Below are positions 1 to 61,495 of a stretch of 61,495 nucleotides of DNA, one piece after another; position 1 is the first letter of the stretch, and each line of letters begins with the position of its first letter. The notes under the pieces are model-generated. The model had not been told where the DNA came from and ran no database searches. It saw nothing but the letters and a program-made list of their open reading frames with translations. Source of the DNA: a virus; the IMG/VR virus record IMGVR_UViG_3300023196_001512, positions 1 to 61,495 of that record; one strand, 5' to 3'. The position numbers and the translations under genes are program-made.

Positions 1-808
1 CAGAGTTGTTAGCTCTACCACGCTGAGGATTAGTTTCCCACCAATCACCAGACTTGCAGCCTATCATTTCATTATCTGCAGCACTGAACAAGCTAATAAG
101 AGCAGCTCTTCTAATTCCACCAGCAAGTACAGCGTCAGCAATATGGCAGATAATATCGTGCACCTCAATACTACTGAGATTCGATCCGTCTTCTTTCGCA
201 TTTAGTATTCCTTCTATTTTAATTAAACATTCTTTTAGAGGCTGTGGACCAGGCGCCTTACCACCAGATGTAACAAGCCTTGCGCCTTTAGGTCTAATGT
301 CAGTATAATCAAATATAATCTTAGAAGTACGCTTGTCGCCTAAGTAAGATTTAACTAACACTTTAACAGCGTCAGACCAACCTTCAATACTGTCACCAAT
401 AACGAAACGTCTACTACGCTTGTCAAACGGTTTAGTAATAGCCGGTAAGTTTTTAACGTGATGTTTCTGTACAGAGTAGCCTACGCCACAACCAGACAAT
501 AATAGAAACATTATCTCATTAAAAGCATCGATACTATCAGCAGGAAGATATGAACAATTATATAACCTGTTAGGAGATATTTCGATTGGCTTGCCCGCAA
601 ACTGTAGTGATCGCATGCTTGGTAAAACCTTCTTAGCATATACGTGACTGTACGCTTCATCTATTTCATTTATTAAATTAGGATATTTCTTTTTGTGCAT
701 TGCTATATTACGGTCTACAAGTTCCGCCCAAGTTTCCCGGCGGTTAAGCTCGGGAATATACTTAGCGTACTTCATATGAACCGTAATATCTGAGAGGATA
801 TTATTCAT
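1..808 (-). CDS. nrdJ: Ribonucleoside-triphosphate reductase, adenosylcobalamin-dependent (class II), N-terminal part
   Basis: Converts ribonucleotides to deoxyribonucleotides in the cytoplasm for phage DNA synthesis, using vitamin B12 and so independent of oxygen. The 269 codons visible are the N-terminal part; the gene continues past the left edge. Seen: a PSMRSLQFAG segment followed by YNCSY (the first redox cysteine region of the family), the stretch LLLSGCGVGYSVQ, a GGIRRAALIS loop and RANNS, in the order expected for monomeric B12-dependent reductases. I chose the ATG at 808 because it lies 3 bases behind the stop of the small coupled gene and no earlier in-frame ATG exists. The radical cysteine and C-terminal cysteines lie outside the window. 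It is the last gene of the visible minus-strand replication operon. A class I enzyme is less likely because no NrdB-like gene is seen. Confidence 0.87.
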   Translation of the reverse strand, partial: MNNILSDITVHMKYAKYIPELNRRETWAELVDRNIAMHKKKYPNLINEIDEAYSHVYAKKVLPSMRSLQFAGKPIEISPNRLYNCSYLPADSIDAFNEIMFLLLSGCGVGYSVQKHHVKNLPAITKPFDKRSRRFVIGDSIEGWSDAVKVLVKSYLGDKRTSKIIFDYTDIRPKGARLVTSGGKAPGPQPLKECLIKIEGILNAKEDGSNLSSIEVHDIICHIADAVLAGGIRRAALISLFSAADNEMIGCKSGDWWETNPQRGRANNS

Positions 809-811
809 TAA

Positions 812-949
812 TTAGTTTTTATATATAGTTAAACATGCGTCTAAGAACCCTACGTATAATACGTGGTTCGTCTTGTATTGTTCTCGGTATGTTCTAATAC
901 CAAATAGTATGCCCGGAAATGTTCCGAAACTTATTTCCCATTCTGTCAT
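812..949 (-). CDS. Small conserved-looking protein coupled to the reductase (45 aa)
   Basis: A 45-residue protein starting MTEWEISFGTFPGILFGIR, of unknown function. Its ATG overlaps the TGA of the upstream endonuclease gene as ATGA, and its stop lies 3 bases before the reductase start, so it fits exactly into an otherwise empty 137-base gap. That tight packing is the main evidence that it is real. The N-terminal half is aromatic and hydrophobic (FGTFPGILFGI) and may touch a membrane or another protein; the rest is polar with several tyrosines. Translational coupling to both neighbours is likely. I do not recognise a family with confidence. Confidence 0.6.
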   Translation of the reverse strand: MTEWEISFGTFPGILFGIRTYREQYKTNHVLYVGFLDACLTIYKN

Positions 950-1398
950 TTGATTTTGTTTTGAATTAATTTAATAGTTTCGTCGCAGTCCTTCTGATTT
1001 TGAGGTTTATATAAAGTTACATGAGGTAAATTTTCTTTTACATACTTTTTAAACATTTTCCAGCGCATTGGAAAACTTTCGTTAGCTCGACCTTTACATT
1101 CAATTATAAAGTCTTTTGCTACAAAGTCTGGAGTATATTTAACTGGTAGTATTTTCTTATTACCTCTGTCTTTGTATTCACCCTTGCCATTGCCTTGCTT
1201 TTCGTAGGCAGACTGGGTAAACTCAAAACCATCTTGAACTACAAACGTTTCGCCTTCGTAGTCAGCTTTGATCTTTGCTTTTTTCAGAGCTAGATACATA
1301 TAGCGTTCTAACCCTGAAGCAAAGTTAATACCGTCTTGCGTAACGCGTTTAGCCCTTACAGGACCACGTTTTCGGCCTTTTCTAGACCTCTTAATCAT
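946..1398 (-). CDS. Endonuclease I-like Holliday junction resolvase
   Basis: A 150-aa nuclease of the T7 endonuclease I type, which cuts branched DNA during recombination and before packaging. Seen: a basic N-terminus, then SGLE with Glu31, a further acidic patch near Glu48-Glu50, YTPDF with Asp91 and IIECKG with Glu100 and Lys102. This is the order of the PD-(D/E)XK catalytic residues in T7 gp3, and the length matches (T7 gp3 is about 149 aa). It overlaps the upstream MazG-like gene by 8 bases and the downstream 45-aa gene by 4, so it belongs to the replication and nucleotide operon. Together with the ERF and exonuclease genes it completes a phage recombination set. An alternative is a more general Vsr/NucS-like nuclease, but the motif spacing favours endonuclease I. 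Confidence 0.82.
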   Translation of the reverse strand: MIKRSRKGRKRGPVRAKRVTQDGINFASGLERYMYLALKKAKIKADYEGETFVVQDGFEFTQSAYEKQGNGKGEYKDRGNKKILPVKYTPDFVAKDFIIECKGRANESFPMRWKMFKKYVKENLPHVTLYKPQNQKDCDETIKLIQNKIK

Positions 1399-1651
1399 CT
1401 TTAAACTTTTTGACTAAAGCTTCTTCAGATAAGTCTCTAAGCTCTTCGCGTGCAGCTTGAATATACAGTATTGCATCCATTAGTTCTTCTTGTACATCTT
1501 CAAGATAACCTACTAGGTCTTTCATACCAGTTGTACGTTCAGTATCTAATGTTTGGCCGTACTTTTCAAAGCCTACGTCAGAACGCTTAACAAACTTGTT
1601 GACAACGTTTCTAACTACTGGATCTCTAAATTTAATTGTTTGCTCTGTCAT
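1391..1651 (-). CDS. MazG-like nucleotide pyrophosphohydrolase, short form
   Basis: An 86-aa, mostly helical protein. Seen: FVKRSDVGFEKYG followed by a helix with EDVQEELMDAILYI, which gives the acidic ExxE...EExxD pattern of the all-alpha NTP pyrophosphohydrolase superfamily. Family members hydrolyse NTPs or dNTPs to monophosphates, and phage versions may trim nucleotide pools or (p)ppGpp. It lies between the larger GIY-YIG/MazG fusion (1 base away) and endonuclease I (8-base overlap), so all three are co-translated. It is about the size of small phage MazG-like proteins. Substrate cannot be told from sequence. The family call is moderately sure and the biochemical role is inference. Confidence 0.62.
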   Translation of the reverse strand: MTEQTIKFRDPVVRNVVNKFVKRSDVGFEKYGQTLDTERTTGMKDLVGYLEDVQEELMDAILYIQAAREELRDLSEEALVKKFKDD

Positions 1652-1652
1652 A

Positions 1653-2570
1653 TTAATTATCTTTTACAAATGTTCCGTTAATCATTTTGCCTTTACGCTT
1701 ACTAATAACGTTGTAGGCTTCTTGCATGCACTCTTCGATTGGCACACCTACAAGCTCAGCTAGATTTGTTAACACAACTACAGCGTCACCAATACCATCA
1801 ACTATCTCGTTTGTGTCTTCTTTCAACAAAGCTCTACCGATTTCACCAACTTCTTCCATTAGTTTGATGTATTGAGTTTTTGGATCACCTTTTTTATATA
1901 GACCTCTTTCTTTAGCCCAAGCTCTAATACAGTCAAACAAAGACTCTTCGCAGTTATTGCAATCAATAGCTTTTTTAGAGTAGTATTCTACTATTTCATC
2001 TTGATTAGAAAATAGCTTTCTGTTTGTTTTTGCAAACTCTGATCTACTAGCTTCTCTAATTACTTGAGCTTTATGAGTTGAACCTACAACAATGTTTCTA
2101 TGTGGATCATTATCATAATACTTAGCCATAGCTTTATTGTATATGTAACATCTATCATTACTATATTGAGAAGACTTAACATTGGCCATTATCCAATTTA
2201 TAGTTGGCTGTGTTACCGTAAACTCACCGTGCGATGTTGTCCACTGCATACCTAGCTCGTCCATTAATTGACCTTTCAATTTATTTATAGGGCACGGAAA
2301 GGTAGTCGTTGCCTCTGTGACATTAATTTTCATTTTATTAAATTCTTTAAAATTGTTAGTAAAAAGCTTTTCATAAAGTCTTTCATCAACAGGATAACCG
2401 TACTGAACCTGCATCTCACGCTCTAATATAGATATGTAAGATATATCGTCAGACCAAGCTAGTATTTCATACTCGCCAGACTCGTAGCCTTGCTGCTCTT
2501 CAACTCTATGTTTTAAATTATTTGTTACCCCTATTTTTTTACCTGGGATATGGTATAGTGCATATTTCAT
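1653..2570 (-). CDS. GIY-YIG-like nuclease domain fused to MazG pyrophosphohydrolase domain
   Basis: A 305-aa two-domain protein. Residues 1-70 look like a degenerate GIY-YIG nuclease: ALY and KIG replace GIY and YIG, followed by NNLKHR with Arg22 at the expected catalytic position and an acidic helix with Glu50 and Glu52. Residues 210-295 are a clear MazG domain, with EEVGEIG at 239-245 and DGIGDAVVVLTN at 258-269 giving the metal-binding acidic residues. The middle part (90-200) is unassigned and could be a DNA-recognition linker. The start overlaps the stop of the thymidylate-synthase-like gene by 4 bases. MazG domains remove abnormal or excess NTPs; a fused nuclease would put DNA or RNA cleavage on the same chain. 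The MazG half is sure, the GIY-YIG half likely but lacks the canonical tyrosines. Confidence 0.75.
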   Translation of the reverse strand: MKYALYHIPGKKIGVTNNLKHRVEEQQGYESGEYEILAWSDDISYISILEREMQVQYGYPVDERLYEKLFTNNFKEFNKMKINVTEATTTFPCPINKLKGQLMDELGMQWTTSHGEFTVTQPTINWIMANVKSSQYSNDRCYIYNKAMAKYYDNDPHRNIVVGSTHKAQVIREASRSEFAKTNRKLFSNQDEIVEYYSKKAIDCNNCEESLFDCIRAWAKERGLYKKGDPKTQYIKLMEEVGEIGRALLKEDTNEIVDGIGDAVVVLTNLAELVGVPIEECMQEAYNVISKRKGKMINGTFVKDN

Positions 2571-3241
2571 TTGTGAAAAATTCTAGTGTTAGTATCTGGT
2601 AATTTATCATTATATAAGTGTAAGTTATGCGCGAAGTGGTAGTATGTGCCAAGACTATATCCTGTCTCTCTAGCAACTAATTCTTGTAAACTTGAAAACT
2701 GATACTGATCATTACAGAAGCCATACCAGAGGTCATTAGAACGCATTACAACAGACATGTTAAGCTTGTTGTCTACAACTGTAAACTGCACAGCGTAAGT
2801 ACAAGGCGTATCAAACGCGTATGTAATTATTTCCTTGCCGTCGTATATAGATATAGCTGCTTGTCTAGTTTCTGAGTTTTGCTTTAATTTTTCAATAACC
2901 ATTTCAAGCTGGCTATTACGTTGCCACTGCCAACCATAATTAGAATTTACATCTCCATTACAGTCAGCCATACGCTTCCATATCTCAGGAACTTTGCCAT
3001 ACAGTTCGCCAAGCTTTTTTATGTTTCGATCACCAGATAAATACCACTGCCACTCAGCTTCGGCATAATCTTTTGACCAACTACGTTTTACTCTACTGTC
3101 ATGTATATCCTTGTAAGAAGGGCTCTGTATTTCAAAACCTACATTAAATAATGTTTTAGTACCTGCAAAATCTACACCGTCGCGAACAATGCGCCAATAT
3201 AAATCGTGAAACGCTTCATTAGCTGTTTTAAAACTATGCAT
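2567..3241 (-). CDS. Thymidylate synthase family protein, possibly acting on dCMP
   Basis: A 224-aa enzyme of the ThyA fold that transfers a one-carbon unit from methylene-tetrahydrofolate to C5 of a pyrimidine deoxynucleotide. Seen: the catalytic cysteine in DTPCTYAVQF (Cys147), phosphate-binding RSND (168-171) and a C-terminal HLHLYND. Aligned without gaps to E. coli ThyA from the catalytic cysteine, Asp178 falls on the position of Asn177, the residue that reads the uracil ring. Asp there is the hallmark of dCMP hydroxymethylases and dCMP-using relatives, so the product may be hydroxymethyl-dCMP rather than dTMP (inference). It is shorter than ThyA (264 aa). It sits in the nucleotide operon with both MazG-like genes. 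Family assignment is sure; substrate is not. Confidence 0.82.
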   Translation of the reverse strand: MHSFKTANEAFHDLYWRIVRDGVDFAGTKTLFNVGFEIQSPSYKDIHDSRVKRSWSKDYAEAEWQWYLSGDRNIKKLGELYGKVPEIWKRMADCNGDVNSNYGWQWQRNSQLEMVIEKLKQNSETRQAAISIYDGKEIITYAFDTPCTYAVQFTVVDNKLNMSVVMRSNDLWYGFCNDQYQFSSLQELVARETGYSLGTYYHFAHNLHLYNDKLPDTNTRIFHK

Positions 3242-3329
3242 AAATTTCTTTGTTAATTATATACCAAAACTTTAAGCCAAGACTACTTAACCTTTTGTTT
3301 AGTATTTTAGTTACACCATTTTGGTTCAT
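3234..3329 (-). CDS. Possible tiny protein (31 aa)
   Basis: A 31-codon frame starting MNQNGVTKILNKRLSSLG and ending with a segment rich in aromatic and hydrophobic residues. Its stop overlaps the start region of the thymidylate-synthase-like gene by 8 bases, and it fills most of a 104-base gap that otherwise holds nothing I recognise. There is no ribosome-site-like sequence and no recognisable domain. The overlap style matches the other genes in this operon, which is the only support, so it may be leader sequence instead. Confidence 0.3.
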   Translation of the reverse strand: MNQNGVTKILNKRLSSLGLKFWYIINKEIYA

Positions 3330-3345
3330 TGCTATTGTCTTGTGA

Positions 3346-3609
3346 TCAAGATGTCTTATTGTATTTGTCATAATAATAGTTGTAATATTCTAATTGTTTA
3401 ATTAATACTTCGTTTTTCTTAAAGCTTGGACTAAAGTTTGATTTATCTTTAATAACTATTTCAATACAAAAGTCTAAGCCTGAGCCAGTATACTTTTGAG
3501 CAGGTACAACACAGCATTTTATACCGTGATTAATACACCAAGAAATTTTGTGAAAATCTTCTTTAGACCAAGCATAAAAACCTGCTTTAAATGGTCTACG
3601 TTTAGCCAT
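3346..3609 (-). CDS. Unknown small protein (87 aa)
   Basis: An 87-aa protein beginning MAKRRPFKAGFYAWSKEDF. I take the ATG at 3609, not the one nine bases upstream at 3618, because it forms a TAATG overlap with the stop of the primase-helicase gene, the usual coupling in this arm. The C-terminal part is rich in tyrosine (YYNYYYDKY). There are three cysteines, none arranged as a zinc site. No signal peptide or membrane segment is visible. Position directly behind the primase-helicase suggests a replication-linked accessory role, but this is inference and the family is not recognised. Confidence 0.68.
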   Translation of the reverse strand: MAKRRPFKAGFYAWSKEDFHKISWCINHGIKCCVVPAQKYTGSGLDFCIEIVIKDKSNFSPSFKKNEVLIKQLEYYNYYYDKYNKTS

Positions 3610-5318
3610 TATTCCCAAGGCATTGGCTCAGCTTCAGCTTCAGTACCAACGTGAGGTACAAAACTACCGGAGCGCGGTTCCCATGTGAAAAAAGACTCAG
3701 CGCCATTTTCACCAAGGTTTTGGAACTTAACTTTAAGCACTTTAACCTTAGTTGTTTTAGCATCGTAATCTCTATGAACTAATAGCCCGTGATAACTAGC
3801 ATCGTACCATTCACCACCACCTTTAATATTATACATTGTTGGCTCTTCCATCTTGCCATCTTGGCCTTTGTACATTTTAGTAGGATGTGCTACAATAAAT
3901 GTAAGTACGTCATACTTTTTACAAAAAGCTTCAATCTTAGCTAGATAATCCATTGTGTAGCGATTAACGTCATCTGAGTGCGCATTAACATCTCTAACTT
4001 TATTAAAAGGATCAATAACAAGGCATTTAATACCTTTACGTTTAACAAGCTCGGCGCCTTTGCGTAATACAGCTTCTAAGTTGTATTTATCCATATCAAT
4101 AAAGAAGTAATTATCATTAACATGTTCAGTGACTTGTGACCATTTATCACCACCAATATCACCAACAGATGGCATGTCTTGCCAATGTTTACGCATTAAT
4201 TTGTGCGCATGGAGATAGACTGGTTGGTTTTCTGGACTAGCATACGCAGTCTTCCAACCGTATAATTGATTATAGCCCACAACCATTTGGTCAACAAAGT
4301 CAGACTTGCCGCTACTGGGTACGCCAGTAACAGTAATAAACTGACCGGTGTAAGTAGAGAAAATACTATCAAAGTTTTTAAGTCCGATTTGAAAGCCGGG
4401 CTTAAACCCGTTTTTAACAAAATCCTTAAGTTCATCTTCTATATCTTTTAATGTAGACACACCTTCAAGAGGTACAGGCCTAACGTTATCAATAACATTT
4501 CTAAGCGCGGGCTTTCCGTACTTAACTAAATAATCGTTCGCGTCTTTACAATCATCGAAATCGACTAGATAACAAACTTCAGCGCCGAGCCTACGAATAA
4601 ACTCTTGTCTTAGCGCTTGGCCAGGTTCATCAGCATCAACTGCTAATATAACTTTTTCTTTGTCATCAAAATAGTCTATGCAATTATCTAAATAATCGAG
4701 ATTGTTTGAGTTCAACGTAGCGCCATTAGGCACTGATATAACGTTTGCTACTCCCGCTTCGTGCATTGCAAGCACGTCCATTTCGCCTTCAACTATAACA
4801 CAAGTATCATAACCAATAATACTATTGATGTTGTAAAATATCTTCTCTGCACCTTTGTACAGCTTAAAGTTTTTACGACCATCTCTGTATTTAATGTTTA
4901 TAAGCTGATCGCCTATGTTATAGTTAAATTGAATTGTATTCTCAGTCTTACCTGTTTGAGGCATAAACTCAGGACCTTCAGTTACTTGAAGATCCTGTAG
5001 CGTTTGCTTTGAAATGCCTCTTGTTGCAAACCATTCTTCAACTTTTGTACTTACTTCGTTGAAAGACTCAACTTTAGGTCTAATATAGACCTTTTCGCTA
5101 GCGCCTTTACGTTGGTATGTATGTAGTTGAAAACTAGTGTTGCAGTTGTGACAGGTGCCGAGACCACGTTCCCAGTCGTAAGAAGCGCATTTAGCTTTCT
5201 TATTCTCAGGTTTCCTATCAGCTGAGCACAAAGGGCAAACCCCTTGTGACTTACCAGCTTCTAAGCTATGTTGATTGAACTTATCAATCAAAAATCCATT
5301 GATCTCTCTACTTTCCAT
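3609..5318 (-). CDS. Primase-helicase (T7 gp4-like)
   Basis: A 569-aa bifunctional replication protein that opens the fork and lays down RNA primers. Domains in order: N-terminal zinc-binding primase domain with Cys28, Cys31, Cys56 and Cys59; a TOPRIM primase core with VIVEGEMDVLAM (175-185) and AVDADEPG (226-233); a DnaB-type helicase with Walker A GVPSSGKS (332-339), Walker B CLVIDP with Asp436 and the IVAHPTK sensor with His478. The length matches T7 gp4 (566 aa), so the enzyme looks complete. The 3' end overlaps the 87-aa gene by one base and the start is 3 bases from the SSB gene. No DNA polymerase is in the window; it presumably lies beyond the left edge. Confidence 0.95.
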   Translation of the reverse strand: MESREINGFLIDKFNQHSLEAGKSQGVCPLCSADRKPENKKAKCASYDWERGLGTCHNCNTSFQLHTYQRKGASEKVYIRPKVESFNEVSTKVEEWFATRGISKQTLQDLQVTEGPEFMPQTGKTENTIQFNYNIGDQLINIKYRDGRKNFKLYKGAEKIFYNINSIIGYDTCVIVEGEMDVLAMHEAGVANVISVPNGATLNSNNLDYLDNCIDYFDDKEKVILAVDADEPGQALRQEFIRRLGAEVCYLVDFDDCKDANDYLVKYGKPALRNVIDNVRPVPLEGVSTLKDIEDELKDFVKNGFKPGFQIGLKNFDSIFSTYTGQFITVTGVPSSGKSDFVDQMVVGYNQLYGWKTAYASPENQPVYLHAHKLMRKHWQDMPSVGDIGGDKWSQVTEHVNDNYFFIDMDKYNLEAVLRKGAELVKRKGIKCLVIDPFNKVRDVNAHSDDVNRYTMDYLAKIEAFCKKYDVLTFIVAHPTKMYKGQDGKMEEPTMYNIKGGGEWYDASYHGLLVHRDYDAKTTKVKVLKVKFQNLGENGAESFFTWEPRSGSFVPHVGTEAEAEPMPWE

Positions 5319-5321
5319 TTA

Positions 5322-5630
5322 TTAAAATGGTAGGTCGTTATCAGCTACTTGTGCTTGTTGCGGTGGAGCAGTTGAGTTGTCTCTTGGTGCAGCATCAACA
5401 TTGTTGCCGTTAGTCCAAACAACTTTAACGTTACCTAAGTAAGTCTTAGCTGTTTTAGCATCACGCTCTTCTTTTGTTTGATCTACAATAACTGGACCTT
5501 GGTTGCCAAACTGATCAACCTCGTCGTTCAATGTAATTGTAATAGGTAAATACTTACCTTTCTTACCATTGATAATTCTGTCTTTAGGAATCTCATTAAG
5601 ATTAATAGACGCTTTAATAATACTTGCCAT
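5322..5630 (-). CDS. Single-stranded DNA-binding protein
   Basis: A 102-aa protein with a short beta-rich body (MASIIKASINLNEIPKDRI, then KYLPITITLND and VKVVWTNG) and a flexible, proline- and glutamine-rich tail ending DNDLPF. An acidic tail ending in a hydrophobic Pro-Phe is the partner-binding tip of bacterial SSB proteins and the main reason for the call. It is shorter than E. coli SSB (178 aa) and looks like a minimal OB-fold phage version. It stands 3 bases from the primase-helicase and directly after the recombination genes, as expected for a protein that coats single strands and recruits both machines. A T7 gp2.5-type protein is the alternative. Confidence 0.75.
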   Translation of the reverse strand: MASIIKASINLNEIPKDRIINGKKGKYLPITITLNDEVDQFGNQGPVIVDQTKEERDAKTAKTYLGNVKVVWTNGNNVDAAPRDNSTAPPQQAQVADNDLPF

Positions 5631-5665
5631 AATAAAATAAAATTAGTTAATTAATTAATTAAAAG

Positions 5666-6397
5666 TTACAGTGTCTCTGTTTTAAGATACTGCTTAGGGT
5701 CAAAGTTGTCGTTTTTAAAGAACAGATCATACTGTTCACTAGCTGCTTCAACTTTTTTAGCACCTTGCTCGTAAAACTGCGGCGAGCAGTCAAACAAACC
5801 AATTTGCTTAGTTGTTTTGTCTATAACCATAAACAAAAATTCATATCCATGAAATAGCTTACTATAAATGTAAGCTTGGCTATCATAGTTATATTTCTTA
5901 GCGTTCCATCTAAATTTTTCTATGTCAGCCGTTGTTTTAAGGTCGATGATTAATTTCTCGTCATGATTAATTATATCAGCTTTACCTTTCCACTTATTGC
6001 CAAATAACTCAGTAACATTAGGCTCTTCAAACACACAGTTAGCACCGTGAATTAAGCTTCTACAAACATCATTTTCTAAAACTGTATCAATAAGTAGTTG
6101 AGCATTGTCAACCTCTGATTTCAACAAACACATTTCACCACCAGAAAGCTCTTTATAAGCTTTAGTGTTGCGGTTAGTTGCTTCTACAATTTTAAAGCTT
6201 TTCAGTTTGTGAGGCTCTAATATAGCCGTGTGAAAATAACCACCAACTAAAAAAGCAGGTATCTTTTTCTGAGTATCGTATAACGACAACGGGTTTTTAA
6301 GCAACGTAGATATATTAGAGTTACTTAAGAACTGCTGGCCATACTCGCCGTAGTAGTGCTTGTCTTCTTTTAGTTTGTAGTAATTTTCTTTAGTCAT
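5666..6397 (-). CDS. PD-(D/E)XK exonuclease, RecE/Cas4-like
   Basis: A 243-aa nuclease that probably resects double-stranded ends to give single strands for annealing. Seen: an N-terminal helix region with SNSNISTLLKNPLSLY, a GGYFHTAILEP motif with a conserved-type histidine, then the core WKGKADII followed by LIIDLKTT, which supplies the Asp and the Asp-Leu-Lys of the catalytic motif, and a helix with YDSQAYIY. This is the typical order in phage RecE-like and DUF3799-type exonucleases. It overlaps the ERF gene by one base (TAATG), a classic exonuclease plus annealase pairing. A short A/T-rich gap of 35 bases follows before SSB. Confidence 0.84.
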   Translation of the reverse strand: MTKENYYKLKEDKHYYGEYGQQFLSNSNISTLLKNPLSLYDTQKKIPAFLVGGYFHTAILEPHKLKSFKIVEATNRNTKAYKELSGGEMCLLKSEVDNAQLLIDTVLENDVCRSLIHGANCVFEEPNVTELFGNKWKGKADIINHDEKLIIDLKTTADIEKFRWNAKKYNYDSQAYIYSKLFHGYEFLFMVIDKTTKQIGLFDCSPQFYEQGAKKVEAASEQYDLFFKNDNFDPKQYLKTETL

Positions 6398-6948
6398 TAT
6401 TTAGTCAATTGTTTTTCCTGCGCTGCAGTTAGTTTATACTTAGTTTTAATAGCAGCAATATCACCGCCTGCAGCTACGTATTCTATAGCCTTAACTAATT
6501 GTTCGCTAGTAATAGCGGGCTTAGCTTTAGCTACAACTTTAGCTGCAACGCCTTTACCGTGGTTGTTAGTAGCATCCGCGTCTTCAGTGTCATCAATCAA
6601 GAATAAATTACCAAGAGCATATTTTTTAGCGTACGTAGATGCTGCACCAAACTGTTGAGCAGTCTGCATGCCTTTTTGCTGTGTGTCAACGCCAACAACG
6701 GCAGTAGCGTGTATAGCATCGGTGCCATCGCTTATTGTAGCAGTTGACTTGATAATTGGAACTGGATCTGTAGCGATTAGCTCTTCTGATATTGTTACTG
6801 ATATGTTATGTTGTAATAAAAAAGGCTTGACGCCTTCGAGAATGTCTTCAGCTTTACGGAAGTAATACTTACCGAAACTATTGTATGAAGACTTTTTAGC
6901 TTTTAGCTTTGTTTGTACATCAGCTAATTTTTTAGTTAACTCTTTCAT
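6397..6948 (-). CDS. ERF family single-strand annealing protein
   Basis: A 183-aa recombinase that anneals complementary single strands in phage recombination or genome concatemer processing. Seen: KYYFRKAEDILEGVKPFLL, a beta-rich middle with TISEELIATDPVP, and the diagnostic QQFGAASTYAKKYALG followed by LIDDTEDAD, the best-conserved block of the ERF family. The C-terminal 45 residues (KAKPAITSEQLVKAI...) form a small separate helical domain. It pairs with the overlapping exonuclease gene. The 59-base gap upstream (6949-7007) is A/T-rich and carries no recognisable promoter element. Confidence 0.9.
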   Translation of the reverse strand: MKELTKKLADVQTKLKAKKSSYNSFGKYYFRKAEDILEGVKPFLLQHNISVTISEELIATDPVPIIKSTATISDGTDAIHATAVVGVDTQQKGMQTAQQFGAASTYAKKYALGNLFLIDDTEDADATNNHGKGVAAKVVAKAKPAITSEQLVKAIEYVAAGGDIAAIKTKYKLTAAQEKQLTK

Positions 6949-7007
6949 AATTGGTATATTGGTTTAATTAATAATTACACGTTAGTGTTTCACTTTTAAT
7001 ACATAAC

Positions 7008-7754
7008 TTACAGGTAATCAGTCACTTGTGAGTGAGCTATTGCCTTTTTAAGTTTGTCTAACGCCTGTCTTTTTAGCTGTGACACGCGTACATAAGAGCT
7101 ATTGCCTTTGATACCTAGATGATTAGCTATCTCTGTAGCTGATTTTTTCTCACTATCAATACCGTAACTCATTTTAATAACGTCAGACTCTTTCTGCGTT
7201 AAGTTTTTATCTACTATTTTAGATATTATATTTGCTAAATCTTCGTTGTTTAACTCATACTCATTTTCAGGAACATCATATATAAGTTTCTTGTCTTCAA
7301 GAGCTTCTATTGACGTAAACACAGAGTTAAAAAACATTTCAGAAGCTTTTTTGTCGTCATCAAAGTTCTTGCGTATCTCATTTAGCTTATGCTCTGGTAT
7401 ACGCATGCTACCACGATTATTATCAATAGCTCTACGTATTGCACCTTTAATACGCTTAGCTAAAAAAGATTTTAATCTTTTCTCAGGATCATCAGCTTCG
7501 TATATAGTGTCCCACACTATTTTGTCTACAGCTTTTATTAAGCCTAAGCTACCTTCTTGTATCATGTCTACAATAGTCATAACGCCAGAAGCTTGTTCAG
7601 ATGTAGAAAACTTACGAGCCAAGTTCTCAACTAAAGGCATGAACTTAGTTATAAGCTCATCTCTAGTATACTCATCCCAAATTTTACCGTCAGGTTGAGA
7701 AGCTTTTAAATCAGCTCTATATCTATTGAAATTTTCTTGATCATACTTTTTCAT
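7008..7754 (-). CDS. Phage RNA polymerase sigma factor, sigma-70 family
   Basis: A 248-aa sigma factor that would bind host core RNA polymerase and redirect it to phage promoters. Seen: region 2 with ITKFMPLVENLARKF (35-49) and DMIQEGSLGLIKAVDK (63-78), the promoter-melting and core-binding helix; a basic stretch with FLAKRIKGAIRRAI (97-110); region 4 from about 184 (LTQKESDVIKMSYGI) with a helix-turn-helix in SATEIANHLGI and VRVSQLKRQALDKLKK. Region 1 is missing, as in alternative sigma factors. No phage RNA polymerase is seen in the window, so this protein is the best candidate for controlling the phage programme, possibly through late promoters (inference). It stands alone between two short A/T-rich gaps. 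Confidence 0.93.
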   Translation of the reverse strand: MKKYDQENFNRYRADLKASQPDGKIWDEYTRDELITKFMPLVENLARKFSTSEQASGVMTIVDMIQEGSLGLIKAVDKIVWDTIYEADDPEKRLKSFLAKRIKGAIRRAIDNNRGSMRIPEHKLNEIRKNFDDDKKASEMFFNSVFTSIEALEDKKLIYDVPENEYELNNEDLANIISKIVDKNLTQKESDVIKMSYGIDSEKKSATEIANHLGIKGNSSYVRVSQLKRQALDKLKKAIAHSQVTDYL

Positions 7755-7837
7755 ACAACGAATATATACTTTTTTTTATTACGACGGCCAAATAATTACT
7801 AACGGCTCTTTGTTAGTATCTTTTTTAACTTTAGGTT

Positions 7838-8461
7838 TTAACATAATTGTTGGTTTAATAATTCTTTTTCTTTTTTAAGGTCTTGACACATGTGTCTATG
7901 AACCGTACGGCTAGAGACTTTCAGAAGCTCAGAGAGCTTACGTATCGTAATCTTTTGTTTGTTATCGTGCATATCAACCATAACAGCATATATGTCGTCT
8001 GGTTGTATTCTAGGGCTTTGCCCAACTAACTGACCTACGATAGATAATTTCTGTTGTTTTGTTAAACCGCTAAAAGGTTTAAATATTACTTTACGTAATT
8101 TATTATTCGGCGGTCTATCAAGGTCAGACATGTTAACTTCATATATAACTTTATCTAGTAGTTGAGCTGACACATTGAAGCTTACAAAGCCATGACGCTT
8201 TTCAGCTATATACTCTGCTAGATCGGCAAACTCATCTGTGTTAAGACTAGGGTTTAAATACCATACTACAAGCAAGTGCCACTTAAGTGATTTATACGTA
8301 GTAATCTTTGCTGAAGATCTAAACAACTCATAACATTGATGTGTGCCATCTTTATAGTACATAAACTCTTTAGCATCAATATCAGGTTTATCTGTTGTAG
8401 GTAAACGCCTGTATATCAATCGCCTATTGTTTAAATATGTTAGGTTTCTTTCGTGTGACAT
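7838..8461 (-). CDS. Unknown protein with C-terminal helix-turn-helix
   Basis: A 207-aa protein. Residues 30-130 form an unassigned basic domain with aromatic patches (WHLLVVWYLNPSL at 61-73). Residues 174-192 (IRKLSELLKVSSRTVHRHM) fit a helix-turn-helix that binds DNA, in the pattern of plasmid and phage regulators or initiators. It lies between the sigma factor and a run of small unknown genes. The combination of a large N-terminal domain with a short C-terminal HTH is also seen in replication initiators, so it could be either a transcription regulator or an origin-binding protein. Only the HTH is supported by the sequence; the function is inference. Confidence 0.72.
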   Translation of the reverse strand: MSHERNLTYLNNRRLIYRRLPTTDKPDIDAKEFMYYKDGTHQCYELFRSSAKITTYKSLKWHLLVVWYLNPSLNTDEFADLAEYIAEKRHGFVSFNVSAQLLDKVIYEVNMSDLDRPPNNKLRKVIFKPFSGLTKQQKLSIVGQLVGQSPRIQPDDIYAVMVDMHDNKQKITIRKLSELLKVSSRTVHRHMCQDLKKEKELLNQQLC

Positions 8462-8471
8462 TAGCCTGCTA

Positions 8472-8597
8472 CTATTTATTCTTAGAAGCTGTTGTCACAG
8501 TCCCTTTTAACGATGCAACAATAATTCTTTTAGAATTATCATTAGGGTACTTAATCTTATTAAACTGCTTGATACGTTTCTTTAGGTCTTTGTTCAT
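8472..8597 (-). CDS. Small basic protein (41 aa)
   Basis: A 41-aa lysine-rich protein starting MNKDLKKRIKQFNKIKYP. Its 5' part overlaps the end of the 164-aa gene by 38 bases and its stop lies 10 bases before the start of the HTH gene, so it fills a 98-base space that would otherwise be empty. The high charge suggests nucleic-acid or polymerase binding, but no family is recognised. The long overlap makes it less secure than the other small genes. Confidence 0.42.
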   Translation of the reverse strand: MNKDLKKRIKQFNKIKYPNDNSKRIIVASLKGTVTTASKNK

Positions 8598-9054
8598 ATA
8601 ACTTTTCAGTTTTTAGGTTTGCAATATTCTTTTTTTCGTTGATGTAATAATTCCAATAAGCTTGTATACTACATTCATCTTTGTATTCATCAGGCATACA
8701 CTGAGGCATATCTGTTAATCCTGTAAAAGATAGTCCGCCTGGCAATATGTTAAGCTTATCTTTACATTTAGTGTAAGACATATGCTCTTTGCCATAACGT
8801 TTAGTATATTCTTTAGACAACGCTACAAAATGATGGTATAACCATTCATAGTTGTTAGCTGATCGCCTAGCCCATATAGTTGATGGGTGATTGACGTGCG
8901 CACGTTTATAAGGCACGTCAGCATCTTCACCCATGATTTCATGGTGTGCGGTACATAGCATTTGCGCAGATTCTAATATCATCTTAACAACGTGTTTGTT
9001 GTACTGTAGTTTAGCGGCTTCACGCGGGTCTTGGTGTAAATAAAATATATTCAT
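8560..9054 (-). CDS. Conserved phage protein of unknown function (164 aa)
   Basis: A 164-aa soluble protein beginning MNIFYLHQDPREAAKLQYNK, followed by HVVKMILESAQMLCTAHHEI and NHPSTIWARRSANNYEWLY. I recognise this N-terminal block as a family widespread in marine T4-like and podovirus genomes, usually with no assigned function. The histidines and the arginine in conserved-looking blocks suggest an enzyme, possibly nucleic-acid related, but I cannot name an activity. It overlaps its upstream neighbour by 4 bases. No signal or membrane segment is seen. Confidence 0.8.
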   Translation of the reverse strand: MNIFYLHQDPREAAKLQYNKHVVKMILESAQMLCTAHHEIMGEDADVPYKRAHVNHPSTIWARRSANNYEWLYHHFVALSKEYTKRYGKEHMSYTKCKDKLNILPGGLSFTGLTDMPQCMPDEYKDECSIQAYWNYYINEKKNIANLKTEKLYEQRPKETYQAV

Positions 9055-9320
9055 AATTCCTCTACTATTCTTTGTACTTTATCAAGATGCTTCTTAACAG
9101 CTGCACATTTTTCATACTCTTCACGATCTTCATATAAATTTATTAGTGTCATTAGCCTAGCTAACTCACCAACAGCGTGATCATTTAAGTCATCTGCATA
9201 ATATTCCATGGTGTCTCTAGCTTCTGTTTGTTCTACTCCGTAGATGCGCTTAATCAATGCGCCAGCTAGTCTATCTACTAATTTGTCTAATTGTTTTTCA
9301 GTCATGTTTATATTATCCAT
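9051..9320 (-). CDS. Unknown helical protein with UVR-like motif (89 aa)
   Basis: An 89-aa protein predicted to be nearly all helical and acidic. The C-terminal EDREEYEKCAAVKKHLDKV resembles the UVR motif found in UvrB and UvrC (a short helical hairpin used for protein contact), though the match is short. It overlaps genes on both sides by 4 and 8 bases. I do not assign a repair function, because small phage proteins with this helix pattern are usually uncharacterised. Confidence 0.7.
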   Translation of the reverse strand: MDNINMTEKQLDKLVDRLAGALIKRIYGVEQTEARDTMEYYADDLNDHAVGELARLMTLINLYEDREEYEKCAAVKKHLDKVQRIVEEL

Positions 9321-9774
9321 TAGTATTCGTATTAAGTTTGTATCTTCTTATAAGATCACTTGCTTGACCTACAAATATACAGTGATCAGCAGTAGTGTGA
9401 TCATACCTGAATATGCTAATCCATATTTGATCTTTACCCCACCAAAAGTAATATGTGTAGTCAAGATCGCCATGCTCACGGCCTGGTGTTTCTAAATATA
9501 CATTGTGTGATTCATTGCTAACTCTTCCGTAATGTACACCTAGTTTTAAATGTGTTAATAGCTGCGCTGCAAAACAGTCTACGCCGTTATGCGCTTGACC
9601 AACATTACTTGTAAATTCTGCTAATGCAACACCTAAAAAGTCAGGTGCACCATCGTAATGATGGTATATTTGGTGTGTGACTATCTGTCTACTGCAGTCG
9701 TCGTATAGTTTAAAGTCGCTGAATGATACGCCTGATTGACGCTCAGCAAATCGTATTAGTGCTCTAGTTGCCAT
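9313..9774 (-). CDS. Conserved phage protein of unknown function (153 aa)
   Basis: A 153-aa protein starting MATRALIRFAERQSGVSFSD with IYHHYDGAPDFLGVALAEF and later HGDLDYTYYFWW. I recognise the pattern of a start MATRALI, a YHHYDG block and a YLET...HGDLDY block from hypothetical proteins of marine phages. The protein is rich in His, Tyr and Trp and looks like a compact alpha/beta fold. It overlaps both neighbours (8 and 11 bases). Function unknown; it could modify a host enzyme or bind a nucleotide, but nothing in the sequence decides this. Confidence 0.75.
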   Translation of the reverse strand: MATRALIRFAERQSGVSFSDFKLYDDCSRQIVTHQIYHHYDGAPDFLGVALAEFTSNVGQAHNGVDCFAAQLLTHLKLGVHYGRVSNESHNVYLETPGREHGDLDYTYYFWWGKDQIWISIFRYDHTTADHCIFVGQASDLIRRYKLNTNTNG

Positions 9775-10033
9775 TGTTTCTTATATAACTGTTATAATTG
9801 TCTTTAAATAATTCTCTCAAACCTCTGCCGCTACGACTGTGAAAGCCATAGCTATGAGTTGCTAAAGTTGGTATTGGTTTATCTGCTAACATAAATTCAA
9901 TAACTTGTTTAGCGTCGGTGCTACTTTGGTATAAGTATGCAACTTCTTCTGCTGCTGCAGCAAGAGCGCCTACATCATGCCTAGGCTCATGGCCAAGATC
10001 TTCTATGTATTTTTTTATCTCTTCTGGCTTCAT
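9764..10033 (-). CDS. Unknown small protein (89 aa)
   Basis: An 89-aa protein starting MKPEEIKKYIEDLGHEPRHD, with an alanine-rich helix (GALAAAAEEVAYLY) and a basic C-terminus containing SRSGRGLRELFKDNY. It overlaps the downstream gene by 11 bases and starts 2 bases behind the previous stop. No domain is recognised. The first half resembles a small helical bundle and the Arg/Gly stretch could bind nucleic acid. Confidence 0.7.
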   Translation of the reverse strand: MKPEEIKKYIEDLGHEPRHDVGALAAAAEEVAYLYQSSTDAKQVIEFMLADKPIPTLATHSYGFHSRSGRGLRELFKDNYNSYIRNNGN

Positions 10034-10035
10034 AA

Positions 10036-10290
10036 TTAATCTAATAATACGTAATATGCATCAGTATTGTTCTTTCTGAACCAGTCAAGCCCTTTACGCA
10101 TATCTGTTAATACTTTTTTATTTTTAAGTAAACCCATTTCCATTAGGTTGCTAGCGCCTATTACAAAGTCGTACATGCTTAGCTCTTCAGCTGTAAGTTC
10201 ATAACTTTGCCCGCTAAATGGGTTTGTGACTGTGTCACCTTCATCATATTTTTGGCCGTCAAACCACTTTGGTAATTCTACTTTTGTCAT
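10036..10290 (-). CDS. Unknown small acidic protein (84 aa)
   Basis: An 84-aa acidic protein with GDTVTNPFSGQSYELTAEEL and MYDFVIGASNLMEMGL. I recall this NPFSG...ELTAEELAMYDFIIG type block from hypothetical proteins of several marine phages, so it is likely a real conserved family, but no function is known to me. It is in tight series with its neighbours (2 bases downstream, 10 upstream). Confidence 0.75.
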   Translation of the reverse strand: MTKVELPKWFDGQKYDEGDTVTNPFSGQSYELTAEELSMYDFVIGASNLMEMGLLKNKKVLTDMRKGLDWFRKNNTDAYYVLLD

Positions 10291-10300
10291 AATTTTAGTT

Positions 10301-10906
10301 TTAGTGAAATATTAATCCTACTTTATTTGTTTTGTTAAACCACTTTGTGGCCATTAAATCAATACTAGAAGCGTCAACATAGCCAGTAGATATAAGTTTA
10401 CTATGGCTATGAAAAATACGCGTGTGTCTATCTTTGGTTTCATCTATTAAATGTTTTTGTTTACCTGAGTCGCTGAATATAATATCGTAGTTGTCAGGTA
10501 GATTAGCATTTTTAAGCATTTCTACGCAGTTTGTGTAGCTGTAGAAGCGTACGTGCGGGTTGTGTATAGCAACGGCAAGCCATTTATCAAGATAAGCTTT
10601 TGAATAATAGTCGCCGCTGTCATGCACCCTTACATAATCAGGACGCTTTTTAGCTATTTCCTGATTCATCTTATTAACAAAGTCATCTGTTTTACTGAGT
10701 TGATAACGCTTTTCAAACGCTGGTTGAACGTTTGACCATATATACGCGCCTTTTTTGGCATAACAAAACTTCACGCACGCATCAGCGAACGGGCATGTCA
10801 ACTTACCCGATGCTGATTTGTACGCTGGAATACCAAAATTAAATACTCGTAACCCTAGCGACTTGCTAGTCTTTTTGAGTTTGCTGTTTTGAGTTAGCAA
10901 ATTCAT
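10301..10906 (-). CDS. Gp88-like protein (cysteine-containing phage protein)
   Basis: A 201-aa protein with the N-terminal block LTCPFADACVKFCYA, which supplies Cys38, Cys44 and Cys48, followed by RVHDSGDYYSKAYLDKW and YSYTNC. This order of cysteines, then HDSGDF/Y, is typical of the GP88 family first named in mycobacteriophages. The cysteine triad resembles those of iron-sulfur or zinc proteins, but no activity has been established to my knowledge. It overlaps the next upstream gene by 4 bases. The family call is fairly sure; the biochemical role is unknown. Confidence 0.8.
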   Translation of the reverse strand: MNLLTQNSKLKKTSKSLGLRVFNFGIPAYKSASGKLTCPFADACVKFCYAKKGAYIWSNVQPAFEKRYQLSKTDDFVNKMNQEIAKKRPDYVRVHDSGDYYSKAYLDKWLAVAIHNPHVRFYSYTNCVEMLKNANLPDNYDIIFSDSGKQKHLIDETKDRHTRIFHSHSKLISTGYVDASSIDLMATKWFNKTNKVGLIFH

Positions 10907-11139
10907 TTCTCTTCTATTAAGAATTTTTCGCCGTACGACCAGTCGTAGCTAGACATGCTACCAAGAGATATACTTGTAAAATTTATGAGCTCTCTTGCTT
11001 GACCGATTGATAAGTGTGACCACAAATAATTTTCTCTCAATGCTATTTTAATGCCTTTGACCAGCGTAGGATATAATTCTTCTTGCTTGAGTAGCTCTTG
11101 CTTGATCTCTGGTTTTAGTTTGTCATATAATGTGCTCAT
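10903..11139 (-). CDS. Unknown small protein (78 aa)
   Basis: A 78-aa protein starting MSTLYDKLKPEIKQELLKQE, helical in its first half, with a serine-rich segment (ISLGSMSSYDWSYGEKF) near the end. It overlaps the Gp88-like gene by 4 bases and is one base from the gene before it, so the three are co-translated. No family or motif recognised. Confidence 0.68.
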   Translation of the reverse strand: MSTLYDKLKPEIKQELLKQEELYPTLVKGIKIALRENYLWSHLSIGQARELINFTSISLGSMSSYDWSYGEKFLIEEK

Positions 11140-11140
11140 A

Positions 11141-11512
11141 TTAGTCTTGGTTTAATTGGTTATCATCTTCTTTAATCTCAGCAAACATATTTTCTACATT
11201 TTGCATGATGCTTCTAACTACTTCGTCAGTATTGTCAAAGCAAAAGCTTTCGCAAGTTACTCTGTTGTCGTAGTCAATACCGTAGTCGATACTATAGTTA
11301 TCAAGGTCATCAAAGTCAAAGCCTTCGATAGCTTCTTCAACTAAAAGTTGTAACTTGTCGTACTGTTGTGGTGTTAGTTTAGGTTTGCTTAGATCAGCGT
11401 GCTGCTTTTTATACTGCTCTAGTTGCTCGGTATATTTAGTGATGTCAACGTTGCTGTCAGCAATCATAGACTCTATAGTACCGATCTTTACTTGTAATTC
11501 TTCTTTTGTCAT
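11141..11512 (-). CDS. Unknown coiled-coil acidic protein (123 aa)
   Basis: A 123-aa protein. Residues 1-45 form a probable coiled coil (KEELQVKIGTIESMIADSN), followed by LTPQQYDKLQLLVEEA and a strongly acidic, Asp/Tyr-rich stretch (DFDDLDNYSIDYGIDYD). It is the first gene after promoter-like element A, whose GATAATA box lies about 26 bases upstream of the ATG, so it probably opens an early operon reaching left to at least the Gp88-like gene. Acidic small proteins of this type are often inhibitors that mimic DNA, but that is only a suggestion. Confidence 0.75.
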   Translation of the reverse strand: MTKEELQVKIGTIESMIADSNVDITKYTEQLEQYKKQHADLSKPKLTPQQYDKLQLLVEEAIEGFDFDDLDNYSIDYGIDYDNRVTCESFCFDNTDEVVRSIMQNVENMFAEIKEDDNQLNQD

Positions 11513-11538
11513 ATTGGTTTATTTAATTTGGTTTATAT

Positions 11539-11569
11539 TATTATCTATTGGTAATCGTTTTTAGTTTGT
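11539..11569 (-). promoter_or_regulatory. Promoter-like element A
   Basis: Minus-strand ACAAAC, five bases, ACGA, nine bases, GATAATA. Its spacing equals that of six other copies in this arm. It lies upstream of the 123-aa gene and overlaps the end of the 37-aa membrane gene. The two outer boxes are 18 bases apart, as in a sigma-dependent -35/-10 pair. Confidence 0.72.
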
Positions 11570-11674
11570 AAATAGCTTTATTAGTCCGGCTATAGTTATA
11601 TAGTATATAAAAGCTGTAAAAAGCAAACCTATCCAACCGGCTATAGCTATCAATATAAGTTTAAACCTGCTCAT
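11561..11674 (-). CDS. Tiny membrane protein (37 aa)
   Basis: A 37-aa protein beginning MSRFKLILIAIAGWIGLLFT with one long or two short membrane helices and a short basic N-terminus, then FIYYITIAGLIKLFTN. It overlaps the end of the 71-aa gene by 14 bases and its own stop lies inside promoter-like element A. Hydrophobicity over nearly its full length and the tight overlap support a real gene. Such early phage membrane peptides often act on host membrane functions or in exclusion, but this is inference. Confidence 0.55.
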   Translation of the reverse strand: MSRFKLILIAIAGWIGLLFTAFIYYITIAGLIKLFTN

Positions 11675-11876
11675 TAAGCGTATTTATTTTATCAAAGTCT
11701 TCTTTTTCATAATAGTAAGCATACAACTGTGCTCTATAATCGTTCACTTTAGCTTGCCAGTAAGTAGCGTCGGTTACAAAACCATACTCTTTATAGTGGC
11801 CGGCTTGCTGTATAGCATGTGACAGTAGCTGCTTAAGTACTCTCTCGCTTTTGTATTGCACTTTTAATTTAGTCAT
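11661..11876 (-). CDS. Unknown small protein (71 aa)
   Basis: A 71-aa protein rich in tyrosine, lysine and glutamine, starting MTKLKVQYKSERVLKQLLSH and predicted to be helical throughout. The segment YWQAKVNDYRAQLYAYYYEK has spacing of a helical hairpin. It overlaps the gene before it by 4 bases and the tiny membrane gene after it by 14. No family recognised. Confidence 0.7.
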   Translation of the reverse strand: MTKLKVQYKSERVLKQLLSHAIQQAGHYKEYGFVTDATYWQAKVNDYRAQLYAYYYEKEDFDKINTLNEQV

Positions 11877-12373
11877 GATAAATTGTATCTGTGTCCGTTA
11901 ACTATTACTTGTACTTCATCGCCAAATGGTAATCTGTTACTTGACTTGTTGTTGTAATCTCTTACATACGCTTCACGTAAACATTTCATAACGTGGTCAC
12001 TCATTGTGTACGTAGTCTTTTGATAGTAGTTCTTGATAATAAACTTAGCTAAGTATATTAGACGCTCTTCCCAACTATCAATCATTATACGCTCTTTGCC
12101 TGTCATACCTGACTCATAAACTACTGGTTTAGTCTTGTTTATTTGATAAGAGCTTGCCAAGCCTTCGGTAACATTACGTACATAACCTGTAGTATACGTA
12201 GCAAAACGTAAAGGTTTAGGGTCTAGTGTTTGCCATACTTGGCTGATTGGTAATTCAAATACTTGCGTACCATTTTCATGTTGACGCTTTGTTGTAATAT
12301 CTTTGATACCTAGTATCTTGAAGATAGTCATTGCCTCGCGGGCAGATGTAATTTCTGTTGACATGTATTCCAT
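11873..12373 (-). CDS. Unknown protein (166 aa)
   Basis: A 166-aa protein beginning MEYMSTEITSAREAMTIFKI. A second ATG three codons in (12364) is an equally good start. The middle has FATYTTGYVRNVTEGLASSY and the C-terminal third is basic with VMKCLREAYVRDYNN. It is the second gene behind promoter-like element B. No membrane segment, signal or known motif was seen. It may be an early host-interaction protein, judged only from its position. Confidence 0.72.
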   Translation of the reverse strand: MEYMSTEITSAREAMTIFKILGIKDITTKRQHENGTQVFELPISQVWQTLDPKPLRFATYTTGYVRNVTEGLASSYQINKTKPVVYESGMTGKERIMIDSWEERLIYLAKFIIKNYYQKTTYTMSDHVMKCLREAYVRDYNNKSSNRLPFGDEVQVIVNGHRYNLS

Positions 12374-12378
12374 ATTGT

Positions 12379-12591
12379 TTATAATTTAATTTGGTTTATA
12401 GTATGGTCAGAGTGTATCATCCACTCGCAGTCTTTCAGCCTGTGACCTTGATCGATTAGTAATTGTTCTACTTCTTCTGCTTGAGGTTCATCTTTATCTT
12501 TGAACAAATAGTTGTCGCCAACTTCTTGTAGATTGTATTGGTAAATTGCACCGTCGCCAAAGTCTAATACTGTAATGTATGTAAAATCCAT
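12379..12591 (-). CDS. Unknown small acidic protein (70 aa)
   Basis: A 70-aa acidic protein, MDFTYITVLDFGDGAIYQYN at the start, then EPQAEEVEQLLIDQGHRLKD. The beta-strand-rich N-terminus with a following helix suggests a compact alpha/beta fold. It is the first gene after promoter-like element B, whose GATAATA box is about 18 bases upstream of the ATG. Function unknown. Confidence 0.72.
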   Translation of the reverse strand: MDFTYITVLDFGDGAIYQYNLQEVGDNYLFKDKDEPQAEEVEQLLIDQGHRLKDCEWMIHSDHTINQIKL

Positions 12592-12608
12592 AGTTGTTTA
12601 TTTAATTA

Positions 12609-12639
12609 TATTATCTGTTAGTAATCGTTTTTAATTTGT
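12609..12639 (-). promoter_or_regulatory. Promoter-like element B
   Basis: Minus-strand ACAAAT, five bases, ACGA, nine bases, GATAATA, upstream of the 70-aa gene. It lies in a 115-base gap (12592-12706) with no other recognisable gene. Confidence 0.72.
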
Positions 12640-12706
12640 TATAGAAAACGAGGTGGGTGAAACTGGTTAATTTTTATATCACCTTTAGTCCAGACACACT
12701 CGTATA

Positions 12707-12922
12707 TTATCTAAGACACGTGCCGTAACCTTTACGACGACTAGCCTTAGCTACCGCAATTGAAACTGCTTGCGATACTATCTGTATTGTGTTACCTGTT
12801 TTGTGATTAGTGATTGGAGCTGACGCTACACGCTCAATACCACTACAAGATACACATGTTTTATACCCGTACTTTTGTCTTACTGGGTGAACGGGCTCAC
12901 CACACTTACAATAATTTGCCAT
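12707..12922 (-). CDS. Small zinc-ribbon protein (71 aa)
   Basis: A 71-aa protein with an N-terminal zinc-binding knot: NYCKCGEPVHPVRQKYGYKT followed by CVSCSG, giving two cysteine pairs. The C-terminal half is basic (VAKASRRKGYGTCLR) and could bind nucleic acid. It follows promoter-like element C and is probably a one-gene transcript. Short zinc-ribbon proteins are common among early phage regulators; what it binds is unknown. Confidence 0.72.
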   Translation of the reverse strand: MANYCKCGEPVHPVRQKYGYKTCVSCSGIERVASAPITNHKTGNTIQIVSQAVSIAVAKASRRKGYGTCLR

Positions 12923-12945
12923 AGTTAACAGTCTTTTGTCATATA

Positions 12946-12976
12946 TATTATCTGAAGGCAGTCGTATACAATTTGT
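12946..12976 (-). promoter_or_regulatory. Promoter-like element C
   Basis: Minus-strand ACAAAT, five bases, ACGA, nine bases, GATAATA, upstream of the zinc-ribbon gene and directly after the row of tiny membrane genes. The GATAATA box is about 24 bases from the ATG. Confidence 0.72.
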
Positions 12977-13002
12977 ATAGTTGTGCCGTGTATAGCAAGC
13001 GA

Positions 13003-13080
13003 CTAGTTGTAGATTTGCCGCTTGAGTGCTACAATAAAGTAATATATTATTAGGTATACAGTTAAGTCTACTGGTGTCAT
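13003..13080 (-). CDS. Tiny membrane protein (25 aa)
   Basis: A 25-codon gene, MTPVDLTVYLIIYYFIVALK then a short basic end. Nearly all of it is one membrane helix. Its ATG overlaps the TGA of the preceding 29-aa gene as ATGA. With the two preceding genes it forms a row of three overlapping membrane peptides in a stretch that otherwise holds no gene. Very short, so certainty rests on the overlap pattern and hydrophobicity. Confidence 0.5.
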   Translation of the reverse strand: MTPVDLTVYLIIYYFIVALKRQIYN

Positions 13081-13166
13081 TTTCTTTGATTTGTTTTAAT
13101 ATCTAAGTATACAAATGTTGAAGCGCATACTAATACAATGAGTGCTATCTTAACGTACTCTATCAT
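13077..13166 (-). CDS. Tiny membrane protein (29 aa)
   Basis: A 29-aa protein, MIEYVKIALIVLVCASTFVY, followed by a basic tail with KTNQRK. One membrane helix of about 16-18 residues is visible. Its ATG overlaps the TGA of the 36-aa gene and its TGA overlaps the ATG of the 25-aa gene, both as ATGA, which strongly suggests coupled translation. Function unknown. Confidence 0.55.
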   Translation of the reverse strand: MIEYVKIALIVLVCASTFVYLDIKTNQRK

Positions 13167-13273
13167 TTAAGTAGATTTATAAGTATTAGTGATACAATAC
13201 ACACAAAGCCACCTATCATGGCGATGTTCTCTACAACTTCAAAGAAGTTTGCTTTAGGTTTTCTTAGTTTCAT
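13163..13273 (-). CDS. Tiny membrane protein (36 aa)
   Basis: A 36-aa protein with a basic N-terminal part (MKLRKPKANFFEVVENIAMI) and one membrane helix (GGFVCIVSLILINLL). It begins 11 bases after the stop of the 64-aa gene and its end overlaps the next tiny gene as ATGA. The positive-inside pattern would place the N-terminus in the cytoplasm. No family recognised. Confidence 0.58.
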   Translation of the reverse strand: MKLRKPKANFFEVVENIAMIGGFVCIVSLILINLLK

Positions 13274-13284
13274 AATATTATTTT

Positions 13285-13479
13285 TTAGTGTAAGTTATCC
13301 CACACTAGTTCATGTATTAACTCGTAATCTTCATTGAGGTCATCGAGTTGTTCATCAGTCATTTCTTTACCATCATAGTCTGCACTGTCTATAAAGGCAT
13401 CGCAGTAATCTGGGTAGTCCCAGTGGTGAATACCATCTAGTACTACATTGGTAATTTTGGTGTATTCAAATTTAGTCAT
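13285..13479 (-). CDS. Unknown small acidic protein (64 aa)
   Basis: A 64-aa, very acidic protein (MTKFEYTKITNVVLDGIHHW at the start, later DGKEMTDEQLDDLNEDYELI). The high Asp/Glu content recalls DNA-mimicking inhibitors, but no family is recognised. It lies 2 bases after the 77-aa gene in the operon driven by promoter-like element D. Confidence 0.7.
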   Translation of the reverse strand: MTKFEYTKITNVVLDGIHHWDYPDYCDAFIDSADYDGKEMTDEQLDDLNEDYELIHELVWDNLH

Positions 13480-13481
13480 AG

Positions 13482-13715
13482 TTAATCTCCTTGTTCTACT
13501 AGTTTGTTAATGTAATCTTCGTTGTAGTGATTGTACTGTGGTGTGTTGTCGTTCCAGAACCTACATCTATCACTAGTTCTAACGAAATGTTTCTTTAGTT
13601 CTTTATGTATTAGTTCATAGTGAGTGCGACCACGTAAGTACACTTTGTTGTCATCACTCATATCGTGGTGATGGTCGTGGATTTGTATCTGTTCTGATAG
13701 TTCCTGTATAGTCAT
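13482..13715 (-). CDS. Unknown histidine-rich small protein (77 aa)
   Basis: A 77-aa protein starting MTIQELSEQIQIHDHHHDMS. The HDHHHD cluster could bind a metal. The rest is charged and aromatic, with no known motif. Its ATG overlaps the stop region of the 43-aa gene, matching the coupled style of the arm. Function unknown. Confidence 0.7.
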   Translation of the reverse strand: MTIQELSEQIQIHDHHHDMSDDNKVYLRGRTHYELIHKELKKHFVRTSDRCRFWNDNTPQYNHYNEDYINKLVEQGD

Positions 13716-13716
13716 A

Positions 13717-13848
13717 TTACTTATGCTTTTTAAATATTAGTGCTTTAATTTCTTCTCTTTCTTCGTAGCTACAAGTATCGTAGCCAAACTCGCCGTATAT
13801 TGTTTTAGCGTAATAGTCAGATAGTATGTTAAACTTTTGCTTAGTCAT
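13717..13848 (-). CDS. Unknown small protein (43 aa)
   Basis: A 43-aa protein, MTKQKFNILSDYYAKTIYGE then FGYDTCSYEEREEIKALIFK. It lies one base after the stop of the preceding gene and touches the next start, filling a 134-base gap exactly. It looks like a small helical protein with a tyrosine-rich first half. No family recognised. Confidence 0.6.
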   Translation of the reverse strand: MTKQKFNILSDYYAKTIYGEFGYDTCSYEEREEIKALIFKKHK

Positions 13849-13849
13849 A

Positions 13850-14080
13850 TTACTTAGTTTGTAAGCCACCGATGGCTTTGTTTAATGTAATTCTTGATTG
13901 CTTATCGGCGTTCCAGTTTAATTCACTTGCTGAGATGTAGCAATAGCCTTTGTAGTTGAATTGAGAAGATGTAGGTATTTCCTCGTAATTCTTAGGCAAC
14001 TGATGAAGTTGATGAGGTATGTATTTAGTATTGCCGAGTGTAATAATGTTTGTAGAAACATCGAGTTTTAATGTGTGCAT
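13850..14080 (-). CDS. Unknown small protein (76 aa)
   Basis: A 76-aa protein read from the ATG at 14080 (MHTLKLDVSTNIITLGNTKY). An in-frame ATG seven codons upstream (14101) lies only a few bases behind the GATAATA box of promoter-like element D, about where transcription would begin, so the internal start with a roughly 20-base leader is preferred. The protein has mixed beta and coil character with YCYISASELNWNADKQS near the end. It opens an operon of six small genes reaching to 13003. Function unknown. Confidence 0.68.
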   Translation of the reverse strand: MHTLKLDVSTNIITLGNTKYIPHQLHQLPKNYEEIPTSSQFNYKGYCYISASELNWNADKQSRITLNKAIGGLQTK

Positions 14081-14104
14081 GGTATATAATTTTATATTCA
14101 TTTA

Positions 14105-14135
14105 TATTATCTGTAGGTAGTCGTTTTCAGTTTGT
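14105..14135 (-). promoter_or_regulatory. Promoter-like element D
   Basis: Minus-strand ACAAAC, five bases, ACGA, nine bases, GATAATA, in front of the six-gene operon of 14080-13003. It is one of the best copies of the family. Confidence 0.75.
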
Positions 14136-14220
14136 AAAGAGGGTACTATCGTTTATCACTTAAAATATAGGTGTAGGGTATTGTACACTATCTCTCAATG
14201 AGTAATGAAATTACATTTAC

Positions 14221-14272
14221 AAAAGTGTGACAGTAGGTAGTTAAACTAATAAGAGTAACTACCTTGTGTCAC
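14221..14272 (-). terminator. Hairpin terminator after the 79-aa gene
   Basis: Two stems, GTGACA with TGTCAC and GGTAGTTA with TAACTACC, separated by a three-base internal mismatch and closed by a 12-base loop. On the minus strand the hairpin is followed by ACTTTT. It begins 6 bases after the stop of the 79-aa gene and would stop that transcript before element D. Confidence 0.7.
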
Positions 14273-14277
14273 TGTTT

Positions 14278-14517
14278 TTACTTAGTATCAGACAAGTGTC
14301 GAGCGAAGGCAGGCACCGCGTTACTATTAGTGTAGTTACCGTATTGTTGAAAACAAGGCATCGACTCGAAACGTTCTTGGTAGGTAGAATATACTTCATC
14401 GTGATTATAAGTATGAGTTTCACCTTTTTTGTTAGTGAAGGTGATTATAGTATTTTCACCGATTAGACTTTTTCTGATAACAAATCTTTTTGTAGTAATA
14501 GTGTTTAAATTTGACAT
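14278..14517 (-). CDS. Paralogous small protein, copy 1 (79 aa)
   Basis: A 79-aa protein whose core TTKRFVIRKSLIGENTIITF and GNYTNSN block is repeated in the next upstream gene (77 aa), so the two are tandem paralogues. The sequence suggests a small beta-rich fold with a cysteine and several aromatic residues. It has its own promoter-like element (E) and its own hairpin terminator, so it is a one-gene unit. Function unknown; duplicated single-gene early units often encode dosage-dependent host-takeover proteins (inference). Confidence 0.75.
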   Translation of the reverse strand: MSNLNTITTKRFVIRKSLIGENTIITFTNKKGETHTYNHDEVYSTYQERFESMPCFQQYGNYTNSNAVPAFARHLSDTK

Positions 14518-14559
14518 AGTAATTTAATTTTAGTAGTTAATTATTTTTAGTTACAGTTA

Positions 14560-14589
14560 TATTATCTGAATATGTCGTAATAAGTTTGT
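14560..14589 (-). promoter_or_regulatory. Promoter-like element E
   Basis: Minus-strand ACAAAC, five bases, ACGA, eight bases, GATAATA, then TAACTGTAA. It drives paralogue copy 1. The bases behind the GATAATA box are also alike in copies F and G. Confidence 0.75.
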
Positions 14590-14629
14590 GCGGTGAGTTG
14601 AAGCAAAAATGCTATACAAGTGCTATACA

Positions 14630-14645
14630 CCGCCCTTGCGGGCGG
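14630..14645. terminator. GC-rich hairpin behind paralogue copy 2
   Basis: CCGCCC, loop TTGC, GGGCGG, a perfect six-base GC stem. On the minus strand it follows the 77-aa gene by about 16 bases and is followed by TGTATAGCA twice rather than a T tract. Either a terminator of non-classical type or an RNA-processing site. Confidence 0.5.
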
Positions 14646-14661
14646 CGATATTAAGCAGAGA

Positions 14662-14895
14662 CTATTTAGTCTCCACTTGGTGTTCTCTTGCCCATGTTGG
14701 TAAGTTGTTACTGTTAGTATAGTTACCATACTTGTGCCAGCAGTCCATGTTACTTAGTTTTTCTTGATTCGCAGAGTACACAGCATCATGGTCATACGTA
14801 TACGTTTCATCTTTCTTGTTAGTGAAAGTGATGATTGTGTTGTTACCAATTAGTGACTTTCTCATTACGAATCTTTTTGTTGTTAGTGTTGACAT
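14662..14895 (-). CDS. Paralogous small protein, copy 2 (77 aa)
   Basis: A 77-aa protein, MSTLTTKRFVMRKSLIGNNT at the start, with GNYTNSNNLP further on. It shares most of its length with the 79-aa protein of the next gene, including the TTKRFV, RKSLIG and ITFTNKK blocks. Element F stands in front of it and a GC-rich hairpin behind it, so each paralogue comes with its own control signals. Function unknown. Confidence 0.75.
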   Translation of the reverse strand: MSTLTTKRFVMRKSLIGNNTIITFTNKKDETYTYDHDAVYSANQEKLSNMDCWHKYGNYTNSNNLPTWAREHQVETK

Positions 14896-14932
14896 AATAT
14901 TTAATTTAAAGTTTATAATTTATTTACAGTAT

Positions 14933-14962
14933 TATTATCGATTAAAGTCGTATTAAGTTTGT
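14933..14962 (-). promoter_or_regulatory. Promoter-like element F
   Basis: Minus-strand ACAAAC, five bases, ACGA, eight bases, GATAATA, upstream of paralogue copy 2. Contains TAATACGACT, which matches half of a T7 promoter by chance only. Confidence 0.75.
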
Positions 14963-14987
14963 GAGCGTGGCGGTTGCTATACATAAA

Positions 14988-15006
14988 GGCGCCCTGGCGG
15001 GCGGCC
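14988..15006. terminator. GC-rich hairpin between elements F and G
   Basis: CGCCC, loop TGGC, GGGCG, extended imperfectly on both sides. On the minus strand it is followed by CTTTATGTATAGCA. It would end or attenuate a transcript from element G before paralogue copy 2, or mark the remnant of a third unit. Confidence 0.45.
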
Positions 15007-15032
15007 ATTACCTAAAACTTCTATCGTAACTG

Positions 15033-15062
15033 TATTATCAAAACTAGTCGTAGTAAGGTTGT
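15033..15062 (-). promoter_or_regulatory. Promoter-like element G
   Basis: Minus-strand ACAACC, five bases, ACGA, eight bases, GATAATA, the rightmost of the seven copies. No clear gene lies between it and element F, only the hairpin. Confidence 0.65.
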
Positions 15063-15071
15063 GCTTAGGTA

Positions 15072-15098
15072 AATGCAAAAACGTAATGCAAAAACGTA
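15072..15098 (+). repeat. Tandem direct repeat, 13-bp unit
   Basis: The word ATGCAAAAACGTA occurs twice in immediate succession, with a third partial ATGC word nearby (ATGCTTATATATGTATATGC). Two adjacent copies between divergent transcripts suggest an operator or an origin iteron. Confidence 0.6.
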
Positions 15099-15172
15099 TA
15101 TAACAAGGCGGGGCTGGGTAAATACATTTGGCTTTGCAAATCGGCGCTATGCTTATATATGTATATGCAGCA

Positions 15173-15202
15173 CTAAACTTCTATACTTCTCATGTGATAA
15201 TA
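15173..15202 (+). promoter_or_regulatory. Weaker plus-strand copy of the promoter-like element
   Basis: CTAAAC, five bases, TACT in place of ACGA, eight bases, then a perfect GATAATA. The spacing is identical to the minus-strand copies. The box is only 5 bases from the ATG at 15208, so the first right-arm transcript may have almost no leader. Confidence 0.45.
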
Positions 15203-15207
15203 TTCGT

Positions 15208-15438
15208 ATGGGTTCACCAATTAAGTTGAAACAAAAGCTATCGCCTAAAGCGGCAGCTGCTAAAAAGGTTAGAGACAAAGCTGCGGCTATGACTCCTAAG
15301 CGTAGAGCTCGTAAAGCAGAGAACCAGCGTATCGGCCAGAGATCAGATTCAGATCTACATCACTCGTCAAGCGGCTTAAAGCGAGTATCAATTAAAAACA
15401 ACCGTGGTAATTTTGGTAACGGTACAAAAACAGAATAA
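15208..15438 (+). CDS. Small basic protein (76 aa), first gene of the right arm
   Basis: A 76-aa, strongly basic protein read from the ATG at 15208 (MGSPIKLKQKLSPKAAAAKK). The frame stays open further upstream to 15073, but that part runs through the control region and has no protein-like composition, so I do not use it. Lys/Ala-rich helices followed by a Ser/His/Gly-rich tail suggest DNA or capsid contact. The stop overlaps the next ATG (TAATG). Similar short basic proteins are frequent in marine phages; function unknown. Confidence 0.7.
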   Translation: MGSPIKLKQKLSPKAAAAKKVRDKAAAMTPKRRARKAENQRIGQRSDSDLHHSSSGLKRVSIKNNRGNFGNGTKTE

Positions 15439-15902
15439 TGAAGAAAGCATCAGGATTTAAAATGAAAAACCCTTCAGTAGCTAAATTAGCCAAGACTGCA
15501 GGCTCACCGATGAAACAAAACCCTTCTTACAAAGAAGCTTTCGATGCCATGACTCCTGTAGCATACGAAAAAGGTGGTAAAACTGAAATTCGCAATAGAG
15601 TTGATAAGTTTGGTAACGTTTATAAGAACAGCCCAGAAGGACTTGCTAACTTCACAAAGGCTGCTAAAGCTTACAATGCTAAGAAGAATCCTCCAAAAGC
15701 AGATCCAAAGCCTAAAGCAGATGTAAAACCTAAGACAGATGCTAAGCCTAAGACAAATACTAAGCCTAAGTCGGAAGTTAAGGCAACTAAAAAGAAGTTT
15801 AGAGATACTAAACTAGGTAAGTTCTTAACTACTAAAAGAGTTAAAGGCGCTAAGAAGAAGACATACAACACGAGACTAAATCAGTTTGTTGTAAAAAAAT
15901 AA
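15438..15902 (+). CDS. Basic protein with PKxD repeats (154 aa)
   Basis: A 154-aa basic protein. The N-terminal part begins MKKASGFKMKNPSVAKLAKT, a motif I recall from small phage proteins. Residues about 87-115 are a low-complexity chain of Lys-Pro repeats (KPKADVKPKTDAKPKTNTKP), and the C-terminus is again rich in Lys and Arg. The repeats are likely unfolded and may act as a flexible linker or DNA-binding tail. A short inverted repeat, TAACGG with CCGTTA, overlaps and follows its stop codon. Function unknown; a virion-associated or nucleoid-type role is inference. Confidence 0.72.
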   Translation: MKKASGFKMKNPSVAKLAKTAGSPMKQNPSYKEAFDAMTPVAYEKGGKTEIRNRVDKFGNVYKNSPEGLANFTKAAKAYNAKKNPPKADPKPKADVKPKTDAKPKTNTKPKSEVKATKKKFRDTKLGKFLTTKRVKGAKKKTYNTRLNQFVVKK

Positions 15903-15944
15903 CGGAAACACCGTTAACCATTAATAACTAAAACCAATTAAACA

Positions 15945-16241
15945 ATGACGTACTTATATTACAAAACTAGTACATGGAGCACAGACGCTTCGAAGACTGA
16001 CGACAAGACCAAAGCCCAATGGGAACACTTGTCTACTAAATCAAACTGGAGAATCACCCAACTACCAAACGGTTACTACCAAACGGAAGTTACTTATCCA
16101 GATAAACCTGACGAATGGGCTGACGTCACTAGACGTGAGACTATGGAAGGTGCTGAGAAAGCAATTGATGGAAGCATCGAACACTTCACTAAAAAACTAG
16201 AGGCTACGAAAGGGCCTAAGGTTGTGAAAACATTTGAATAA
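15945..16241 (+). CDS. Unknown protein (98 aa)
   Basis: A 98-aa soluble protein, MTYLYYKTSTWSTDASKTDD at the start, with WRITQLPNGYYQTEVTYPDK in the middle and an acidic helix at the end. It looks like a compact alpha/beta domain. It lies 30 bases before the chaperonin gene. No family recognised. The A/T-rich leader without GGAGG is typical of this genome. Confidence 0.75.
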   Translation: MTYLYYKTSTWSTDASKTDDKTKAQWEHLSTKSNWRITQLPNGYYQTEVTYPDKPDEWADVTRRETMEGAEKAIDGSIEHFTKKLEATKGPKVVKTFE

Positions 16242-16271
16242 TAATAATTTAATTAAATTTAATATAATACC

Positions 16272-17840
16272 ATGGAGTACAATCTACCAAGCGAGATTGT
16301 CAAAGAATTAAACTTTGGCGATAACGCAAAATCAAGAATAACTGCCGGTGTAGACAAGCTTGCCAAAGCTGTCAAGTCTACATTAGGCGCCTCTGGCAAA
16401 TGTGTCATATATGAAGACGCTAGAGGCAACCCGGTCATAACAAAAGATGGTGTAACCGTTGCGGAAAGCGTAGTCTTATTTGACCCGGTTGAAAACATGG
16501 GTGCTACTTTAATCAAAGAAGCAGCCAGAAATACAGTTCGCGAAGCCGGTGATGGCACTACTACAGCGACTGTTCTAGCAGAAGCACTACTAAAAACAGT
16601 AAATTTAGATGAATACAGCGATTGTCAGCTAAGAGAAATCAAAGATGGCATAGCAAGTGGCTTGAAAAAGGTTAACGACTACTTAAATAGCGTTAAAATT
16701 GACGTTACTGACGATAAGTTAGAGCAAGTAGCTACTATTTCATGCAATAATGACGCTGTTTTAGGTAAAATCATTGCAGAAGCGTATAAAAGCGTAGGAA
16801 AAGACGGTGTAGTACTGATGGAGACGTCAGAAACTGAAGAAACCTACGTAGAAGTAGTAGATGGCGTGCAGTTTGACTCACCTTTAACATCTCCTCACTT
16901 CACTACTAACGCAGAAAAGCAAAAAGCAGAGCTAGATACGCCGTTAATATTAATATGCATGTCTGAAATACCTAACGTACGAAAAATACAAGGCATATTA
17001 GAACATGTTATTAAGCAAAACAGATCTTTACTTATAGTAGCACCAGTGTCACAGCAAGTAAAGTCGGCACTTTTAATGAACAAGGTAAAAGGTAACATTA
17101 AAGTTAACATTATCGACTTACCTGGCTTTGGTCCTACTAAAAAAGACTCATGTGAAGACTTAGCAGCTTTAACAGGCGCTACGGTCATAAATGAAGAGTT
17201 AGGAGATGATTTAGACGGTATAAGCTTAGATATACTAGGAGAAGCTGAATATGCTTCTACAGACAGTAGTAACACAGTAATAACAACATTAGAAGAAGTA
17301 GACGTTGAAGATAGGATTGATCAAGTCGCAAAACTCATTGCAGACGAAAAAAGTGGTTTCCTTAAAAAGAAGCTGGAAGAAAGACTGTCTATGTTATCGG
17401 GTTCAGTTGGTATCATCAAAGTGGGCGCTGACTCTAAAGTCGAGCTCAAGGAAAAGAAGGATAGGGTTGAAGACGCGATATACGCAACTAAAGCAGCGTT
17501 GAAAGAAGGTATAGTACCAGGAGGTGGCGTAGCACTCTTTAACGCTTCCAAAAAAATCGAACCCACTAACGTGGGCGAAGAGATACTTCTAACATCAATA
17601 TTAGCGCCTATAGCGACTATATTAGATAATGCTGGTATATCAACTAGCATTAACCTACCAGAAGAAGAAGGTAAAGGTATTAACGTAGTTAACGGTGAGC
17701 ATGTAGATATGGTAGAAGAAGGTATCATTGATCCTGTACTAGTTACTAAGACAGCTCTTAAAAACGCTGTATCTGTTGTAACTACTATTATATCCGCTGA
17801 CTGTGTAATTTCAAACATACGAGTAAATGAAGGCAGTTAA
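16272..17840 (+). CDS. groEL: Phage chaperonin GroEL
   Basis: A 522-aa group I chaperonin subunit that folds proteins in an ATP-driven ring in the cytoplasm. Seen: TLGASGKCVIYED (38-50), ITKDGVTVA (56-64), the ATP-binding GDGTTTATVLAEALL (93-107), an apical domain in the middle and DAIYATKAALKEGIVPGGGV, which holds the catalytic Asp corresponding to Asp398 of GroEL. The length is slightly below the bacterial 540-550 aa and the Gly-Gly-Met tail is missing, as in some phage chaperonins. The GroES gene follows with a 14-base overlap, the reverse of the usual bacterial order. The giant virion proteins of this phage are obvious client candidates (inference). Confidence 0.97.
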   Translation: MEYNLPSEIVKELNFGDNAKSRITAGVDKLAKAVKSTLGASGKCVIYEDARGNPVITKDGVTVAESVVLFDPVENMGATLIKEAARNTVREAGDGTTTATVLAEALLKTVNLDEYSDCQLREIKDGIASGLKKVNDYLNSVKIDVTDDKLEQVATISCNNDAVLGKIIAEAYKSVGKDGVVLMETSETEETYVEVVDGVQFDSPLTSPHFTTNAEKQKAELDTPLILICMSEIPNVRKIQGILEHVIKQNRSLLIVAPVSQQVKSALLMNKVKGNIKVNIIDLPGFGPTKKDSCEDLAALTGATVINEELGDDLDGISLDILGEAEYASTDSSNTVITTLEEVDVEDRIDQVAKLIADEKSGFLKKKLEERLSMLSGSVGIIKVGADSKVELKEKKDRVEDAIYATKAALKEGIVPGGGVALFNASKKIEPTNVGEEILLTSILAPIATILDNAGISTSINLPEEEGKGINVVNGEHVDMVEEGIIDPVLVTKTALKNAVSVVTTIISADCVISNIRVNEGS

Positions 17841-18084
17841 TCATTATTTAGTAATTGAGCCTATCAAACAAGAGCTTAAAAAGGTTGGTGGATTAATCCT
17901 TACTGACGAGGTTAACGAGGATAATAGATATTTAAAAGCAAAAGTCATATCAACTGGTAACCTTGTAGAAGGTATTAACGAAGGTGATGTGGTTTATTAC
18001 GATAAACACGCTGGACATGGTATTCAGCATAAAGATAATTTTTACGGCGTTATTAAACAACAAGACGTCGTATTAATTGATTAA
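17827..18084 (+). CDS. groES: Phage co-chaperonin GroES
   Basis: An 85-aa lid protein for the chaperonin ring. Seen: NHYLVIEPIKQELKKVGGLI, matching the N-terminal strand and the start of the mobile loop, then YLKAKVISTG, INEGDVVYYDKH and a closing FYGVIKQQDVVLID. The spacing agrees with GroES (97 aa in E. coli), shortened mainly in the loop and roof. It overlaps the GroEL gene by 14 bases, which couples their translation. The presence of a dedicated lid suggests a closed folding chamber tuned to phage proteins. Confidence 0.93.
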   Translation: MKAVNHYLVIEPIKQELKKVGGLILTDEVNEDNRYLKAKVISTGNLVEGINEGDVVYYDKHAGHGIQHKDNFYGVIKQQDVVLID

Positions 18085-18159
18085 ACCCAAACCACAATCC
18101 AAAACCCTAAAACTTAAGACGACAAACAAATTAATTATTAATCATTAAAAATTTTAAAA

Positions 18160-18513
18160 ATGAAAAAATTTTTGTACTTTGCATCAGGAGCTATTGATGG
18201 CACAACTTCTACTGAAGAAGTAGCTTGTTTTCCTGCTGACAAATTATCTCACTTTGAGATGAGCACCACGGGCGATCTTAGAATTTTCTTTGCATCAAAC
18301 CAAGAAAACAACAAAGATGTTGACAACGCAGTTGTTGCGCTTGACATTACTGTTGGTAAGCACAAGGAAGTTATAGAAGCTATAACTGGAGCTATTGCTA
18401 GCGCTAGCGCTATTAACGTTCCTATGATTACTGTAGCTGATAGCGTAAACTCTAAGTTCTTACACGCAAACATTACAGCTTGTGCATCTATTTCAGTAGT
18501 TGACGCAGCGTAA
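18160..18513 (+). CDS. Probable small virion or expression-rich protein (117 aa)
   Basis: A 117-aa protein, MKKFLYFASGAIDGTTSTEE at the start, rich in Ala, Ser and Val and free of long charged stretches. It resembles small proteins that marine phages encode near structural genes, but I cannot name the family. The 75-base leader (18085-18159) is A/T-rich and carries an ACTTAAGACGAC word that only partly matches the promoter element. Function unknown. Confidence 0.7.
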   Translation: MKKFLYFASGAIDGTTSTEEVACFPADKLSHFEMSTTGDLRIFFASNQENNKDVDNAVVALDITVGKHKEVIEAITGAIASASAINVPMITVADSVNSKFLHANITACASISVVDAA

Positions 18514-18516
18514 TAA

Positions 18517-18957
18517 ATGCGATTAACTAGTCACGATTTACGTGAATTACAAATCCTAAAGTATTACAGGCTCACTAGAAAGTGGGTCTGTAAGACTTAC
18601 GGGTTAACAGATGCCGAACTTGAATTGCTAATATACTTAGACTGCAAGAAACGGTTTACAAGACAAGAATTTATCGATGGTACTTATACCATGAGCTGGG
18701 ACAAGAAGCGTTGGGATAAACTAAGAAAAGAAGGCTGGATAGAAGTATGGCGACACAGAAACAGAACTACAATAAAGTACTCTGTGTTTAAAACATCATT
18801 TAAATGCGGCCAAATAATAAGCAGGATATATAGAATACTACTAGGCGAAGAAGATATGCCTACATCAGAGAGAAGCGTATTCTATAATAACAAATCATAT
18901 ACAGATAAAGTTTATAACAAAGCTATAGATGATATGATAAAAGACAAAGACAGGTAA
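18517..18957 (+). CDS. Probable winged-helix protein (146 aa)
   Basis: A 146-aa protein with helices followed by DKKRWDKLRKEGWIEVWRHR and RTTIKYSVFKTSFKC, which fits the recognition helix and wing of a winged helix-turn-helix (MarR-like) domain, preceded by LTDAELELLIYLDCKKRFTR. The C-terminal 40 residues are helical and basic. Such proteins occur beside late genes of marine phages and may regulate them or have a structural role. It overlaps the next gene by one base. Confidence 0.7.
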   Translation: MRLTSHDLRELQILKYYRLTRKWVCKTYGLTDAELELLIYLDCKKRFTRQEFIDGTYTMSWDKKRWDKLRKEGWIEVWRHRNRTTIKYSVFKTSFKCGQIISRIYRILLGEEDMPTSERSVFYNNKSYTDKVYNKAIDDMIKDKDR

Positions 18958-19391
18958 TGAGTTTTAAACTAGGTAAAGGTAGAACACCAATAGCAGTGAA
19001 TGGACAAATTTCTAAGAAGATGAAGTTTGGTCAAGAAGCTGGAGATGCAGACGCATCTGTACCTGGAACACCTGTTATAAGAAAAGATTTAGAACCTGGA
19101 GTTATGGGTGAGGCTAACATGGATGGTAGCATTTACATTAGCAATGACATAGAGCCTGGCAGTGAAGTAGAGAGACAAGTTATTAATCACGAGATGAGAC
19201 ACTCAACTGACATGCGTATAGGTAAATTAGCTTATGGCGATAACTTTGTACAATGGAACGGTAACACATACCCAAGGATGGACATCAACGGTAAAGATAT
19301 GATTATAATCGATGGTGTAGCTAAAGAAGCTGGTGACGGTGACTTTCCTTGGGAGAAAGAAGCAAATAACGGAAACGCATATGGTGGGTAA
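18957..19391 (+). CDS. Metallopeptidase-like protein with HExxH motif (144 aa)
   Basis: A 144-aa protein. The segment VINHEMRHSTDMRIGKLAYG contains HEMRH, the zinc-binding HExxH of metallopeptidases, preceded by an acidic domain (SNDIEPGSEVERQ) and followed by a segment rich in Gly, Asn and Asp. It resembles small phage proteins with a lone HExxH core. It could process virion proteins or act in lysis. It lies between a winged-helix gene and the holin-like gene, and the catalytic prediction rests on this motif only. Confidence 0.65.
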   Translation: MSFKLGKGRTPIAVNGQISKKMKFGQEAGDADASVPGTPVIRKDLEPGVMGEANMDGSIYISNDIEPGSEVERQVINHEMRHSTDMRIGKLAYGDNFVQWNGNTYPRMDINGKDMIIIDGVAKEAGDGDFPWEKEANNGNAYGG

Positions 19392-19803
19392 TATATTTGG
19401 AGGTATACTAGGTAAAGTAGTTGAAAACGCTGAGGGTATACTAGATAAGGTAATAACTACAGACAAAGAAAGAGACGCAGCAAAGCTAGCAATAAAGAAG
19501 CTAATGCTTGAAGCAGAGAAAGAAGCTTTTGCAAAAGAAGTTGAAGATCGCAAATCTGCACGTGATCTTTATAAAGACGATGCTATTATACAAAAAGTAT
19601 TAGCAACGTTGTTTACAGTAGCATACTTTGGCATTACATTTGTAATGTTTAACTACTTTGTTACAAAAGCTATAGATTTAGGTGAATTTGAAATTAGCTT
19701 TATATCAACTATATTTGGTGCTATGAGTGCTAAAGTAAATACAATAATAGACTTCTTCTTCGGTGGAAGCTCAAAGAAAAACGAACAAATAAACAATAAA
19801 TAA
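19381..19803 (+). CDS. Holin-like membrane protein
   Basis: A 140-aa protein read from the ATG at 19381 (MVGNIFGGILGKVVENAEGI), overlapping the previous gene by 11 bases; an in-frame ATG further upstream lies inside that gene. After an amphipathic helix and a charged helical section (KEAFAKEVEDRKSARDLYKD) come two membrane helices, VLATLFTVAYFGITFVMFNY and a segment around ISFISTIFGAMSAK. This layout matches the 3TM-type holins of gene transfer agents and marine phages, which open the cytoplasmic membrane for lysis. No endolysin is adjacent; the candidate stands at 57268. Confidence 0.8.
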   Translation: MVGNIFGGILGKVVENAEGILDKVITTDKERDAAKLAIKKLMLEAEKEAFAKEVEDRKSARDLYKDDAIIQKVLATLFTVAYFGITFVMFNYFVTKAIDLGEFEISFISTIFGAMSAKVNTIIDFFFGGSSKKNEQINNK

Positions 19804-19807
19804 AGTT

Positions 19808-20539
19808 ATGAGAAATTTTACAATAGAAAAGCAGTTAACTATAGCAGCTTCAAAACAACACGCTGCATTTTCTACCGGCGATCTTATGGTTGATTGGACA
19901 GCTTTGCAGATACCAAAAGGCGCTTGTAAACTAATAAGCGCGACAGCATTAGTTAGGCCAAAAGGAGATGCTGGCCCAACAATTAACAATATTGGTTTTA
20001 CTCTATTGTTTTCAAAAACAAATACAGTTTCTTTAGGTACTGTAAACGCGGCAGGTACTAATAGACCTAGTAATGATATTATTGGAGTAATATCTTTTGA
20101 CACACTTAGCTACGGTCCAACATCACTAATAAGTACTGCTGTAGCTGCAATAGGTAATGACATTTCTAATCCAACTCCACCGTTAGTTCTTCAAGGCGAT
20201 CCAACTACAGGTGACAACGTGGGTTTTGACGAAATATATGTAGCTATGCTTGCAGAAGGTAGTTTTGATTTTTCAAGTATTAACGCTGTTAATGAGGCTG
20301 GTTTTGGCGCGGGCACTCAAACAGTTATTACAATGGACGGTACTGGCATGGACATACGTGAGCATTTTGCGATTGGTGATGTTTTGCATGCGCAAGACGA
20401 TGCTGTTTTAGGTACTGTTGCTAGCGTAGACAGTGCTACTCAACTAACATTAACTGCAGCTAATACAGGCGCTATAGCAGAAGATGATATTATCTACAAC
20501 ATAAATCCTGTTAAAATTATACTAGGATTTGAAAAATAA
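19808..20539 (+). CDS. Virion structural protein (243 aa)
   Basis: A 243-aa beta-rich protein, MRNFTIEKQLTIAASKQHAA at the start, low in Lys and rich in Gly, Ala, Thr and Asp, with GDPTTGDNVGFDEIYVAML and GDVLHAQDDAVLGTVASVD. Composition and position match structural proteins of marine podo- and siphoviruses. It may be a head decoration or fibre base protein. It stands 4 bases after the holin-like gene and before the packaging genes. Confidence 0.72.
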   Translation: MRNFTIEKQLTIAASKQHAAFSTGDLMVDWTALQIPKGACKLISATALVRPKGDAGPTINNIGFTLLFSKTNTVSLGTVNAAGTNRPSNDIIGVISFDTLSYGPTSLISTAVAAIGNDISNPTPPLVLQGDPTTGDNVGFDEIYVAMLAEGSFDFSSINAVNEAGFGAGTQTVITMDGTGMDIREHFAIGDVLHAQDDAVLGTVASVDSATQLTLTAANTGAIAEDDIIYNINPVKIILGFEK

Positions 20540-20571
20540 AAAACAACAATTAACTTAAATTAAATTAAATT

Positions 20572-20871
20572 ATGGCAAAAGTGAAAACTCCTAAGAAGGA
20601 GAAAATGGTAGACCTTAAACCTAAGGCAGAAAAAATTACAGACGAACAATTACAAAAAGTTCAAACAATAGTTAACACTTTAAATAGAGTTCAACTAGAG
20701 CTTGGTATGCTAGAAACTAAAAAGCACGGCATGCTTCATAATATTCAAGCTGTACAAGATCAACTAACTTTACTACAATCAGAGTTTGAAAAAGAATATG
20801 GCACTGTAAATATTAATATTCAAACTGGAGAAATAGACTACACAGATGGCAAAGCTGATAAGAAAGATTAG
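20572..20871 (+). CDS. Unknown coiled-coil protein (99 aa)
   Basis: A 99-aa protein with a Lys-rich start (MAKVKTPKKEKMVDLKPKAE) and a long coiled coil between about 24 and 80 (LNRVQLELGMLETKKHGMLH). Similar small coiled-coil proteins are widespread in marine phage packaging regions. It could be a head or connector accessory protein. It overlaps the next gene by 26 bases. Confidence 0.72.
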   Translation: MAKVKTPKKEKMVDLKPKAEKITDEQLQKVQTIVNTLNRVQLELGMLETKKHGMLHNIQAVQDQLTLLQSEFEKEYGTVNINIQTGEIDYTDGKADKKD

Positions 20872-21067
20872 TATAGGTAAAGACTATAAGAACGAAGCTA
20901 TGCACTATGCTGTTGGACAAGAAGTTTACGGTGGTCATACTATTTGTGATATTATAGAAGAAGAAGATAAATTCTCTGTATATATTAGAAAAAACAAAGA
21001 CGTATTACCTTGGAAAGACTTTAATAAGAATATGGCTGTTTCAGTTGAATACAACTTAGAGTATTAG
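20846..21067 (+). CDS. Unknown small protein (73 aa)
   Basis: A 73-aa protein, MAKLIRKISIGKDYKNEAMH then YAVGQEVYGGHTICDIIEEE, which looks like a small beta-barrel of the type that binds a ligand or protein partner. The start overlaps the previous gene by 26 bases and the stop overlaps the GTG start of the next by one base, so the three are translationally coupled. Function unknown. Confidence 0.7.
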   Translation: MAKLIRKISIGKDYKNEAMHYAVGQEVYGGHTICDIIEEEDKFSVYIRKNKDVLPWKDFNKNMAVSVEYNLEY

Positions 21068-21648
21068 TGAAAGCTACGCATAGTTTTGTAATTGAGCCTT
21101 TAGGTAATAGATACAACAACGTAAAAAAAGTTGGCGATTCAGATTTAATATTAAATTCTGAAATATTTAACCATGAGTTTGTCAATAGACAAGCCGTGGT
21201 TAAAGCTACGCCTACAGCTTTTGATACAAATATAAGAGTTGGTGATACCGTCATTGTACATCATAACGTCTTTAGAAGATGGCATGATACGTATGGTAAT
21301 GAAAAAAACAGTAAAGCTTTTTTTGATGAAGACACTTATATAGTTAGTCAAGATCAAATATTTCTTTATAAGTCAAAAGACAAGTGGAAAGCTTGTAGTG
21401 GCTATTGTTTTGTTCAACCTATAAAGCAAAGAAATAATCTTGCTGAAGAACTCGAAGAGCAGTGCGTAGGTATTGTCAAGTATACTGACGGTGTAAATAA
21501 TATTGGCGAGCTAGTTGGCTTTACACCTTTTTCAACGTACGAGTTTATAATAGATAATACTAAGCTATACCGCGTTTTAAATAAATTTATTACAATTAAA
21601 TATGAGTATCAAGGAGACGAAGAAGCGTATAATCCTAGCTGGGCGTAA
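21067..21648 (+). CDS. Protein with two GroES-like halves (193 aa)
   Basis: A 193-aa protein starting with GTG that overlaps the previous stop by one base. The first half reads THSFVIEPLGNRYNNVKKVG, later VRVGDTVIVHHNVFRR-like (seen as IRVGDTVIVHHNVFRRW) and YIVSQDQIFLYK, which line up in order with the phage GroES (NHYLVIEPIKQ..., INEGDVVYYDKH, YGVIKQQDVVLI). The second half repeats the pattern with CFVQPIKQRNN, GIVKYTDG, GELVGFTPFSTYEF and LYRVLNKFITIKYEY. It is therefore likely a duplicated GroES fold without a GroEL partner domain. It stands directly before the terminase genes. It could be a second lid, a capsid-folding adaptor, or a fold reused in assembly. Confidence 0.62.
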   Translation: MKATHSFVIEPLGNRYNNVKKVGDSDLILNSEIFNHEFVNRQAVVKATPTAFDTNIRVGDTVIVHHNVFRRWHDTYGNEKNSKAFFDEDTYIVSQDQIFLYKSKDKWKACSGYCFVQPIKQRNNLAEELEEQCVGIVKYTDGVNNIGELVGFTPFSTYEFIIDNTKLYRVLNKFITIKYEYQGDEEAYNPSWA

Positions 21649-21880
21649 AGCTGTTGATGAATTAATCAAAGTAGCTCAAGAGCAGATTATCACTAATACT
21701 GAAGACGATGTTTCTTCTGATAGATTAAAAAACGCTGCAGCTACTAAAAAGCTAGCTATATTCGACGCTTTTGAGATACTTAACCGTATACAAGAAGAAG
21801 AGAATATATTGGAAGGTAAAGAGCCTGAAGATAAAAAAGAAAAAGTATTTAAAGGATTTGCTGAAGGAAGATCTAAATGA
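21602..21880 (+). CDS. Probable small terminase subunit (92 aa)
   Basis: A 92-aa protein, helical and charged (MSIKETKKRIILAGRKAVDE), overlapping the previous gene by 47 bases and the large terminase by 4. Small terminases that bind the packaging site are usually helical and placed just before the large subunit, so position and size support the call. No clear helix-turn-helix is seen and the family is not recognised from sequence. Confidence 0.55.
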   Translation: MSIKETKKRIILAGRKAVDELIKVAQEQIITNTEDDVSSDRLKNAAATKKLAIFDAFEILNRIQEEENILEGKEPEDKKEKVFKGFAEGRSK

Positions 21881-24093
21881 TAAGAGAGCAAACACTATAT
21901 AAAATTGTTGAACCTATTAAGAAGACTACTATTAGTCGGCTTAATAAATCTAAAAAGTGGGATTATGGATATAATAAAGAGCATGATATTGTCGTTATAT
22001 CAAAAACTGGAAAAATTGGACAAGTGGTGGAGATTCAAGGTTTGCGAATTGGGTTGCCGTCTGAACCGAAATCAGTGCATGTGTCAGCTAAAAGAAAATG
22101 GCAAAGATTAGAATATCCTAAAGAATTAGGTAAATTAAAAAACATATTTGATTGGAGATCGTATCCAGAAGAATCGAAAGAGCAGTGGTATGATTATATA
22201 GACGAAGAATTTAAACGTCGTGATGAAGGCTTTTGGTTTATGAATAACAATGAGCCTACATACATAACAGGTAGTCATTACATGTATCTTCAATGGAGTA
22301 AAATAGATGTTGGTGCCCCTGACTTTAGGGAAGCTAACAGGTTGTTCTTTATATTTTGGGAAGCTTGTAAAGCAGACAAACGCTGCTACGGTATGTGCTA
22401 TTTAAAAAACAGACGTAGTGGTTTTTCTTTTATGAGTTCAGCTGAAACCGTTAACTTAGCTACTATATCGAGTGACTCTAGATATGGAATACTATCTAAA
22501 AGTGGTAGTGATGCTAAAAAAATGTTTACCGATAAGGTTGTACCAATATCTGTTAACTATCCGTTTTTCTTTAAACCGATACAAGACGGTATGGACAGAC
22601 CTAAAAGTGAACTTGCTTATAGGGTTCCTGCAAGTAAGTTTACGCGTAGAAAAATTACTGCGAACGAAAAGCAGGAAGAGCTGGTTGGACTTGATACTAC
22701 TATTGACTGGAAAAACACTGGAGACAACAGTTATGATGGTGAAAAGCTTAGCTTGTTAGTACACGATGAAAGCGGTAAGTGGGAGAGACCTGATAATATT
22801 CTAAACAACTGGCGAGTAACTAAAACTTGTTTAAGGCTAGGTGCTCGTATAGTTGGTAAATGCATGATGGGATCAACGAGTAATGCTCTTGATAAAGGTG
22901 GAGATAATTTTAAAAAACTATACAATGACTCAGATGTCACTTCTAGAAACCGCAATGGACAAACAAAGTCTGGTTTATATTCTTTGTTTATCCCAATGGA
23001 GTGGAACTATGAAGGATTTATTGACGAGTACGGACAACCTGTATTTGATAACCCAGATCATGATGTATACGGACCCGACGGTGAATTAATTGACTATGGG
23101 ATAGTTGATCATTGGAATAACGAAGCTGATGGCTTAAAAGGAGACCAAGATGGTTTAAATGAATTTTACCGTCAGTTTCCAAGAACAGAAGAGCACGCTT
23201 TTAGAGATGAAGCTAAAAATAGCATATTTAATTTAGTTAAGATATACGAGCAAATAGATTACAATGAAGGTATCGGTAACGACAGCGCTGTTACAACAGG
23301 TAATTTTCAATGGTTAAACGGTGTTAAAGACAGTAGCGTTATATTTTACCCTAATCCAAAAGGTAGATTTAAAATAAGCTGGGTGCCACCAAGTCATTTG
23401 CAAAATAAAATAATAATAAAAAATGGAGTTAAACATCCTGGTAACGAACACGTTGGAGCTTTTGGTTGTGACAGTTACGACATTAGTGGTACTGTTGGTG
23501 GCAAAGGTTCTAAAGGATCACTACATGGATTAACCAAGTTTTCAATGGAAGACGCTCCGCCAAACCATATGTTTTTAGAATATATAGCTAGACCACAAAC
23601 CGCAGAGATATTTTTTGAAGACGTACTGATGTCGTTAATTTTTTACGGCATGCCAATACTAGCAGAGAACAATAAACCTAGGTTGCTATATTATTTAAAG
23701 AGAAGAGGATATAGAGGTTTTAGCATGAATAGACCTGATAAAACTTGGAACAAGCTTTCTGTTGCTGAAAAAGAAATAGGTGGCATACCAAACTCTAGTG
23801 AAGATATAAAGCAAGCACACGCTGCCGCTATTGAAATGTACATACAAGAACATGTAGGCCATAAAGGTGATGGTGTGTATGGAAACATATACTTTAATGA
23901 AACGTTAAATGACTGGTCTAGATTTGATATAAATAAAAGAACAAAGTTTGATGCAACTATAAGCTCAGGTTTAGCTATAATGGCTTGCAACAGACACCTT
24001 TACACACCAACAGCAACAAGAATAAAACCAAAGTTAAATGTAAACGTATCAACGTACGATAATAAAGGATATACATCTACAATAATAAAATAA
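21877..24093 (+). CDS. terL: Terminase large subunit
   Basis: A 738-aa packaging motor and nuclease that loads DNA into the empty head. Seen: an N-terminal 130-residue extension, GFWFMNNNEPTYITGSHYMY (118-137), a degenerate Walker A loop LKNRRSGFSF (176-185), the Walker B LSLLVHDES with Asp297 and Glu298, and a nuclease domain with FGCDSYDISGT (Asp532). The loop without the usual GKS and the length of more than 700 aa match crAss-like and related short-tailed phage terminases. It is coupled to the small-subunit candidate by a 4-base overlap and lies 3 bases before the portal gene. Confidence 0.9.
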   Translation: MIREQTLYKIVEPIKKTTISRLNKSKKWDYGYNKEHDIVVISKTGKIGQVVEIQGLRIGLPSEPKSVHVSAKRKWQRLEYPKELGKLKNIFDWRSYPEESKEQWYDYIDEEFKRRDEGFWFMNNNEPTYITGSHYMYLQWSKIDVGAPDFREANRLFFIFWEACKADKRCYGMCYLKNRRSGFSFMSSAETVNLATISSDSRYGILSKSGSDAKKMFTDKVVPISVNYPFFFKPIQDGMDRPKSELAYRVPASKFTRRKITANEKQEELVGLDTTIDWKNTGDNSYDGEKLSLLVHDESGKWERPDNILNNWRVTKTCLRLGARIVGKCMMGSTSNALDKGGDNFKKLYNDSDVTSRNRNGQTKSGLYSLFIPMEWNYEGFIDEYGQPVFDNPDHDVYGPDGELIDYGIVDHWNNEADGLKGDQDGLNEFYRQFPRTEEHAFRDEAKNSIFNLVKIYEQIDYNEGIGNDSAVTTGNFQWLNGVKDSSVIFYPNPKGRFKISWVPPSHLQNKIIIKNGVKHPGNEHVGAFGCDSYDISGTVGGKGSKGSLHGLTKFSMEDAPPNHMFLEYIARPQTAEIFFEDVLMSLIFYGMPILAENNKPRLLYYLKRRGYRGFSMNRPDKTWNKLSVAEKEIGGIPNSSEDIKQAHAAAIEMYIQEHVGHKGDGVYGNIYFNETLNDWSRFDINKRTKFDATISSGLAIMACNRHLYTPTATRIKPKLNVNVSTYDNKGYTSTIIK

Positions 24094-24096
24094 AAT

Positions 24097-26520
24097 ATGG
24101 CAGAGTCTGTTATAAAAAGTTATTTTCCAAGTCAAGTAGTTAGTGATGCTGAGAAGCTAAGTTACGACTACGGATTAAAAGTTGCTAAAGCAATAGAAAC
24201 AGAGTGGTTTCATAACGATAGAAGTCACACTAGATATGACGCAAACTTTAATAATTTTCATAATTTAAGGTTGTACGCTAGAGGCGAGCAGTCTATACAA
24301 AAATATAAAGATGAGTTATCTATAAACGGTGACTTAAGCTACTTAAACTTAGACTGGAGCCCTGTTCCAATAATACCTAAGTTTGTAGACATAGTTGTTA
24401 ACGGTATTGCAGACAGAGCTTTTGATATAAAAGCATACTCACAAGATCCTTACGGCGTAGCAAAAAGAACTGAGTACATGGAAAGTGTACTTGGAGATAT
24501 GGCTACTAAAGAAATGAATGATTTTGCTGCTCAAGAGTTTGGTATAAATCTATATCAAAACGATCCTGATAAACTTCCTGAAACGCAAGAAGAGCTAGAG
24601 TTGCACATGCAACTAACTTACAAGCAAGCAGTAGAAATAGCAGAAGAGCAAGCTATCAATGTTTTACTAGATGGTAACAACTACGAGTTAATAAAAAGAC
24701 AATTATACTACGATCTAACAGTTTTAGGTATAGCTGCTGTTAAAAGTAATTTTACAACATCAGAAGGTGTTACTGTAGATTATGTTGATCCAGCAGACTT
24801 AGTTTATTCTTATACTGAGTCTCCATATTTTGATGACATATACTATGTTGGTGAGGTTAAAACTATACCTATTAATGAGCTTGTAAAGCAGTTTCCTCAC
24901 TTATCGCAAGAAGATTTAGAAGAAATACAACAATCAGGTTATCCACAAAGATCTAATTCTTATAATTCAGGACCAAGATATGAAGACATAGATCTTAACA
25001 AAGTTCAAGTTTTATATTTTAATTATAAGACGTACATGAACGAAGTGTACAAAGTAAAAGAAACAGGTAGCGGCGCAGACAAGCTTATAGAAAAAGATGA
25101 CAGCTTTAATCCACCTGAAGGTGTTGAAGGTAATTTCTCAAAATTAGAAAGAGCTATTGAAACATTGTATGAAGGTGCTTTAATCTTAGGCACAAACAAG
25201 CTACTTAAATGGGAGATGTCTGAAAACATGATGCGTCCTAAAAGCAACTTTACTAAAGTTAAAATGAACTATAGTATTGTAGCTCCAAGAATGTATAAAG
25301 GTAAAATTGAATCATTAGTAAAGCGTATTACAGGTTTTGCTGATATGATACAGCTAACGCACTTGAAGTTACAGCAAGTAATGTCACGCATGGTGCCTGA
25401 TGGTGTTTACTTAGATGCTGATGGCTTAGCTGAAGTAGATTTAGGTAATGGCACGAACTACAATCCGCAAGAAGCTTTAAACATGTTCTTCCAAACAGGT
25501 TCTGTTATCGGTAGATCTTTTACTTCAGAAGGTGATATGAACCCTGGTAAAGTACCTATTCAAGAAATAACATCCGGGTCTGGCGGCAATAAAATACAAG
25601 CGCTTATAGGTAATTATAACTACTATTTGCAAATGATACGTGACGTAACTGGGCTGAACGAAGCTCGTGACGGTAGTATGCCTGACGAAAGAGCTTTAGT
25701 AGGCGTTCAAAAATTAGCCGCAGCTAATAGTAATACCGCTACAAGACATATATTAAACTCTGGTTTATTTCTAACAGCAGAAGTATGTGAGTGCTTATCA
25801 TTAAGAATATCAGATATAATAGAATATTCACCTACTAAAGAAGCATTCATACAGAGTATAGGTGTGCACAATGTTGCTACACTACAAGAAATGTCAGAGC
25901 TACACTTGTATGACTTTGGAATATTCTTAGAGCTAGCACCGGATGACGAGCAAAAAGCAATACTTGAAAATAACATACAGCAAGCATTAGCACAGAAGAT
26001 AATAGATCTTGAAGATGCTATAGATCTTAGAGATATTAAGAATATTAAGTTAGCTAATCAATTGCTTAAAATACGTAGAGGTAAAAAGCTTAAGCGAGAT
26101 CAAATGATGCAGCAGCAAAATATACAAGCACAAGCTCAAGCTAATACACAAGCTCAAGAAGCACAAGCTCAACTTGAGATACAAAAGCAGCAAGCATTAA
26201 AACAGGCGGAAGCTCAGCTAGCTCAAATGCAAGCCCAGCTTGATGCTCAAAAGATGCAGGCTGATGCTGCGTTAAAAGCACAGTTAATGGAGCAAGAGTT
26301 CCAATATAATATGCAGCTAAGATCTATAGACTCTTCTAACTTAAAAGCTAGAGAAGACGCTAAAGAAAATAGAAAAGATGAGAGAACTAAAATACAAGCT
26401 TCACAACAAAGCGAGTTAATAGATCAACGTCAATCAGGCAAACCACCTAAAAACTTTGAATCTTCAGGTAATGATATACTTGGAGGTGGATTTGATTTAG
26501 GTGCTTTTGAACCTAAATAA
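24097..26520 (+). CDS. Portal protein
   Basis: An 807-aa protein directly behind the large terminase, at the expected place and size for portals of large podoviruses. The body holds LPRD-like helical parts and SMPDERALVGVQKLAAANS-type turns; DVTGLNEARDGSMPDE is a typical portal stretch. The last 150 residues are a Gln/Ala-rich coiled coil (QAQAQANTQAQEAQAQLEIQ). Twelve copies would form the ring through which DNA enters and leaves. The coiled-coil tail may form a barrel inside the head. Confidence 0.88.
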   Translation: MAESVIKSYFPSQVVSDAEKLSYDYGLKVAKAIETEWFHNDRSHTRYDANFNNFHNLRLYARGEQSIQKYKDELSINGDLSYLNLDWSPVPIIPKFVDIVVNGIADRAFDIKAYSQDPYGVAKRTEYMESVLGDMATKEMNDFAAQEFGINLYQNDPDKLPETQEELELHMQLTYKQAVEIAEEQAINVLLDGNNYELIKRQLYYDLTVLGIAAVKSNFTTSEGVTVDYVDPADLVYSYTESPYFDDIYYVGEVKTIPINELVKQFPHLSQEDLEEIQQSGYPQRSNSYNSGPRYEDIDLNKVQVLYFNYKTYMNEVYKVKETGSGADKLIEKDDSFNPPEGVEGNFSKLERAIETLYEGALILGTNKLLKWEMSENMMRPKSNFTKVKMNYSIVAPRMYKGKIESLVKRITGFADMIQLTHLKLQQVMSRMVPDGVYLDADGLAEVDLGNGTNYNPQEALNMFFQTGSVIGRSFTSEGDMNPGKVPIQEITSGSGGNKIQALIGNYNYYLQMIRDVTGLNEARDGSMPDERALVGVQKLAAANSNTATRHILNSGLFLTAEVCECLSLRISDIIEYSPTKEAFIQSIGVHNVATLQEMSELHLYDFGIFLELAPDDEQKAILENNIQQALAQKIIDLEDAIDLRDIKNIKLANQLLKIRRGKKLKRDQMMQQQNIQAQAQANTQAQEAQAQLEIQKQQALKQAEAQLAQMQAQLDAQKMQADAALKAQLMEQEFQYNMQLRSIDSSNLKAREDAKENRKDERTKIQASQQSELIDQRQSGKPPKNFESSGNDILGGGFDLGAFEPK

Positions 26521-26541
26521 TTAATTATATAATATTTTATT

Positions 26542-27735
26542 ATGGAAGAAAATGAAAACGTAGTTGATGAAACTACACAAGAACAAACTGTAGAAACAGT
26601 TGATGAAACTAAATTTGAAAGCGCTGGCGATGACAGTGTAATCAAAGTGGATTTAAGTAAAAGTATAGAAGAAGATGCCACTAGAGAGCAAAGCACAGAT
26701 GAGGTACCTGTTCGCGACGAATCCGAAACTAGCGAAGAAGTACTTGAAGAAAACGTCGAAGAGCAAGTTGAAGAACCTGCCAGAAAAGAAGAGCAAGCCG
26801 TTCAAGATGATGAACCCACTGTTCAAGAAATAACAGACGAAGAAGTTGAGCAAGTTGCTGAAGAAGTAGAAGAGGCAATAGCTGAAGCTCAAGAGACTGG
26901 CAAACCATTACCAGAGAATATCCAAAAGTTAGTAGACTTTATGGAAGATACTGGAGGAGACATACAAGACTACGTTAGATTAAATCAAGATTACTCTGAC
27001 TTTGACAGTTTGTCTTTACTAAGAGAATACTATAAGCAAACTAAACCTCATCTAAACTTAGAAGAAATAGACTTCATGATGGAAGATCAATTTTCTTTTG
27101 ACGAAGAAATAGATGAGGATAGAGACATAAGAAGAAAAAAATTAGCTTTGAAAGAGCAAGTTGCTCAAGCAAAGAACCACTTGGAAAGTGTAAAATCCAA
27201 ATACTATGAAGATATCAAAGCTGGAAGCAAGCTCACAGTTGAGCAGCAGAAAGCAGTTGATTTCTTTAATAGATATAACAAAGAGTCGGAAGACAATAAT
27301 AAAGTAGCTGAAAAACAGCACAAAACGTTTTTAAATAAAACTAATCAATTATTCAACAAAGACTTCAAAGGTTTTGAATACAATGTTGGAGATAAAAGGT
27401 TTAGGTACAATGTTAAAAACTCTGAGTCTGTTAAAGATACCCAAAGCGACATTAACAACTTTGTCAAAAAGTTTTTGAACGAAGATAATACAATGTCAGA
27501 TGCTAAAGGTTATCATAAAAGTTTATTTACAGCTATGAATGCTGACGCTATAGCGCAACATTTCTACGAGCAAGGTAAAGCTGACGCACTCAAGGAGAGC
27601 GTTGCTAAATCTAAAAATGTTAACATGGACCCAAGACAACAGTTTGCAGGACCAATTAACACTGGTGGAGTGAAAGTTAAAGTATTAGGCGACAACTCTT
27701 CTGATTTTAAGTTTAAAATTAAAAATAGAAAATAA
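26542..27735 (+). CDS. Scaffold-like acidic protein (397 aa)
   Basis: A 397-aa, very acidic protein. Residues 1-130 are rich in Glu, Asp, Val and Thr (EEVEQVAEEVEEAIAEAQET), the middle has helices with ALKEQVAQAKNHLESVKSKY, and the C-terminus is basic and ends KFKIKNRK. Acidic, helical protein with a basic C-terminus, placed between portal and capsid genes, is the classic layout of a capsid-assembly scaffold. It has no protease domain. The function is inference from position and composition. Confidence 0.72.
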   Translation: MEENENVVDETTQEQTVETVDETKFESAGDDSVIKVDLSKSIEEDATREQSTDEVPVRDESETSEEVLEENVEEQVEEPARKEEQAVQDDEPTVQEITDEEVEQVAEEVEEAIAEAQETGKPLPENIQKLVDFMEDTGGDIQDYVRLNQDYSDFDSLSLLREYYKQTKPHLNLEEIDFMMEDQFSFDEEIDEDRDIRRKKLALKEQVAQAKNHLESVKSKYYEDIKAGSKLTVEQQKAVDFFNRYNKESEDNNKVAEKQHKTFLNKTNQLFNKDFKGFEYNVGDKRFRYNVKNSESVKDTQSDINNFVKKFLNEDNTMSDAKGYHKSLFTAMNADAIAQHFYEQGKADALKESVAKSKNVNMDPRQQFAGPINTGGVKVKVLGDNSSDFKFKIKNRK

Positions 27736-27762
27736 ATTATTTAACGCTTAAAATTTTAAATT

Positions 27763-29247
27763 ATGGCAATTTCAAATCCCGGTGGTTTGTTGAACAGCAC
27801 GCCTTCTGTAATACAGCAGACGTTAGCAACAAACTATCTAGATCTTGCGGCAACCGCGAATGAAGGTTGGGCGCAACAATATTTACCAGACCTAATGGAG
27901 AAAGAAGCTGAAGTATTTGGTCCTCGTACCATTTCAGGTTTTCTTTCACAAGTAGGTGCTGAAGAGGCAATGACAGCTGATCAAGTTGTTTGGTCTGAGC
28001 AAGGTCGCTTGCATTTATCTTACACAGCTACGATGACTAACAACAATGGTGGTACATCTACAGCTGGTCAGATTACTATTAATGATCACATTGATACTGG
28101 TGCAACTTATACTGCATCTAGTCATGGTATTAGAGTTAATGACACTGTTATTATTTCTAACCCAGAAGCAGTTATTAAAGCTTTAGTTATTAAAGTTGCT
28201 GCTGACGTTATAGACGTTGCACCTTATGGTGTAGCAACATGTGCTGCAATTACTGACGCAAAAACTGACTTAGTAGTATTAGTTTACGGTTCTGAGTACG
28301 CTAAAGGTAAAAAATACCTTTCTCCACTTGCAGCTGAAGCTGACACAAGAGGAGCTAACGAGCCTTCTTTCAAGTCTTTTAGCAACAAGCCAATTATCAT
28401 GAAAGATTACTACGAAGTATCTGGATCAGATGCATCTCGTATTGGTTGGGTAGAGGTTTCTACTGAAGCTGGACAAGGTGGTTACTTATGGTATTTAAAA
28501 GCTGAAGCTGACACAAGAGCAAGATTTACTGATTACATTGAAATGGCAATGTTAGAAGGTGAGCTTGGTGTTAGTGGTACTGATGAAGTAGAAAACTTCT
28601 TAGGAACAGCTGGTGATTCAGTTGGTACTCAAGGTTTATTCGCTGCTATTGAATCAAGAGGTAATGTTACTACTGGTGTTACTGGTGTTAACGCTGCAAC
28701 TGACTTAGCTGAATTCGATGCTATCTTAGCTGAATTTGACAAGCAAGGTGCTATTGAAGAAAATATGTTGTTTGTAAATAGAGCTACGTCTCTAGCTATG
28801 GATGATATGTTAGCTTCTATGAACTCTTACGGTGCTGGTGGTACATCTTACGGTGTATTCAACAACTCTGAAGATATGGCATTAAACTTAGGCTTTTCTG
28901 GTTTCCGTAGAGGATCTTACGACTTTTACAAGTCTGACTTCCGTTACTTAAACGACAAAGCTACTCGTGGTGGTATCAACGATGCTGCTGGTGCTAACGC
29001 AATCAGAGGGGTTGTAATTCCTGCTGGTTCTTCATCTGTTTATGATCAAACTGTTGGAGCTTCTATTAAGCGTCCGTTCTTACACGTACGTTACAGAGCT
29101 TCACAAACTGATGATCGTAGAATGAAGTCTTGGGTTACAGGATCTGTAGGAGCTGCTACATCTGCTTTAGATGCAATGCAACTACACTTCTTAACTGAGA
29201 GATGTTTAATTACACAAGGTGCTAACAACTTCATGTTAATGAAGTAA
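27763..29247 (+). CDS. Major capsid protein
   Basis: A 494-aa protein at the usual place after portal and scaffold. Composition is that of a highly expressed shell protein: rich in Gly, Ala and Thr and using preferred codons. Segments such as GFRRGSYDFYKSDFRYLNDK and RASQTDDRRMKSWVTGSVG are typical of HK97-fold shells of marine and crAss-like phages. A strong terminator follows 14 bases after the stop, which would set its transcript apart from the downstream genes. Confidence 0.88.
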   Translation: MAISNPGGLLNSTPSVIQQTLATNYLDLAATANEGWAQQYLPDLMEKEAEVFGPRTISGFLSQVGAEEAMTADQVVWSEQGRLHLSYTATMTNNNGGTSTAGQITINDHIDTGATYTASSHGIRVNDTVIISNPEAVIKALVIKVAADVIDVAPYGVATCAAITDAKTDLVVLVYGSEYAKGKKYLSPLAAEADTRGANEPSFKSFSNKPIIMKDYYEVSGSDASRIGWVEVSTEAGQGGYLWYLKAEADTRARFTDYIEMAMLEGELGVSGTDEVENFLGTAGDSVGTQGLFAAIESRGNVTTGVTGVNAATDLAEFDAILAEFDKQGAIEENMLFVNRATSLAMDDMLASMNSYGAGGTSYGVFNNSEDMALNLGFSGFRRGSYDFYKSDFRYLNDKATRGGINDAAGANAIRGVVIPAGSSSVYDQTVGASIKRPFLHVRYRASQTDDRRMKSWVTGSVGAATSALDAMQLHFLTERCLITQGANNFMLMK

Positions 29248-29260
29248 GCATATTATTAAG

Positions 29261-29292
29261 GTCGAGGGCTTCGGTCCTCGATCTTTTTTTTT
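29261..29292 (+). terminator. Intrinsic terminator after the capsid gene
   Basis: An eight-base stem, TCGAGGGC with GTCCTCGA (one G-U pair), closed by a UUCG tetraloop and followed by TCTTTTTTTT. A textbook terminator, 14 bases after the capsid stop. Confidence 0.95.
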
Positions 29293-29312
29293 AATTTTTA
29301 TTATATTATATC

Positions 29313-30134
29313 ATGGCAAAAAAACAAACAAAGAAGGTTGATGCAGCACCTGAAGTAAAAGCTGCAAACGAAATGGTTGAGGTTAAAATTAATCCTGAAC
29401 CTAAAAAACCAAGTTGGGAGATAAAAGATAGAGTTTATTATTTAAAAGGAAATAAAAAACCACTTTCTTATATGTTGAAGACAAATGGGATTTATTATTT
29501 TGACGAAGAAAAAGGTTACGAAAGAGAATTAAAATATTGTGAAAATCAAAGAACACCATTTGTCGATGAAATGGCAGGTGATCAAAGACTATCGCATGTA
29601 ATTTTTAGAAACGGTGCCTTGTTTGTAGAGAGACAGAAAACAGTTTTACAAAAACTTTTAACTTTACATCATCCTCACAATGGTAGTATTTTCTACGAGC
29701 ATAAACCTGAAACTGTTGCTGCAGATGAAATAGAAGTGCTAGAGATGGAAGCTGATGCAATATTAATGGCTAGACAAATAGACATTGACATGGCTGAAGC
29801 TATAATGCGAGTAGAGAAAGGATCTGGAGTGTCTAAGATGAGCTCTAAAGAGCTTAAAAGAGATTTACTACTATTTGCTCGAAACAATCCTGCTTTATTC
29901 TTAGAGTTGGCGGCTGATGATAATGTTCAGCTTAGAAACTTTGGTATTAAAGCTGTAGAAGAAGGTGTTATTAAATTATCTAGTGATCAACGTAATTTCT
30001 TATGGGGATCAACTGATAGAAAAATAATGACTGTACCGTTTGATGAGCATCCATATACTGCTTTAGCGCATTGGTTCAAAACTGATGAAGGTATGGAGAT
30101 TTATGCAAACATAGAAAAGCGATTAAACGCGTAA
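29313..30134 (+). CDS. Unknown virion-module protein (273 aa)
   Basis: A 273-aa protein with a Lys-rich start (MAKKQTKKVDAAPEVKAANE) and a compact body with VYYLKGNKKPLSYMLKTNG and GDQRLSHVIFRNGALFVERQ. Later helices (MEADAILMARQIDIDMAEAI) are acidic. I recall similar proteins behind capsid genes of marine phages. It could be a head decoration or a head-closure protein, but nothing decides this. It is separated from the capsid gene by the terminator. Confidence 0.72.
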   Translation: MAKKQTKKVDAAPEVKAANEMVEVKINPEPKKPSWEIKDRVYYLKGNKKPLSYMLKTNGIYYFDEEKGYERELKYCENQRTPFVDEMAGDQRLSHVIFRNGALFVERQKTVLQKLLTLHHPHNGSIFYEHKPETVAADEIEVLEMEADAILMARQIDIDMAEAIMRVEKGSGVSKMSSKELKRDLLLFARNNPALFLELAADDNVQLRNFGIKAVEEGVIKLSSDQRNFLWGSTDRKIMTVPFDEHPYTALAHWFKTDEGMEIYANIEKRLNA

Positions 30135-30140
30135 TCACTA

Positions 30141-30182
30141 TATAGTAGAGCAGCCACTCTACGGGGTGGTTGCTTAACTATA
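30141..30182. promoter_or_regulatory. Extended RNA hairpin before the first neck gene
   Basis: Inner stem AGCAGCCAC with GTGGTTGCT (9 pairs, one G-U), outer stem TATAGT with ACTATA, 8-base loop, no T tract behind it. It lies 12 bases before the GTG of the neck gene and may be a transcript-processing or translation-control site. Confidence 0.6.
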
Positions 30183-30194
30183 AATAATGATAAC

Positions 30195-30929
30195 GTGGTA
30201 AAAATAGATACAGTATATCAAACAGTATTAGCGCTAGCTAACAAAGAGCAAAGAGGTTATATAACTCCACAAGAATTTAACTTGTTTGCAGATCATGCTC
30301 AAATGGAAATATTTGAACAGTATTTTTTTGATCTATATCAATTCAAAAGAATTCCACAAAATCACAACTCATCAACAAATCCTGTTGATTTTATAAACGA
30401 AAAGTTAGACTTATTTAGGGTTAGAGCTGTTTTAGCTGGAGATGCTGGCCTTGATACGGGAGATGATAATGATAGCACTTTTGAGCTACCTAATAATCAT
30501 TATAGAACTATATCTGTAAACAGAAGAAATAACTCAGGAAGTGGTGCTACTATTTGCCAAAGAGTTGAGTGGAACATTTACCATGAGATGACAGGATCTC
30601 CTTTGTTAACACCTCACGACAGTAGACCTGTATATGTAGTATATCAAGACGGTGGAAATAGAATAATCACAAATCCTTTTTCACCAAACGGTGTTGAAGT
30701 ATTCTATATTAGAAAGCCTAATAAACCTGAGTGGACTTATGTTGTTCTTAACGATAAGGCTTTATACAATCCAAGTGGAAATGCTGTAGACTTTGAGCTA
30801 CATCCGTCAGAGCAAAAAAACCTAGTTAATAAAATATTAAAATTAGCTGGCATATCTATTGAAGACGCTGGGCTAGTTCAAGTAGCTACTCAAGAAGAAA
30901 TTAAAAACGTAAGACAAGAAAAAGCATAA
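30195..30929 (+). CDS. Neck (ring) protein 1, head-tail connector
   Basis: A 244-aa protein starting with GTG, with KEQRGYITPQEFNLFADHAQ near the N-terminus, followed by FEQYFFDLYQFKRIP. I recognise this GYITPxEFN block from structural proteins of crAss-like phages (ring proteins under the portal). The length and place after the capsid cluster agree. It would be added as a ring below the portal to close the head. The GTG start is forced, because the ATG just upstream meets a stop after three sense codons. Confidence 0.72.
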   Translation: MVKIDTVYQTVLALANKEQRGYITPQEFNLFADHAQMEIFEQYFFDLYQFKRIPQNHNSSTNPVDFINEKLDLFRVRAVLAGDAGLDTGDDNDSTFELPNNHYRTISVNRRNNSGSGATICQRVEWNIYHEMTGSPLLTPHDSRPVYVVYQDGGNRIITNPFSPNGVEVFYIRKPNKPEWTYVVLNDKALYNPSGNAVDFELHPSEQKNLVNKILKLAGISIEDAGLVQVATQEEIKNVRQEKA

Positions 30930-30933
30930 TTAG

Positions 30934-32460
30934 ATGGGTTTAATTAACGATACAGACTACGACTATTACGAAGGCGGAAATTTAGGAGGCTATCAGTTTG
31001 TCTCATTGAAAGATGTTATATCTCAATTTATGGCCGTCTATGTTGGTGAAGAAAAATTAATAAATAAAATTAGTAGAGTTGACGTTGGTTTTTGGGCTCA
31101 ACGGGCTCTAGCTGAACTTTCTTTTGACACGCTTAGATCATTTAAAGCGCAGCAAATAGAAGTGCCGCCTAGTTTAACAATGAGACTTCCTAAGGATTAT
31201 GTTAACTACACTAAGATTAGCTGGGTTGATTCTGCTGGTATTAAGCACCCTTTGTACTCTACTAAGCATACTTCAAATCCTTATCAAATAAAACAAGAAG
31301 CTGACGGAAACTATTTTTACGATACCTCTGTGGATTCTTTTGTTTTTTCTGACAATAACAATTGGATTTATAATACTGGTAACTCTTCAGGTAGAGTCGC
31401 TACATCTCACACGTTTACTTCGTCAAACAAGCTAAATATTAAGCAGCATTTAGTTACTGCTAATAAATTTGGCTCTTACGTGACATACTGCTATAAAGCT
31501 ATAGATGTTTCTCAATATACTGATTCATCATTAGTTGCAACCGCTACATCAGTTGCTGACTCTTTTTTAACTTTAGACGGCACTGAAAGCGAACCTGCTT
31601 TTGGTGAAGGTGCTCTTGCCAACGCTGGAACATATAAGCAGCCTGTTACTACTGTTAGAGTAGGATTAAGCACTAGCCTTCCAGACAATAATCTTAGGTT
31701 AATACCAACAGGTCAGGTGCCGCAAGCAGCGCACGCGAGTGTAGACTATTTTGATTTAGGATATTTAGAGTGGACAGCCGGAGATAGTGGAGAAAAGACT
31801 TTAGGCGAAGATGAAGTTTTAGATCTTGCAGGCGTAGATCAAGCTTATTTAGTTGTAGTTTGTATTGCTCCATATAGCTTGGTAAATAATGATCTTGCTG
31901 GCGCTAAAACTGTGAGCACAAATAATTTTGTTACATCTACAGTTTCTAGTGTATCTCTAGAGTCTAATATACCTTCAGCTAACATAAACTCTACTAATGA
32001 GCAAGAATCATCTACATTCGCTAGCTTTAAGTCTATAACGCCTAGCGAAAATGAAAATGATGATTACAAAAACGACGATTATCAAAGAGTTCCAGATGAA
32101 AGATATGGTTTAGATCCAGCTCATGCTCAAACTAACGGATCGTTTTATGTTGATCAAAGATTAGGTAAAATAAACTTTAGCTCTAATATTTCTGGAAAAA
32201 CTGTAATATTAGATTACATAAGCGATAGCCTTGGTACTGAAGAAGAGATGCAAGTTCATAAATTTGCAGAAGACGCTTTATACAAATGGATTACTTACGG
32301 CGTTTTATCTACAAAAAGCAATATACCAGAATACGTTGTTATGAGAGCTCGCAAAGAAAAAATAGCATCAACTAGAAAAGCTAAACTTAGACTATCGAAT
32401 ATTAAGCTAGAAGATATTACTCAAATACTTAGAGGTAAGTCTAAGCATATAAAACACTAA
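30934..32460 (+). CDS. Neck (ring) protein 2 / tail adaptor (508 aa)
   Basis: A 508-aa protein. The N-terminal block DVGFWAQRALAELSFDTLRS, then QQIEVPPSLTMRLPKDYVNY, is what I recall as conserved in the second neck protein of crAss-like and related phages. The centre is an inserted beta-rich section of low similarity, and the C-terminal part (TEEEMQVHKFAEDALYKWIT) returns to the helical core. It stands 4 bases after neck protein 1 and 3 bases before the giant tail protein. Function inferred from homology as remembered and from order. Confidence 0.74.
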   Translation: MGLINDTDYDYYEGGNLGGYQFVSLKDVISQFMAVYVGEEKLINKISRVDVGFWAQRALAELSFDTLRSFKAQQIEVPPSLTMRLPKDYVNYTKISWVDSAGIKHPLYSTKHTSNPYQIKQEADGNYFYDTSVDSFVFSDNNNWIYNTGNSSGRVATSHTFTSSNKLNIKQHLVTANKFGSYVTYCYKAIDVSQYTDSSLVATATSVADSFLTLDGTESEPAFGEGALANAGTYKQPVTTVRVGLSTSLPDNNLRLIPTGQVPQAAHASVDYFDLGYLEWTAGDSGEKTLGEDEVLDLAGVDQAYLVVVCIAPYSLVNNDLAGAKTVSTNNFVTSTVSSVSLESNIPSANINSTNEQESSTFASFKSITPSENENDDYKNDDYQRVPDERYGLDPAHAQTNGSFYVDQRLGKINFSSNISGKTVILDYISDSLGTEEEMQVHKFAEDALYKWITYGVLSTKSNIPEYVVMRARKEKIASTRKAKLRLSNIKLEDITQILRGKSKHIKH

Positions 32461-32463
32461 TTT

Positions 32464-35400
32464 ATGGCAGAGATTACTAACAATTTTCTTCAAGGTAAAA
32501 TGAATAAAGACCTTGATGAAAGAATTTTACCTAAAGGACAATATAGAGACGCGATGAATATACAGATCGCTACGTCTGATGGTTCAGATGTTGGTAGTGC
32601 TCAAAGTATTCTTGGAACTAAAGCTCTTTCTGCTATAGGCGCTTATGACTCTACGTCAGTTTGCATAGGCAGTATTAAAGACACTTTAACAGACTGCATA
32701 TACTACTTTGTTAGATCTAGCAATAGAGACTTTATAGCTAAATACGATGCTAGAGCAGATTACGCTACTTTTGTAGCTGTAGACTTGAGTAGAACACCTG
32801 ATTTAACAGATGGAGATGGAAATCCAATAACTTTAGATCCTTTTTTAAAATTTACTGGAAAGCAAATAACAGCTATAAATATTATAGATAATTATTTGTT
32901 TTGGTCAGATGGTGACAACGAGCCTAAAAAAATAGATTTATCTAAAAATTATTCAGGTCTACAAAGTAATCCTCAAAGTTATAATCATCACTCAAGACTT
33001 ATTCTTGATGGCGTCAACTACGGTTTTTTAAAAGAAGAGCACTTAACTGTTATAAAGAAAAAGCCTCTTAGAGCTCCTCAAATAAAAGTAAACTCTTCTA
33101 AAGGCAACGAAAAGTCTTCTATATTCCAAAGACAAATACCTAGATTTTGTGTTAGGTATAAATACGAAGACAATCAACTATCTGCTTTTAGTCCGTTTAC
33201 TCAGCCAGTTTTTAATGCAGAGTATATTGATGATTACAATAGCAACAACTTCTACGATATATCGGAGTCGTATAACACTGCTATGTTAAACTACATTAGT
33301 TCAATAGAAGTCTACGGCTTTGTAGATAATAGTATGCCTGACGATGTTGTTGAAGTAGAAATACTTTACAAAACAGAGGACTCTAATGTAATATATTCTA
33401 TAGCTAAAATAAAAAAAACAGATACAAGTTGGAGTGATATAGGAAGCTATATAGGAGATTTAGGCTTTAATGAGCCAGGTACATATCTTGATACTTCAGG
33501 AAGCTATGTTATAAGAAGTGAAAATGTTTTTACGGCAATAGCAGAAGATCAATTTTTGAGACCTTTCGATAATGTTCCTAGAAAAGCTTTAGCGCAAGAA
33601 GTTGTTGGTAACAGAATAGTTTACGGTAACTACACTCAAAACTACGATTTAGACTCTGTTGATATAGAAGCAACAGCAGCACCGTATTTCTATGAAACAC
33701 AGGACAAACCTGTTAAATCATTAAAATCAGATAGAAGCTATCAAGTAGGAGTGTTGTTTGTCGACGACTACGGAAGAGAAACTCCTGTGTTTACTTCTAC
33801 ACAAGGCGGTTTTAAAACAATTCAAGATTTATCTAGTGAAGCAAGTTGGAAGACTAGTATAAAGGTAAACTCTAATATTCCTGAGTGGGCTCGTTATTAT
33901 AAGTTTTATATAAAAGAATCTTCAGGACAGTATTACAATTTATTAAATCAAAGAGTTTACATACCGTTTTCTCACAGTCAATTTGAAAACAACGAAAGCC
34001 ACGTGTACCTTTCTTTTCCTTCAAAAGATAGATCTAAAATATCTGTTGACGACTACATTGTTTTAAAAACAGTGATGTTAGAGCCTACGCCTTTTAGAGT
34101 AGGCGAAGATAATAAATATAAAGTATTAGACGTTAGTAATGAAGCTCCAGAAGCAATATCATATAAGTTTTATGATCTTGGAGCAGTTGATAACAAAGAG
34201 TCTAATATTTTAACTAGTGAAACGACTGGTATTTTTGTGCAAGACCCAAGCGTTAATGAAGCTGACTTGCAACGTATAGACCAGCAGACTGATACTTTAA
34301 TAATACGAAAAGACGAATGGCAGGCTATTGGTGTAGATGGCGCCGCTTTAACTAATAGCGAAGGTGGTGGAAATGAAACTTCAAATAAAGTAGAAAACCT
34401 TTACGTGTCATGGTCCTTAGGCAGCTTGCAATCTAAAAGATATAAAGTAACAAACGTAAGAGTATCATTAGACAGTAATTATATTATTAGGTTAAGTGAG
34501 GTAATAAATCTTCAAGACGCTTTAATAGCTAACTTAAATGGTCTAGATACTGATGGAGATTTAAACAGGCAGACTAACATGCCTCCTAATCTTAAGTTTA
34601 AGATACAAAGAAAAGATAGATATTCAGATGAAAACTTTTCTGGACATTTCTTTGTTAAGATAGCGGCGGATGAGCTAATAAAATCTCAACTTGTAAACCA
34701 ACCTAAGCAGATAGAAGCTACAGACAAAGTATTAGCTGCTGAAAAACTTTACTTATGGTTAGACGAAGCTGATGCAAGTGCCAGCACAACAAAAAACAGT
34801 AACGTTCAACATTACGATTTAATTACTAATAATTACTATGGTGGAACAGGTTCTCAGCCAGCAGACATTACTGTCCCTATTGATGGCAACGGAATAACTA
34901 ATAGTAAGGTAGAGTGGGATAATCTTTTAAACGCTAATATAGGTTTTGGCGATGGTCAAGGCAAGTTTTTCATTGACGGTATGTACATGGCCGCTTCTAA
35001 TCCATCGCAAACTTTATATGCTAGAGAGTCAGGTCAAGGATGGGTAGGTAGCGCTGATATAAGATATCCAAGTATAGTTTGGAGTAAAACTCAATCAGGC
35101 CAAAATGTAGACGAAAAAACAGGTTGGAGATTAGAAGACGCGCCAGACCAATACACAGCAATAACTTTTTATAATACCACCCTCAGCTATACTTATAATA
35201 CCAGTGAGATGGACGCTACTACGCAAGCGCCTATCAGTTTCAATGCTGCAGACGCTGCAAGCAACTACGTGAACGGTATAGAGCCTATTTTCCAAGCTAA
35301 CGCTGATTATACAAGTAATACTTACAATGAAAATTCTAGAAGATGGTCAAATTCTACTATATATGGATCTAGTAGAGTAGACGATTTAACAAATACATAT

Positions 35401-38400
35401 AGCCCTAACGGCTATTATATGCACGTTTCGTTTTTAGGTCCTGGTGAAGATTTATTTTCTAAAGACCAAGATTTTCCTGACGGCGTAGCATCAAGAGGTA
35501 TAAGATCGTTAGGTAATTATACTCAAGGAATATGGGGCGGTGGAGCTTTTAACAACGGCGCGAGAGATGGTTTTGTAGAAATGGAAGGGCATTATGGCAG
35601 TGCTTTTTTTAATAATTATAATATAGCATCTGCAACAGTACCTGGGCCTAACGTTAAAGCAGGTGAAGCTATGGGTATAAATTATCAAGAAGATCGGTGG
35701 TCTGTTTTAGGTTACGATTTAAACTATCAAGAGCAGCATGAAAGACAGTTTGACCTTACGTATGGAACAGATAACGTACAGAAGGTTCAAGAAATAATTA
35801 GCAATTTAGTTGCTGGTAAAAAGTTTAGATTTTCAGTAGATACTAATAAAGAAATATATACTATATTAGGTGTTGACGTAAAACGCGTATATAATCACAC
35901 GCCTTGGCGCGCGAGAAAAGTGTGGGACGGATCTAGTTTTGTCAACGGTGAAGACAGTGTTGAAGAGGCGGTTCTTGATTGGGCAACTAACAACAGTTAT
36001 ACAGCTGATGTAAATGCTGGAAACTTGATAAACGCTGGCGCAGCTACTGGTGAACAAGCGGTAAGATGGAATACTGTTTTAGATAGACTAGAAGCTTTCG
36101 GAGCTAAATCTAATAGGCGTGTAGTTTACGCTTTAAAATTAGATAAAGATCCTACTTCTTTTGTTTTAAGTTCAAATGACAATACTTTCGACGTTGATAG
36201 TAGCAATAGTTTAATTGAATTTGTAGAAGAGAGTGCTAAATCGTTTTCTAGTGAAGCTAGCACTAATAAAGCTTTGTTTGAAACAGAGCCTGAAAAATCA
36301 GCTGACTTAGATATTTACTATGAGATTAGCGACGCTATACCTGTAGAAATAACAAAAGAAAATAAAGATATTATATTTCCAATAGGATCTAAAGTAGAAA
36401 TCTTAAACTTTGACAAAGCTGTTGATGGAATTGAATTACCTAAAGCTAGATATATCCGCCAAGCTTTTTATTCTGCCGCGGGAGATTTAAGTATTGTTGT
36501 CAACGGGTTAGATGATGCTGATCGTGGATTTAATTATTACGATCCATCTGACGGAGCAACAGAGCTAGATTATGTAGGTAAAATTTTAGCTATAACTAGA
36601 GCTGACGGCAGTGTTGTTCATGTTGAGATCACTCAAAGAAACGCGAGCAGTGCTTATTACACTAGCGGCGACGGCTCAGGAAACTATGGCTACGCTTTAA
36701 GTTTTAAAGTAAAACTTTCACCATCGCTACCTTATTACTCAAACTTTTACAACGTATTTGCTTTTGGCAACGGTATTGAGTCTAACACTGTTAGAGATGA
36801 TTTTAACGGAGTTTCTATAAGAACAGGTGCTAGAGCATCTACAACACTAGATGAGCCTTATAGAGAGGAAGTAAGAGAGCATGGTTTAATATTCTCTGGA
36901 CTATATAATTCTAACACAGGCGTTAACAACTTAAATCAATTTATACAAGCTCAGAAAATAACTAAAGACTTAAATCCTACTTACGGTAGCATACAAAAGT
37001 TGTTTCAACGACAGACTAACTTAGTAGTGTTTTGCGAAGACAGAGTTGTTAAAGTAATTAGCAACAAAGACGCTATATTCAACGCTGATGGTAACCCTCA
37101 GTTAGTTGCTAACGACAGAGTTCTTGGTCAAGTAACTCCTTTTGTTGGTGAGTTTGGTATATCTAAAAATCCAGAGTCTTTTGCTAGCGAATCATATAGA
37201 GCTTATTTTACAGACAAGCAAAGACGAGCCGTGTTAAGACTTTCAATGGACGGTTTAACACCAATATCAGATGCTGGTATGAAAGACTGGTTTGGCGACA
37301 ACTTAGCAGATAATAGTATTGCATGCTTAGGCACATACGACGATGACAAGCAAGAGTACAACTTAACTATAAAAGAAGGTTATAATAAAAATATAATTGC
37401 TAACGACTCTTTTGATGATGGTGTAGAATTAGTTGAAACGTATCTTGGTCAAAATTTAGTTAATACTGCTTTTACTGGAGGTTCAGCATTTACCGATTTA
37501 ACTTCACCGTCAAAACGAGCTCAGTTTTATCTTTCAAAATTAATATATAATTCTGGGCAAATAATAAGAGACGCTAATATCGACGGTACAATAACGCACG
37601 ACTTACCTTCCGCCCCTCCTGTTCTTGAAGCTGGCAGATGGTATATGTCTGAAATAGAGTCGCCATATAACACTAACTTTATCTCAACATCAAGCGGGCT
37701 TGTTGAAACTAATAACATTAACGTTATAGCAGATAGTGGAGTTGCACTTCAAGTTATAGATATTTTTGAATTTGGCTATGGTTCAGAAACAGTAGATGAA
37801 GCAGGTCTAGCAACGCCAGACCTTCATAATTTTAACCAAACAGACGCTGAATTTAGACAAGAGCTACCTTATCACTTTGGCCAGATCTCTGGTGCTGGTG
37901 TAAGCGGTAATACTATGAGTTTTATGCTTGCCGCTAGAGATCACACAAATATAGGTGAGCCGATATTGTTAGCTATATGGAAGCAGCAAGTTGAAGCTCC
38001 TTTTAGTTTTAGAAGCTGGTTTGGCCCTAGTGTAAATCCAGGTTTTGACATAGCTACTATAAAGTTATACGATATAACAGAACCGCCTAGCATGTCAGTG
38101 CCTAGTGGATGGGCCGTGCAGAGCGAAAACTACACTATGCCACATGCGGGTTATAGATATATAGAAGAGTTTTATATTGACGATGAGTATACTGAAGACG
38201 AAAGAGCTCGTCCAATGGTTTACTATAAAGATAATGCTATTCAATTTAATACTGTTAGTAAAGAATATTTAGCCGCTGAAATTTATAACAGCAATTCTAG
38301 CTCGTTTGATCCTGAGGCAGAATACTTAACACCTACGCATGCTGGATATAATTTTTCTTTTACTATAGGCCCTAATGTTGATACAGGGAATATATCTGGA

Positions 38401-39639
38401 AATCTATATGTAAGAGCTTTAATACCTGACGCGTCAGGTAGTGGTGCTGGATTTAGACTTAGCAATGTTAGCGCACCAGGTGAATATGTCATAAATTATA
38501 ATGCCACGTCTGATTATGTGCCAAGCATAGTTACTCAGCCACAAGGATCAGATGCGCAATTGCTAGCTGGTAGCAATTCTACTAGTAGTAACTATACTTT
38601 TTCTTTTAGTCAACTTGCAAACGATACTTTTGAAGGTTCTATTAGTAATATATCAATATTAGATGTTACTCCTACGTTCACCGGTGGTGGTGTTGATAAT
38701 TGGATTCTTGCAGGTTTTGATTCAAGCGTAAGAAACGATTTGTACTGGGAGAAAAGTACTAGCTCTTTAGTTTGGGATAACGTTGATTTAATCGCTTCTA
38801 CTGGAGGTGTAACAGCTAGACAAAACGTAGGACTTTTAAAGACTGGAGATGCTTATACATTGTCTTTTGATTACACTGGAAACACAGGAACGTTTAAAGG
38901 ATATTATTATAATAAAGACGATAAAGGATTTTATTTTGAGCTTGATCAAAATCAAGGTCATTTTAGTCAAAACTTTATTATTGGCGACAACACAAGTAGC
39001 ACGGCTACAAAAAACGCTTTAGTATTATATTTTATTGGCGAAGATGATAATGGCGCTAGTATAAAAGTTGATAATATTGTTTTTAGATCTACTGTAAGAG
39101 AAAACTTCAACGCCAGAACGTTAAGCTATAGCGAACAAGCTAAAGGTTGGATAAGTTTCAAATCTTTCATACCAGAAAGCGGCGTAAGCTTAGGTGGAGA
39201 CTACTACACGTTTAGTAACGGATCAATACACAAGCATCACCAAGAAGAGACTAATAATAACGTTTTCTATGATCAAGCAAGAGTAAATTCTTATATTGAT
39301 TTTATATTTAATGACTCTACTCCTGTAATAAAAGATTTTAAAGCATTATCTTACGAAGGTAGTGCAGGAAAAAGAAACAGTTATGTCGAGCATGTTGATG
39401 GCGCTACTGATGTAAACTACGACAACTTAAACAGTGTTGACGGTTGGTTTGTTTCAAACATAGCTACTGACTTGCAAAGAGGTTCTATACCAGAGTTTAT
39501 TAAAAAAGAAGGTAAATACTATAACTATATAAGAGGAGGTTCTTTTGACAACACAAACTCAGATGACATAGGAAGTTTAAATGTACAAGGCTTAGGTATT
39601 ATTGCTGATGTTGAGTACGATCAAATTATTGTAGACTAA
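32464..39639 (+). CDS. Giant tail / muzzle-type protein (2391 aa)
   Basis: A 2391-aa virion protein. The start TNNFLQGKMNKDLDERILPK and YRDAMNIQIATSDGSDVGSA is the signature I know from tail stabilization (P22 gp10-like, 'muzzle') proteins of crAss-like phages; near the C-terminus GWISFKSFIPESGVSLGGDY, HKHHQEE and KALSYEG also fit. Between them lie long beta-rich sections (Tyr, Asn and Ser rich, few charges) that look like inserted domains and make the protein much longer than its relatives. It would close the tail tube and carry receptor-binding or sugar-binding parts (inference). No transmembrane segment or enzyme motif was seen. Confidence 0.8.
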   Translation: MAEITNNFLQGKMNKDLDERILPKGQYRDAMNIQIATSDGSDVGSAQSILGTKALSAIGAYDSTSVCIGSIKDTLTDCIYYFVRSSNRDFIAKYDARADYATFVAVDLSRTPDLTDGDGNPITLDPFLKFTGKQITAINIIDNYLFWSDGDNEPKKIDLSKNYSGLQSNPQSYNHHSRLILDGVNYGFLKEEHLTVIKKKPLRAPQIKVNSSKGNEKSSIFQRQIPRFCVRYKYEDNQLSAFSPFTQPVFNAEYIDDYNSNNFYDISESYNTAMLNYISSIEVYGFVDNSMPDDVVEVEILYKTEDSNVIYSIAKIKKTDTSWSDIGSYIGDLGFNEPGTYLDTSGSYVIRSENVFTAIAEDQFLRPFDNVPRKALAQEVVGNRIVYGNYTQNYDLDSVDIEATAAPYFYETQDKPVKSLKSDRSYQVGVLFVDDYGRETPVFTSTQGGFKTIQDLSSEASWKTSIKVNSNIPEWARYYKFYIKESSGQYYNLLNQRVYIPFSHSQFENNESHVYLSFPSKDRSKISVDDYIVLKTVMLEPTPFRVGEDNKYKVLDVSNEAPEAISYKFYDLGAVDNKESNILTSETTGIFVQDPSVNEADLQRIDQQTDTLIIRKDEWQAIGVDGAALTNSEGGGNETSNKVENLYVSWSLGSLQSKRYKVTNVRVSLDSNYIIRLSEVINLQDALIANLNGLDTDGDLNRQTNMPPNLKFKIQRKDRYSDENFSGHFFVKIAADELIKSQLVNQPKQIEATDKVLAAEKLYLWLDEADASASTTKNSNVQHYDLITNNYYGGTGSQPADITVPIDGNGITNSKVEWDNLLNANIGFGDGQGKFFIDGMYMAASNPSQTLYARESGQGWVGSADIRYPSIVWSKTQSGQNVDEKTGWRLEDAPDQYTAITFYNTTLSYTYNTSEMDATTQAPISFNAADAASNYVNGIEPIFQANADYTSNTYNENSRRWSNSTIYGSSRVDDLTNTYSPNGYYMHVSFLGPGEDLFSKDQDFPDGVASRGIRSLGNYTQGIWGGGAFNNGARDGFVEMEGHYGSAFFNNYNIASATVPGPNVKAGEAMGINYQEDRWSVLGYDLNYQEQHERQFDLTYGTDNVQKVQEIISNLVAGKKFRFSVDTNKEIYTILGVDVKRVYNHTPWRARKVWDGSSFVNGEDSVEEAVLDWATNNSYTADVNAGNLINAGAATGEQAVRWNTVLDRLEAFGAKSNRRVVYALKLDKDPTSFVLSSNDNTFDVDSSNSLIEFVEESAKSFSSEASTNKALFETEPEKSADLDIYYEISDAIPVEITKENKDIIFPIGSKVEILNFDKAVDGIELPKARYIRQAFYSAAGDLSIVVNGLDDADRGFNYYDPSDGATELDYVGKILAITRADGSVVHVEITQRNASSAYYTSGDGSGNYGYALSFKVKLSPSLPYYSNFYNVFAFGNGIESNTVRDDFNGVSIRTGARASTTLDEPYREEVREHGLIFSGLYNSNTGVNNLNQFIQAQKITKDLNPTYGSIQKLFQRQTNLVVFCEDRVVKVISNKDAIFNADGNPQLVANDRVLGQVTPFVGEFGISKNPESFASESYRAYFTDKQRRAVLRLSMDGLTPISDAGMKDWFGDNLADNSIACLGTYDDDKQEYNLTIKEGYNKNIIANDSFDDGVELVETYLGQNLVNTAFTGGSAFTDLTSPSKRAQFYLSKLIYNSGQIIRDANIDGTITHDLPSAPPVLEAGRWYMSEIESPYNTNFISTSSGLVETNNINVIADSGVALQVIDIFEFGYGSETVDEAGLATPDLHNFNQTDAEFRQELPYHFGQISGAGVSGNTMSFMLAARDHTNIGEPILLAIWKQQVEAPFSFRSWFGPSVNPGFDIATIKLYDITEPPSMSVPSGWAVQSENYTMPHAGYRYIEEFYIDDEYTEDERARPMVYYKDNAIQFNTVSKEYLAAEIYNSNSSSFDPEAEYLTPTHAGYNFSFTIGPNVDTGNISGNLYVRALIPDASGSGAGFRLSNVSAPGEYVINYNATSDYVPSIVTQPQGSDAQLLAGSNSTSSNYTFSFSQLANDTFEGSISNISILDVTPTFTGGGVDNWILAGFDSSVRNDLYWEKSTSSLVWDNVDLIASTGGVTARQNVGLLKTGDAYTLSFDYTGNTGTFKGYYYNKDDKGFYFELDQNQGHFSQNFIIGDNTSSTATKNALVLYFIGEDDNGASIKVDNIVFRSTVRENFNARTLSYSEQAKGWISFKSFIPESGVSLGGDYYTFSNGSIHKHHQEETNNNVFYDQARVNSYIDFIFNDSTPVIKDFKALSYEGSAGKRNSYVEHVDGATDVNYDNLNSVDGWFVSNIATDLQRGSIPEFIKKEGKYYNYIRGGSFDNTNSDDIGSLNVQGLGIIADVEYDQIIVD

Positions 39640-39645
39640 TAATAA

Positions 39646-40872
39646 ATGGCAAATATAAATAGCATATCAATATCAAACACCGACTTAGACGCTGCTGGCG
39701 AAAATAGGTCTTTATCTATGCAAGGTGAAGTTGGCGCGCAAGCAACAATACAAGTTGTTAGTAGTGCTAATAAGTTTTATGACTTTGTTACAAGCAGTTT
39801 TGAGTCTAGTTTTAGTACTAAAAGCAAGTTAGAAATTACATTAACAAGCGGTAGTTTTTCAAAGCTTATAAACTTTCCACCTGGCAACTCTGTAAAATAT
39901 TTTGTTATTGTAAGTCCAAAGCCTTACACAGACACTTCAATTCCTGGTGGAGTTTATGTTGAAGAAATAGGATCTATATCTGATTCTACAATAACGTTTG
40001 CTGCGGTTACAGACAACACAGCTAAATATGCTTCTGATCCAGTAATCGCTAACACAACAATTACAGGATCTCCTTCTGGATCAACGTCAAAAATAGTCAA
40101 TGTATCAGGAACTATAAACAACGCTACTACAGACACTAATAGTCAAGGTTTATTCGTGCTCTCTAGAGCGGTGCTAAACAATAATAGCTTTAATTTTCAA
40201 ACAACTAAAGTTATATCTAGTAATCCGGCTGGTGATGGTGTATCAAACTCTAGAGCTATACTTTCAGATGTAACAGATTTAGTTTTAGGTATGCGTTTAG
40301 TTTTTCACAAAGGAACTACAGCGCCTTCTTCTACTACCGTTATACAAGCTATAGACACAAGTATTAATCAAGTCGTGTTTAGTAATTCTATTGCTTTTGA
40401 AGACGGAGAAACTATGACGTTAATAGCAGACGGTTTATCTTTAGCAGCCTCAGCTATAGGTGCTAGTATTACTTTAAACTCAAGCTCTATAGATCCAGGT
40501 GTTCCAGACATAACTACAAATGTTAGATCTGGAGGATCTGGAACTACTATCAACGTAACTACAACCCAAGGTATACCTGGTGGAAGTAGAGCTAGATTTA
40601 CAGGTGTAGGTGTTGATAATTCTAGCACAAACAACGTAAACGTAGTTACGCCAGACCCTGACGGAACTGATGGCGACGGTGTAATAACTTGTGATCTTTC
40701 GCAATCATTAACCGTGGGTACAAAATTAACTTTTTCTTCAGAAGGCGCAAAAGAAGTATTGACAACAGCGGCTACTTTAACCGCTCAGTTAACAGTAACT
40801 CAGTTTCCTCAAACTGACAAAACAATAAATATTAGTATTGATGGTTTAATAACTCCAGGCACAGTATCATGA
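39646..40872 (+). CDS. Beta-rich virion protein (408 aa)
   Basis: A 408-aa protein composed of Ser, Thr, Asn, Val and Gly with very few charged residues (GSPSGSTSKIVNVSGTINNA), characteristic of extended beta-sheet tail or fibre proteins. Repeated strands such as GTTINVTTTQGIPGGSRARF and SISIDGLI-like ends point to several Ig- or beta-sandwich modules. It overlaps the next gene by 4 bases. No specific family recognised. Confidence 0.7.
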   Translation: MANINSISISNTDLDAAGENRSLSMQGEVGAQATIQVVSSANKFYDFVTSSFESSFSTKSKLEITLTSGSFSKLINFPPGNSVKYFVIVSPKPYTDTSIPGGVYVEEIGSISDSTITFAAVTDNTAKYASDPVIANTTITGSPSGSTSKIVNVSGTINNATTDTNSQGLFVLSRAVLNNNSFNFQTTKVISSNPAGDGVSNSRAILSDVTDLVLGMRLVFHKGTTAPSSTTVIQAIDTSINQVVFSNSIAFEDGETMTLIADGLSLAASAIGASITLNSSSIDPGVPDITTNVRSGGSGTTINVTTTQGIPGGSRARFTGVGVDNSSTNNVNVVTPDPDGTDGDGVITCDLSQSLTVGTKLTFSSEGAKEVLTTAATLTAQLTVTQFPQTDKTINISIDGLITPGTVS

Positions 40873-41207
40873 CAATTGAATTAAACGAAAACATAAATAT
40901 AAACGATTCACTTCAAGTAGGTGATGTATTATATTACGCGCCGCTAAATGGTGCAGGTCCAATATCTAATAGCTTAGATAATCCTATAATAATTGGAGAA
41001 GTGACTAACATTAGTGGATCAACAATAACTACAGTTGAAACTTCAGCTCAACCTCAAGAAGGTGATTTTTTAATGTTTGTTAAAAACAATAAAGTAAACA
41101 CGTCAGGTCTAAAAGGATATTACGCCAGAGTTAAGCTGGAGTTAGACTCTGATAATAAAGGTAAATTGTTTTCTGTATCTGCAGAGGTATCAGAAAGTAG
41201 TAAATAA
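40869..41207 (+). CDS. Small virion protein (112 aa)
   Basis: A 112-aa protein with QVGDVLYYAPLNGAGPISNS and IIGEVTNISGSTITTVETSA, then GYYARVKLELDSDNKGKLFS. It looks like a small beta-barrel that attaches to the preceding virion protein. Similar short proteins follow tail genes in crAss-like and marine phages. The start overlaps the preceding gene by 4 bases. Confidence 0.7.
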   Translation: MTIELNENININDSLQVGDVLYYAPLNGAGPISNSLDNPIIIGEVTNISGSTITTVETSAQPQEGDFLMFVKNNKVNTSGLKGYYARVKLELDSDNKGKLFSVSAEVSESSK

Positions 41208-41247
41208 CAAGTCAAAAATGTAACTATTAATACATAAATTTAATAAT

Positions 41248-42090
41248 ATGGCAATAGTAGGTTTAAAAAAAATAAGTCCGTTCAAGATTCCTATAGATCC
41301 GATGACAGCGATAAGCTTAGGATCTTCTGTGCTAGGGCTGTTCGGCGCTGGCAAAGCTAGAAAGGCGGCTAGAAGACAAGACGCTGAAGCAAGAGAAAGA
41401 CTAGCAGAAGCTAGAGACGCTTATAATGCTATAGAGTTTACAAATCCTTACGAAGGTGTAACAAATCCATACGAAGGTATACAAAGTCAGTTTACAGGTA
41501 TGGAAAACGTGTATGAAGAGCCACAGGTTGATACTAGAGCCGTAGACTACATGCGTGAGCAATCGCAACAACAACAAGCTAATATACTAGGTAACTTAAG
41601 AGGCGTAGCTGGTGGTAGCGGCGTAGCTGGTTTAGCACAACAAATATCTAACATCGGAACAGAGCAGGCTAGAAGACAATCTGTTGATATTGCAAGACAA
41701 GAGCGTCAAAGCGAAATGGCTAGAAGAGGTGAAGCTAGTAGAATAGACTCGCTGCAGAGACAAGACGCGCAGAGAATAGACATGTTGCAAAGACAAGGCG
41801 CTTATCAATCAGATATGCTGCAAAGAAAAGGCGATATGTACGTTCAGCAACAAGAGCAGAATAGAATATCTAGCTTATATGGTTTAGCTGCTGACAGACA
41901 AACAAGTACTAGCCAAGCGTTAAACGCGGCTCAAGGAGAGTTTAGTTCTGCACTTGGTGATTTAGGTGGAACAATAGCTGGAGGTGTAGCTTCAGGGTCA
42001 TTTGGACCTCAATTAAATTCTCAAGGCTTGCCTATGAGCGACGCAAAAGATTTTGGAGAATACACTGGTGATAGATTTGTTTTTAAATAA
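41248..42090 (+). CDS. Internal virion protein, T7 gp14-like (280 aa)
   Basis: A 280-aa protein. A hydrophobic Gly/Ala helix near the start (AISLGSSVLGLFGAGKARKA) is followed by long charged helices with RQDAEARERLAEARDAYNAI and repeated RIDSLQRQDAQRIDMLQRQG heptads, and a Gly-rich segment (LGGTIAGGVASGSFG). This is the layout of gp14-type internal core proteins, which are ejected first and form a channel across the outer membrane. The next genes encode larger cargo proteins, as expected for an ejection apparatus. Confidence 0.72.
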   Translation: MAIVGLKKISPFKIPIDPMTAISLGSSVLGLFGAGKARKAARRQDAEARERLAEARDAYNAIEFTNPYEGVTNPYEGIQSQFTGMENVYEEPQVDTRAVDYMREQSQQQQANILGNLRGVAGGSGVAGLAQQISNIGTEQARRQSVDIARQERQSEMARRGEASRIDSLQRQDAQRIDMLQRQGAYQSDMLQRKGDMYVQQQEQNRISSLYGLAADRQTSTSQALNAAQGEFSSALGDLGGTIAGGVASGSFGPQLNSQGLPMSDAKDFGEYTGDRFVFK

Positions 42091-42095
42091 TAATT

Positions 42096-43646
42096 ATGGC
42101 ACAAGAAAAAGATTTTATGAAAAGCCAAGACTTTCTTGGAGACTTAACAAAGAACGTAAGCAAGTCTACTGGTAGTGGTTTATTTGAAAAGTTGTCTGCT
42201 AACGCTAGGCAACAAGCTCTTCAACCTTTAGTTGGATTATCTAATATAAAAAAAGCTGTTGCTCCGCTTATAGAATTAAAAGATAAAGCTGAAACTGCTC
42301 AAAAAGCAGGTATGGCAGCTTACATTGCTGCTAATCCAGAAATAGACGAGTCATTGTTATATGACGGTACTGGAGACCTAGTTAATAGTGTGATGCAGCA
42401 AAACAACTTAAGATTTAGAGAGATAAATCAACAATTGTCTTTTATGGACATTCGTAATCCAAGGTATCAAGAGCTTGCTAACGAATTAAACCAAATAAAC
42501 ACTACTAGTGCTCAGCTAAGAGAAGATAATAAAAAGCTATTAGGCATTAGAAACTTGATGAAAGATGACAATAGAGTTGAAGAGATAACAGAAGGTATGA
42601 ATAAGTCTGAGCGACTCATGTATCAAGATATTCTTGCTGGAAACCAAGACAACTTTGTAAACATCAACGGCAAGCTTCACTGGCAAGATCCAAACAACCC
42701 ACAAGAAGATCCTATGGCTATATCTAGCTTAGACGCTGGTGGACCTATGTATACTAACTCTGTTGTAATGGAAAAACATATTGGTCTTTACAATGAGGTT
42801 ATTAATGCTCAGTTTGTGGATGACGCTGTACTGTACAGTAAGATAAATAGCTTGTGGAAAAATGATGGCGTTGGTAACGCAGGTTTAAAGTCGTTTATAT
42901 TTGATAATAGAGACGCTGACGATGCTATGGGATTTGACACTAACGGCTGGTTTGACTCTTGGTATAAAGCAAACGGTATTGCTGAAGATGATGAAGATGC
43001 TAAAATGGCAGAATACGAAAGAATTAGAAGTGTTGGCGTAACAGCGGACGCTTTAGTAGAAGGCTTGCCCGGTGTTAAAAAACATTTTACTAAATGGTAT
43101 CATAATGAAATGAAGAACAACGTTGCTAGTCAATATAATAAAAAGAAAGCTGCAGAGACTAAAACCACAGGAGGCGGTAAAGTTCCACCTGAAAAACCTA
43201 AAGCTTTTCCTACTGGTGATCTTGACAAGTCTTTGTTAGGAGAGCTAGACAAAAACATGATGTATAAAGACCAAGCTGGTACTGGAGAACAATTTGGTAT
43301 AGCTAAAAGTCCGTTTGCAGGTATAACGCAATACGGTTGGACACAAGCAGGGCTAGATAAAGATGATGCTATATTTGATTTTGGTGATGGAGAGTTTGTT
43401 GAAACTAAACTTAACGATGCGTACAGCAAGTATGGGTTTAAGTTTAAAGCACTAAAAAATCTTGAAGGTGGAACTTTTGGCGATCGTTTAGTAGTCACTT
43501 ATAATGGTGAAGAGATGGCTACTTATGAGTTTGATAACTTAATAGGTGATGAAAGCGAAGCTGAAAGACTACAAGAGGCTATGCACAACAAAGTGAATAT
43601 GCCACTCAAAGAAGAAGTAGATGATCTACCTTTAAATGTAAAATAA
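42096..43646 (+). CDS. Internal virion protein of unknown role (516 aa)
   Basis: A 516-aa protein, helical and charged, with MAQEKDFMKSQDFLGDLTKN at the start, Gln/Leu-rich helices in the first third and an acidic C-terminus. No enzyme motif is seen. It stands between the gp14-like and the giant cargo protein, 9 bases before the latter, so it probably belongs to the ejection complex (comparable in place to gp15-type proteins). Family not recognised. Confidence 0.65.
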   Translation: MAQEKDFMKSQDFLGDLTKNVSKSTGSGLFEKLSANARQQALQPLVGLSNIKKAVAPLIELKDKAETAQKAGMAAYIAANPEIDESLLYDGTGDLVNSVMQQNNLRFREINQQLSFMDIRNPRYQELANELNQINTTSAQLREDNKKLLGIRNLMKDDNRVEEITEGMNKSERLMYQDILAGNQDNFVNINGKLHWQDPNNPQEDPMAISSLDAGGPMYTNSVVMEKHIGLYNEVINAQFVDDAVLYSKINSLWKNDGVGNAGLKSFIFDNRDADDAMGFDTNGWFDSWYKANGIAEDDEDAKMAEYERIRSVGVTADALVEGLPGVKKHFTKWYHNEMKNNVASQYNKKKAAETKTTGGGKVPPEKPKAFPTGDLDKSLLGELDKNMMYKDQAGTGEQFGIAKSPFAGITQYGWTQAGLDKDDAIFDFGDGEFVETKLNDAYSKYGFKFKALKNLEGGTFGDRLVVTYNGEEMATYEFDNLIGDESEAERLQEAMHNKVNMPLKEEVDDLPLNVK

Positions 43647-43655
43647 AAGTTCTGT

Positions 43656-46600
43656 ATGAATAATCTACAAAAACTATATCAAACTATATTTGATGCTGGC
43701 TTGATCAATAATTCTTTTGAGGATTTTAGCCAAGGCATGCTTGGTGAAGATTATCAAAAAAAAGTATTTGATGCTATTACTGACAAAGGCTTATTTAGTC
43801 AAGATTTTAATACTTTTAAGTCTGGTTATTCTCCTAAAAAAGTAAAAATTTTTGGTAAAGAAAAAGATCAAGATGATTTAAGCTTCTTTGAAAGCTTAGC
43901 TGTGTCTATGAAAAACAAATTTCCAGAGATTTCAAAAACATTAGACTGGTACAGCGCTTACACTGTTGATGTTGGTGTGGATCTTGCTGACGCTGTTTTT
44001 GGAGATGCTTTTAGTACTACACCTAAAGATGTTGTTGATAAAGAGTTTGGAGGAGACTTTAAGTCTGCTATAGATAAGTCGTCTGATAAAGATGCTAGCA
44101 CAAAAAATGTATATTTCATAGATCCTTTAACTAAAAATAAAATTGTTTTTGATAAAAAGGCTTTTGAATCAAAGGGACATTATGCTGAAGAAAACGAAAG
44201 ATGGTATGAGCTTGCTAGGCTAGCTGAAAAGTCTGATGATATAGAAAGCGGCTTTATAGATTCTGATGCTAACGCTATAAAAGCAGATATGGCAATGCCT
44301 GTTATAAAAAGAGCTCTTGAAACCGAAAAAGAAATACAAGAGTTTACTAGCAGAGATACTACAGGTTTTACAGACGCGATGAAGAAAGGGAAAACCAAAG
44401 ATGCTTCTTTGTACGCTATAGACTTTGCTGGTCAAATGTTAAAATCTATTGTATTGGCTAAACTTACTAGAGGAGCGTCTCTATATGCTGAGGCCGTTTC
44501 TAGCACTTACCAGGGCTTTAACTTAGAGAAAGCTAACGCTTTGTATGGAGGAAGAGACGAAGAGTCTGTTAGAAAGCTTATGGCAAACGGCGAAAGTGAA
44601 GTTTTAATTCCAACTGCAGCGGCGGGGTTTGTCGCAGCTTTAGATAAATTAGGCTTAGATGGCCTGTCAGGCAAGTACTTTAAAAATATATTAGCACATA
44701 GAAAAGCTTTAACGCTACTTGTAGGATCTGGTACTGAAGGTGCTACTGAATATACTCAAGGTTTATTAGAAAGATTTAATAATAATCTAGGTGCTCAAAT
44801 GAGTGTAAAAGAAGCCGCAGAAGATGTAGCTGAATACGCTGGATCAGACGAGGCTTTAGATCAGTTTTTTGCAGGTTTGATTGGTGGTGGCATGATTCAA
44901 GGTGGTGGTATGACATACAACGCTGCGTTTAGAAGAGATGAAGCCTCTATAGATTTTATTGATAAAAAAATAAACAACATTAACAAACTTCAAGAAGAAG
45001 CTTATAAATTACAAGATCCTGAAGTAATTAAAGCTAACAAAGCTAAAGTAGATCAAGAGTTTAAAGAACTAAAGCTTTATCTAAAAAGAAACAAAGACGC
45101 CTCTGAGTTTTTAACTGATAAAGGAAAAAAAGAAATAATAGATTTAGCTAATTCAAGAGAGTCTGTACAGAAGAAAATAAAAGAATTAAACAACCTTAAA
45201 AAGAAGGGCGCTATAACAAAAGAAGCAGCTGAAGTTAGATTAAACCAATACCAGTCGCAGTTAAAAGAAATAAATAGTAAAACAACAGAGATAAGAAATG
45301 AAGCGGTTAAGTCAAAACTTCAAGCAGACTTAAAAACTTCTGGTTTTGCTGTAGAGAATATTGACGAGCTAAATCAAGTAGTAGTAAAAGACGGTAAAGA
45401 ATTATTCGAGAAAGTTGACGAGTGGTATAAAAGACATGGCTTAGAAAATCCTTATACTCAGAGTGAGTTTGAAGGCCAAGGCGGTGGTGACGCTTTGATA
45501 TTAGGTAACAATATATTTATAAACGAAAAAAATGCTGTTAAAAATTCAGCATTTGGCGTTGGTACTCACGAGTTTTTGCACGCTGTAATTAAGTCTGTTA
45601 TTAGAAAAAAAGACGGTAGTGGTGAGCTTTCTGACAAAGGCGTAGCTTTAGTTAAAGACTTTTTAAATACATTGAGTAGAAGCGATAGAGTTGAAGTTGA
45701 AAAACGAATGAGAGATGAATACGAAGAAGGTCTTTCAGAAGAACAAAACTTTAGAATATACGGCGAAGAAGCTTTAACTTATTATGTTCAATTAAAGAAA
45801 GAAAAAAGATTAACTAAATCTGCTGCTCAAAGAGGCATGATGTGGCTTAAAAATTCTTTTAGCAAAGAAACGCCTTACAAAAACTTAGATATAACTGATG
45901 GTAAAAGTTTTCAAAACTTTCTTGACATTTTTGTTTCAGATGCAGATCAAGGTCAGTTTAGATCTGAGTTTGTTGCTTTAGCTAAACAAGGAGCTGAAGA
46001 AACTGTAGTTGAAACAAAAGCCGCAGCTAGTAAAACTACTCGTAGAGCTAAAAGAAGTCGTACGGTAGCAGAAAAACAGATAACCGAAAAAGCTAAAACT
46101 GCTCAGAGCAAGATAGATGAAATTGGTAAAAAAGCTAGTAACAAAGCTGAATACGATGCTGGTGTAAATGTTGAGGCTTATACTTATTTAACTGAAGGTG
46201 GAGGATTATCTGCTATGATAAAAGCTAAACTCTTAAAATATGACATAAGCGTTTCTGGTAAAGACGCTAATGTTTATGGGCAGCCATTAGAGCTTTTTAT
46301 TGAAGATGTTAAAGGAAGAGTAATACCAGCTATATTAGGATTTAATCCTGAAAAAGAAACTACTAGTGAAGGTAAGTTTGGGCTTTCTGGTTGGGTAAAC
46401 TTTAATTTAAATAAAAGAGTTTTAGATAGCATAGGAGACTCTAAAAAAACTGTTGTAGGTGTTTCTTTAAACAAAAAGGTTGGAGACTCAGACATGGAAG
46501 TTGGAGACTTTTTATATGTTGAAGGCGACAAACGTATAGAAAGCTTTGAAGAGCAAAACTTAAGCGTATATAGTGAGACGCAACAAGAAAACGTAGAGAT

Positions 46601-49600
46601 CACTGCAGAGCAAGAAGCTTTACAATCAAAGTATCGTCATAAATTAAAAAATCAAGACGGATCTAAGCTTATTGGCGTTAGTCAAGTTGAAAACATTAGA
46701 GAAGGCTTAAGAAAAATATTTAGAACACTACAAACTGAAATAAGCGCTAGTGAATTTTTATTGAACTTTGAAAACACGGTAAAAAAGACCATGAAGAATA
46801 TTGTTCAAGGTGCTATTGGAACAAAAGAAACATATAGAAAATTCTTAATTAATAATATTGAAACTATAGTAGAATATAGTTCACTACAAGATTTAGTCGC
46901 GTTAGAGCGTTTAGTAGGTAAAGGCAAAACTAAAGGCGGTAGAAAAATATTTACCGTACCTGTTAAAAGACTTACAAAAAAAGAAGATATACAAAAAGCT
47001 ATTGATCAAGGTAAATTACCGCCTGATGCTATTAACAAAAGCGAAGAAGGTGTATTTTTATCTGAGAAAAGAGTACCTACTCAAGAAGAATTAGAAGCAT
47101 ATTTTCTTGGTAAAAATATGATGGAGGTTTTAGGTTATGAAGTTGGTTCTTCTACGCTAGGAACTAGAAAAGACGGATTATCACGTATGGTTACTACATC
47201 TCTTGCACAAGATGCTACTATGGAAACTATACAAGAACCTGATATACTAGAAGAGGCTTCAGTATTTACTGAAGGTTTATCAGCAGAAATACAAGTAGGA
47301 CAACTTGCTGGTAAAATAAATAAATCTCCTTTTTTGAAGTTTACAAGAAGTGCATTTGAAACTTTAGACAGCTCTAAACACGAAGACTACAAGTCAGCGT
47401 ATAAGGGTTTTGAAAACGGTAAATTTTTACTTGCTAAGCCTAAAGGTATAGATCAAGAAGCTTACGACTATGCTTATCTTGATTTTGTTAGAAGTAGATC
47501 AGATGTATACAAAGTTACTAAGTTAAAAGAGTTAAGAAACAAATTATATGGTAAAAACGCTGATTACTCTAGAGCTAAATACGATGAAAAACTTTCTCTT
47601 AGAATAGAGCGTATCGCTAGAGACAATATAAACAAAGTTGCAAAGGGTATACCTTTTGTAGATGTAGTATTAGCTGATTCTGCTAACTCTAATTTACCAG
47701 ACATACTTTTAATGTTCGACGGTAAAGATTTATTAGCTATAGAGGTAAAGGCTGATTCTGCTAGAACTTCTTCTATTACTGCGTATTTTACTCTTAAACT
47801 AGAAGGCATTTTAGGTCTTTCTGCACAAGTACAGCAACCTGAGTTATTGAGCGATATATACAAAGAAAAAGCAGTTCCTGTTCTTAAAAAAATGAAAAAA
47901 AGACTTAAGGATAGATTTGGTATTGACTTTGACGGATCTACAACAGAGCTTACTCCACAGCAGTACTATTACTTACAAGGAAAGTTTGTAAATGGCAAAA
48001 AAATTAAAGGCTTAAGCAATCTAATGGTAGAGCTTAACGCTGCCACTAAAACTTCTGTTGATAGCTCTTGGGCTTCTTTTGGGTATTTAAACAAAAGTAT
48101 TCCTTCGCAATATATTAACCTAGGCCTTGCTGGATTATTTCACTTTGGAAAAGAGTCAAATGATATAATGAATTTAGGTACTAAATCATTCGATGGAGTT
48201 CAAATACCTTTAAGCTTTAGAATATCAAGACATAGATTAGCAAACGGTAATTTTGGAATAAGAATTAGAGTTGACGCGCAGCTATCGTCGCAAGCTTTTG
48301 CTGAATCTAAAAATCATGGTAAAAGTAATATCAATGTGATGTTAGAAGCTGGTGGTAGACAGTTCTTCAAAAATAAAGACGGTGTTAAAAGACTTGAAGT
48401 AAGGGGTAAAAGATCAAAATCTGAGTCTATTAATAAAGCTTCAGAGCTTGCTAGACTCACCAACAAAAGCACGCCATCAAGAGGTATGAGTATTTTTGAT
48501 TTCGATGAAACAGTTGGTGTTAGTGAAAATGTAGTCATAGCTAATAAAGATGGTGTTGTAAAAGAAGTATCTTCAGATCAATGGCCTCACGTTGGTGAGC
48601 AATTAAAAGCTGAAGGTTGGACGTTTGATTTTAGTGATTTTAATAAAGTTACTAAAGGTAAGCCAGGCCCTCTCATGCAAAAGTTAAAAAATCAAATATC
48701 TAAATACGGAAACAAAAACGTATTTATATTGACCGCAAGAGCTCCTCAAAGTCAAAAAGCAATATTTGAGTGGTTAAAATCTCAAGGAATTATTTTGCCA
48801 TACGAAAACATAACTGGGCTAGGTAATAGCGCTGGTAATGCTAAAGCTCAGTGGATATTAGATAAGTATGCAGAAGGGTATAATGATATTTATTTTGTAG
48901 ATGATGCTATGCCTAACGTTGATGCAGTTCAGCATGTGTTTGACCAGCTAGACATTAAAGGTAAGTCTGTGCAAGCTAAAATTAAGTTTAGCAGAACTAA
49001 AAAACAAAACTTTGACAGTATACTTAAGCGTACTGTAGGAATTGATCAAGATATAGATCCTGCTAGAGCTAAAATAATAGGCGCTAAAAAGGGTAGTAAA
49101 GAATTTTTTATTGCACCAGGCGCTGATGACTTCCAAGGCTTGATGATGAGGTTAGCTGGTAAAGGCAAGCAAGGAGAGTCTGACATGAAGTTTTTCAAGC
49201 AAGTTTTCTTTGATCCATTTAATAGAGCGTATAGAAAATTAAATTCTATACAGTATAACATGATGGAAGGTTATAATAAAGTAAGAAAAGAGCATAAAGA
49301 TGTTATTAAAATACTTAAGAAAAAGTTTGACAGTGAATTTACTAATGAAGACGCTATAAGAATATACCTGTGGGATTTACAGGATATAGAAGTTCCAGGT
49401 TTAACAACTAAAGAGCAAAAAGCTATAGCTGCTAAAGTTGCTGAAAACGCTGACATGGTTAATTTTGCTTTAGATATAAGAAAAACTTTACAACTTTCTG
49501 GAGAATATGTAGCTCCAAAAGAAACCTGGAGTGTTGGTAGTATAAAAGGCGACATGTACGAAGCTTTAAACTCTGTGCATAGAAATAAAGCTTTGCAAGA

Positions 49601-51170
49601 GTGGCAAGAAAACATTGATGAGTTATTAGATAATCCTGAAATGTTAGCTAAGCTTGAAGCTTCTATGGGGAAAAGTTATGTTGAGGCCTTGAAAGACATG
49701 TTATATCGTATGCGTACTGGTAAGAATAGACCTACTGGTCCAAACGCTATGACTAACAAAGCTATGAACTGGCTACAAGGCGCTGTTGGTGCCATCATGT
49801 TCTTTAATAGTAGATCTGCTGTTCTTCAGACAATATCTACTATAAACTTTATAAATCACACAGACAATAATATATTTGCTTTTGCTAAGGCTATAGCTAA
49901 CGTAAGTCAGTTTGCTGAAGATTTTAAAATGTTGTTTAACTCGCCACAGTTGAAAGTTAGAAGATCTGGTTTACAACAAGATATACAAACGGCTGATTTA
50001 GCTGATAGCTTGAGTCGTGGTGGTGGTGCTAGCGGAGCACTAGCGTATCTACTTAAAATAGGATTTTTACCAACTCAAATAGCAGATAGCTTTGCTATTG
50101 CTTTTGGTGGTGCTGCTTTTTACAGAAACAGAGTGAACTCTTTAATGAAGCAAGGCATGACTCAAGAACAAGCGGAGAGCCAAGCAATGATAGACTTTCA
50201 AGATATTACAGAAGAGTCTCAACAGTCAAGTAGACCTGATCGTATATCACAGCAACAAGCTGCTCCTGTTGGTAGGTTATTATTAGCTTTTCAAAACACT
50301 CCGCTACAGTATAATAGAATAATTAAAAAAGCAATTACTGATATAGCAAACAAAAGAGGTGACATAAAAACTCACATATCAAGAATAGCTTACTACGGCG
50401 CAATACAAAGTCTTATATTCTACACTCTTCAACAAGCGTTGTTTGCAGAAGACGATCCAGAAGAAGAGCAAATACCAAGTAGCGTTAAAAAACAATATAA
50501 AAAAGGAATTAAAGACGGAACCATAAACAGATTTGAATATCCTAGCGTAAAATTTTACTATGCAGATACTAAAGCTAAGCAAAAGCAAGAGAGTTTAGTA
50601 AACAGTATGGCTGATGGTTGGCTAAGAGGTTCTGGCGTGAAAGGTGCTATAGTTTCTACATTTAAAAACGTAGTTAGAAGCTTTATGAAAGAAAGCGAAA
50701 AAGGATATAAAGCAGACTACTTTAATACGTTTATAGAAGTATTAAATGTGTCACCACAAATCGGTAGTAAAGCTAGAAAAATAAAAAGAGCTAGTGATAC
50801 GTATAAGTACAATAAAGATGTAATGTCTGAAATAGGCGCTTTTGATATTGATAATCCAGTATATCCTATGGCTTTTTCTTTAATAGAAGGTGTTACTAAC
50901 GCTCCAACACACAGGATATACACTAAGCTTGATAACTTAAAAGAAGCTTTTAATGAAGACAATACTGCAATGCAAAGAACATTTGTATCGTTGGGTTGGA
51001 ATCAATGGCAATTAGGCATTGATACATACAAAGATGTCAGAGAAGCTAAAGAAAAAATAAAAGAAAGAGAAAAAGCTAAAAAGAAGCAATGCCGTCAAAT
51101 TTTAAAGAACGGTAAAAGATGTAGCATAAGAACAGCTAGCAAAAGTCAGCTGTGCTATCATCACGATTAA
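43656..51170 (+). CDS. Giant multi-enzyme internal virion protein (2504 aa)
   Basis: A 2504-aa protein probably packed in the virion and injected with the DNA. Seen in order: two short repeats at the N-terminus (TIFDAGLINNSFEDF and AITDKGLFSQDF); helical region with EGATEYTQGLLERFNN; a metallopeptidase motif HEFLH (638-642) with a downstream GEE (703-705) as possible third ligand; a PD-(D/E)XK nuclease motif with Asp1349, Glu1363 and Lys1365; a HAD phosphatase-type domain with DFDET (Asp1615, Asp1617), Thr1693 and DD at 1749-1750; a hydrophobic segment near LQGAVGAIMFFNS; and a C-terminal knuckle with Cys2479, Cys2489, Cys2500 and His2502. This is the layout of the 'polyvalent' proteins of phages and plasmids. 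Enzymatic roles are predicted from motifs only. Confidence 0.82.
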   Translation: MNNLQKLYQTIFDAGLINNSFEDFSQGMLGEDYQKKVFDAITDKGLFSQDFNTFKSGYSPKKVKIFGKEKDQDDLSFFESLAVSMKNKFPEISKTLDWYSAYTVDVGVDLADAVFGDAFSTTPKDVVDKEFGGDFKSAIDKSSDKDASTKNVYFIDPLTKNKIVFDKKAFESKGHYAEENERWYELARLAEKSDDIESGFIDSDANAIKADMAMPVIKRALETEKEIQEFTSRDTTGFTDAMKKGKTKDASLYAIDFAGQMLKSIVLAKLTRGASLYAEAVSSTYQGFNLEKANALYGGRDEESVRKLMANGESEVLIPTAAAGFVAALDKLGLDGLSGKYFKNILAHRKALTLLVGSGTEGATEYTQGLLERFNNNLGAQMSVKEAAEDVAEYAGSDEALDQFFAGLIGGGMIQGGGMTYNAAFRRDEASIDFIDKKINNINKLQEEAYKLQDPEVIKANKAKVDQEFKELKLYLKRNKDASEFLTDKGKKEIIDLANSRESVQKKIKELNNLKKKGAITKEAAEVRLNQYQSQLKEINSKTTEIRNEAVKSKLQADLKTSGFAVENIDELNQVVVKDGKELFEKVDEWYKRHGLENPYTQSEFEGQGGGDALILGNNIFINEKNAVKNSAFGVGTHEFLHAVIKSVIRKKDGSGELSDKGVALVKDFLNTLSRSDRVEVEKRMRDEYEEGLSEEQNFRIYGEEALTYYVQLKKEKRLTKSAAQRGMMWLKNSFSKETPYKNLDITDGKSFQNFLDIFVSDADQGQFRSEFVALAKQGAEETVVETKAAASKTTRRAKRSRTVAEKQITEKAKTAQSKIDEIGKKASNKAEYDAGVNVEAYTYLTEGGGLSAMIKAKLLKYDISVSGKDANVYGQPLELFIEDVKGRVIPAILGFNPEKETTSEGKFGLSGWVNFNLNKRVLDSIGDSKKTVVGVSLNKKVGDSDMEVGDFLYVEGDKRIESFEEQNLSVYSETQQENVEITAEQEALQSKYRHKLKNQDGSKLIGVSQVENIREGLRKIFRTLQTEISASEFLLNFENTVKKTMKNIVQGAIGTKETYRKFLINNIETIVEYSSLQDLVALERLVGKGKTKGGRKIFTVPVKRLTKKEDIQKAIDQGKLPPDAINKSEEGVFLSEKRVPTQEELEAYFLGKNMMEVLGYEVGSSTLGTRKDGLSRMVTTSLAQDATMETIQEPDILEEASVFTEGLSAEIQVGQLAGKINKSPFLKFTRSAFETLDSSKHEDYKSAYKGFENGKFLLAKPKGIDQEAYDYAYLDFVRSRSDVYKVTKLKELRNKLYGKNADYSRAKYDEKLSLRIERIARDNINKVAKGIPFVDVVLADSANSNLPDILLMFDGKDLLAIEVKADSARTSSITAYFTLKLEGILGLSAQVQQPELLSDIYKEKAVPVLKKMKKRLKDRFGIDFDGSTTELTPQQYYYLQGKFVNGKKIKGLSNLMVELNAATKTSVDSSWASFGYLNKSIPSQYINLGLAGLFHFGKESNDIMNLGTKSFDGVQIPLSFRISRHRLANGNFGIRIRVDAQLSSQAFAESKNHGKSNINVMLEAGGRQFFKNKDGVKRLEVRGKRSKSESINKASELARLTNKSTPSRGMSIFDFDETVGVSENVVIANKDGVVKEVSSDQWPHVGEQLKAEGWTFDFSDFNKVTKGKPGPLMQKLKNQISKYGNKNVFILTARAPQSQKAIFEWLKSQGIILPYENITGLGNSAGNAKAQWILDKYAEGYNDIYFVDDAMPNVDAVQHVFDQLDIKGKSVQAKIKFSRTKKQNFDSILKRTVGIDQDIDPARAKIIGAKKGSKEFFIAPGADDFQGLMMRLAGKGKQGESDMKFFKQVFFDPFNRAYRKLNSIQYNMMEGYNKVRKEHKDVIKILKKKFDSEFTNEDAIRIYLWDLQDIEVPGLTTKEQKAIAAKVAENADMVNFALDIRKTLQLSGEYVAPKETWSVGSIKGDMYEALNSVHRNKALQEWQENIDELLDNPEMLAKLEASMGKSYVEALKDMLYRMRTGKNRPTGPNAMTNKAMNWLQGAVGAIMFFNSRSAVLQTISTINFINHTDNNIFAFAKAIANVSQFAEDFKMLFNSPQLKVRRSGLQQDIQTADLADSLSRGGGASGALAYLLKIGFLPTQIADSFAIAFGGAAFYRNRVNSLMKQGMTQEQAESQAMIDFQDITEESQQSSRPDRISQQQAAPVGRLLLAFQNTPLQYNRIIKKAITDIANKRGDIKTHISRIAYYGAIQSLIFYTLQQALFAEDDPEEEQIPSSVKKQYKKGIKDGTINRFEYPSVKFYYADTKAKQKQESLVNSMADGWLRGSGVKGAIVSTFKNVVRSFMKESEKGYKADYFNTFIEVLNVSPQIGSKARKIKRASDTYKYNKDVMSEIGAFDIDNPVYPMAFSLIEGVTNAPTHRIYTKLDNLKEAFNEDNTAMQRTFVSLGWNQWQLGIDTYKDVREAKEKIKEREKAKKKQCRQILKNGKRCSIRTASKSQLCYHHD

Positions 51171-51200
51171 ATAGGTGGTAAATTAAGTAATACTTTAACT

Positions 51201-51590
51201 ATGGCTTATACGCAAAAAAATAACCCTTTTCCTGTCACAGGTTGCGGCAGAAGAAGAACGTTTCAAACAACTGGTAATCCTATAAGAGTGTTTGATGATT
51301 CTCCTATGCGTAAAGCTGATCCACGTAGGACTATTGGACGTGGCAAAAACTTTAATAAAGCAAACAAAACAGGTACAGGCGCTGCTGCAGGTGGTGGTAT
51401 GACACAAAAAGGTGTTAACGAGTACAAAAGAAATAATCCTGGTAGTAAATTAAAAACTGCCGTAACTACTAAACCTTCTAAATTAAAACCAGGTAGCAAA
51501 GCTGCTAAGCGTAGAAAATCATTTTGCGCGAGATCAAAAGGTTGGACCGGCGAAAGAGGTAGAGCTGCTAGAAGAAGATGGAACTGTTAA
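51201..51590 (+). CDS. Small basic phage protein, DUF6321-like (129 aa)
   Basis: A 129-aa, strongly basic protein. The block GVNEYKRNNPGSKLKTAVTT followed by PSKLKPGSKAAKRRKSFCAR and a final RRRWNC is a widespread phage domain that I know as DUF6321 (number from memory). The N-terminus MAYTQKNNPF is shared with two genes further right. Such proteins are found in the late region of many marine phages; a role in DNA or capsid binding is plausible because of the charge, but unknown. Confidence 0.75.
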   Translation: MAYTQKNNPFPVTGCGRRRTFQTTGNPIRVFDDSPMRKADPRRTIGRGKNFNKANKTGTGAAAGGGMTQKGVNEYKRNNPGSKLKTAVTTKPSKLKPGSKAAKRRKSFCARSKGWTGERGRAARRRWNC

Positions 51591-51600
51591 AAAATATATT

Positions 51601-51843
51601 ATGCCTTTTAAATTAAAAAACAAAGAAATAAAGAGAGTAGTAGGTAAAAGAAAGCTTAAAAACTTTGATCCTGTTAAAAGAGACGAAGAAAAAACAGCTA
51701 AAAGAAAACTTGTTGACAAAAGCAAAGATAAATCACCTATGAAAGGCAAGTTAAAGCCTTGTCAAAAGGCTGCTGCTAAAAGAAAATTTAAAGTATATCC
51801 AAGTGCTTACGCTAATATGTGGGCATCTAGACATAAGTGCTAA
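51601..51843 (+). CDS. Small basic protein ending SRHKC (80 aa)
   Basis: An 80-aa, Lys-rich protein, MPFKLKNKEIKRVVGKRKLK at the start and CQKAAAKRKFKVYPSAYANM at the end, closing ASRHKC. The KFKVYPSAYAN block is frequent in small marine phage proteins. Two cysteines and a histidine could bind a metal. It overlaps the next gene by one base. Function unknown. Confidence 0.75.
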   Translation: MPFKLKNKEIKRVVGKRKLKNFDPVKRDEEKTAKRKLVDKSKDKSPMKGKLKPCQKAAAKRKFKVYPSAYANMWASRHKC

Positions 51844-52106
51844 TGTATACGCAGAAGAATAATCCATTTAAAAAGCGTATGGGTGATTTTAAACACTCAG
51901 ACGCGCCTGACGCTAAAGGTAAGTTTAAAAGCCTGTCAGCGTCTGGACTAGCTAGTTGGATGATTAAGTCACGTAAAGGTAATTTATCAAAGATTATCAG
52001 TAGCTTAAATCAACAAGTAGTATTTAGAAGAGGTAAAGATCCAAAGTATGCTGCTAAGATGCGTAACACTATGGACATCGTAAGAAAAAGATTAAAGAAA
52101 AAATGA
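51843..52106 (+). CDS. Small basic protein with QKNNPF start (87 aa)
   Basis: An 87-aa protein read from the ATG at 51843 (TAATG overlap with the previous stop), not from the GTG two codons earlier. It starts MYTQKNNPFKKRMGDFKHSD and is basic throughout, with a C-terminal helix rich in Lys and Arg (NTMDIVRKRLKKK). The N-terminal motif is shared with the genes at 51201 and 53100. It overlaps the next gene as ATGA. Function unknown. Confidence 0.7.
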   Translation: MYTQKNNPFKKRMGDFKHSDAPDAKGKFKSLSASGLASWMIKSRKGNLSKIISSLNQQVVFRRGKDPKYAAKMRNTMDIVRKRLKKK

Positions 52107-52270
52107 GTAAAGCTTATCGTGGAGTATTAAAAGCTAGAATATCAAAGCTATATGGTGGAGATGTAACTGTAGCTAAAGCTCGTAAGCTAAAAGCTAGAAA
52201 AGGAGCTACACCAAGAGACAAGCAGCTAGCTAATTGGTTTATTAACATGCAAACAGCTAAAAGAAAATAA
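52103..52270 (+). CDS. Small basic protein (55 aa)
   Basis: A 55-aa, Lys/Arg/Ala-rich protein, MSKAYRGVLKARISKLYGGD then ATPRDKQLANWFINMQTAKR. It overlaps both neighbours, by ATGA before and TAATG after, and fits a gap of about 160 bases exactly. Very basic short proteins in this cluster may bind DNA or the inner face of the capsid. Function unknown. Confidence 0.68.
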   Translation: MSKAYRGVLKARISKLYGGDVTVAKARKLKARKGATPRDKQLANWFINMQTAKRK

Positions 52271-52812
52271 TGTTTAAAGACTTTAACATATCTTCATTTA
52301 AAAAGATGAAGCCTCCAGGCAACAACACTTTTGATACGATGCAAGAGTTAAAAGAGCTTGAAAGCATACCTCTAGATAAAAAGTTTGTCAAAGAAAATGA
52401 TGACATTGAAGCTGCGTTTAAAAAAACAGCTAAAGACAATGGCATTGAAGACTATGACGCTAAAACAGCTGCTAAACTTATAAAAGAGTCAGCGCCTGTA
52501 ATATTAGAACTTAAGAAATACTTTAATAGACCAAGACCTAAAGTAAATGCTAAGAAAATGAATATTAGCATGAAGGATATAGAGATGGAATCAATGAAAA
52601 CACCGTCATATCCATCAGGTCACTCAGTGCAAGGTGTATTAATAGCTAAAGTATTAGGCGACAAATATCCTAAGGCTAAATCAGCTTTTAATAAGACCGG
52701 CGAAAATATATCTTATAGTAGACGAGTTGCCCACGCTCACTATAAGTCAGATAGTAAAATGGGCGAAAAGTTAGGTAACTCAATGTATAAACACATTAAA
52801 AACAAAATTTAA
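52270..52812 (+). CDS. PAP2-family phosphatase (180 aa)
   Basis: A 180-aa phosphatase. All three signature motifs of the PAP2 superfamily are present with correct spacing: Lys82 with six residues before Arg89-Pro90, PSGH at 115-118, and Ser150-Arg151 with His157 and Asp161 (SRx5Hx3D). Family enzymes dephosphorylate lipid phosphates or small acid phosphate esters through a histidine intermediate. There is no signal peptide or clear membrane helix, so it is probably a soluble or virion-bound acid phosphatase-like form. It stands amid small basic proteins. What it dephosphorylates here is unknown. Confidence 0.85.
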   Translation: MFKDFNISSFKKMKPPGNNTFDTMQELKELESIPLDKKFVKENDDIEAAFKKTAKDNGIEDYDAKTAAKLIKESAPVILELKKYFNRPRPKVNAKKMNISMKDIEMESMKTPSYPSGHSVQGVLIAKVLGDKYPKAKSAFNKTGENISYSRRVAHAHYKSDSKMGEKLGNSMYKHIKNKI

Positions 52813-52813
52813 A

Positions 52814-53098
52814 ATGAAAAAAGGTCCTATGAAGCTGGCTAAAAAAAGCGCAGCTAAATTTAACAAAGGTTTAAAAGCAGCGTCTGCAGCTGGTAAGTTA
52901 GATAAAAATCCTAAGTTTAAAGCAGCTGTTGATAAAGCTTCTGTAGCTAAAATGAAAAAGTCTGCTATGGAAATGAAAAAGTCTGCTATGACTTTGAAAA
53001 AAGAATCTGCTATGAAACTTAAGAAGTCTGCAACTATGATGAAGAAGTCTATGGCTATGTTGAAAAAAGCTTCTGGTATGAAGCTAAAAAAGAAGTAA
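52814..53098 (+). CDS. Lys/Met-repeat protein (94 aa)
   Basis: A 94-aa protein composed mainly of Lys, Ala, Ser and Met. From residue about 50 a short unit KKSAM is repeated with variation (MKKSAMEMKKSAMTLKKESA), making an amphipathic Lys/Met helix. Such repeats resemble histone-H1-like tails and could compact DNA or bind membranes. It lies 1 base after the PAP2 gene and 1 base before the next gene. No family recognised. Confidence 0.68.
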   Translation: MKKGPMKLAKKSAAKFNKGLKAASAAGKLDKNPKFKAAVDKASVAKMKKSAMEMKKSAMTLKKESAMKLKKSATMMKKSMAMLKKASGMKLKKK

Positions 53099-53099
53099 C

Positions 53100-53381
53100 A
53101 TGGCTTTTGTACAGTCAAATAATCCTTTTAAAAAGCGAACTAAAGCTAAAGGCGGAGGTACTACTAAAGTATGTCTGCCTAAAGCTAAAATCGCTAGCAT
53201 GAGTCAGTCAGAAAGACAAGCTGTTATACGTGCTAAGCGATCTGCGGGTAAGGCTGGTAAGTACAAAAGATCTAGTAAAAGCAATGTTACTGGCACTAGT
53301 AGCGGCGGTAGTTTAAGAACATGGGTAAAACAAGACTGGAGACAAGTTGGTAACCCAAGCAAAAAATGTGGTGAGAAATAA
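53100..53381 (+). CDS. Small basic protein with QSNNPF start (93 aa)
   Basis: A 93-aa protein starting MAFVQSNNPFKKRTKAKGGG, then KVCLPKAKIASMSQSERQAV and a C-terminus DWRQVGNPSKKCGEK. The CLPKAKIASMSxxER and NPSKKCGEK blocks occur together in hypothetical proteins of many marine phages. The N-terminal motif is shared with the genes at 51201 and 51843. Basic throughout. It overlaps the next gene by one base. Function unknown. Confidence 0.75.
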   Translation: MAFVQSNNPFKKRTKAKGGGTTKVCLPKAKIASMSQSERQAVIRAKRSAGKAGKYKRSSKSNVTGTSSGGSLRTWVKQDWRQVGNPSKKCGEK

Positions 53382-53656
53382 TGGCTAAAGAGTTAAACGA
53401 AAACACTAGCTTCAAAGTTAGTGTGCAAACTTTAATAGGTATAGGATTTGGTATGGCAACTATTATAAGCATGTGGTTTGTTTTACAAGCTGACATTGCT
53501 GAAGCTAAAGAGCTTCCAAAACCTGAAGTATCTAAAATGGAGTTTCAAATGAAAGATGAAAACATTAGAAACACTATTATAGAAACTAGAGACGACGTAA
53601 AAAAGCTAGAAGAGCGTATGATACGTATGGAAGATAAAATAGACGATCTAAGATAA
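53381..53656 (+). CDS. Membrane-anchored coiled-coil protein, possible inner spanin-like (91 aa)
   Basis: A 91-aa protein with a short N-terminal cytoplasmic part, one membrane helix (about 15-36, LIGIGFGMATIISMWFVLQ) and a periplasmic coiled coil (MKDENIRNTIIETRDDVKKL). That is the layout of inner-membrane spanins, which join with an outer-membrane lipoprotein to break the envelope at lysis. The lipoprotein-type gene at 55802 lies two genes further on but is large. The call is by topology only. It could also be a holin or tail-anchored protein. Confidence 0.6.
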   Translation: MAKELNENTSFKVSVQTLIGIGFGMATIISMWFVLQADIAEAKELPKPEVSKMEFQMKDENIRNTIIETRDDVKKLEERMIRMEDKIDDLR

Positions 53657-53979
53657 TGAAAGTACTGCTAACCACAATACTGCTTTTAATTTGCGTTACG
53701 GCTTATTGTCAAATTGAAGTAGTTCACTTTAACGCCGGCTGGAACGACGCTAACGACATTGAGTGGTTTTCTAAAATAAAAGACTGCGATACTAAAAGCT
53801 TGTTAATAGAAGACGATAATAATCAAAGTAAGTACAAGATAGCAATAGTGCCAACAATAGTAATATTTGATGATGGAGAAGAAGTTAAAAGATTTCAAGC
53901 AGACCTTAGTTTCAAAATGGTTGCAACTAAAGAAGAAGTTAAAGAATATATTGAAGAACTTATAATTAGTAAATTTTAA
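53656..53979 (+). CDS. Exported thioredoxin-like protein without CxxC (107 aa)
   Basis: A 107-aa protein with a signal peptide (MKVLLTTILLLICVTAYCQ, cut probably behind CQ) and a thioredoxin-like body: VVHFNAGWNDAND stands where the FWAxWCGPC active site would be, and KIAIVPTIVIFDDGEEVKRF supplies the cis-proline and following strands. Both active-site cysteines are missing, so it cannot be a normal oxidoreductase and is more likely a binding or chaperone form. It overlaps the T9SS-cargo gene by one base, so the two are co-translated. Confidence 0.7.
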   Translation: MKVLLTTILLLICVTAYCQIEVVHFNAGWNDANDIEWFSKIKDCDTKSLLIEDDNNQSKYKIAIVPTIVIFDDGEEVKRFQADLSFKMVATKEEVKEYIEELIISKF

Positions 53980-55805
53980 TGAAAAAGATAGCGTACTTGT
54001 ATATATTCTTATTTTTTGCAATGTTTATTTCATGTATTGCAAACGCTCAATGCCCCAATGGCACTTACGTAGATATAATCATTAATCCTGATCAATACCC
54101 ACAAGAAACTTCTTGGGCTATTATTACAGAGATGGAAGATACTATTGTTTCAGGTGGGCCTTATGATGACGTAATAGACTATTCGCCTCAAGTGACACAG
54201 CTGTGCATACCTAACGGTGAATATATATTTAACATAGCTGATCAATATGGAGATGGTTTAGCAGGCAGTTTATGGGGTGGACAAGATGGATCTTACTACG
54301 TAGTGCACTGTGGAGACACTATAGTACAGCCAGATTCTGCAGATTTTGGATATGCTGCTTTTCACGGATTCACACTAGAGGATTGTGCACCACCACCACC
54401 AGTATATGGTTGTATGGACGATGCTTATGTAGAGTTCTTGCCACAAGCTACGCTAGACACAGGCATGTGTTACACTCCAAAGTTATACGGGTGTACAGAC
54501 GCAGAAGCCTTTAACTACGATAGCATAGCTAACACAGATATACTAACAGATAGTTGTACTCACACGCTAGAATTAACAGATCTAGCTGGTAATGGTTGGG
54601 CTGGAGCGTACTTACAAGTGTTTCAAGGCAATAACTTTTTAGGTATATTTACTTTAGACAACGGTTTTGATACTACATTTACTTTTGAGTTAAGCATACT
54701 AGAGCCTATTAGTGTTAAGTTTAACACAACACAACAATCACAGTTTACATCAGTGCAATGTGGCTATAGCTTGTATTCTGATGAGCATATAGCTATTGAT
54801 GCGCCGGGAGGTTTTGCTAGCCCTTTAATTCCTTTTGTAATAGTTAACGGTATGCCTTACTGTGGCGATAACTGTATAGAAAAAACTTACGGCTGTATAG
54901 ATGAAACAGCTTTAAATTACAATGATAGTGTTAACACAGACGACGGAAGTTGCTACTACATTGCCGGTTGTACGAATCCAAATTACATCGAGTACAATGC
55001 AGACGCTGACTTTGAAGACGGCTCTTGTTTAACACCAATCGTTTTAGGTTGTATGGATTCTACAGCCTTTAACTATAATCCTGAAGCTAATATTGAGCTT
55101 GAAGGATCTTGCATAGAGGTTGTATTAGGGTGCATGGACGACGATGCTTTCAATTACAACCCTAACGCGAACGTGGAAGATGGTAGTTGCGTGCCTGTGG
55201 TGTTTGGATGTATTGATCCTACAGCTTTCAACTACTGTGACACGTGTAATACTGATAATGGAGGTTGTATACCAACTATTAACGGTTGTACTGACAGTAC
55301 AGCATTAAACTATAACGAAGTTGCAAACACTGATAATGGCTCTTGTATTTATCCACTGCCTGGTTGTACTGATCCGACCGCTGTTAATTATAACGCGGAG
55401 GCTAACGTGCCAGACTCTAGCTGCTATTATTCTGCTGATTGCTACGTTGGTGATGTATACTATATTCCTAATGCTTGTTTTGAGTGGGTAATAGAAGTAG
55501 ATCCGTATTGCTGTGATGATCAATGGGATTATGCTTGCGATGATTTATATGCTTATTGCCAAGACGGTTGGACTGGACCGACAAGCGTAGAGTCTTTTAG
55601 TAGGCTGGGAGTTTTACCTTATCCTAATCCTTCTACAAGCGTAGTAAACTTTAACGCTGAGGTTGACGTGCGAGTGTATAGCATAGAAGGTAAACTTGCC
55701 TACGAAGCTGAAAGCATTACACGATTAGAGTTAGATAAAGGATTTTATTTAGTTAAAATATCTAAAGATAACTTAAACATAACGACAAAGCTTATTGTAC
55801 AATGA
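53979..55805 (+). CDS. Secreted protein with GCxD repeats and T9SS C-terminal sorting domain (608 aa)
   Basis: A 608-aa exported protein. Seen: a signal peptide ending IANAQ, then a domain with FNIADQYGDGLAGSLWGGQD; about nine repeats of GCxDxxAxNYNxxAxxxxGSC, the first two separated from the rest by an inserted domain with TDLAGNGWAGAYLQV; and a final block with LPYPNPSTSVVNFNAEVDVR, VYSIEGKLAYE and KGFYLVKISKDNLNITTKLI, which ends in IVQ. That last part is the type A sorting domain used by the type IX secretion system of Bacteroidetes, which exports and often surface-anchors the protein. The repeats are of the kind found in bacterial secreted proteins of that phylum. A phage gene with these signals is unusual. 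Confidence 0.85.
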   Translation: MKKIAYLYIFLFFAMFISCIANAQCPNGTYVDIIINPDQYPQETSWAIITEMEDTIVSGGPYDDVIDYSPQVTQLCIPNGEYIFNIADQYGDGLAGSLWGGQDGSYYVVHCGDTIVQPDSADFGYAAFHGFTLEDCAPPPPVYGCMDDAYVEFLPQATLDTGMCYTPKLYGCTDAEAFNYDSIANTDILTDSCTHTLELTDLAGNGWAGAYLQVFQGNNFLGIFTLDNGFDTTFTFELSILEPISVKFNTTQQSQFTSVQCGYSLYSDEHIAIDAPGGFASPLIPFVIVNGMPYCGDNCIEKTYGCIDETALNYNDSVNTDDGSCYYIAGCTNPNYIEYNADADFEDGSCLTPIVLGCMDSTAFNYNPEANIELEGSCIEVVLGCMDDDAFNYNPNANVEDGSCVPVVFGCIDPTAFNYCDTCNTDNGGCIPTINGCTDSTALNYNEVANTDNGSCIYPLPGCTDPTAVNYNAEANVPDSSCYYSADCYVGDVYYIPNACFEWVIEVDPYCCDDQWDYACDDLYAYCQDGWTGPTSVESFSRLGVLPYPNPSTSVVNFNAEVDVRVYSIEGKLAYEAESITRLELDKGFYLVKISKDNLNITTKLIVQ

Positions 55806-56842
55806 GATATATAGCAATATTAATATTATTTTTAGCTTCTTGTACAGCACCTAAAAAGTGTTGTTCACAAATTAAAAAAGCGTTTAAGTTTTCTACATTT
55901 TACGTAGCTGCAAACGGCGGCACTTCTTTGTCAGATGAAGATATATATTCTGTAGACGGTAGTACGCTTGTGTATGACACTATATTCACTCCGTACGATT
56001 ACTCATTGACTATGGGTATACGTAGAATAAAAAGATTTGGCTATGAAGACAGAACTACATTTAAAGATGGTACAGAAACATCGTTTTCAGATGCAGCTAG
56101 CGTTGGTAGATCACCGTTTGAATATTTGTTTGAAGTAGATTACAAAAGACAAGAAGGTATAGAGTACTTTGACCAAACACATTTCTTGCGTTACGTAAAA
56201 GATAATTGGCTAGCTAAAGCCGAATACATTAAAGATGGTTTTGCAGACATTGAATATTTTGAATCTTCGCAAAGGTTTAGAGTAGGTAAAGGTAAGTTAT
56301 CATTTAACCTTGGAGCCGTGCAAAGGCTTGCTGAGCCTTATGGCTATGATCCGCTTGAAGAGTGGTCGTTTGACAATAACAGAATACATTACACTTGCCT
56401 AGCTATTGAAGAAGGCTACAGCGTCGATGTTTACGAGTCTGAGTATAGAAATCCTAACGGAGAAGTCGTAGCTACTAGCTCAGAAGTATGGAATCAAGTG
56501 GTCATGCCTAGTATATTAAAAGACTTTGTAGAAGACAAACGTAAAGAGTTAGAAAATCAATGGCAACACTCTGTTGTTGTAGGTTTTGACTTTTATCATT
56601 ACAAGAAAAACTTTTGGCTGCATAGCTGGGGTAATCTTATGCCTTACCATTATGACAACGGCAATGAGTTTTCATATCACAACTTTAATGATGGTGAGCA
56701 ATGGTACGATTATTCTGGTGGTTTGATATTCGGATATAAGCTAAATAAAAACTTAGGATGCTTTGTTGAAGGCAAGTACAACAAGTACTGGAACAAGGAG
56801 TGGTATGATTTTAAGTGTGGTATTAACTATGTAATCTTTTAA
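55802..56842 (+). CDS. Outer-membrane lipoprotein or barrel protein (346 aa)
   Basis: A 346-aa protein with a lipobox-type signal (LASC at 11-14, then TAPKKCCSQ) or signal peptide end at CCSQ. The mature part is rich in aromatic residues and alternating strands (SVVVGFDFYHYKKNFWLHSW, WYDYSGGLIFGYKLNKNLGC) and ends in FKCGINYVIF, a C-terminal phenylalanine typical of outer-membrane beta-barrels. It overlaps the T9SS-cargo gene by 4 bases and is thus made with it. Likely located in the outer membrane, perhaps as anchor or receptor-masking protein (inference). Confidence 0.72.
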   Translation: MRYIAILILFLASCTAPKKCCSQIKKAFKFSTFYVAANGGTSLSDEDIYSVDGSTLVYDTIFTPYDYSLTMGIRRIKRFGYEDRTTFKDGTETSFSDAASVGRSPFEYLFEVDYKRQEGIEYFDQTHFLRYVKDNWLAKAEYIKDGFADIEYFESSQRFRVGKGKLSFNLGAVQRLAEPYGYDPLEEWSFDNNRIHYTCLAIEEGYSVDVYESEYRNPNGEVVATSSEVWNQVVMPSILKDFVEDKRKELENQWQHSVVVGFDFYHYKKNFWLHSWGNLMPYHYDNGNEFSYHNFNDGEQWYDYSGGLIFGYKLNKNLGCFVEGKYNKYWNKEWYDFKCGINYVIF

Positions 56843-56843
56843 A

Positions 56844-57266
56844 ATGAGTTTATTAACATTAATAGATCAAGTTCCGTTGTATACGACTACAGAAGAAGCT
56901 CTTATATGGGGAACTCAATACAACATAACAGGCTACCACACGCACGTACATAACGGAGTTACTGGTTATATGTCTGGAGAAAACCACGAGCAAATTACAA
57001 TTGCTTTAGCTAGCGGTATAATAAATTTTTTAACACCGCAACAATTAGCTCAAGGACAATTTGTAGTTACACCTGAAGCTGCTCAAGCCTACGTGAGCCA
57101 ACAAGAAGCTCAAACACTAAATGCCACCCAACAACCTGTAGTTCAACCTGCGGCTCAACCTGTAGTTCAGCTTATAGCAGACCCTGTAATAGAACCTACG
57201 GTAGAGCGGGATGCTGCGCCAATAACCAACACGCCTACAAGAAATACACAAACATCAAGATACTAA
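56844..57266 (+). CDS. Unknown protein with Gln/Pro/Val repeats (140 aa)
   Basis: A 140-aa protein. Residues 1-75 form a compact part with EEALIWGTQYNITGYHTHVH and SGENHEQITIALASGIINFL, and residues 85-125 are low-complexity (QQPVVQPAAQPVVQLIADPV), likely unfolded. It lies 1 base after the preceding gene and before the lysin candidate. It may be a virion or tail-associated protein; the family is not recognised. Confidence 0.7.
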   Translation: MSLLTLIDQVPLYTTTEEALIWGTQYNITGYHTHVHNGVTGYMSGENHEQITIALASGIINFLTPQQLAQGQFVVTPEAAQAYVSQQEAQTLNATQQPVVQPAAQPVVQLIADPVIEPTVERDAAPITNTPTRNTQTSRY

Positions 57267-57267
57267 T

Positions 57268-57735
57268 ATGAAATTAAAAGTATTAAGGTTTAGCTCACAA
57301 AAAGACTCAACTCACGGTTTGTTGTTTGAAGAAAACGATTTAGGTAATCAGTTCTTATGTTATACCCTTGAAGATGAGCAAAGAGCTCTAAAGGTTAAAG
57401 GTGAAACTAGAGTGCCTGCTGGTGTTTATAATATAGAATTAAGAAAAGAAGGTGGATTCCATGACAAGTACAGTAGAAAATATCCTGGTTTACATCGCGG
57501 TATGCTTCATGTCGTTGATGTTCCTAACTTTGAGTATATTCTTATACACACTGGAAACACTGACGAGCACACTGCTGGTTGTTTGCTTGTGGGCGACAGC
57601 CAAGAAAATAACCAATTGCTACCTGACGGTTTCATTGGTAAAAGCGTTAACGCGTATAAAAGAATTTATCCTTCTATTGCAAAAGCGATAGAGCATGGAG
57701 AAGAAGTAACAATAGAATATATAGACTTTGATTAA
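57268..57735 (+). CDS. DUF5675-family protein, possible peptidoglycan-active lysin (155 aa)
   Basis: A 155-aa protein. Seen: YTLEDEQRALKVKGETRVPA, AGVYNIELRKEGGFHDKY and ILIHTGNTDEHTAGCLLVGD, with His94, His101 and Cys105. The HxGNT...GC arrangement resembles the catalytic region of L,D-transpeptidase folds, and the whole matches what I know as the DUF5675 family of phages. It could remodel or cut peptidoglycan at lysis, together with the holin-like gene at 19381. Activity is inferred only from the motif. Confidence 0.78.
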   Translation: MKLKVLRFSSQKDSTHGLLFEENDLGNQFLCYTLEDEQRALKVKGETRVPAGVYNIELRKEGGFHDKYSRKYPGLHRGMLHVVDVPNFEYILIHTGNTDEHTAGCLLVGDSQENNQLLPDGFIGKSVNAYKRIYPSIAKAIEHGEEVTIEYIDFD

Positions 57736-57742
57736 ATAAGAT

Positions 57743-58144
57743 ATGGCAACTACAACAGCAACAATAATATTAGCTAGTACAGACTTACTGTCTGATGAAT
57801 TAGCTTTAACTACATCGGCCACGCTTACAGGCGCTGGTAATTCTACCGGTGTTACTAACACTTCTGGTTTAAGTAGAAAAACAGTATCAGGCAGTCACGC
57901 TCAATACACTTTGTTTGACGGCACCGATTACACAGCAGACAAAGCACATAAGCTATATTTAAAAAATATTTCTACGACAGCTGCAGAATACTTTTTAGTA
58001 ACAATAAATGGTGAAGACTTAGGTAGAATTTACGCTGGTGACTGGGCTTTAATACCTTGGTCAGCGCACGATGCAGACAACGACATTAAGATAGATCCTA
58101 GTGCCAATGACATGACATTAGAATATATGCTTTTTGTAGATTAA
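57743..58144 (+). CDS. Virion protein, copy 1 of a triplicated family (133 aa)
   Basis: A 133-aa beta-rich protein, MATTTATIILASTDLLSDEL at the start and DLGRIYAGDWALIPWSAHDA near the end. The block G(R/K)(I/L)Y(A/G)G(D/N)W...PW and the final LEYxLF occur in the next two genes as well, so the three are tandem duplicates. Composition suggests a head or tail decoration protein. Spacing of 7-23 bases to its neighbours fits one operon. Confidence 0.74.
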   Translation: MATTTATIILASTDLLSDELALTTSATLTGAGNSTGVTNTSGLSRKTVSGSHAQYTLFDGTDYTADKAHKLYLKNISTTAAEYFLVTINGEDLGRIYAGDWALIPWSAHDADNDIKIDPSANDMTLEYMLFVD

Positions 58145-58167
58145 TAAATTATAAACAATAAATAAAA

Positions 58168-58602
58168 ATGGCAACAACAGCAACTATTACATTAACAAGT
58201 GCAGACATTGCTGGTGATCCAGTTAATGTCTCTAAAACGGCTACTTGCACAAAGGCAGGAGCTACAACTGATTTAGATCAAACTACTGGTATAAATAGAG
58301 TTCATTTAAGAAACGCGACAAATAAAGTTTTATTAGCAGCTAACGCTGAAGGTAACGACTTAGCAGCTAAAGTTTATATTATAAACAAAGCTACAGACGC
58401 TTCTCTTTATTTAACTGTAACAATAAACGCTCAAACAGTAGGTAAGCTTTACGCTGGCAACTGGATGTTTATACCTTGGAGTCAAACAGACACAGCGGCC
58501 GCTATTGAAGTAGCAGCTACTAACTGGACATCGTCAACTGGTGATATACCTGTTGAGTACGCGTTGTTCCATGAAGACACAGACTTTTTAACTAACGCTT
58601 AA
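58168..58602 (+). CDS. Virion protein, copy 2 of a triplicated family (144 aa)
   Basis: A 144-aa protein, MATTATITLTSADIAGDPVN at the start, with VGKLYAGNWMFIPWSQTDTA and PVEYALFHED near the end. It is a paralogue of the neighbours on both sides. The added segment SSTGD before the last strand and a short acidic tail distinguish it. Probable beta-sandwich virion protein. Confidence 0.74.
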   Translation: MATTATITLTSADIAGDPVNVSKTATCTKAGATTDLDQTTGINRVHLRNATNKVLLAANAEGNDLAAKVYIINKATDASLYLTVTINAQTVGKLYAGNWMFIPWSQTDTAAAIEVAATNWTSSTGDIPVEYALFHEDTDFLTNA

Positions 58603-58613
58603 TAAATAAAGAT

Positions 58614-59021
58614 ATGGCAACGGTAAACGCAACAATTTCATTAGCTAGCGACATTACAGATAACAGCATATCTGTATCAAACACTGGCGCATTATACAAA
58701 GCAGGAACTACGACTGGTTTAGATACTATGACATCTGTCACAAAAAGATTGACTAGTACAGATCAAGTAGATTTAATCACGACTGGTAGTGTTTCTACTA
58801 CACATGCTTACGTATATATAAATAACCCTTCAACTGACTCAACTGAGTTTTTCAATATTACTATTGGAAACGCTGGTGCTGGATCACCTACAGATACTGA
58901 AGAAGTAGGTAGGTTATACGGCGGAGACTGGATGTGGTTTCCTTGGGATGTAGATGACGATATTTGTATCACTCCTAGTGTTTCCACAGAAATGGTAGTT
59001 GAATACCAAGTATTTAGCTAA
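58614..59021 (+). CDS. Virion protein, copy 3 of a triplicated family (135 aa)
   Basis: A 135-aa protein, MATVNATISLASDITDNSIS at the start, with VGRLYGGDWMWFPWDVDDDI and VVEYQVFS at the end. It is the most divergent of the three, with an inserted loop (GAGSPTDTEE). The divergence suggests the copies have distinct roles, for example at different virion positions. Confidence 0.74.
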   Translation: MATVNATISLASDITDNSISVSNTGALYKAGTTTGLDTMTSVTKRLTSTDQVDLITTGSVSTTHAYVYINNPSTDSTEFFNITIGNAGAGSPTDTEEVGRLYGGDWMWFPWDVDDDICITPSVSTEMVVEYQVFS

Positions 59022-59023
59022 AT

Positions 59024-59347
59024 ATGGCTAATATATACCACAATGTAACTGGGTCTACGGGTACTGATGTAGAGTTAATAGCTGCAGGAACAAATGTTGG
59101 TCAAATTGGCTCAATAGCTGTAACAAACACGTCTGCTAGTGTAGAAGCTTCAGTTGGTCTTAAGCTATACAAAGACTCTGACGGTACTACTTTTCAGATG
59201 ATAGCTAAAATCGCAATACCAGTTGGTGTTACTTTGCTTATAGACGATCAATCTCTATTAAGGTTTGATAATTCAACAAGAGGCTTTGGCCTCTTTGCTT
59301 TTGTAGATAGCGATACAGTTTGTGATATATTAATAAACACTACTTAA
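59024..59347 (+). CDS. Small virion protein (107 aa)
   Basis: A 107-aa beta-rich protein, MANIYHNVTGSTGTDVELIA at the start, with IGSIAVTNTSASVEASVGLK and IPVGVTLLIDDQSLLRFDNS. The composition is that of small phage decoration or fibre-linked proteins. It lies 2 bases after the triplicated family. No enzyme motif. Confidence 0.72.
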   Translation: MANIYHNVTGSTGTDVELIAAGTNVGQIGSIAVTNTSASVEASVGLKLYKDSDGTTFQMIAKIAIPVGVTLLIDDQSLLRFDNSTRGFGLFAFVDSDTVCDILINTT

Positions 59348-59358
59348 TTAAATTAAAT

Positions 59359-59613
59359 ATGAAGTTTATAGGAAAAGAAGTTATGACGTCGCCAATAATA
59401 GGTGACATTACTTTTACTCATAACCAGAGCTCAACTTCTGATACGTGGGTAATAAATCACAACTTAAATAGATTTCCTTCTGTTACAGTTATAGACTCTG
59501 GAGGTACTATAGTTCAAGGTACTGTTGTTTACAACTCTAACAAACAGCTAACAATTACATTTTTTGCTGGCACTAACGCTTTAGCGTTTCAAGGAAAAGC
59601 ATATCTTAATTAA
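59359..59613 (+). CDS. Small tail-fibre-associated protein (84 aa)
   Basis: An 84-aa protein with TWVINHNLNRFPSVTVIDSG, GTVVYNSNKQLTITFFAGTN and FQGKAYLN. This NHNLN-x-xPSVTVxDS...GxAYLN arrangement is a small beta domain often found at the ends of phage tail fibres. Here it stands as a separate gene just before the fibre gene. Confidence 0.76.
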   Translation: MKFIGKEVMTSPIIGDITFTHNQSSTSDTWVINHNLNRFPSVTVIDSGGTIVQGTVVYNSNKQLTITFFAGTNALAFQGKAYLN

Positions 59614-59626
59614 AAAAAAATAAAAA

Positions 59627-61495
59627 ATGGCTATTAATTTTTACAGTAGTATAAACTTAAATCAAAACGAACTACAAAACGCCCGAGTACAAAACGCAGG
59701 GTCTGATCCTAGTAGCCCTACTCCAGTAGCTGGTCAAATATACTATAATTCAGGCGACAATACATTAAGATTCCACAATGGAACTAGTTTTCAAACGTTA
59801 TCAACAACAACTGGTGATATTACAGGTGTTACTGCTGGCGCAGGTTTAACTGGTGGTGGATCATCTGGCGCGGTTACTTTAAATGCTATTGCCGGAACTG
59901 GTATTACTGTCAATGCTGACGATATTCAAACTAACGACTCAGAGATTGTACACGATAATTTAAGTGGCTTCGTAGCAAACGAGCATATCGATCACAGTGG
60001 CGTTACAATAACAGCTGGTACAGGTTTGACTGGTGGTGGTTCAATAGATGGTTCTAGAACTATAAACGCTATTGGTGGTGATGGTATTACAGCTAACGCA
60101 AATGATTTAGCTATTACAGCCGCACAGACAACTATAACTTCTGTGTTAAACACTAGTTTAGTTTTAGGTAGAGATGCTGACAATCAAATTAAGTTTGGTA
60201 CAGATAATCAAATTATATTTAGGGTTGGCGCTGGTGACGGTGTAACATTTAAAGCTTCTGGTGAAATTGAAGCTACTAGCTTAGATATATCTGGTGATGT
60301 AGACATTGATGGTACTTTAGAAGCCGATACTATAACGCTTAACGGAACGGTTTTAGGAGCCTTAGCAATACGTGGAACTGTTGATACGGCTCACATAGAA
60401 GCTGACGCTGTAACTGGTGCAAAGATTGCTGACAATTCTATAGACTCTGAACATTACGTAGACGGATCTATTGATAATGCTCATTTAGCTGATGACGCTG
60501 TTGGAGCTGACGAGCTAGCAGCTGGCGCTCCTGACACTAAGATAACTAGAAATGCTATTACAGGGCAAACAGACCTTGGAGCTAACTGGGCAAGTGGTGA
60601 CAGTTTACTTTTACACGATACGTCTGCTTCAGCTTTAAGAGAAGGTACTATAGGCAATCTGCAGACGTACATGCAGAATAATCTTACGTTTACTACAAAC
60701 ACAGATGCTGACGTAAGCAATGCTAATTTACTAACTAGACTAGCTGCATTAGAATCAGCTGGCGGTGCTGCAGATCAAAACATTGTTATAGGTACTGACT
60801 CAGGCGATACAATTGTTATTACTGGTAACTTACAAGTTTCAGGTACTACAACAACGGTAGATTCAACTACTGTAAAAATAGGAGATCACAATATAGTTTT
60901 AGACTCTGATAACTCTACTTCAGCTGTAGTTGATGGTGCTGGTATAACTCTTGAAGGTGGATCTGGCAGTGACGTTACTTGGATGTGGAGCGCTGGTAAC
61001 GGTAGAATGGAGTTAAAAGCTGGAGCTTCACTAACTGTAGCAGCTTTCGACGAAGTTGTTGCTAACGTAACAGGTGATCTTGCTGGAAACGCGAGCACAG
61101 CTACAACAGCTACGAATATAACTGCTACAGCAAACAACTCTGCTAATGAGACTGTATACTTAACATTTGTTGATGGAGCTACAGGTACACAAGGAATAGA
61201 GACTGATACAGCTTTAAATTATAATCCTTCTTCAAACATTTTAACTGTAGTTGAATTAGATGTAAGTGGAGATGTTGATGTAGACGGTACTCTTGAAACA
61301 GATGCTCTTACAATTGGTGGAGCAGCTGTACTAGCTCAAGCTACAACAAGTGCTGTTGGTGCGGTTGAACTTGCTACGTCTGCAGAAACACAAACTGGTA
61401 CTGATACAACTAGAGTTGTTACGCCTGACGGGTTAGCAGCAAGACACGTAGTAGCTGATATAGACGTATCTAGTTTAACAGACGCTAACATAGTA
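59627..61495 (+). CDS. Tail fibre protein, N-terminal part (623 aa visible)
   Basis: A fibre protein cut by the right edge. The start [20 protein letters not shown] is typical of a virion-attachment domain. Beta-rich repeats follow: [20 protein letters not shown] and a similar unit at [56 protein letters not shown] and again [16 protein letters not shown]; and [20 protein letters not shown]-type segments. This is the usual build of trimeric tail fibres of marine phages that bind the host surface. The receptor-binding end is not in the window. Confidence 0.82.

Follow-up and report, generated by a model that had tools for sequence, protein, structure and literature searches.

Eight elements on the minus strand of the window, a virus record of 61,495 bases that was analyzed over its whole length, are probably phage-specific promoters of sigma70 architecture, which host core RNA polymerase would use when equipped with the phage sigma factor encoded at 7008-7754. 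We refer to these elements as class 1. The terminase and portal proteins of the window belong to families of Flavobacterium elemo and Cellulophaga podoviruses, and GroEL, replication and recombination proteins, and the sigma factor are encoded in the same record. No relatives of the window were found at the DNA level in the phage collection that was searched. The phages carrying class 1 constitute a large clade of uncultured marine flavobacterial phages.

Class-1 elements in the window and in related phages

The pattern ACAANYNNNNNACGAN{8,9}GATAATA matched eight times in the window, all on the minus strand; scanning of the plus strand gave no matches, and none occurred in 100 dinucleotide shuffles. 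The original prediction had listed seven minus-strand sites. All seven were found where it placed them and with the boxes it described, but the total was eight, the copy at 9311-9341 having been missed. Its placement of the sites between genes, either ahead of minus-strand genes or within the divergent region, held for those seven, whereas the eighth copy covers the 3'-terminal part of ORF 9313-9774 and immediately precedes gene 9051-9305. The gap between ACGA and GATAATA was 9 nt in five copies (9311, 11539, 12609, 12946, and 14105) and 8 nt in three (14560, 14933, and 15033), in agreement with the eight or nine bases claimed earlier.

With the transcription start placed 12 nt after the G of GATAATA, a start position was predicted for each copy. 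At 9311..9341 (GATAATA at 9317-9311), the predicted start, 9305, is the A of the ATG of gene 9305-9051, whose transcript would be leaderless. The copies at 11539..11569, 12609..12639, and 12946..12976 have predicted starts at 11533, 12603, and 12940, followed by ATG codons at 11512, 12591, and 12922 after leaders of 21, 12, and 18 nt, respectively. The start predicted for 14105..14135, at 14099, falls within the first ATG of ORF 13850-14101, suggesting that the true start codon is the ATG at 14080, behind a 19-nt leader. For two of the copies with the 8-nt gap, 14560..14589 and 14933..14962, starts were predicted at 14554 and 14927, with ATG codons at 14517 and 14895 after leaders of 37 and 32 nt. 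The third, 15033..15062, is the first copy in the divergent region and stands in tandem with 14933; its predicted start is 15027. A host-type -7 consensus, TAGTTTTG, overlaps the -10 element of this copy, and host-type -7 elements in the window were not more frequent than expected by chance. Immediately ahead of class 1, the host-type sequence TANNTTT was enriched only about 2-fold.

When 2.9 million viral contigs were scanned, many of the contigs among the matches listed carried 2-6 copies. The possibility of random matches inside genes, which had been raised with the original prediction, was checked on 45 whole related records; these held 1-9 copies each, confined to a single strand of the record in all but one case, and the reversed pattern gave 0 matches. 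A search with a 50-mer consensus returned chance-level matches only. From about 2.3 Mb of uncultured related phage DNA we collected 681 distinct class-1 copies, allowing up to two mismatches; the reversed control gave 3. Their consensus was TTACAAACTAAATACGA-N9-GATAATATAAAT-R, and the layout (TACAAACTAAATACGA, 9 nt, GATAATA) was rigid in its geometry, with GATAAT spanning -12 to -7, ACGA -25 to -22, and ACAAAC -36 to -31. Among the 681 copies, A-25, C-24, and the whole of GATAATA were conserved at 99-100% and G-23 and A-22 at 94-95%, percentages that are partly circular because most of the positions from A-25 to A-22 and GATAATA had helped to pick the sites. Conservation of ACGA equaled that of the -10 element. 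T-37, T-30, A-29, A-28, and T-26, none of which was used in site selection, were conserved at 73-94%. ACAAAC and ACGA had been described earlier as separate small boxes. Both are present, but in these alignments they form part of a single uninterrupted box, (T)TACAAACTAAATACGA, that spans -37 to -22. The centers of ACGA and ACAAAC are 10 bp apart, which places them on one face of the helix.

Start-site signature and predicted leaderless genes

When the G of GATAATA was numbered as position 1, position 13 was a purine in 99% of the 681 copies (A 0.53, G 0.46) and position 12 was T or C in 83% (T 0.71, C 0.12). In base composition, this pattern matches what is predicted at -1/+1 for a sigma70-type promoter whose -12 to -7 element is GATAAT. 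As a separate line of evidence, the first ATG of the downstream ORF began at position 13 in 120 sites, compared with 11 sites at position 11, 2 at position 12, 0 at position 14, and 14 at position 15. These 120 sites cover 31 of 166 protein families, and the ATG spike is therefore not one repeated gene. The position-13 purine and the spike are consistent, at the level of sequence, with a sigma-type start 6-8 nt behind the -10 element. Since start codons pile up exactly on the predicted start base, leaderless mRNAs are predicted; about one-fifth of the genes downstream of class 1 would be leaderless, with the ATG at the predicted start. The remaining genes have leaders, with a peak of ATG positions at about 30-37. 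An apparent start codon within the -10 element, which counts against the promoter reading, was seen in 4 of 237 strict sites.

Other roles can be imagined for repeats that stand ahead of genes, such as RNA leaders, operators, or replication signals. However, a -10 hexamer, a T/C-purine start, and a start-codon spike of one-base precision are not expected of such elements, and a search of the window for Rfam families found none; we consider a non-promoter element highly improbable. It also seems scarcely credible that the G of GATAATA is the +1 of a promoter for a single-subunit (T7-like) or virion RNA polymerase. TTAATACGACT is found in some copies, as in the T7 promoter, and ACGA followed by 9 nt to the G fits the layout by sight, but position 13, not position 1, carries the purine and the ATG spike. 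Furthermore, the 8 bases before this G are variable, whereas promoters of the T7 type need -8 to -1 to be conserved. PF00940 had no matches in 46 records, an absence that is weak because the search lacked a positive control, and those large window proteins that were examined showed neither a DxDGD/DFDxD motif nor any polymerase family. The T7-like promoter was rejected because the statistics of the start site, together with the failure of these searches to find a polymerase, argue against it.

Distribution in hosts and the -13 base

Class 1 is, with high confidence, a promoter class private to phages, to judge by the sequence evidence. In 397 Flavobacteriaceae genomes there were 10 class-1 matches versus 7 for the reversed control, which is the background level, and in the GTDB collection of 84,980 genomes the consensus occurred in only 9 stretches, several of them in phage-like contigs. 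Three near-perfect copies were found in two related Flavobacteriaceae genomes; two of these are orthologous and lie ahead of a small gene. Such copies would be expected if phages had borrowed the regulon of a host alternative sigma factor, but this origin is very improbable given both the scarcity in the GTDB collection and the background level in the 397 host-family genomes. On the latter result it was rejected, and the class-1 promoter sequence appears to be absent from host regulons.

The base at -13 was shared between copies within a genome at a level of 0.76, against 0.35 expected (z=35), and it differed between phages. The other spacer positions gave z values of about 1-4 (-21 to -15) and 7 (-14). 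Such genome specificity suggests a trans-acting reader that is not the same in every phage. Recent duplication of copies was rejected as the source of the signal because most neighboring spacer bases agree little within a genome. Comparison of the alignment columns of the sigma factor and of the helix-turn-helix protein described below with the -13 base yielded no clean determinant, and descent confounds this comparison.

Candidate readers of the promoters

The phage sigma factor (7008..7754, minus strand; 248 aa) comprises sigma70 regions 2 and 4 and can be aligned to a 47-sequence family related to the SigA, FliA, and RpoS structures. It is proposed as the reader of the -10 element on the basis of co-occurrence. 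Eighty loci were picked by the sigma factor alone, ignoring the motif; strict class-1 copies were present in 61 and relaxed copies in 67. All 13 loci without the motif had 2.2 kb or less of sequence upstream of the sigma gene, and every locus with more than 2.2 kb upstream carried it. Strict copies in these loci numbered 197 on the strand of the sigma gene and 0 on the other. The sigma family profile matched 36 of 46 motif records, and in the ten records without the sigma factor the motif cluster lay near the contig end towards it. Among 37 terminase relatives, sampled regardless of either feature, the sigma factor was found in 0 and the motif in 1, at a contig edge. Four sequenced relatives (MW202828, NC_055852, NC_021792, and NC_021796) carried neither the sigma factor nor the class-1 motif. 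A tree built on the terminase unites the sigma-positive phages in a single clade, and the pairing of sigma factor and motif may accordingly be a single event of descent; it is strong as an association and weak as proof. Some terminase relatives that are nested in the sigma clade and lack the sigma factor are fragments of 26-43 kb, and these were not counted as losses. Taken together, the phage sigma factor is quite likely to read class 1. The phage-specific promoter envisaged in the original prediction is thus favored on several counts: the start can be predicted from the geometry, the motif is confined to phages, and it is constantly paired with a phage sigma factor.

In the mechanism that we propose, region 2 of the sigma factor would read GATAAT at -12 to -7, and the box at -37 to -22 would stand in for the normal -35 element. 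Region 4 would lie over ACAAAC, and a second phage protein probably over TAAATACGA. Factors of the sigma70 class are not known to read -30 to -22, and the sigma factor alone would then not account for ACGA. This makes a second protein at ACGA plausible, in keeping with the additional activator contact that the original prediction had offered as one option; we put its chances at about even. The best candidate for a second factor on the -37 to -22 box may be a 207-aa protein with a C-terminal helix-turn-helix (HTH; 7838..8461, minus strand), whose gene lies directly upstream of the sigma gene in the window and in 52 of 52 sigma loci. Matches to HTH-protein families were weak and below the cut-off, and a confident structure model of the protein gave no structural match to a known fold. 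Class-1 promoters would drive the block of small genes ahead of the sigma gene, and the sigma factor could thereby amplify its own operon. If class 1 needs the phage sigma factor, something else must make the first sigma molecules.

A second promoter class was found on the replication and late genes of the same phages. It consists of a TTTAA box and the extended -10 element TGTAATAATA; in aligned sites, TTTAA stands some 15 nt ahead of the TG (at -15/-14) that belongs to a canonical extended -10, and start codons are at position 13 or 29-33. In many of these phages, the gene that comes first on the opposite strand has a putative promoter of its own, made up of a box often containing GTCACACTTTTAA and then TGTAATAATA or TGTGATAATA, with the ATG again at position 13. 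In the window, the class-2 extended -10 TGTGATAATA at 15193..15202 on the plus strand has a predicted start at 15208, the initial A of the start codon (ATG) in the first late-side gene, which would be leaderless. Behind the sigma gene, TGTAATTAT at 6971..6979 on the minus strand has a TTAAA box upstream and a predicted start at 6964, with a 16-nt leader to the ATG at 6948 of an Erf-like gene. [AG]ATAATA at -12 to -6 is common to both classes, which suggests one -10 reader with two upstream partners. A more elaborate version of this arrangement seems possible, if somewhat doubtful: a composite holoenzyme of host core, phage sigma factor, and HTH protein would read GATAATA and, across two major grooves, the continuous -37 to -22 element; joined by a different partner, the same sigma factor would read the TTTAA/TGTAATAATA class; and the -13 preference of the holoenzyme would have diverged between phages.

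The position of the class-1 block resembles that of early genes, and class 2 could therefore be the true target of the sigma factor. Host polymerase with the host primary sigma factor would then be redirected to class 1 by a phage activator at -37 to -22, in the manner of T4 MotA/AsiA, and the phage sigma factor would serve class 2 (TGTAATAATA) only. In T4 middle promoters, a MotA box near -30 replaces the -35 element and the -10 match is strict (PMC6755090). The class-1 box is likewise centered near -30 and followed by a near-perfect -10 element; unlike the T4 middle promoters, class 1 has a different sequence, a 9-nt gap, and a phage sigma factor of its own. The order of the genes, with the class-1 block preceding the sigma gene and class 2 on replication and late genes, and the existence of a co-conserved HTH protein also suit redirection. 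Nevertheless, the Flavobacterium primary sigma factor reads TANNTTTG and not GATAATA (PMC6847099), the -10 sequence shared by both classes suggests a single region-2 reader, and the relatives lacking the sigma factor carry neither class 1 nor class 2. A Pfam search of the early window proteins scanned found no AsiA or MotA family; the HTH protein present there is unrelated. We regard redirection of the host primary sigma factor as unlikely and favor reading of class 1 by the phage sigma factor.

Comparison with known promoter systems

Phage sigma factors with cognate promoters are known from SPO1 and T4. The sigma factors of phiEco32 and 7-11 redirect the polymerase of the host to a small set of highly conserved phage promoters (TAATGTATA) of middle and late blocks, and these promoters were predictable from the genome sequence alone (PMC4331800). 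The pairing of a phage sigma factor with conserved phage promoters is common to those phages and the present ones, a likeness at the level of the system. Their motif is short, whereas here a 15-bp upstream box is combined with the -10 element; the present system also differs in having a second class whose upstream box is another one, in its predicted leaderless starts, and in its Bacteroidota host range.

Primary promoters of Bacteroidota consist of TTTG at -33 and TANNTTTG at -7 (PMC6847099). Class 1 shares with them an A at -11 and a T at -7, but it has a strong upstream box and does not show the sigmaABfr combination of TTTG at -33 with TANNTTTG at -12 to -5. TTTG was absent both at -33 and at -8 to -5, which bears out the earlier statement that neither box is the usual Bacteroidetes promoter. 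In leaderless genes of Deinococcus-Thermus and other bacteria, the -10 element adjoins the ATG and +1 is its A (PMC3160421, PMC12340547). The predicted +1 at the A of the ATG is similar here, but the promoters in question form a phage class and carry a long upstream box; leaders of Bacteroidota host transcripts are mostly over 10 nt (PMC6847099).

A search of the open literature for a promoter class in Bacteroidota phages found none, and transcription control in these phages is little known. Relative to known phage sigma systems, the composite element, the predicted leaderless mode, and the genome-specific -13 base set the present one apart. For a large clade of uncultured marine phages, the analysis provides start predictions at single-base resolution, together with a sigma factor that goes with the promoters and a candidate co-factor. 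Expression parts built on class 1 should stay silent in uninfected hosts. The predicted starts also correct the annotation of leaderless or shifted genes, such as those at 9305 and 14080.

Sequences preceding class-1 promoters

A conserved stretch, ...AAACAAACTATATACTTTT, was found immediately 5' of the ACAAAC box at approximately 61 of 703 class-1 sites (predicted phage promoters with ACAAAC, ACGA, and GATAATA boxes) in relatives such as L054 and L118. This stretch is perhaps a host-type promoter standing in tandem with class 1 at the array's first gene. Upstream of promoters in the window, GC-rich inverted repeats, CCGCCCTTGCGGGCGG and GGCGCCCTGGCGGGCGGCC, were observed at 14602-14640 and 14970-15010, close to TGCTATA / TATAGCA words, which were again found upstream of promoters in relatives including L022 and L121.

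Class-1 sequences at a sigma gene and in host genomes

One relative, G020, carried a class-1 promoter (18109-18145) immediately 5' of its phage sigma factor gene, and the ATG of this gene coincided with the predicted start base. This arrangement suggests possible self-activation of sigma. In two related host genomes, the Flavobacteriaceae MAG chromosomes L134 and L136, a perfect class-1 sequence preceded a small gene with a secreted-protein-like product; one of the two harbored a third, near-perfect copy.

Putative second promoter class and two window proteins

Putative class-2 promoters, with an extended -10 (TGT[AG]AT[AT]ATA) and a TTTAA box, were located at 15193-15208 (plus strand) and 6971-6979 (minus strand). 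In phages bearing class 1, class 2 was present ahead of late and replication genes, in many cases leaderless. The 2391-aa protein (32464-39639, plus strand) showed a C-terminal match, barely over the cut-off, to the crAss-phage muzzle domain PF25729. The 608-aa protein (53979-55805, plus strand) contained a Por secretion C-terminal sorting domain (PF18962), which is uncommon for a phage structural region.
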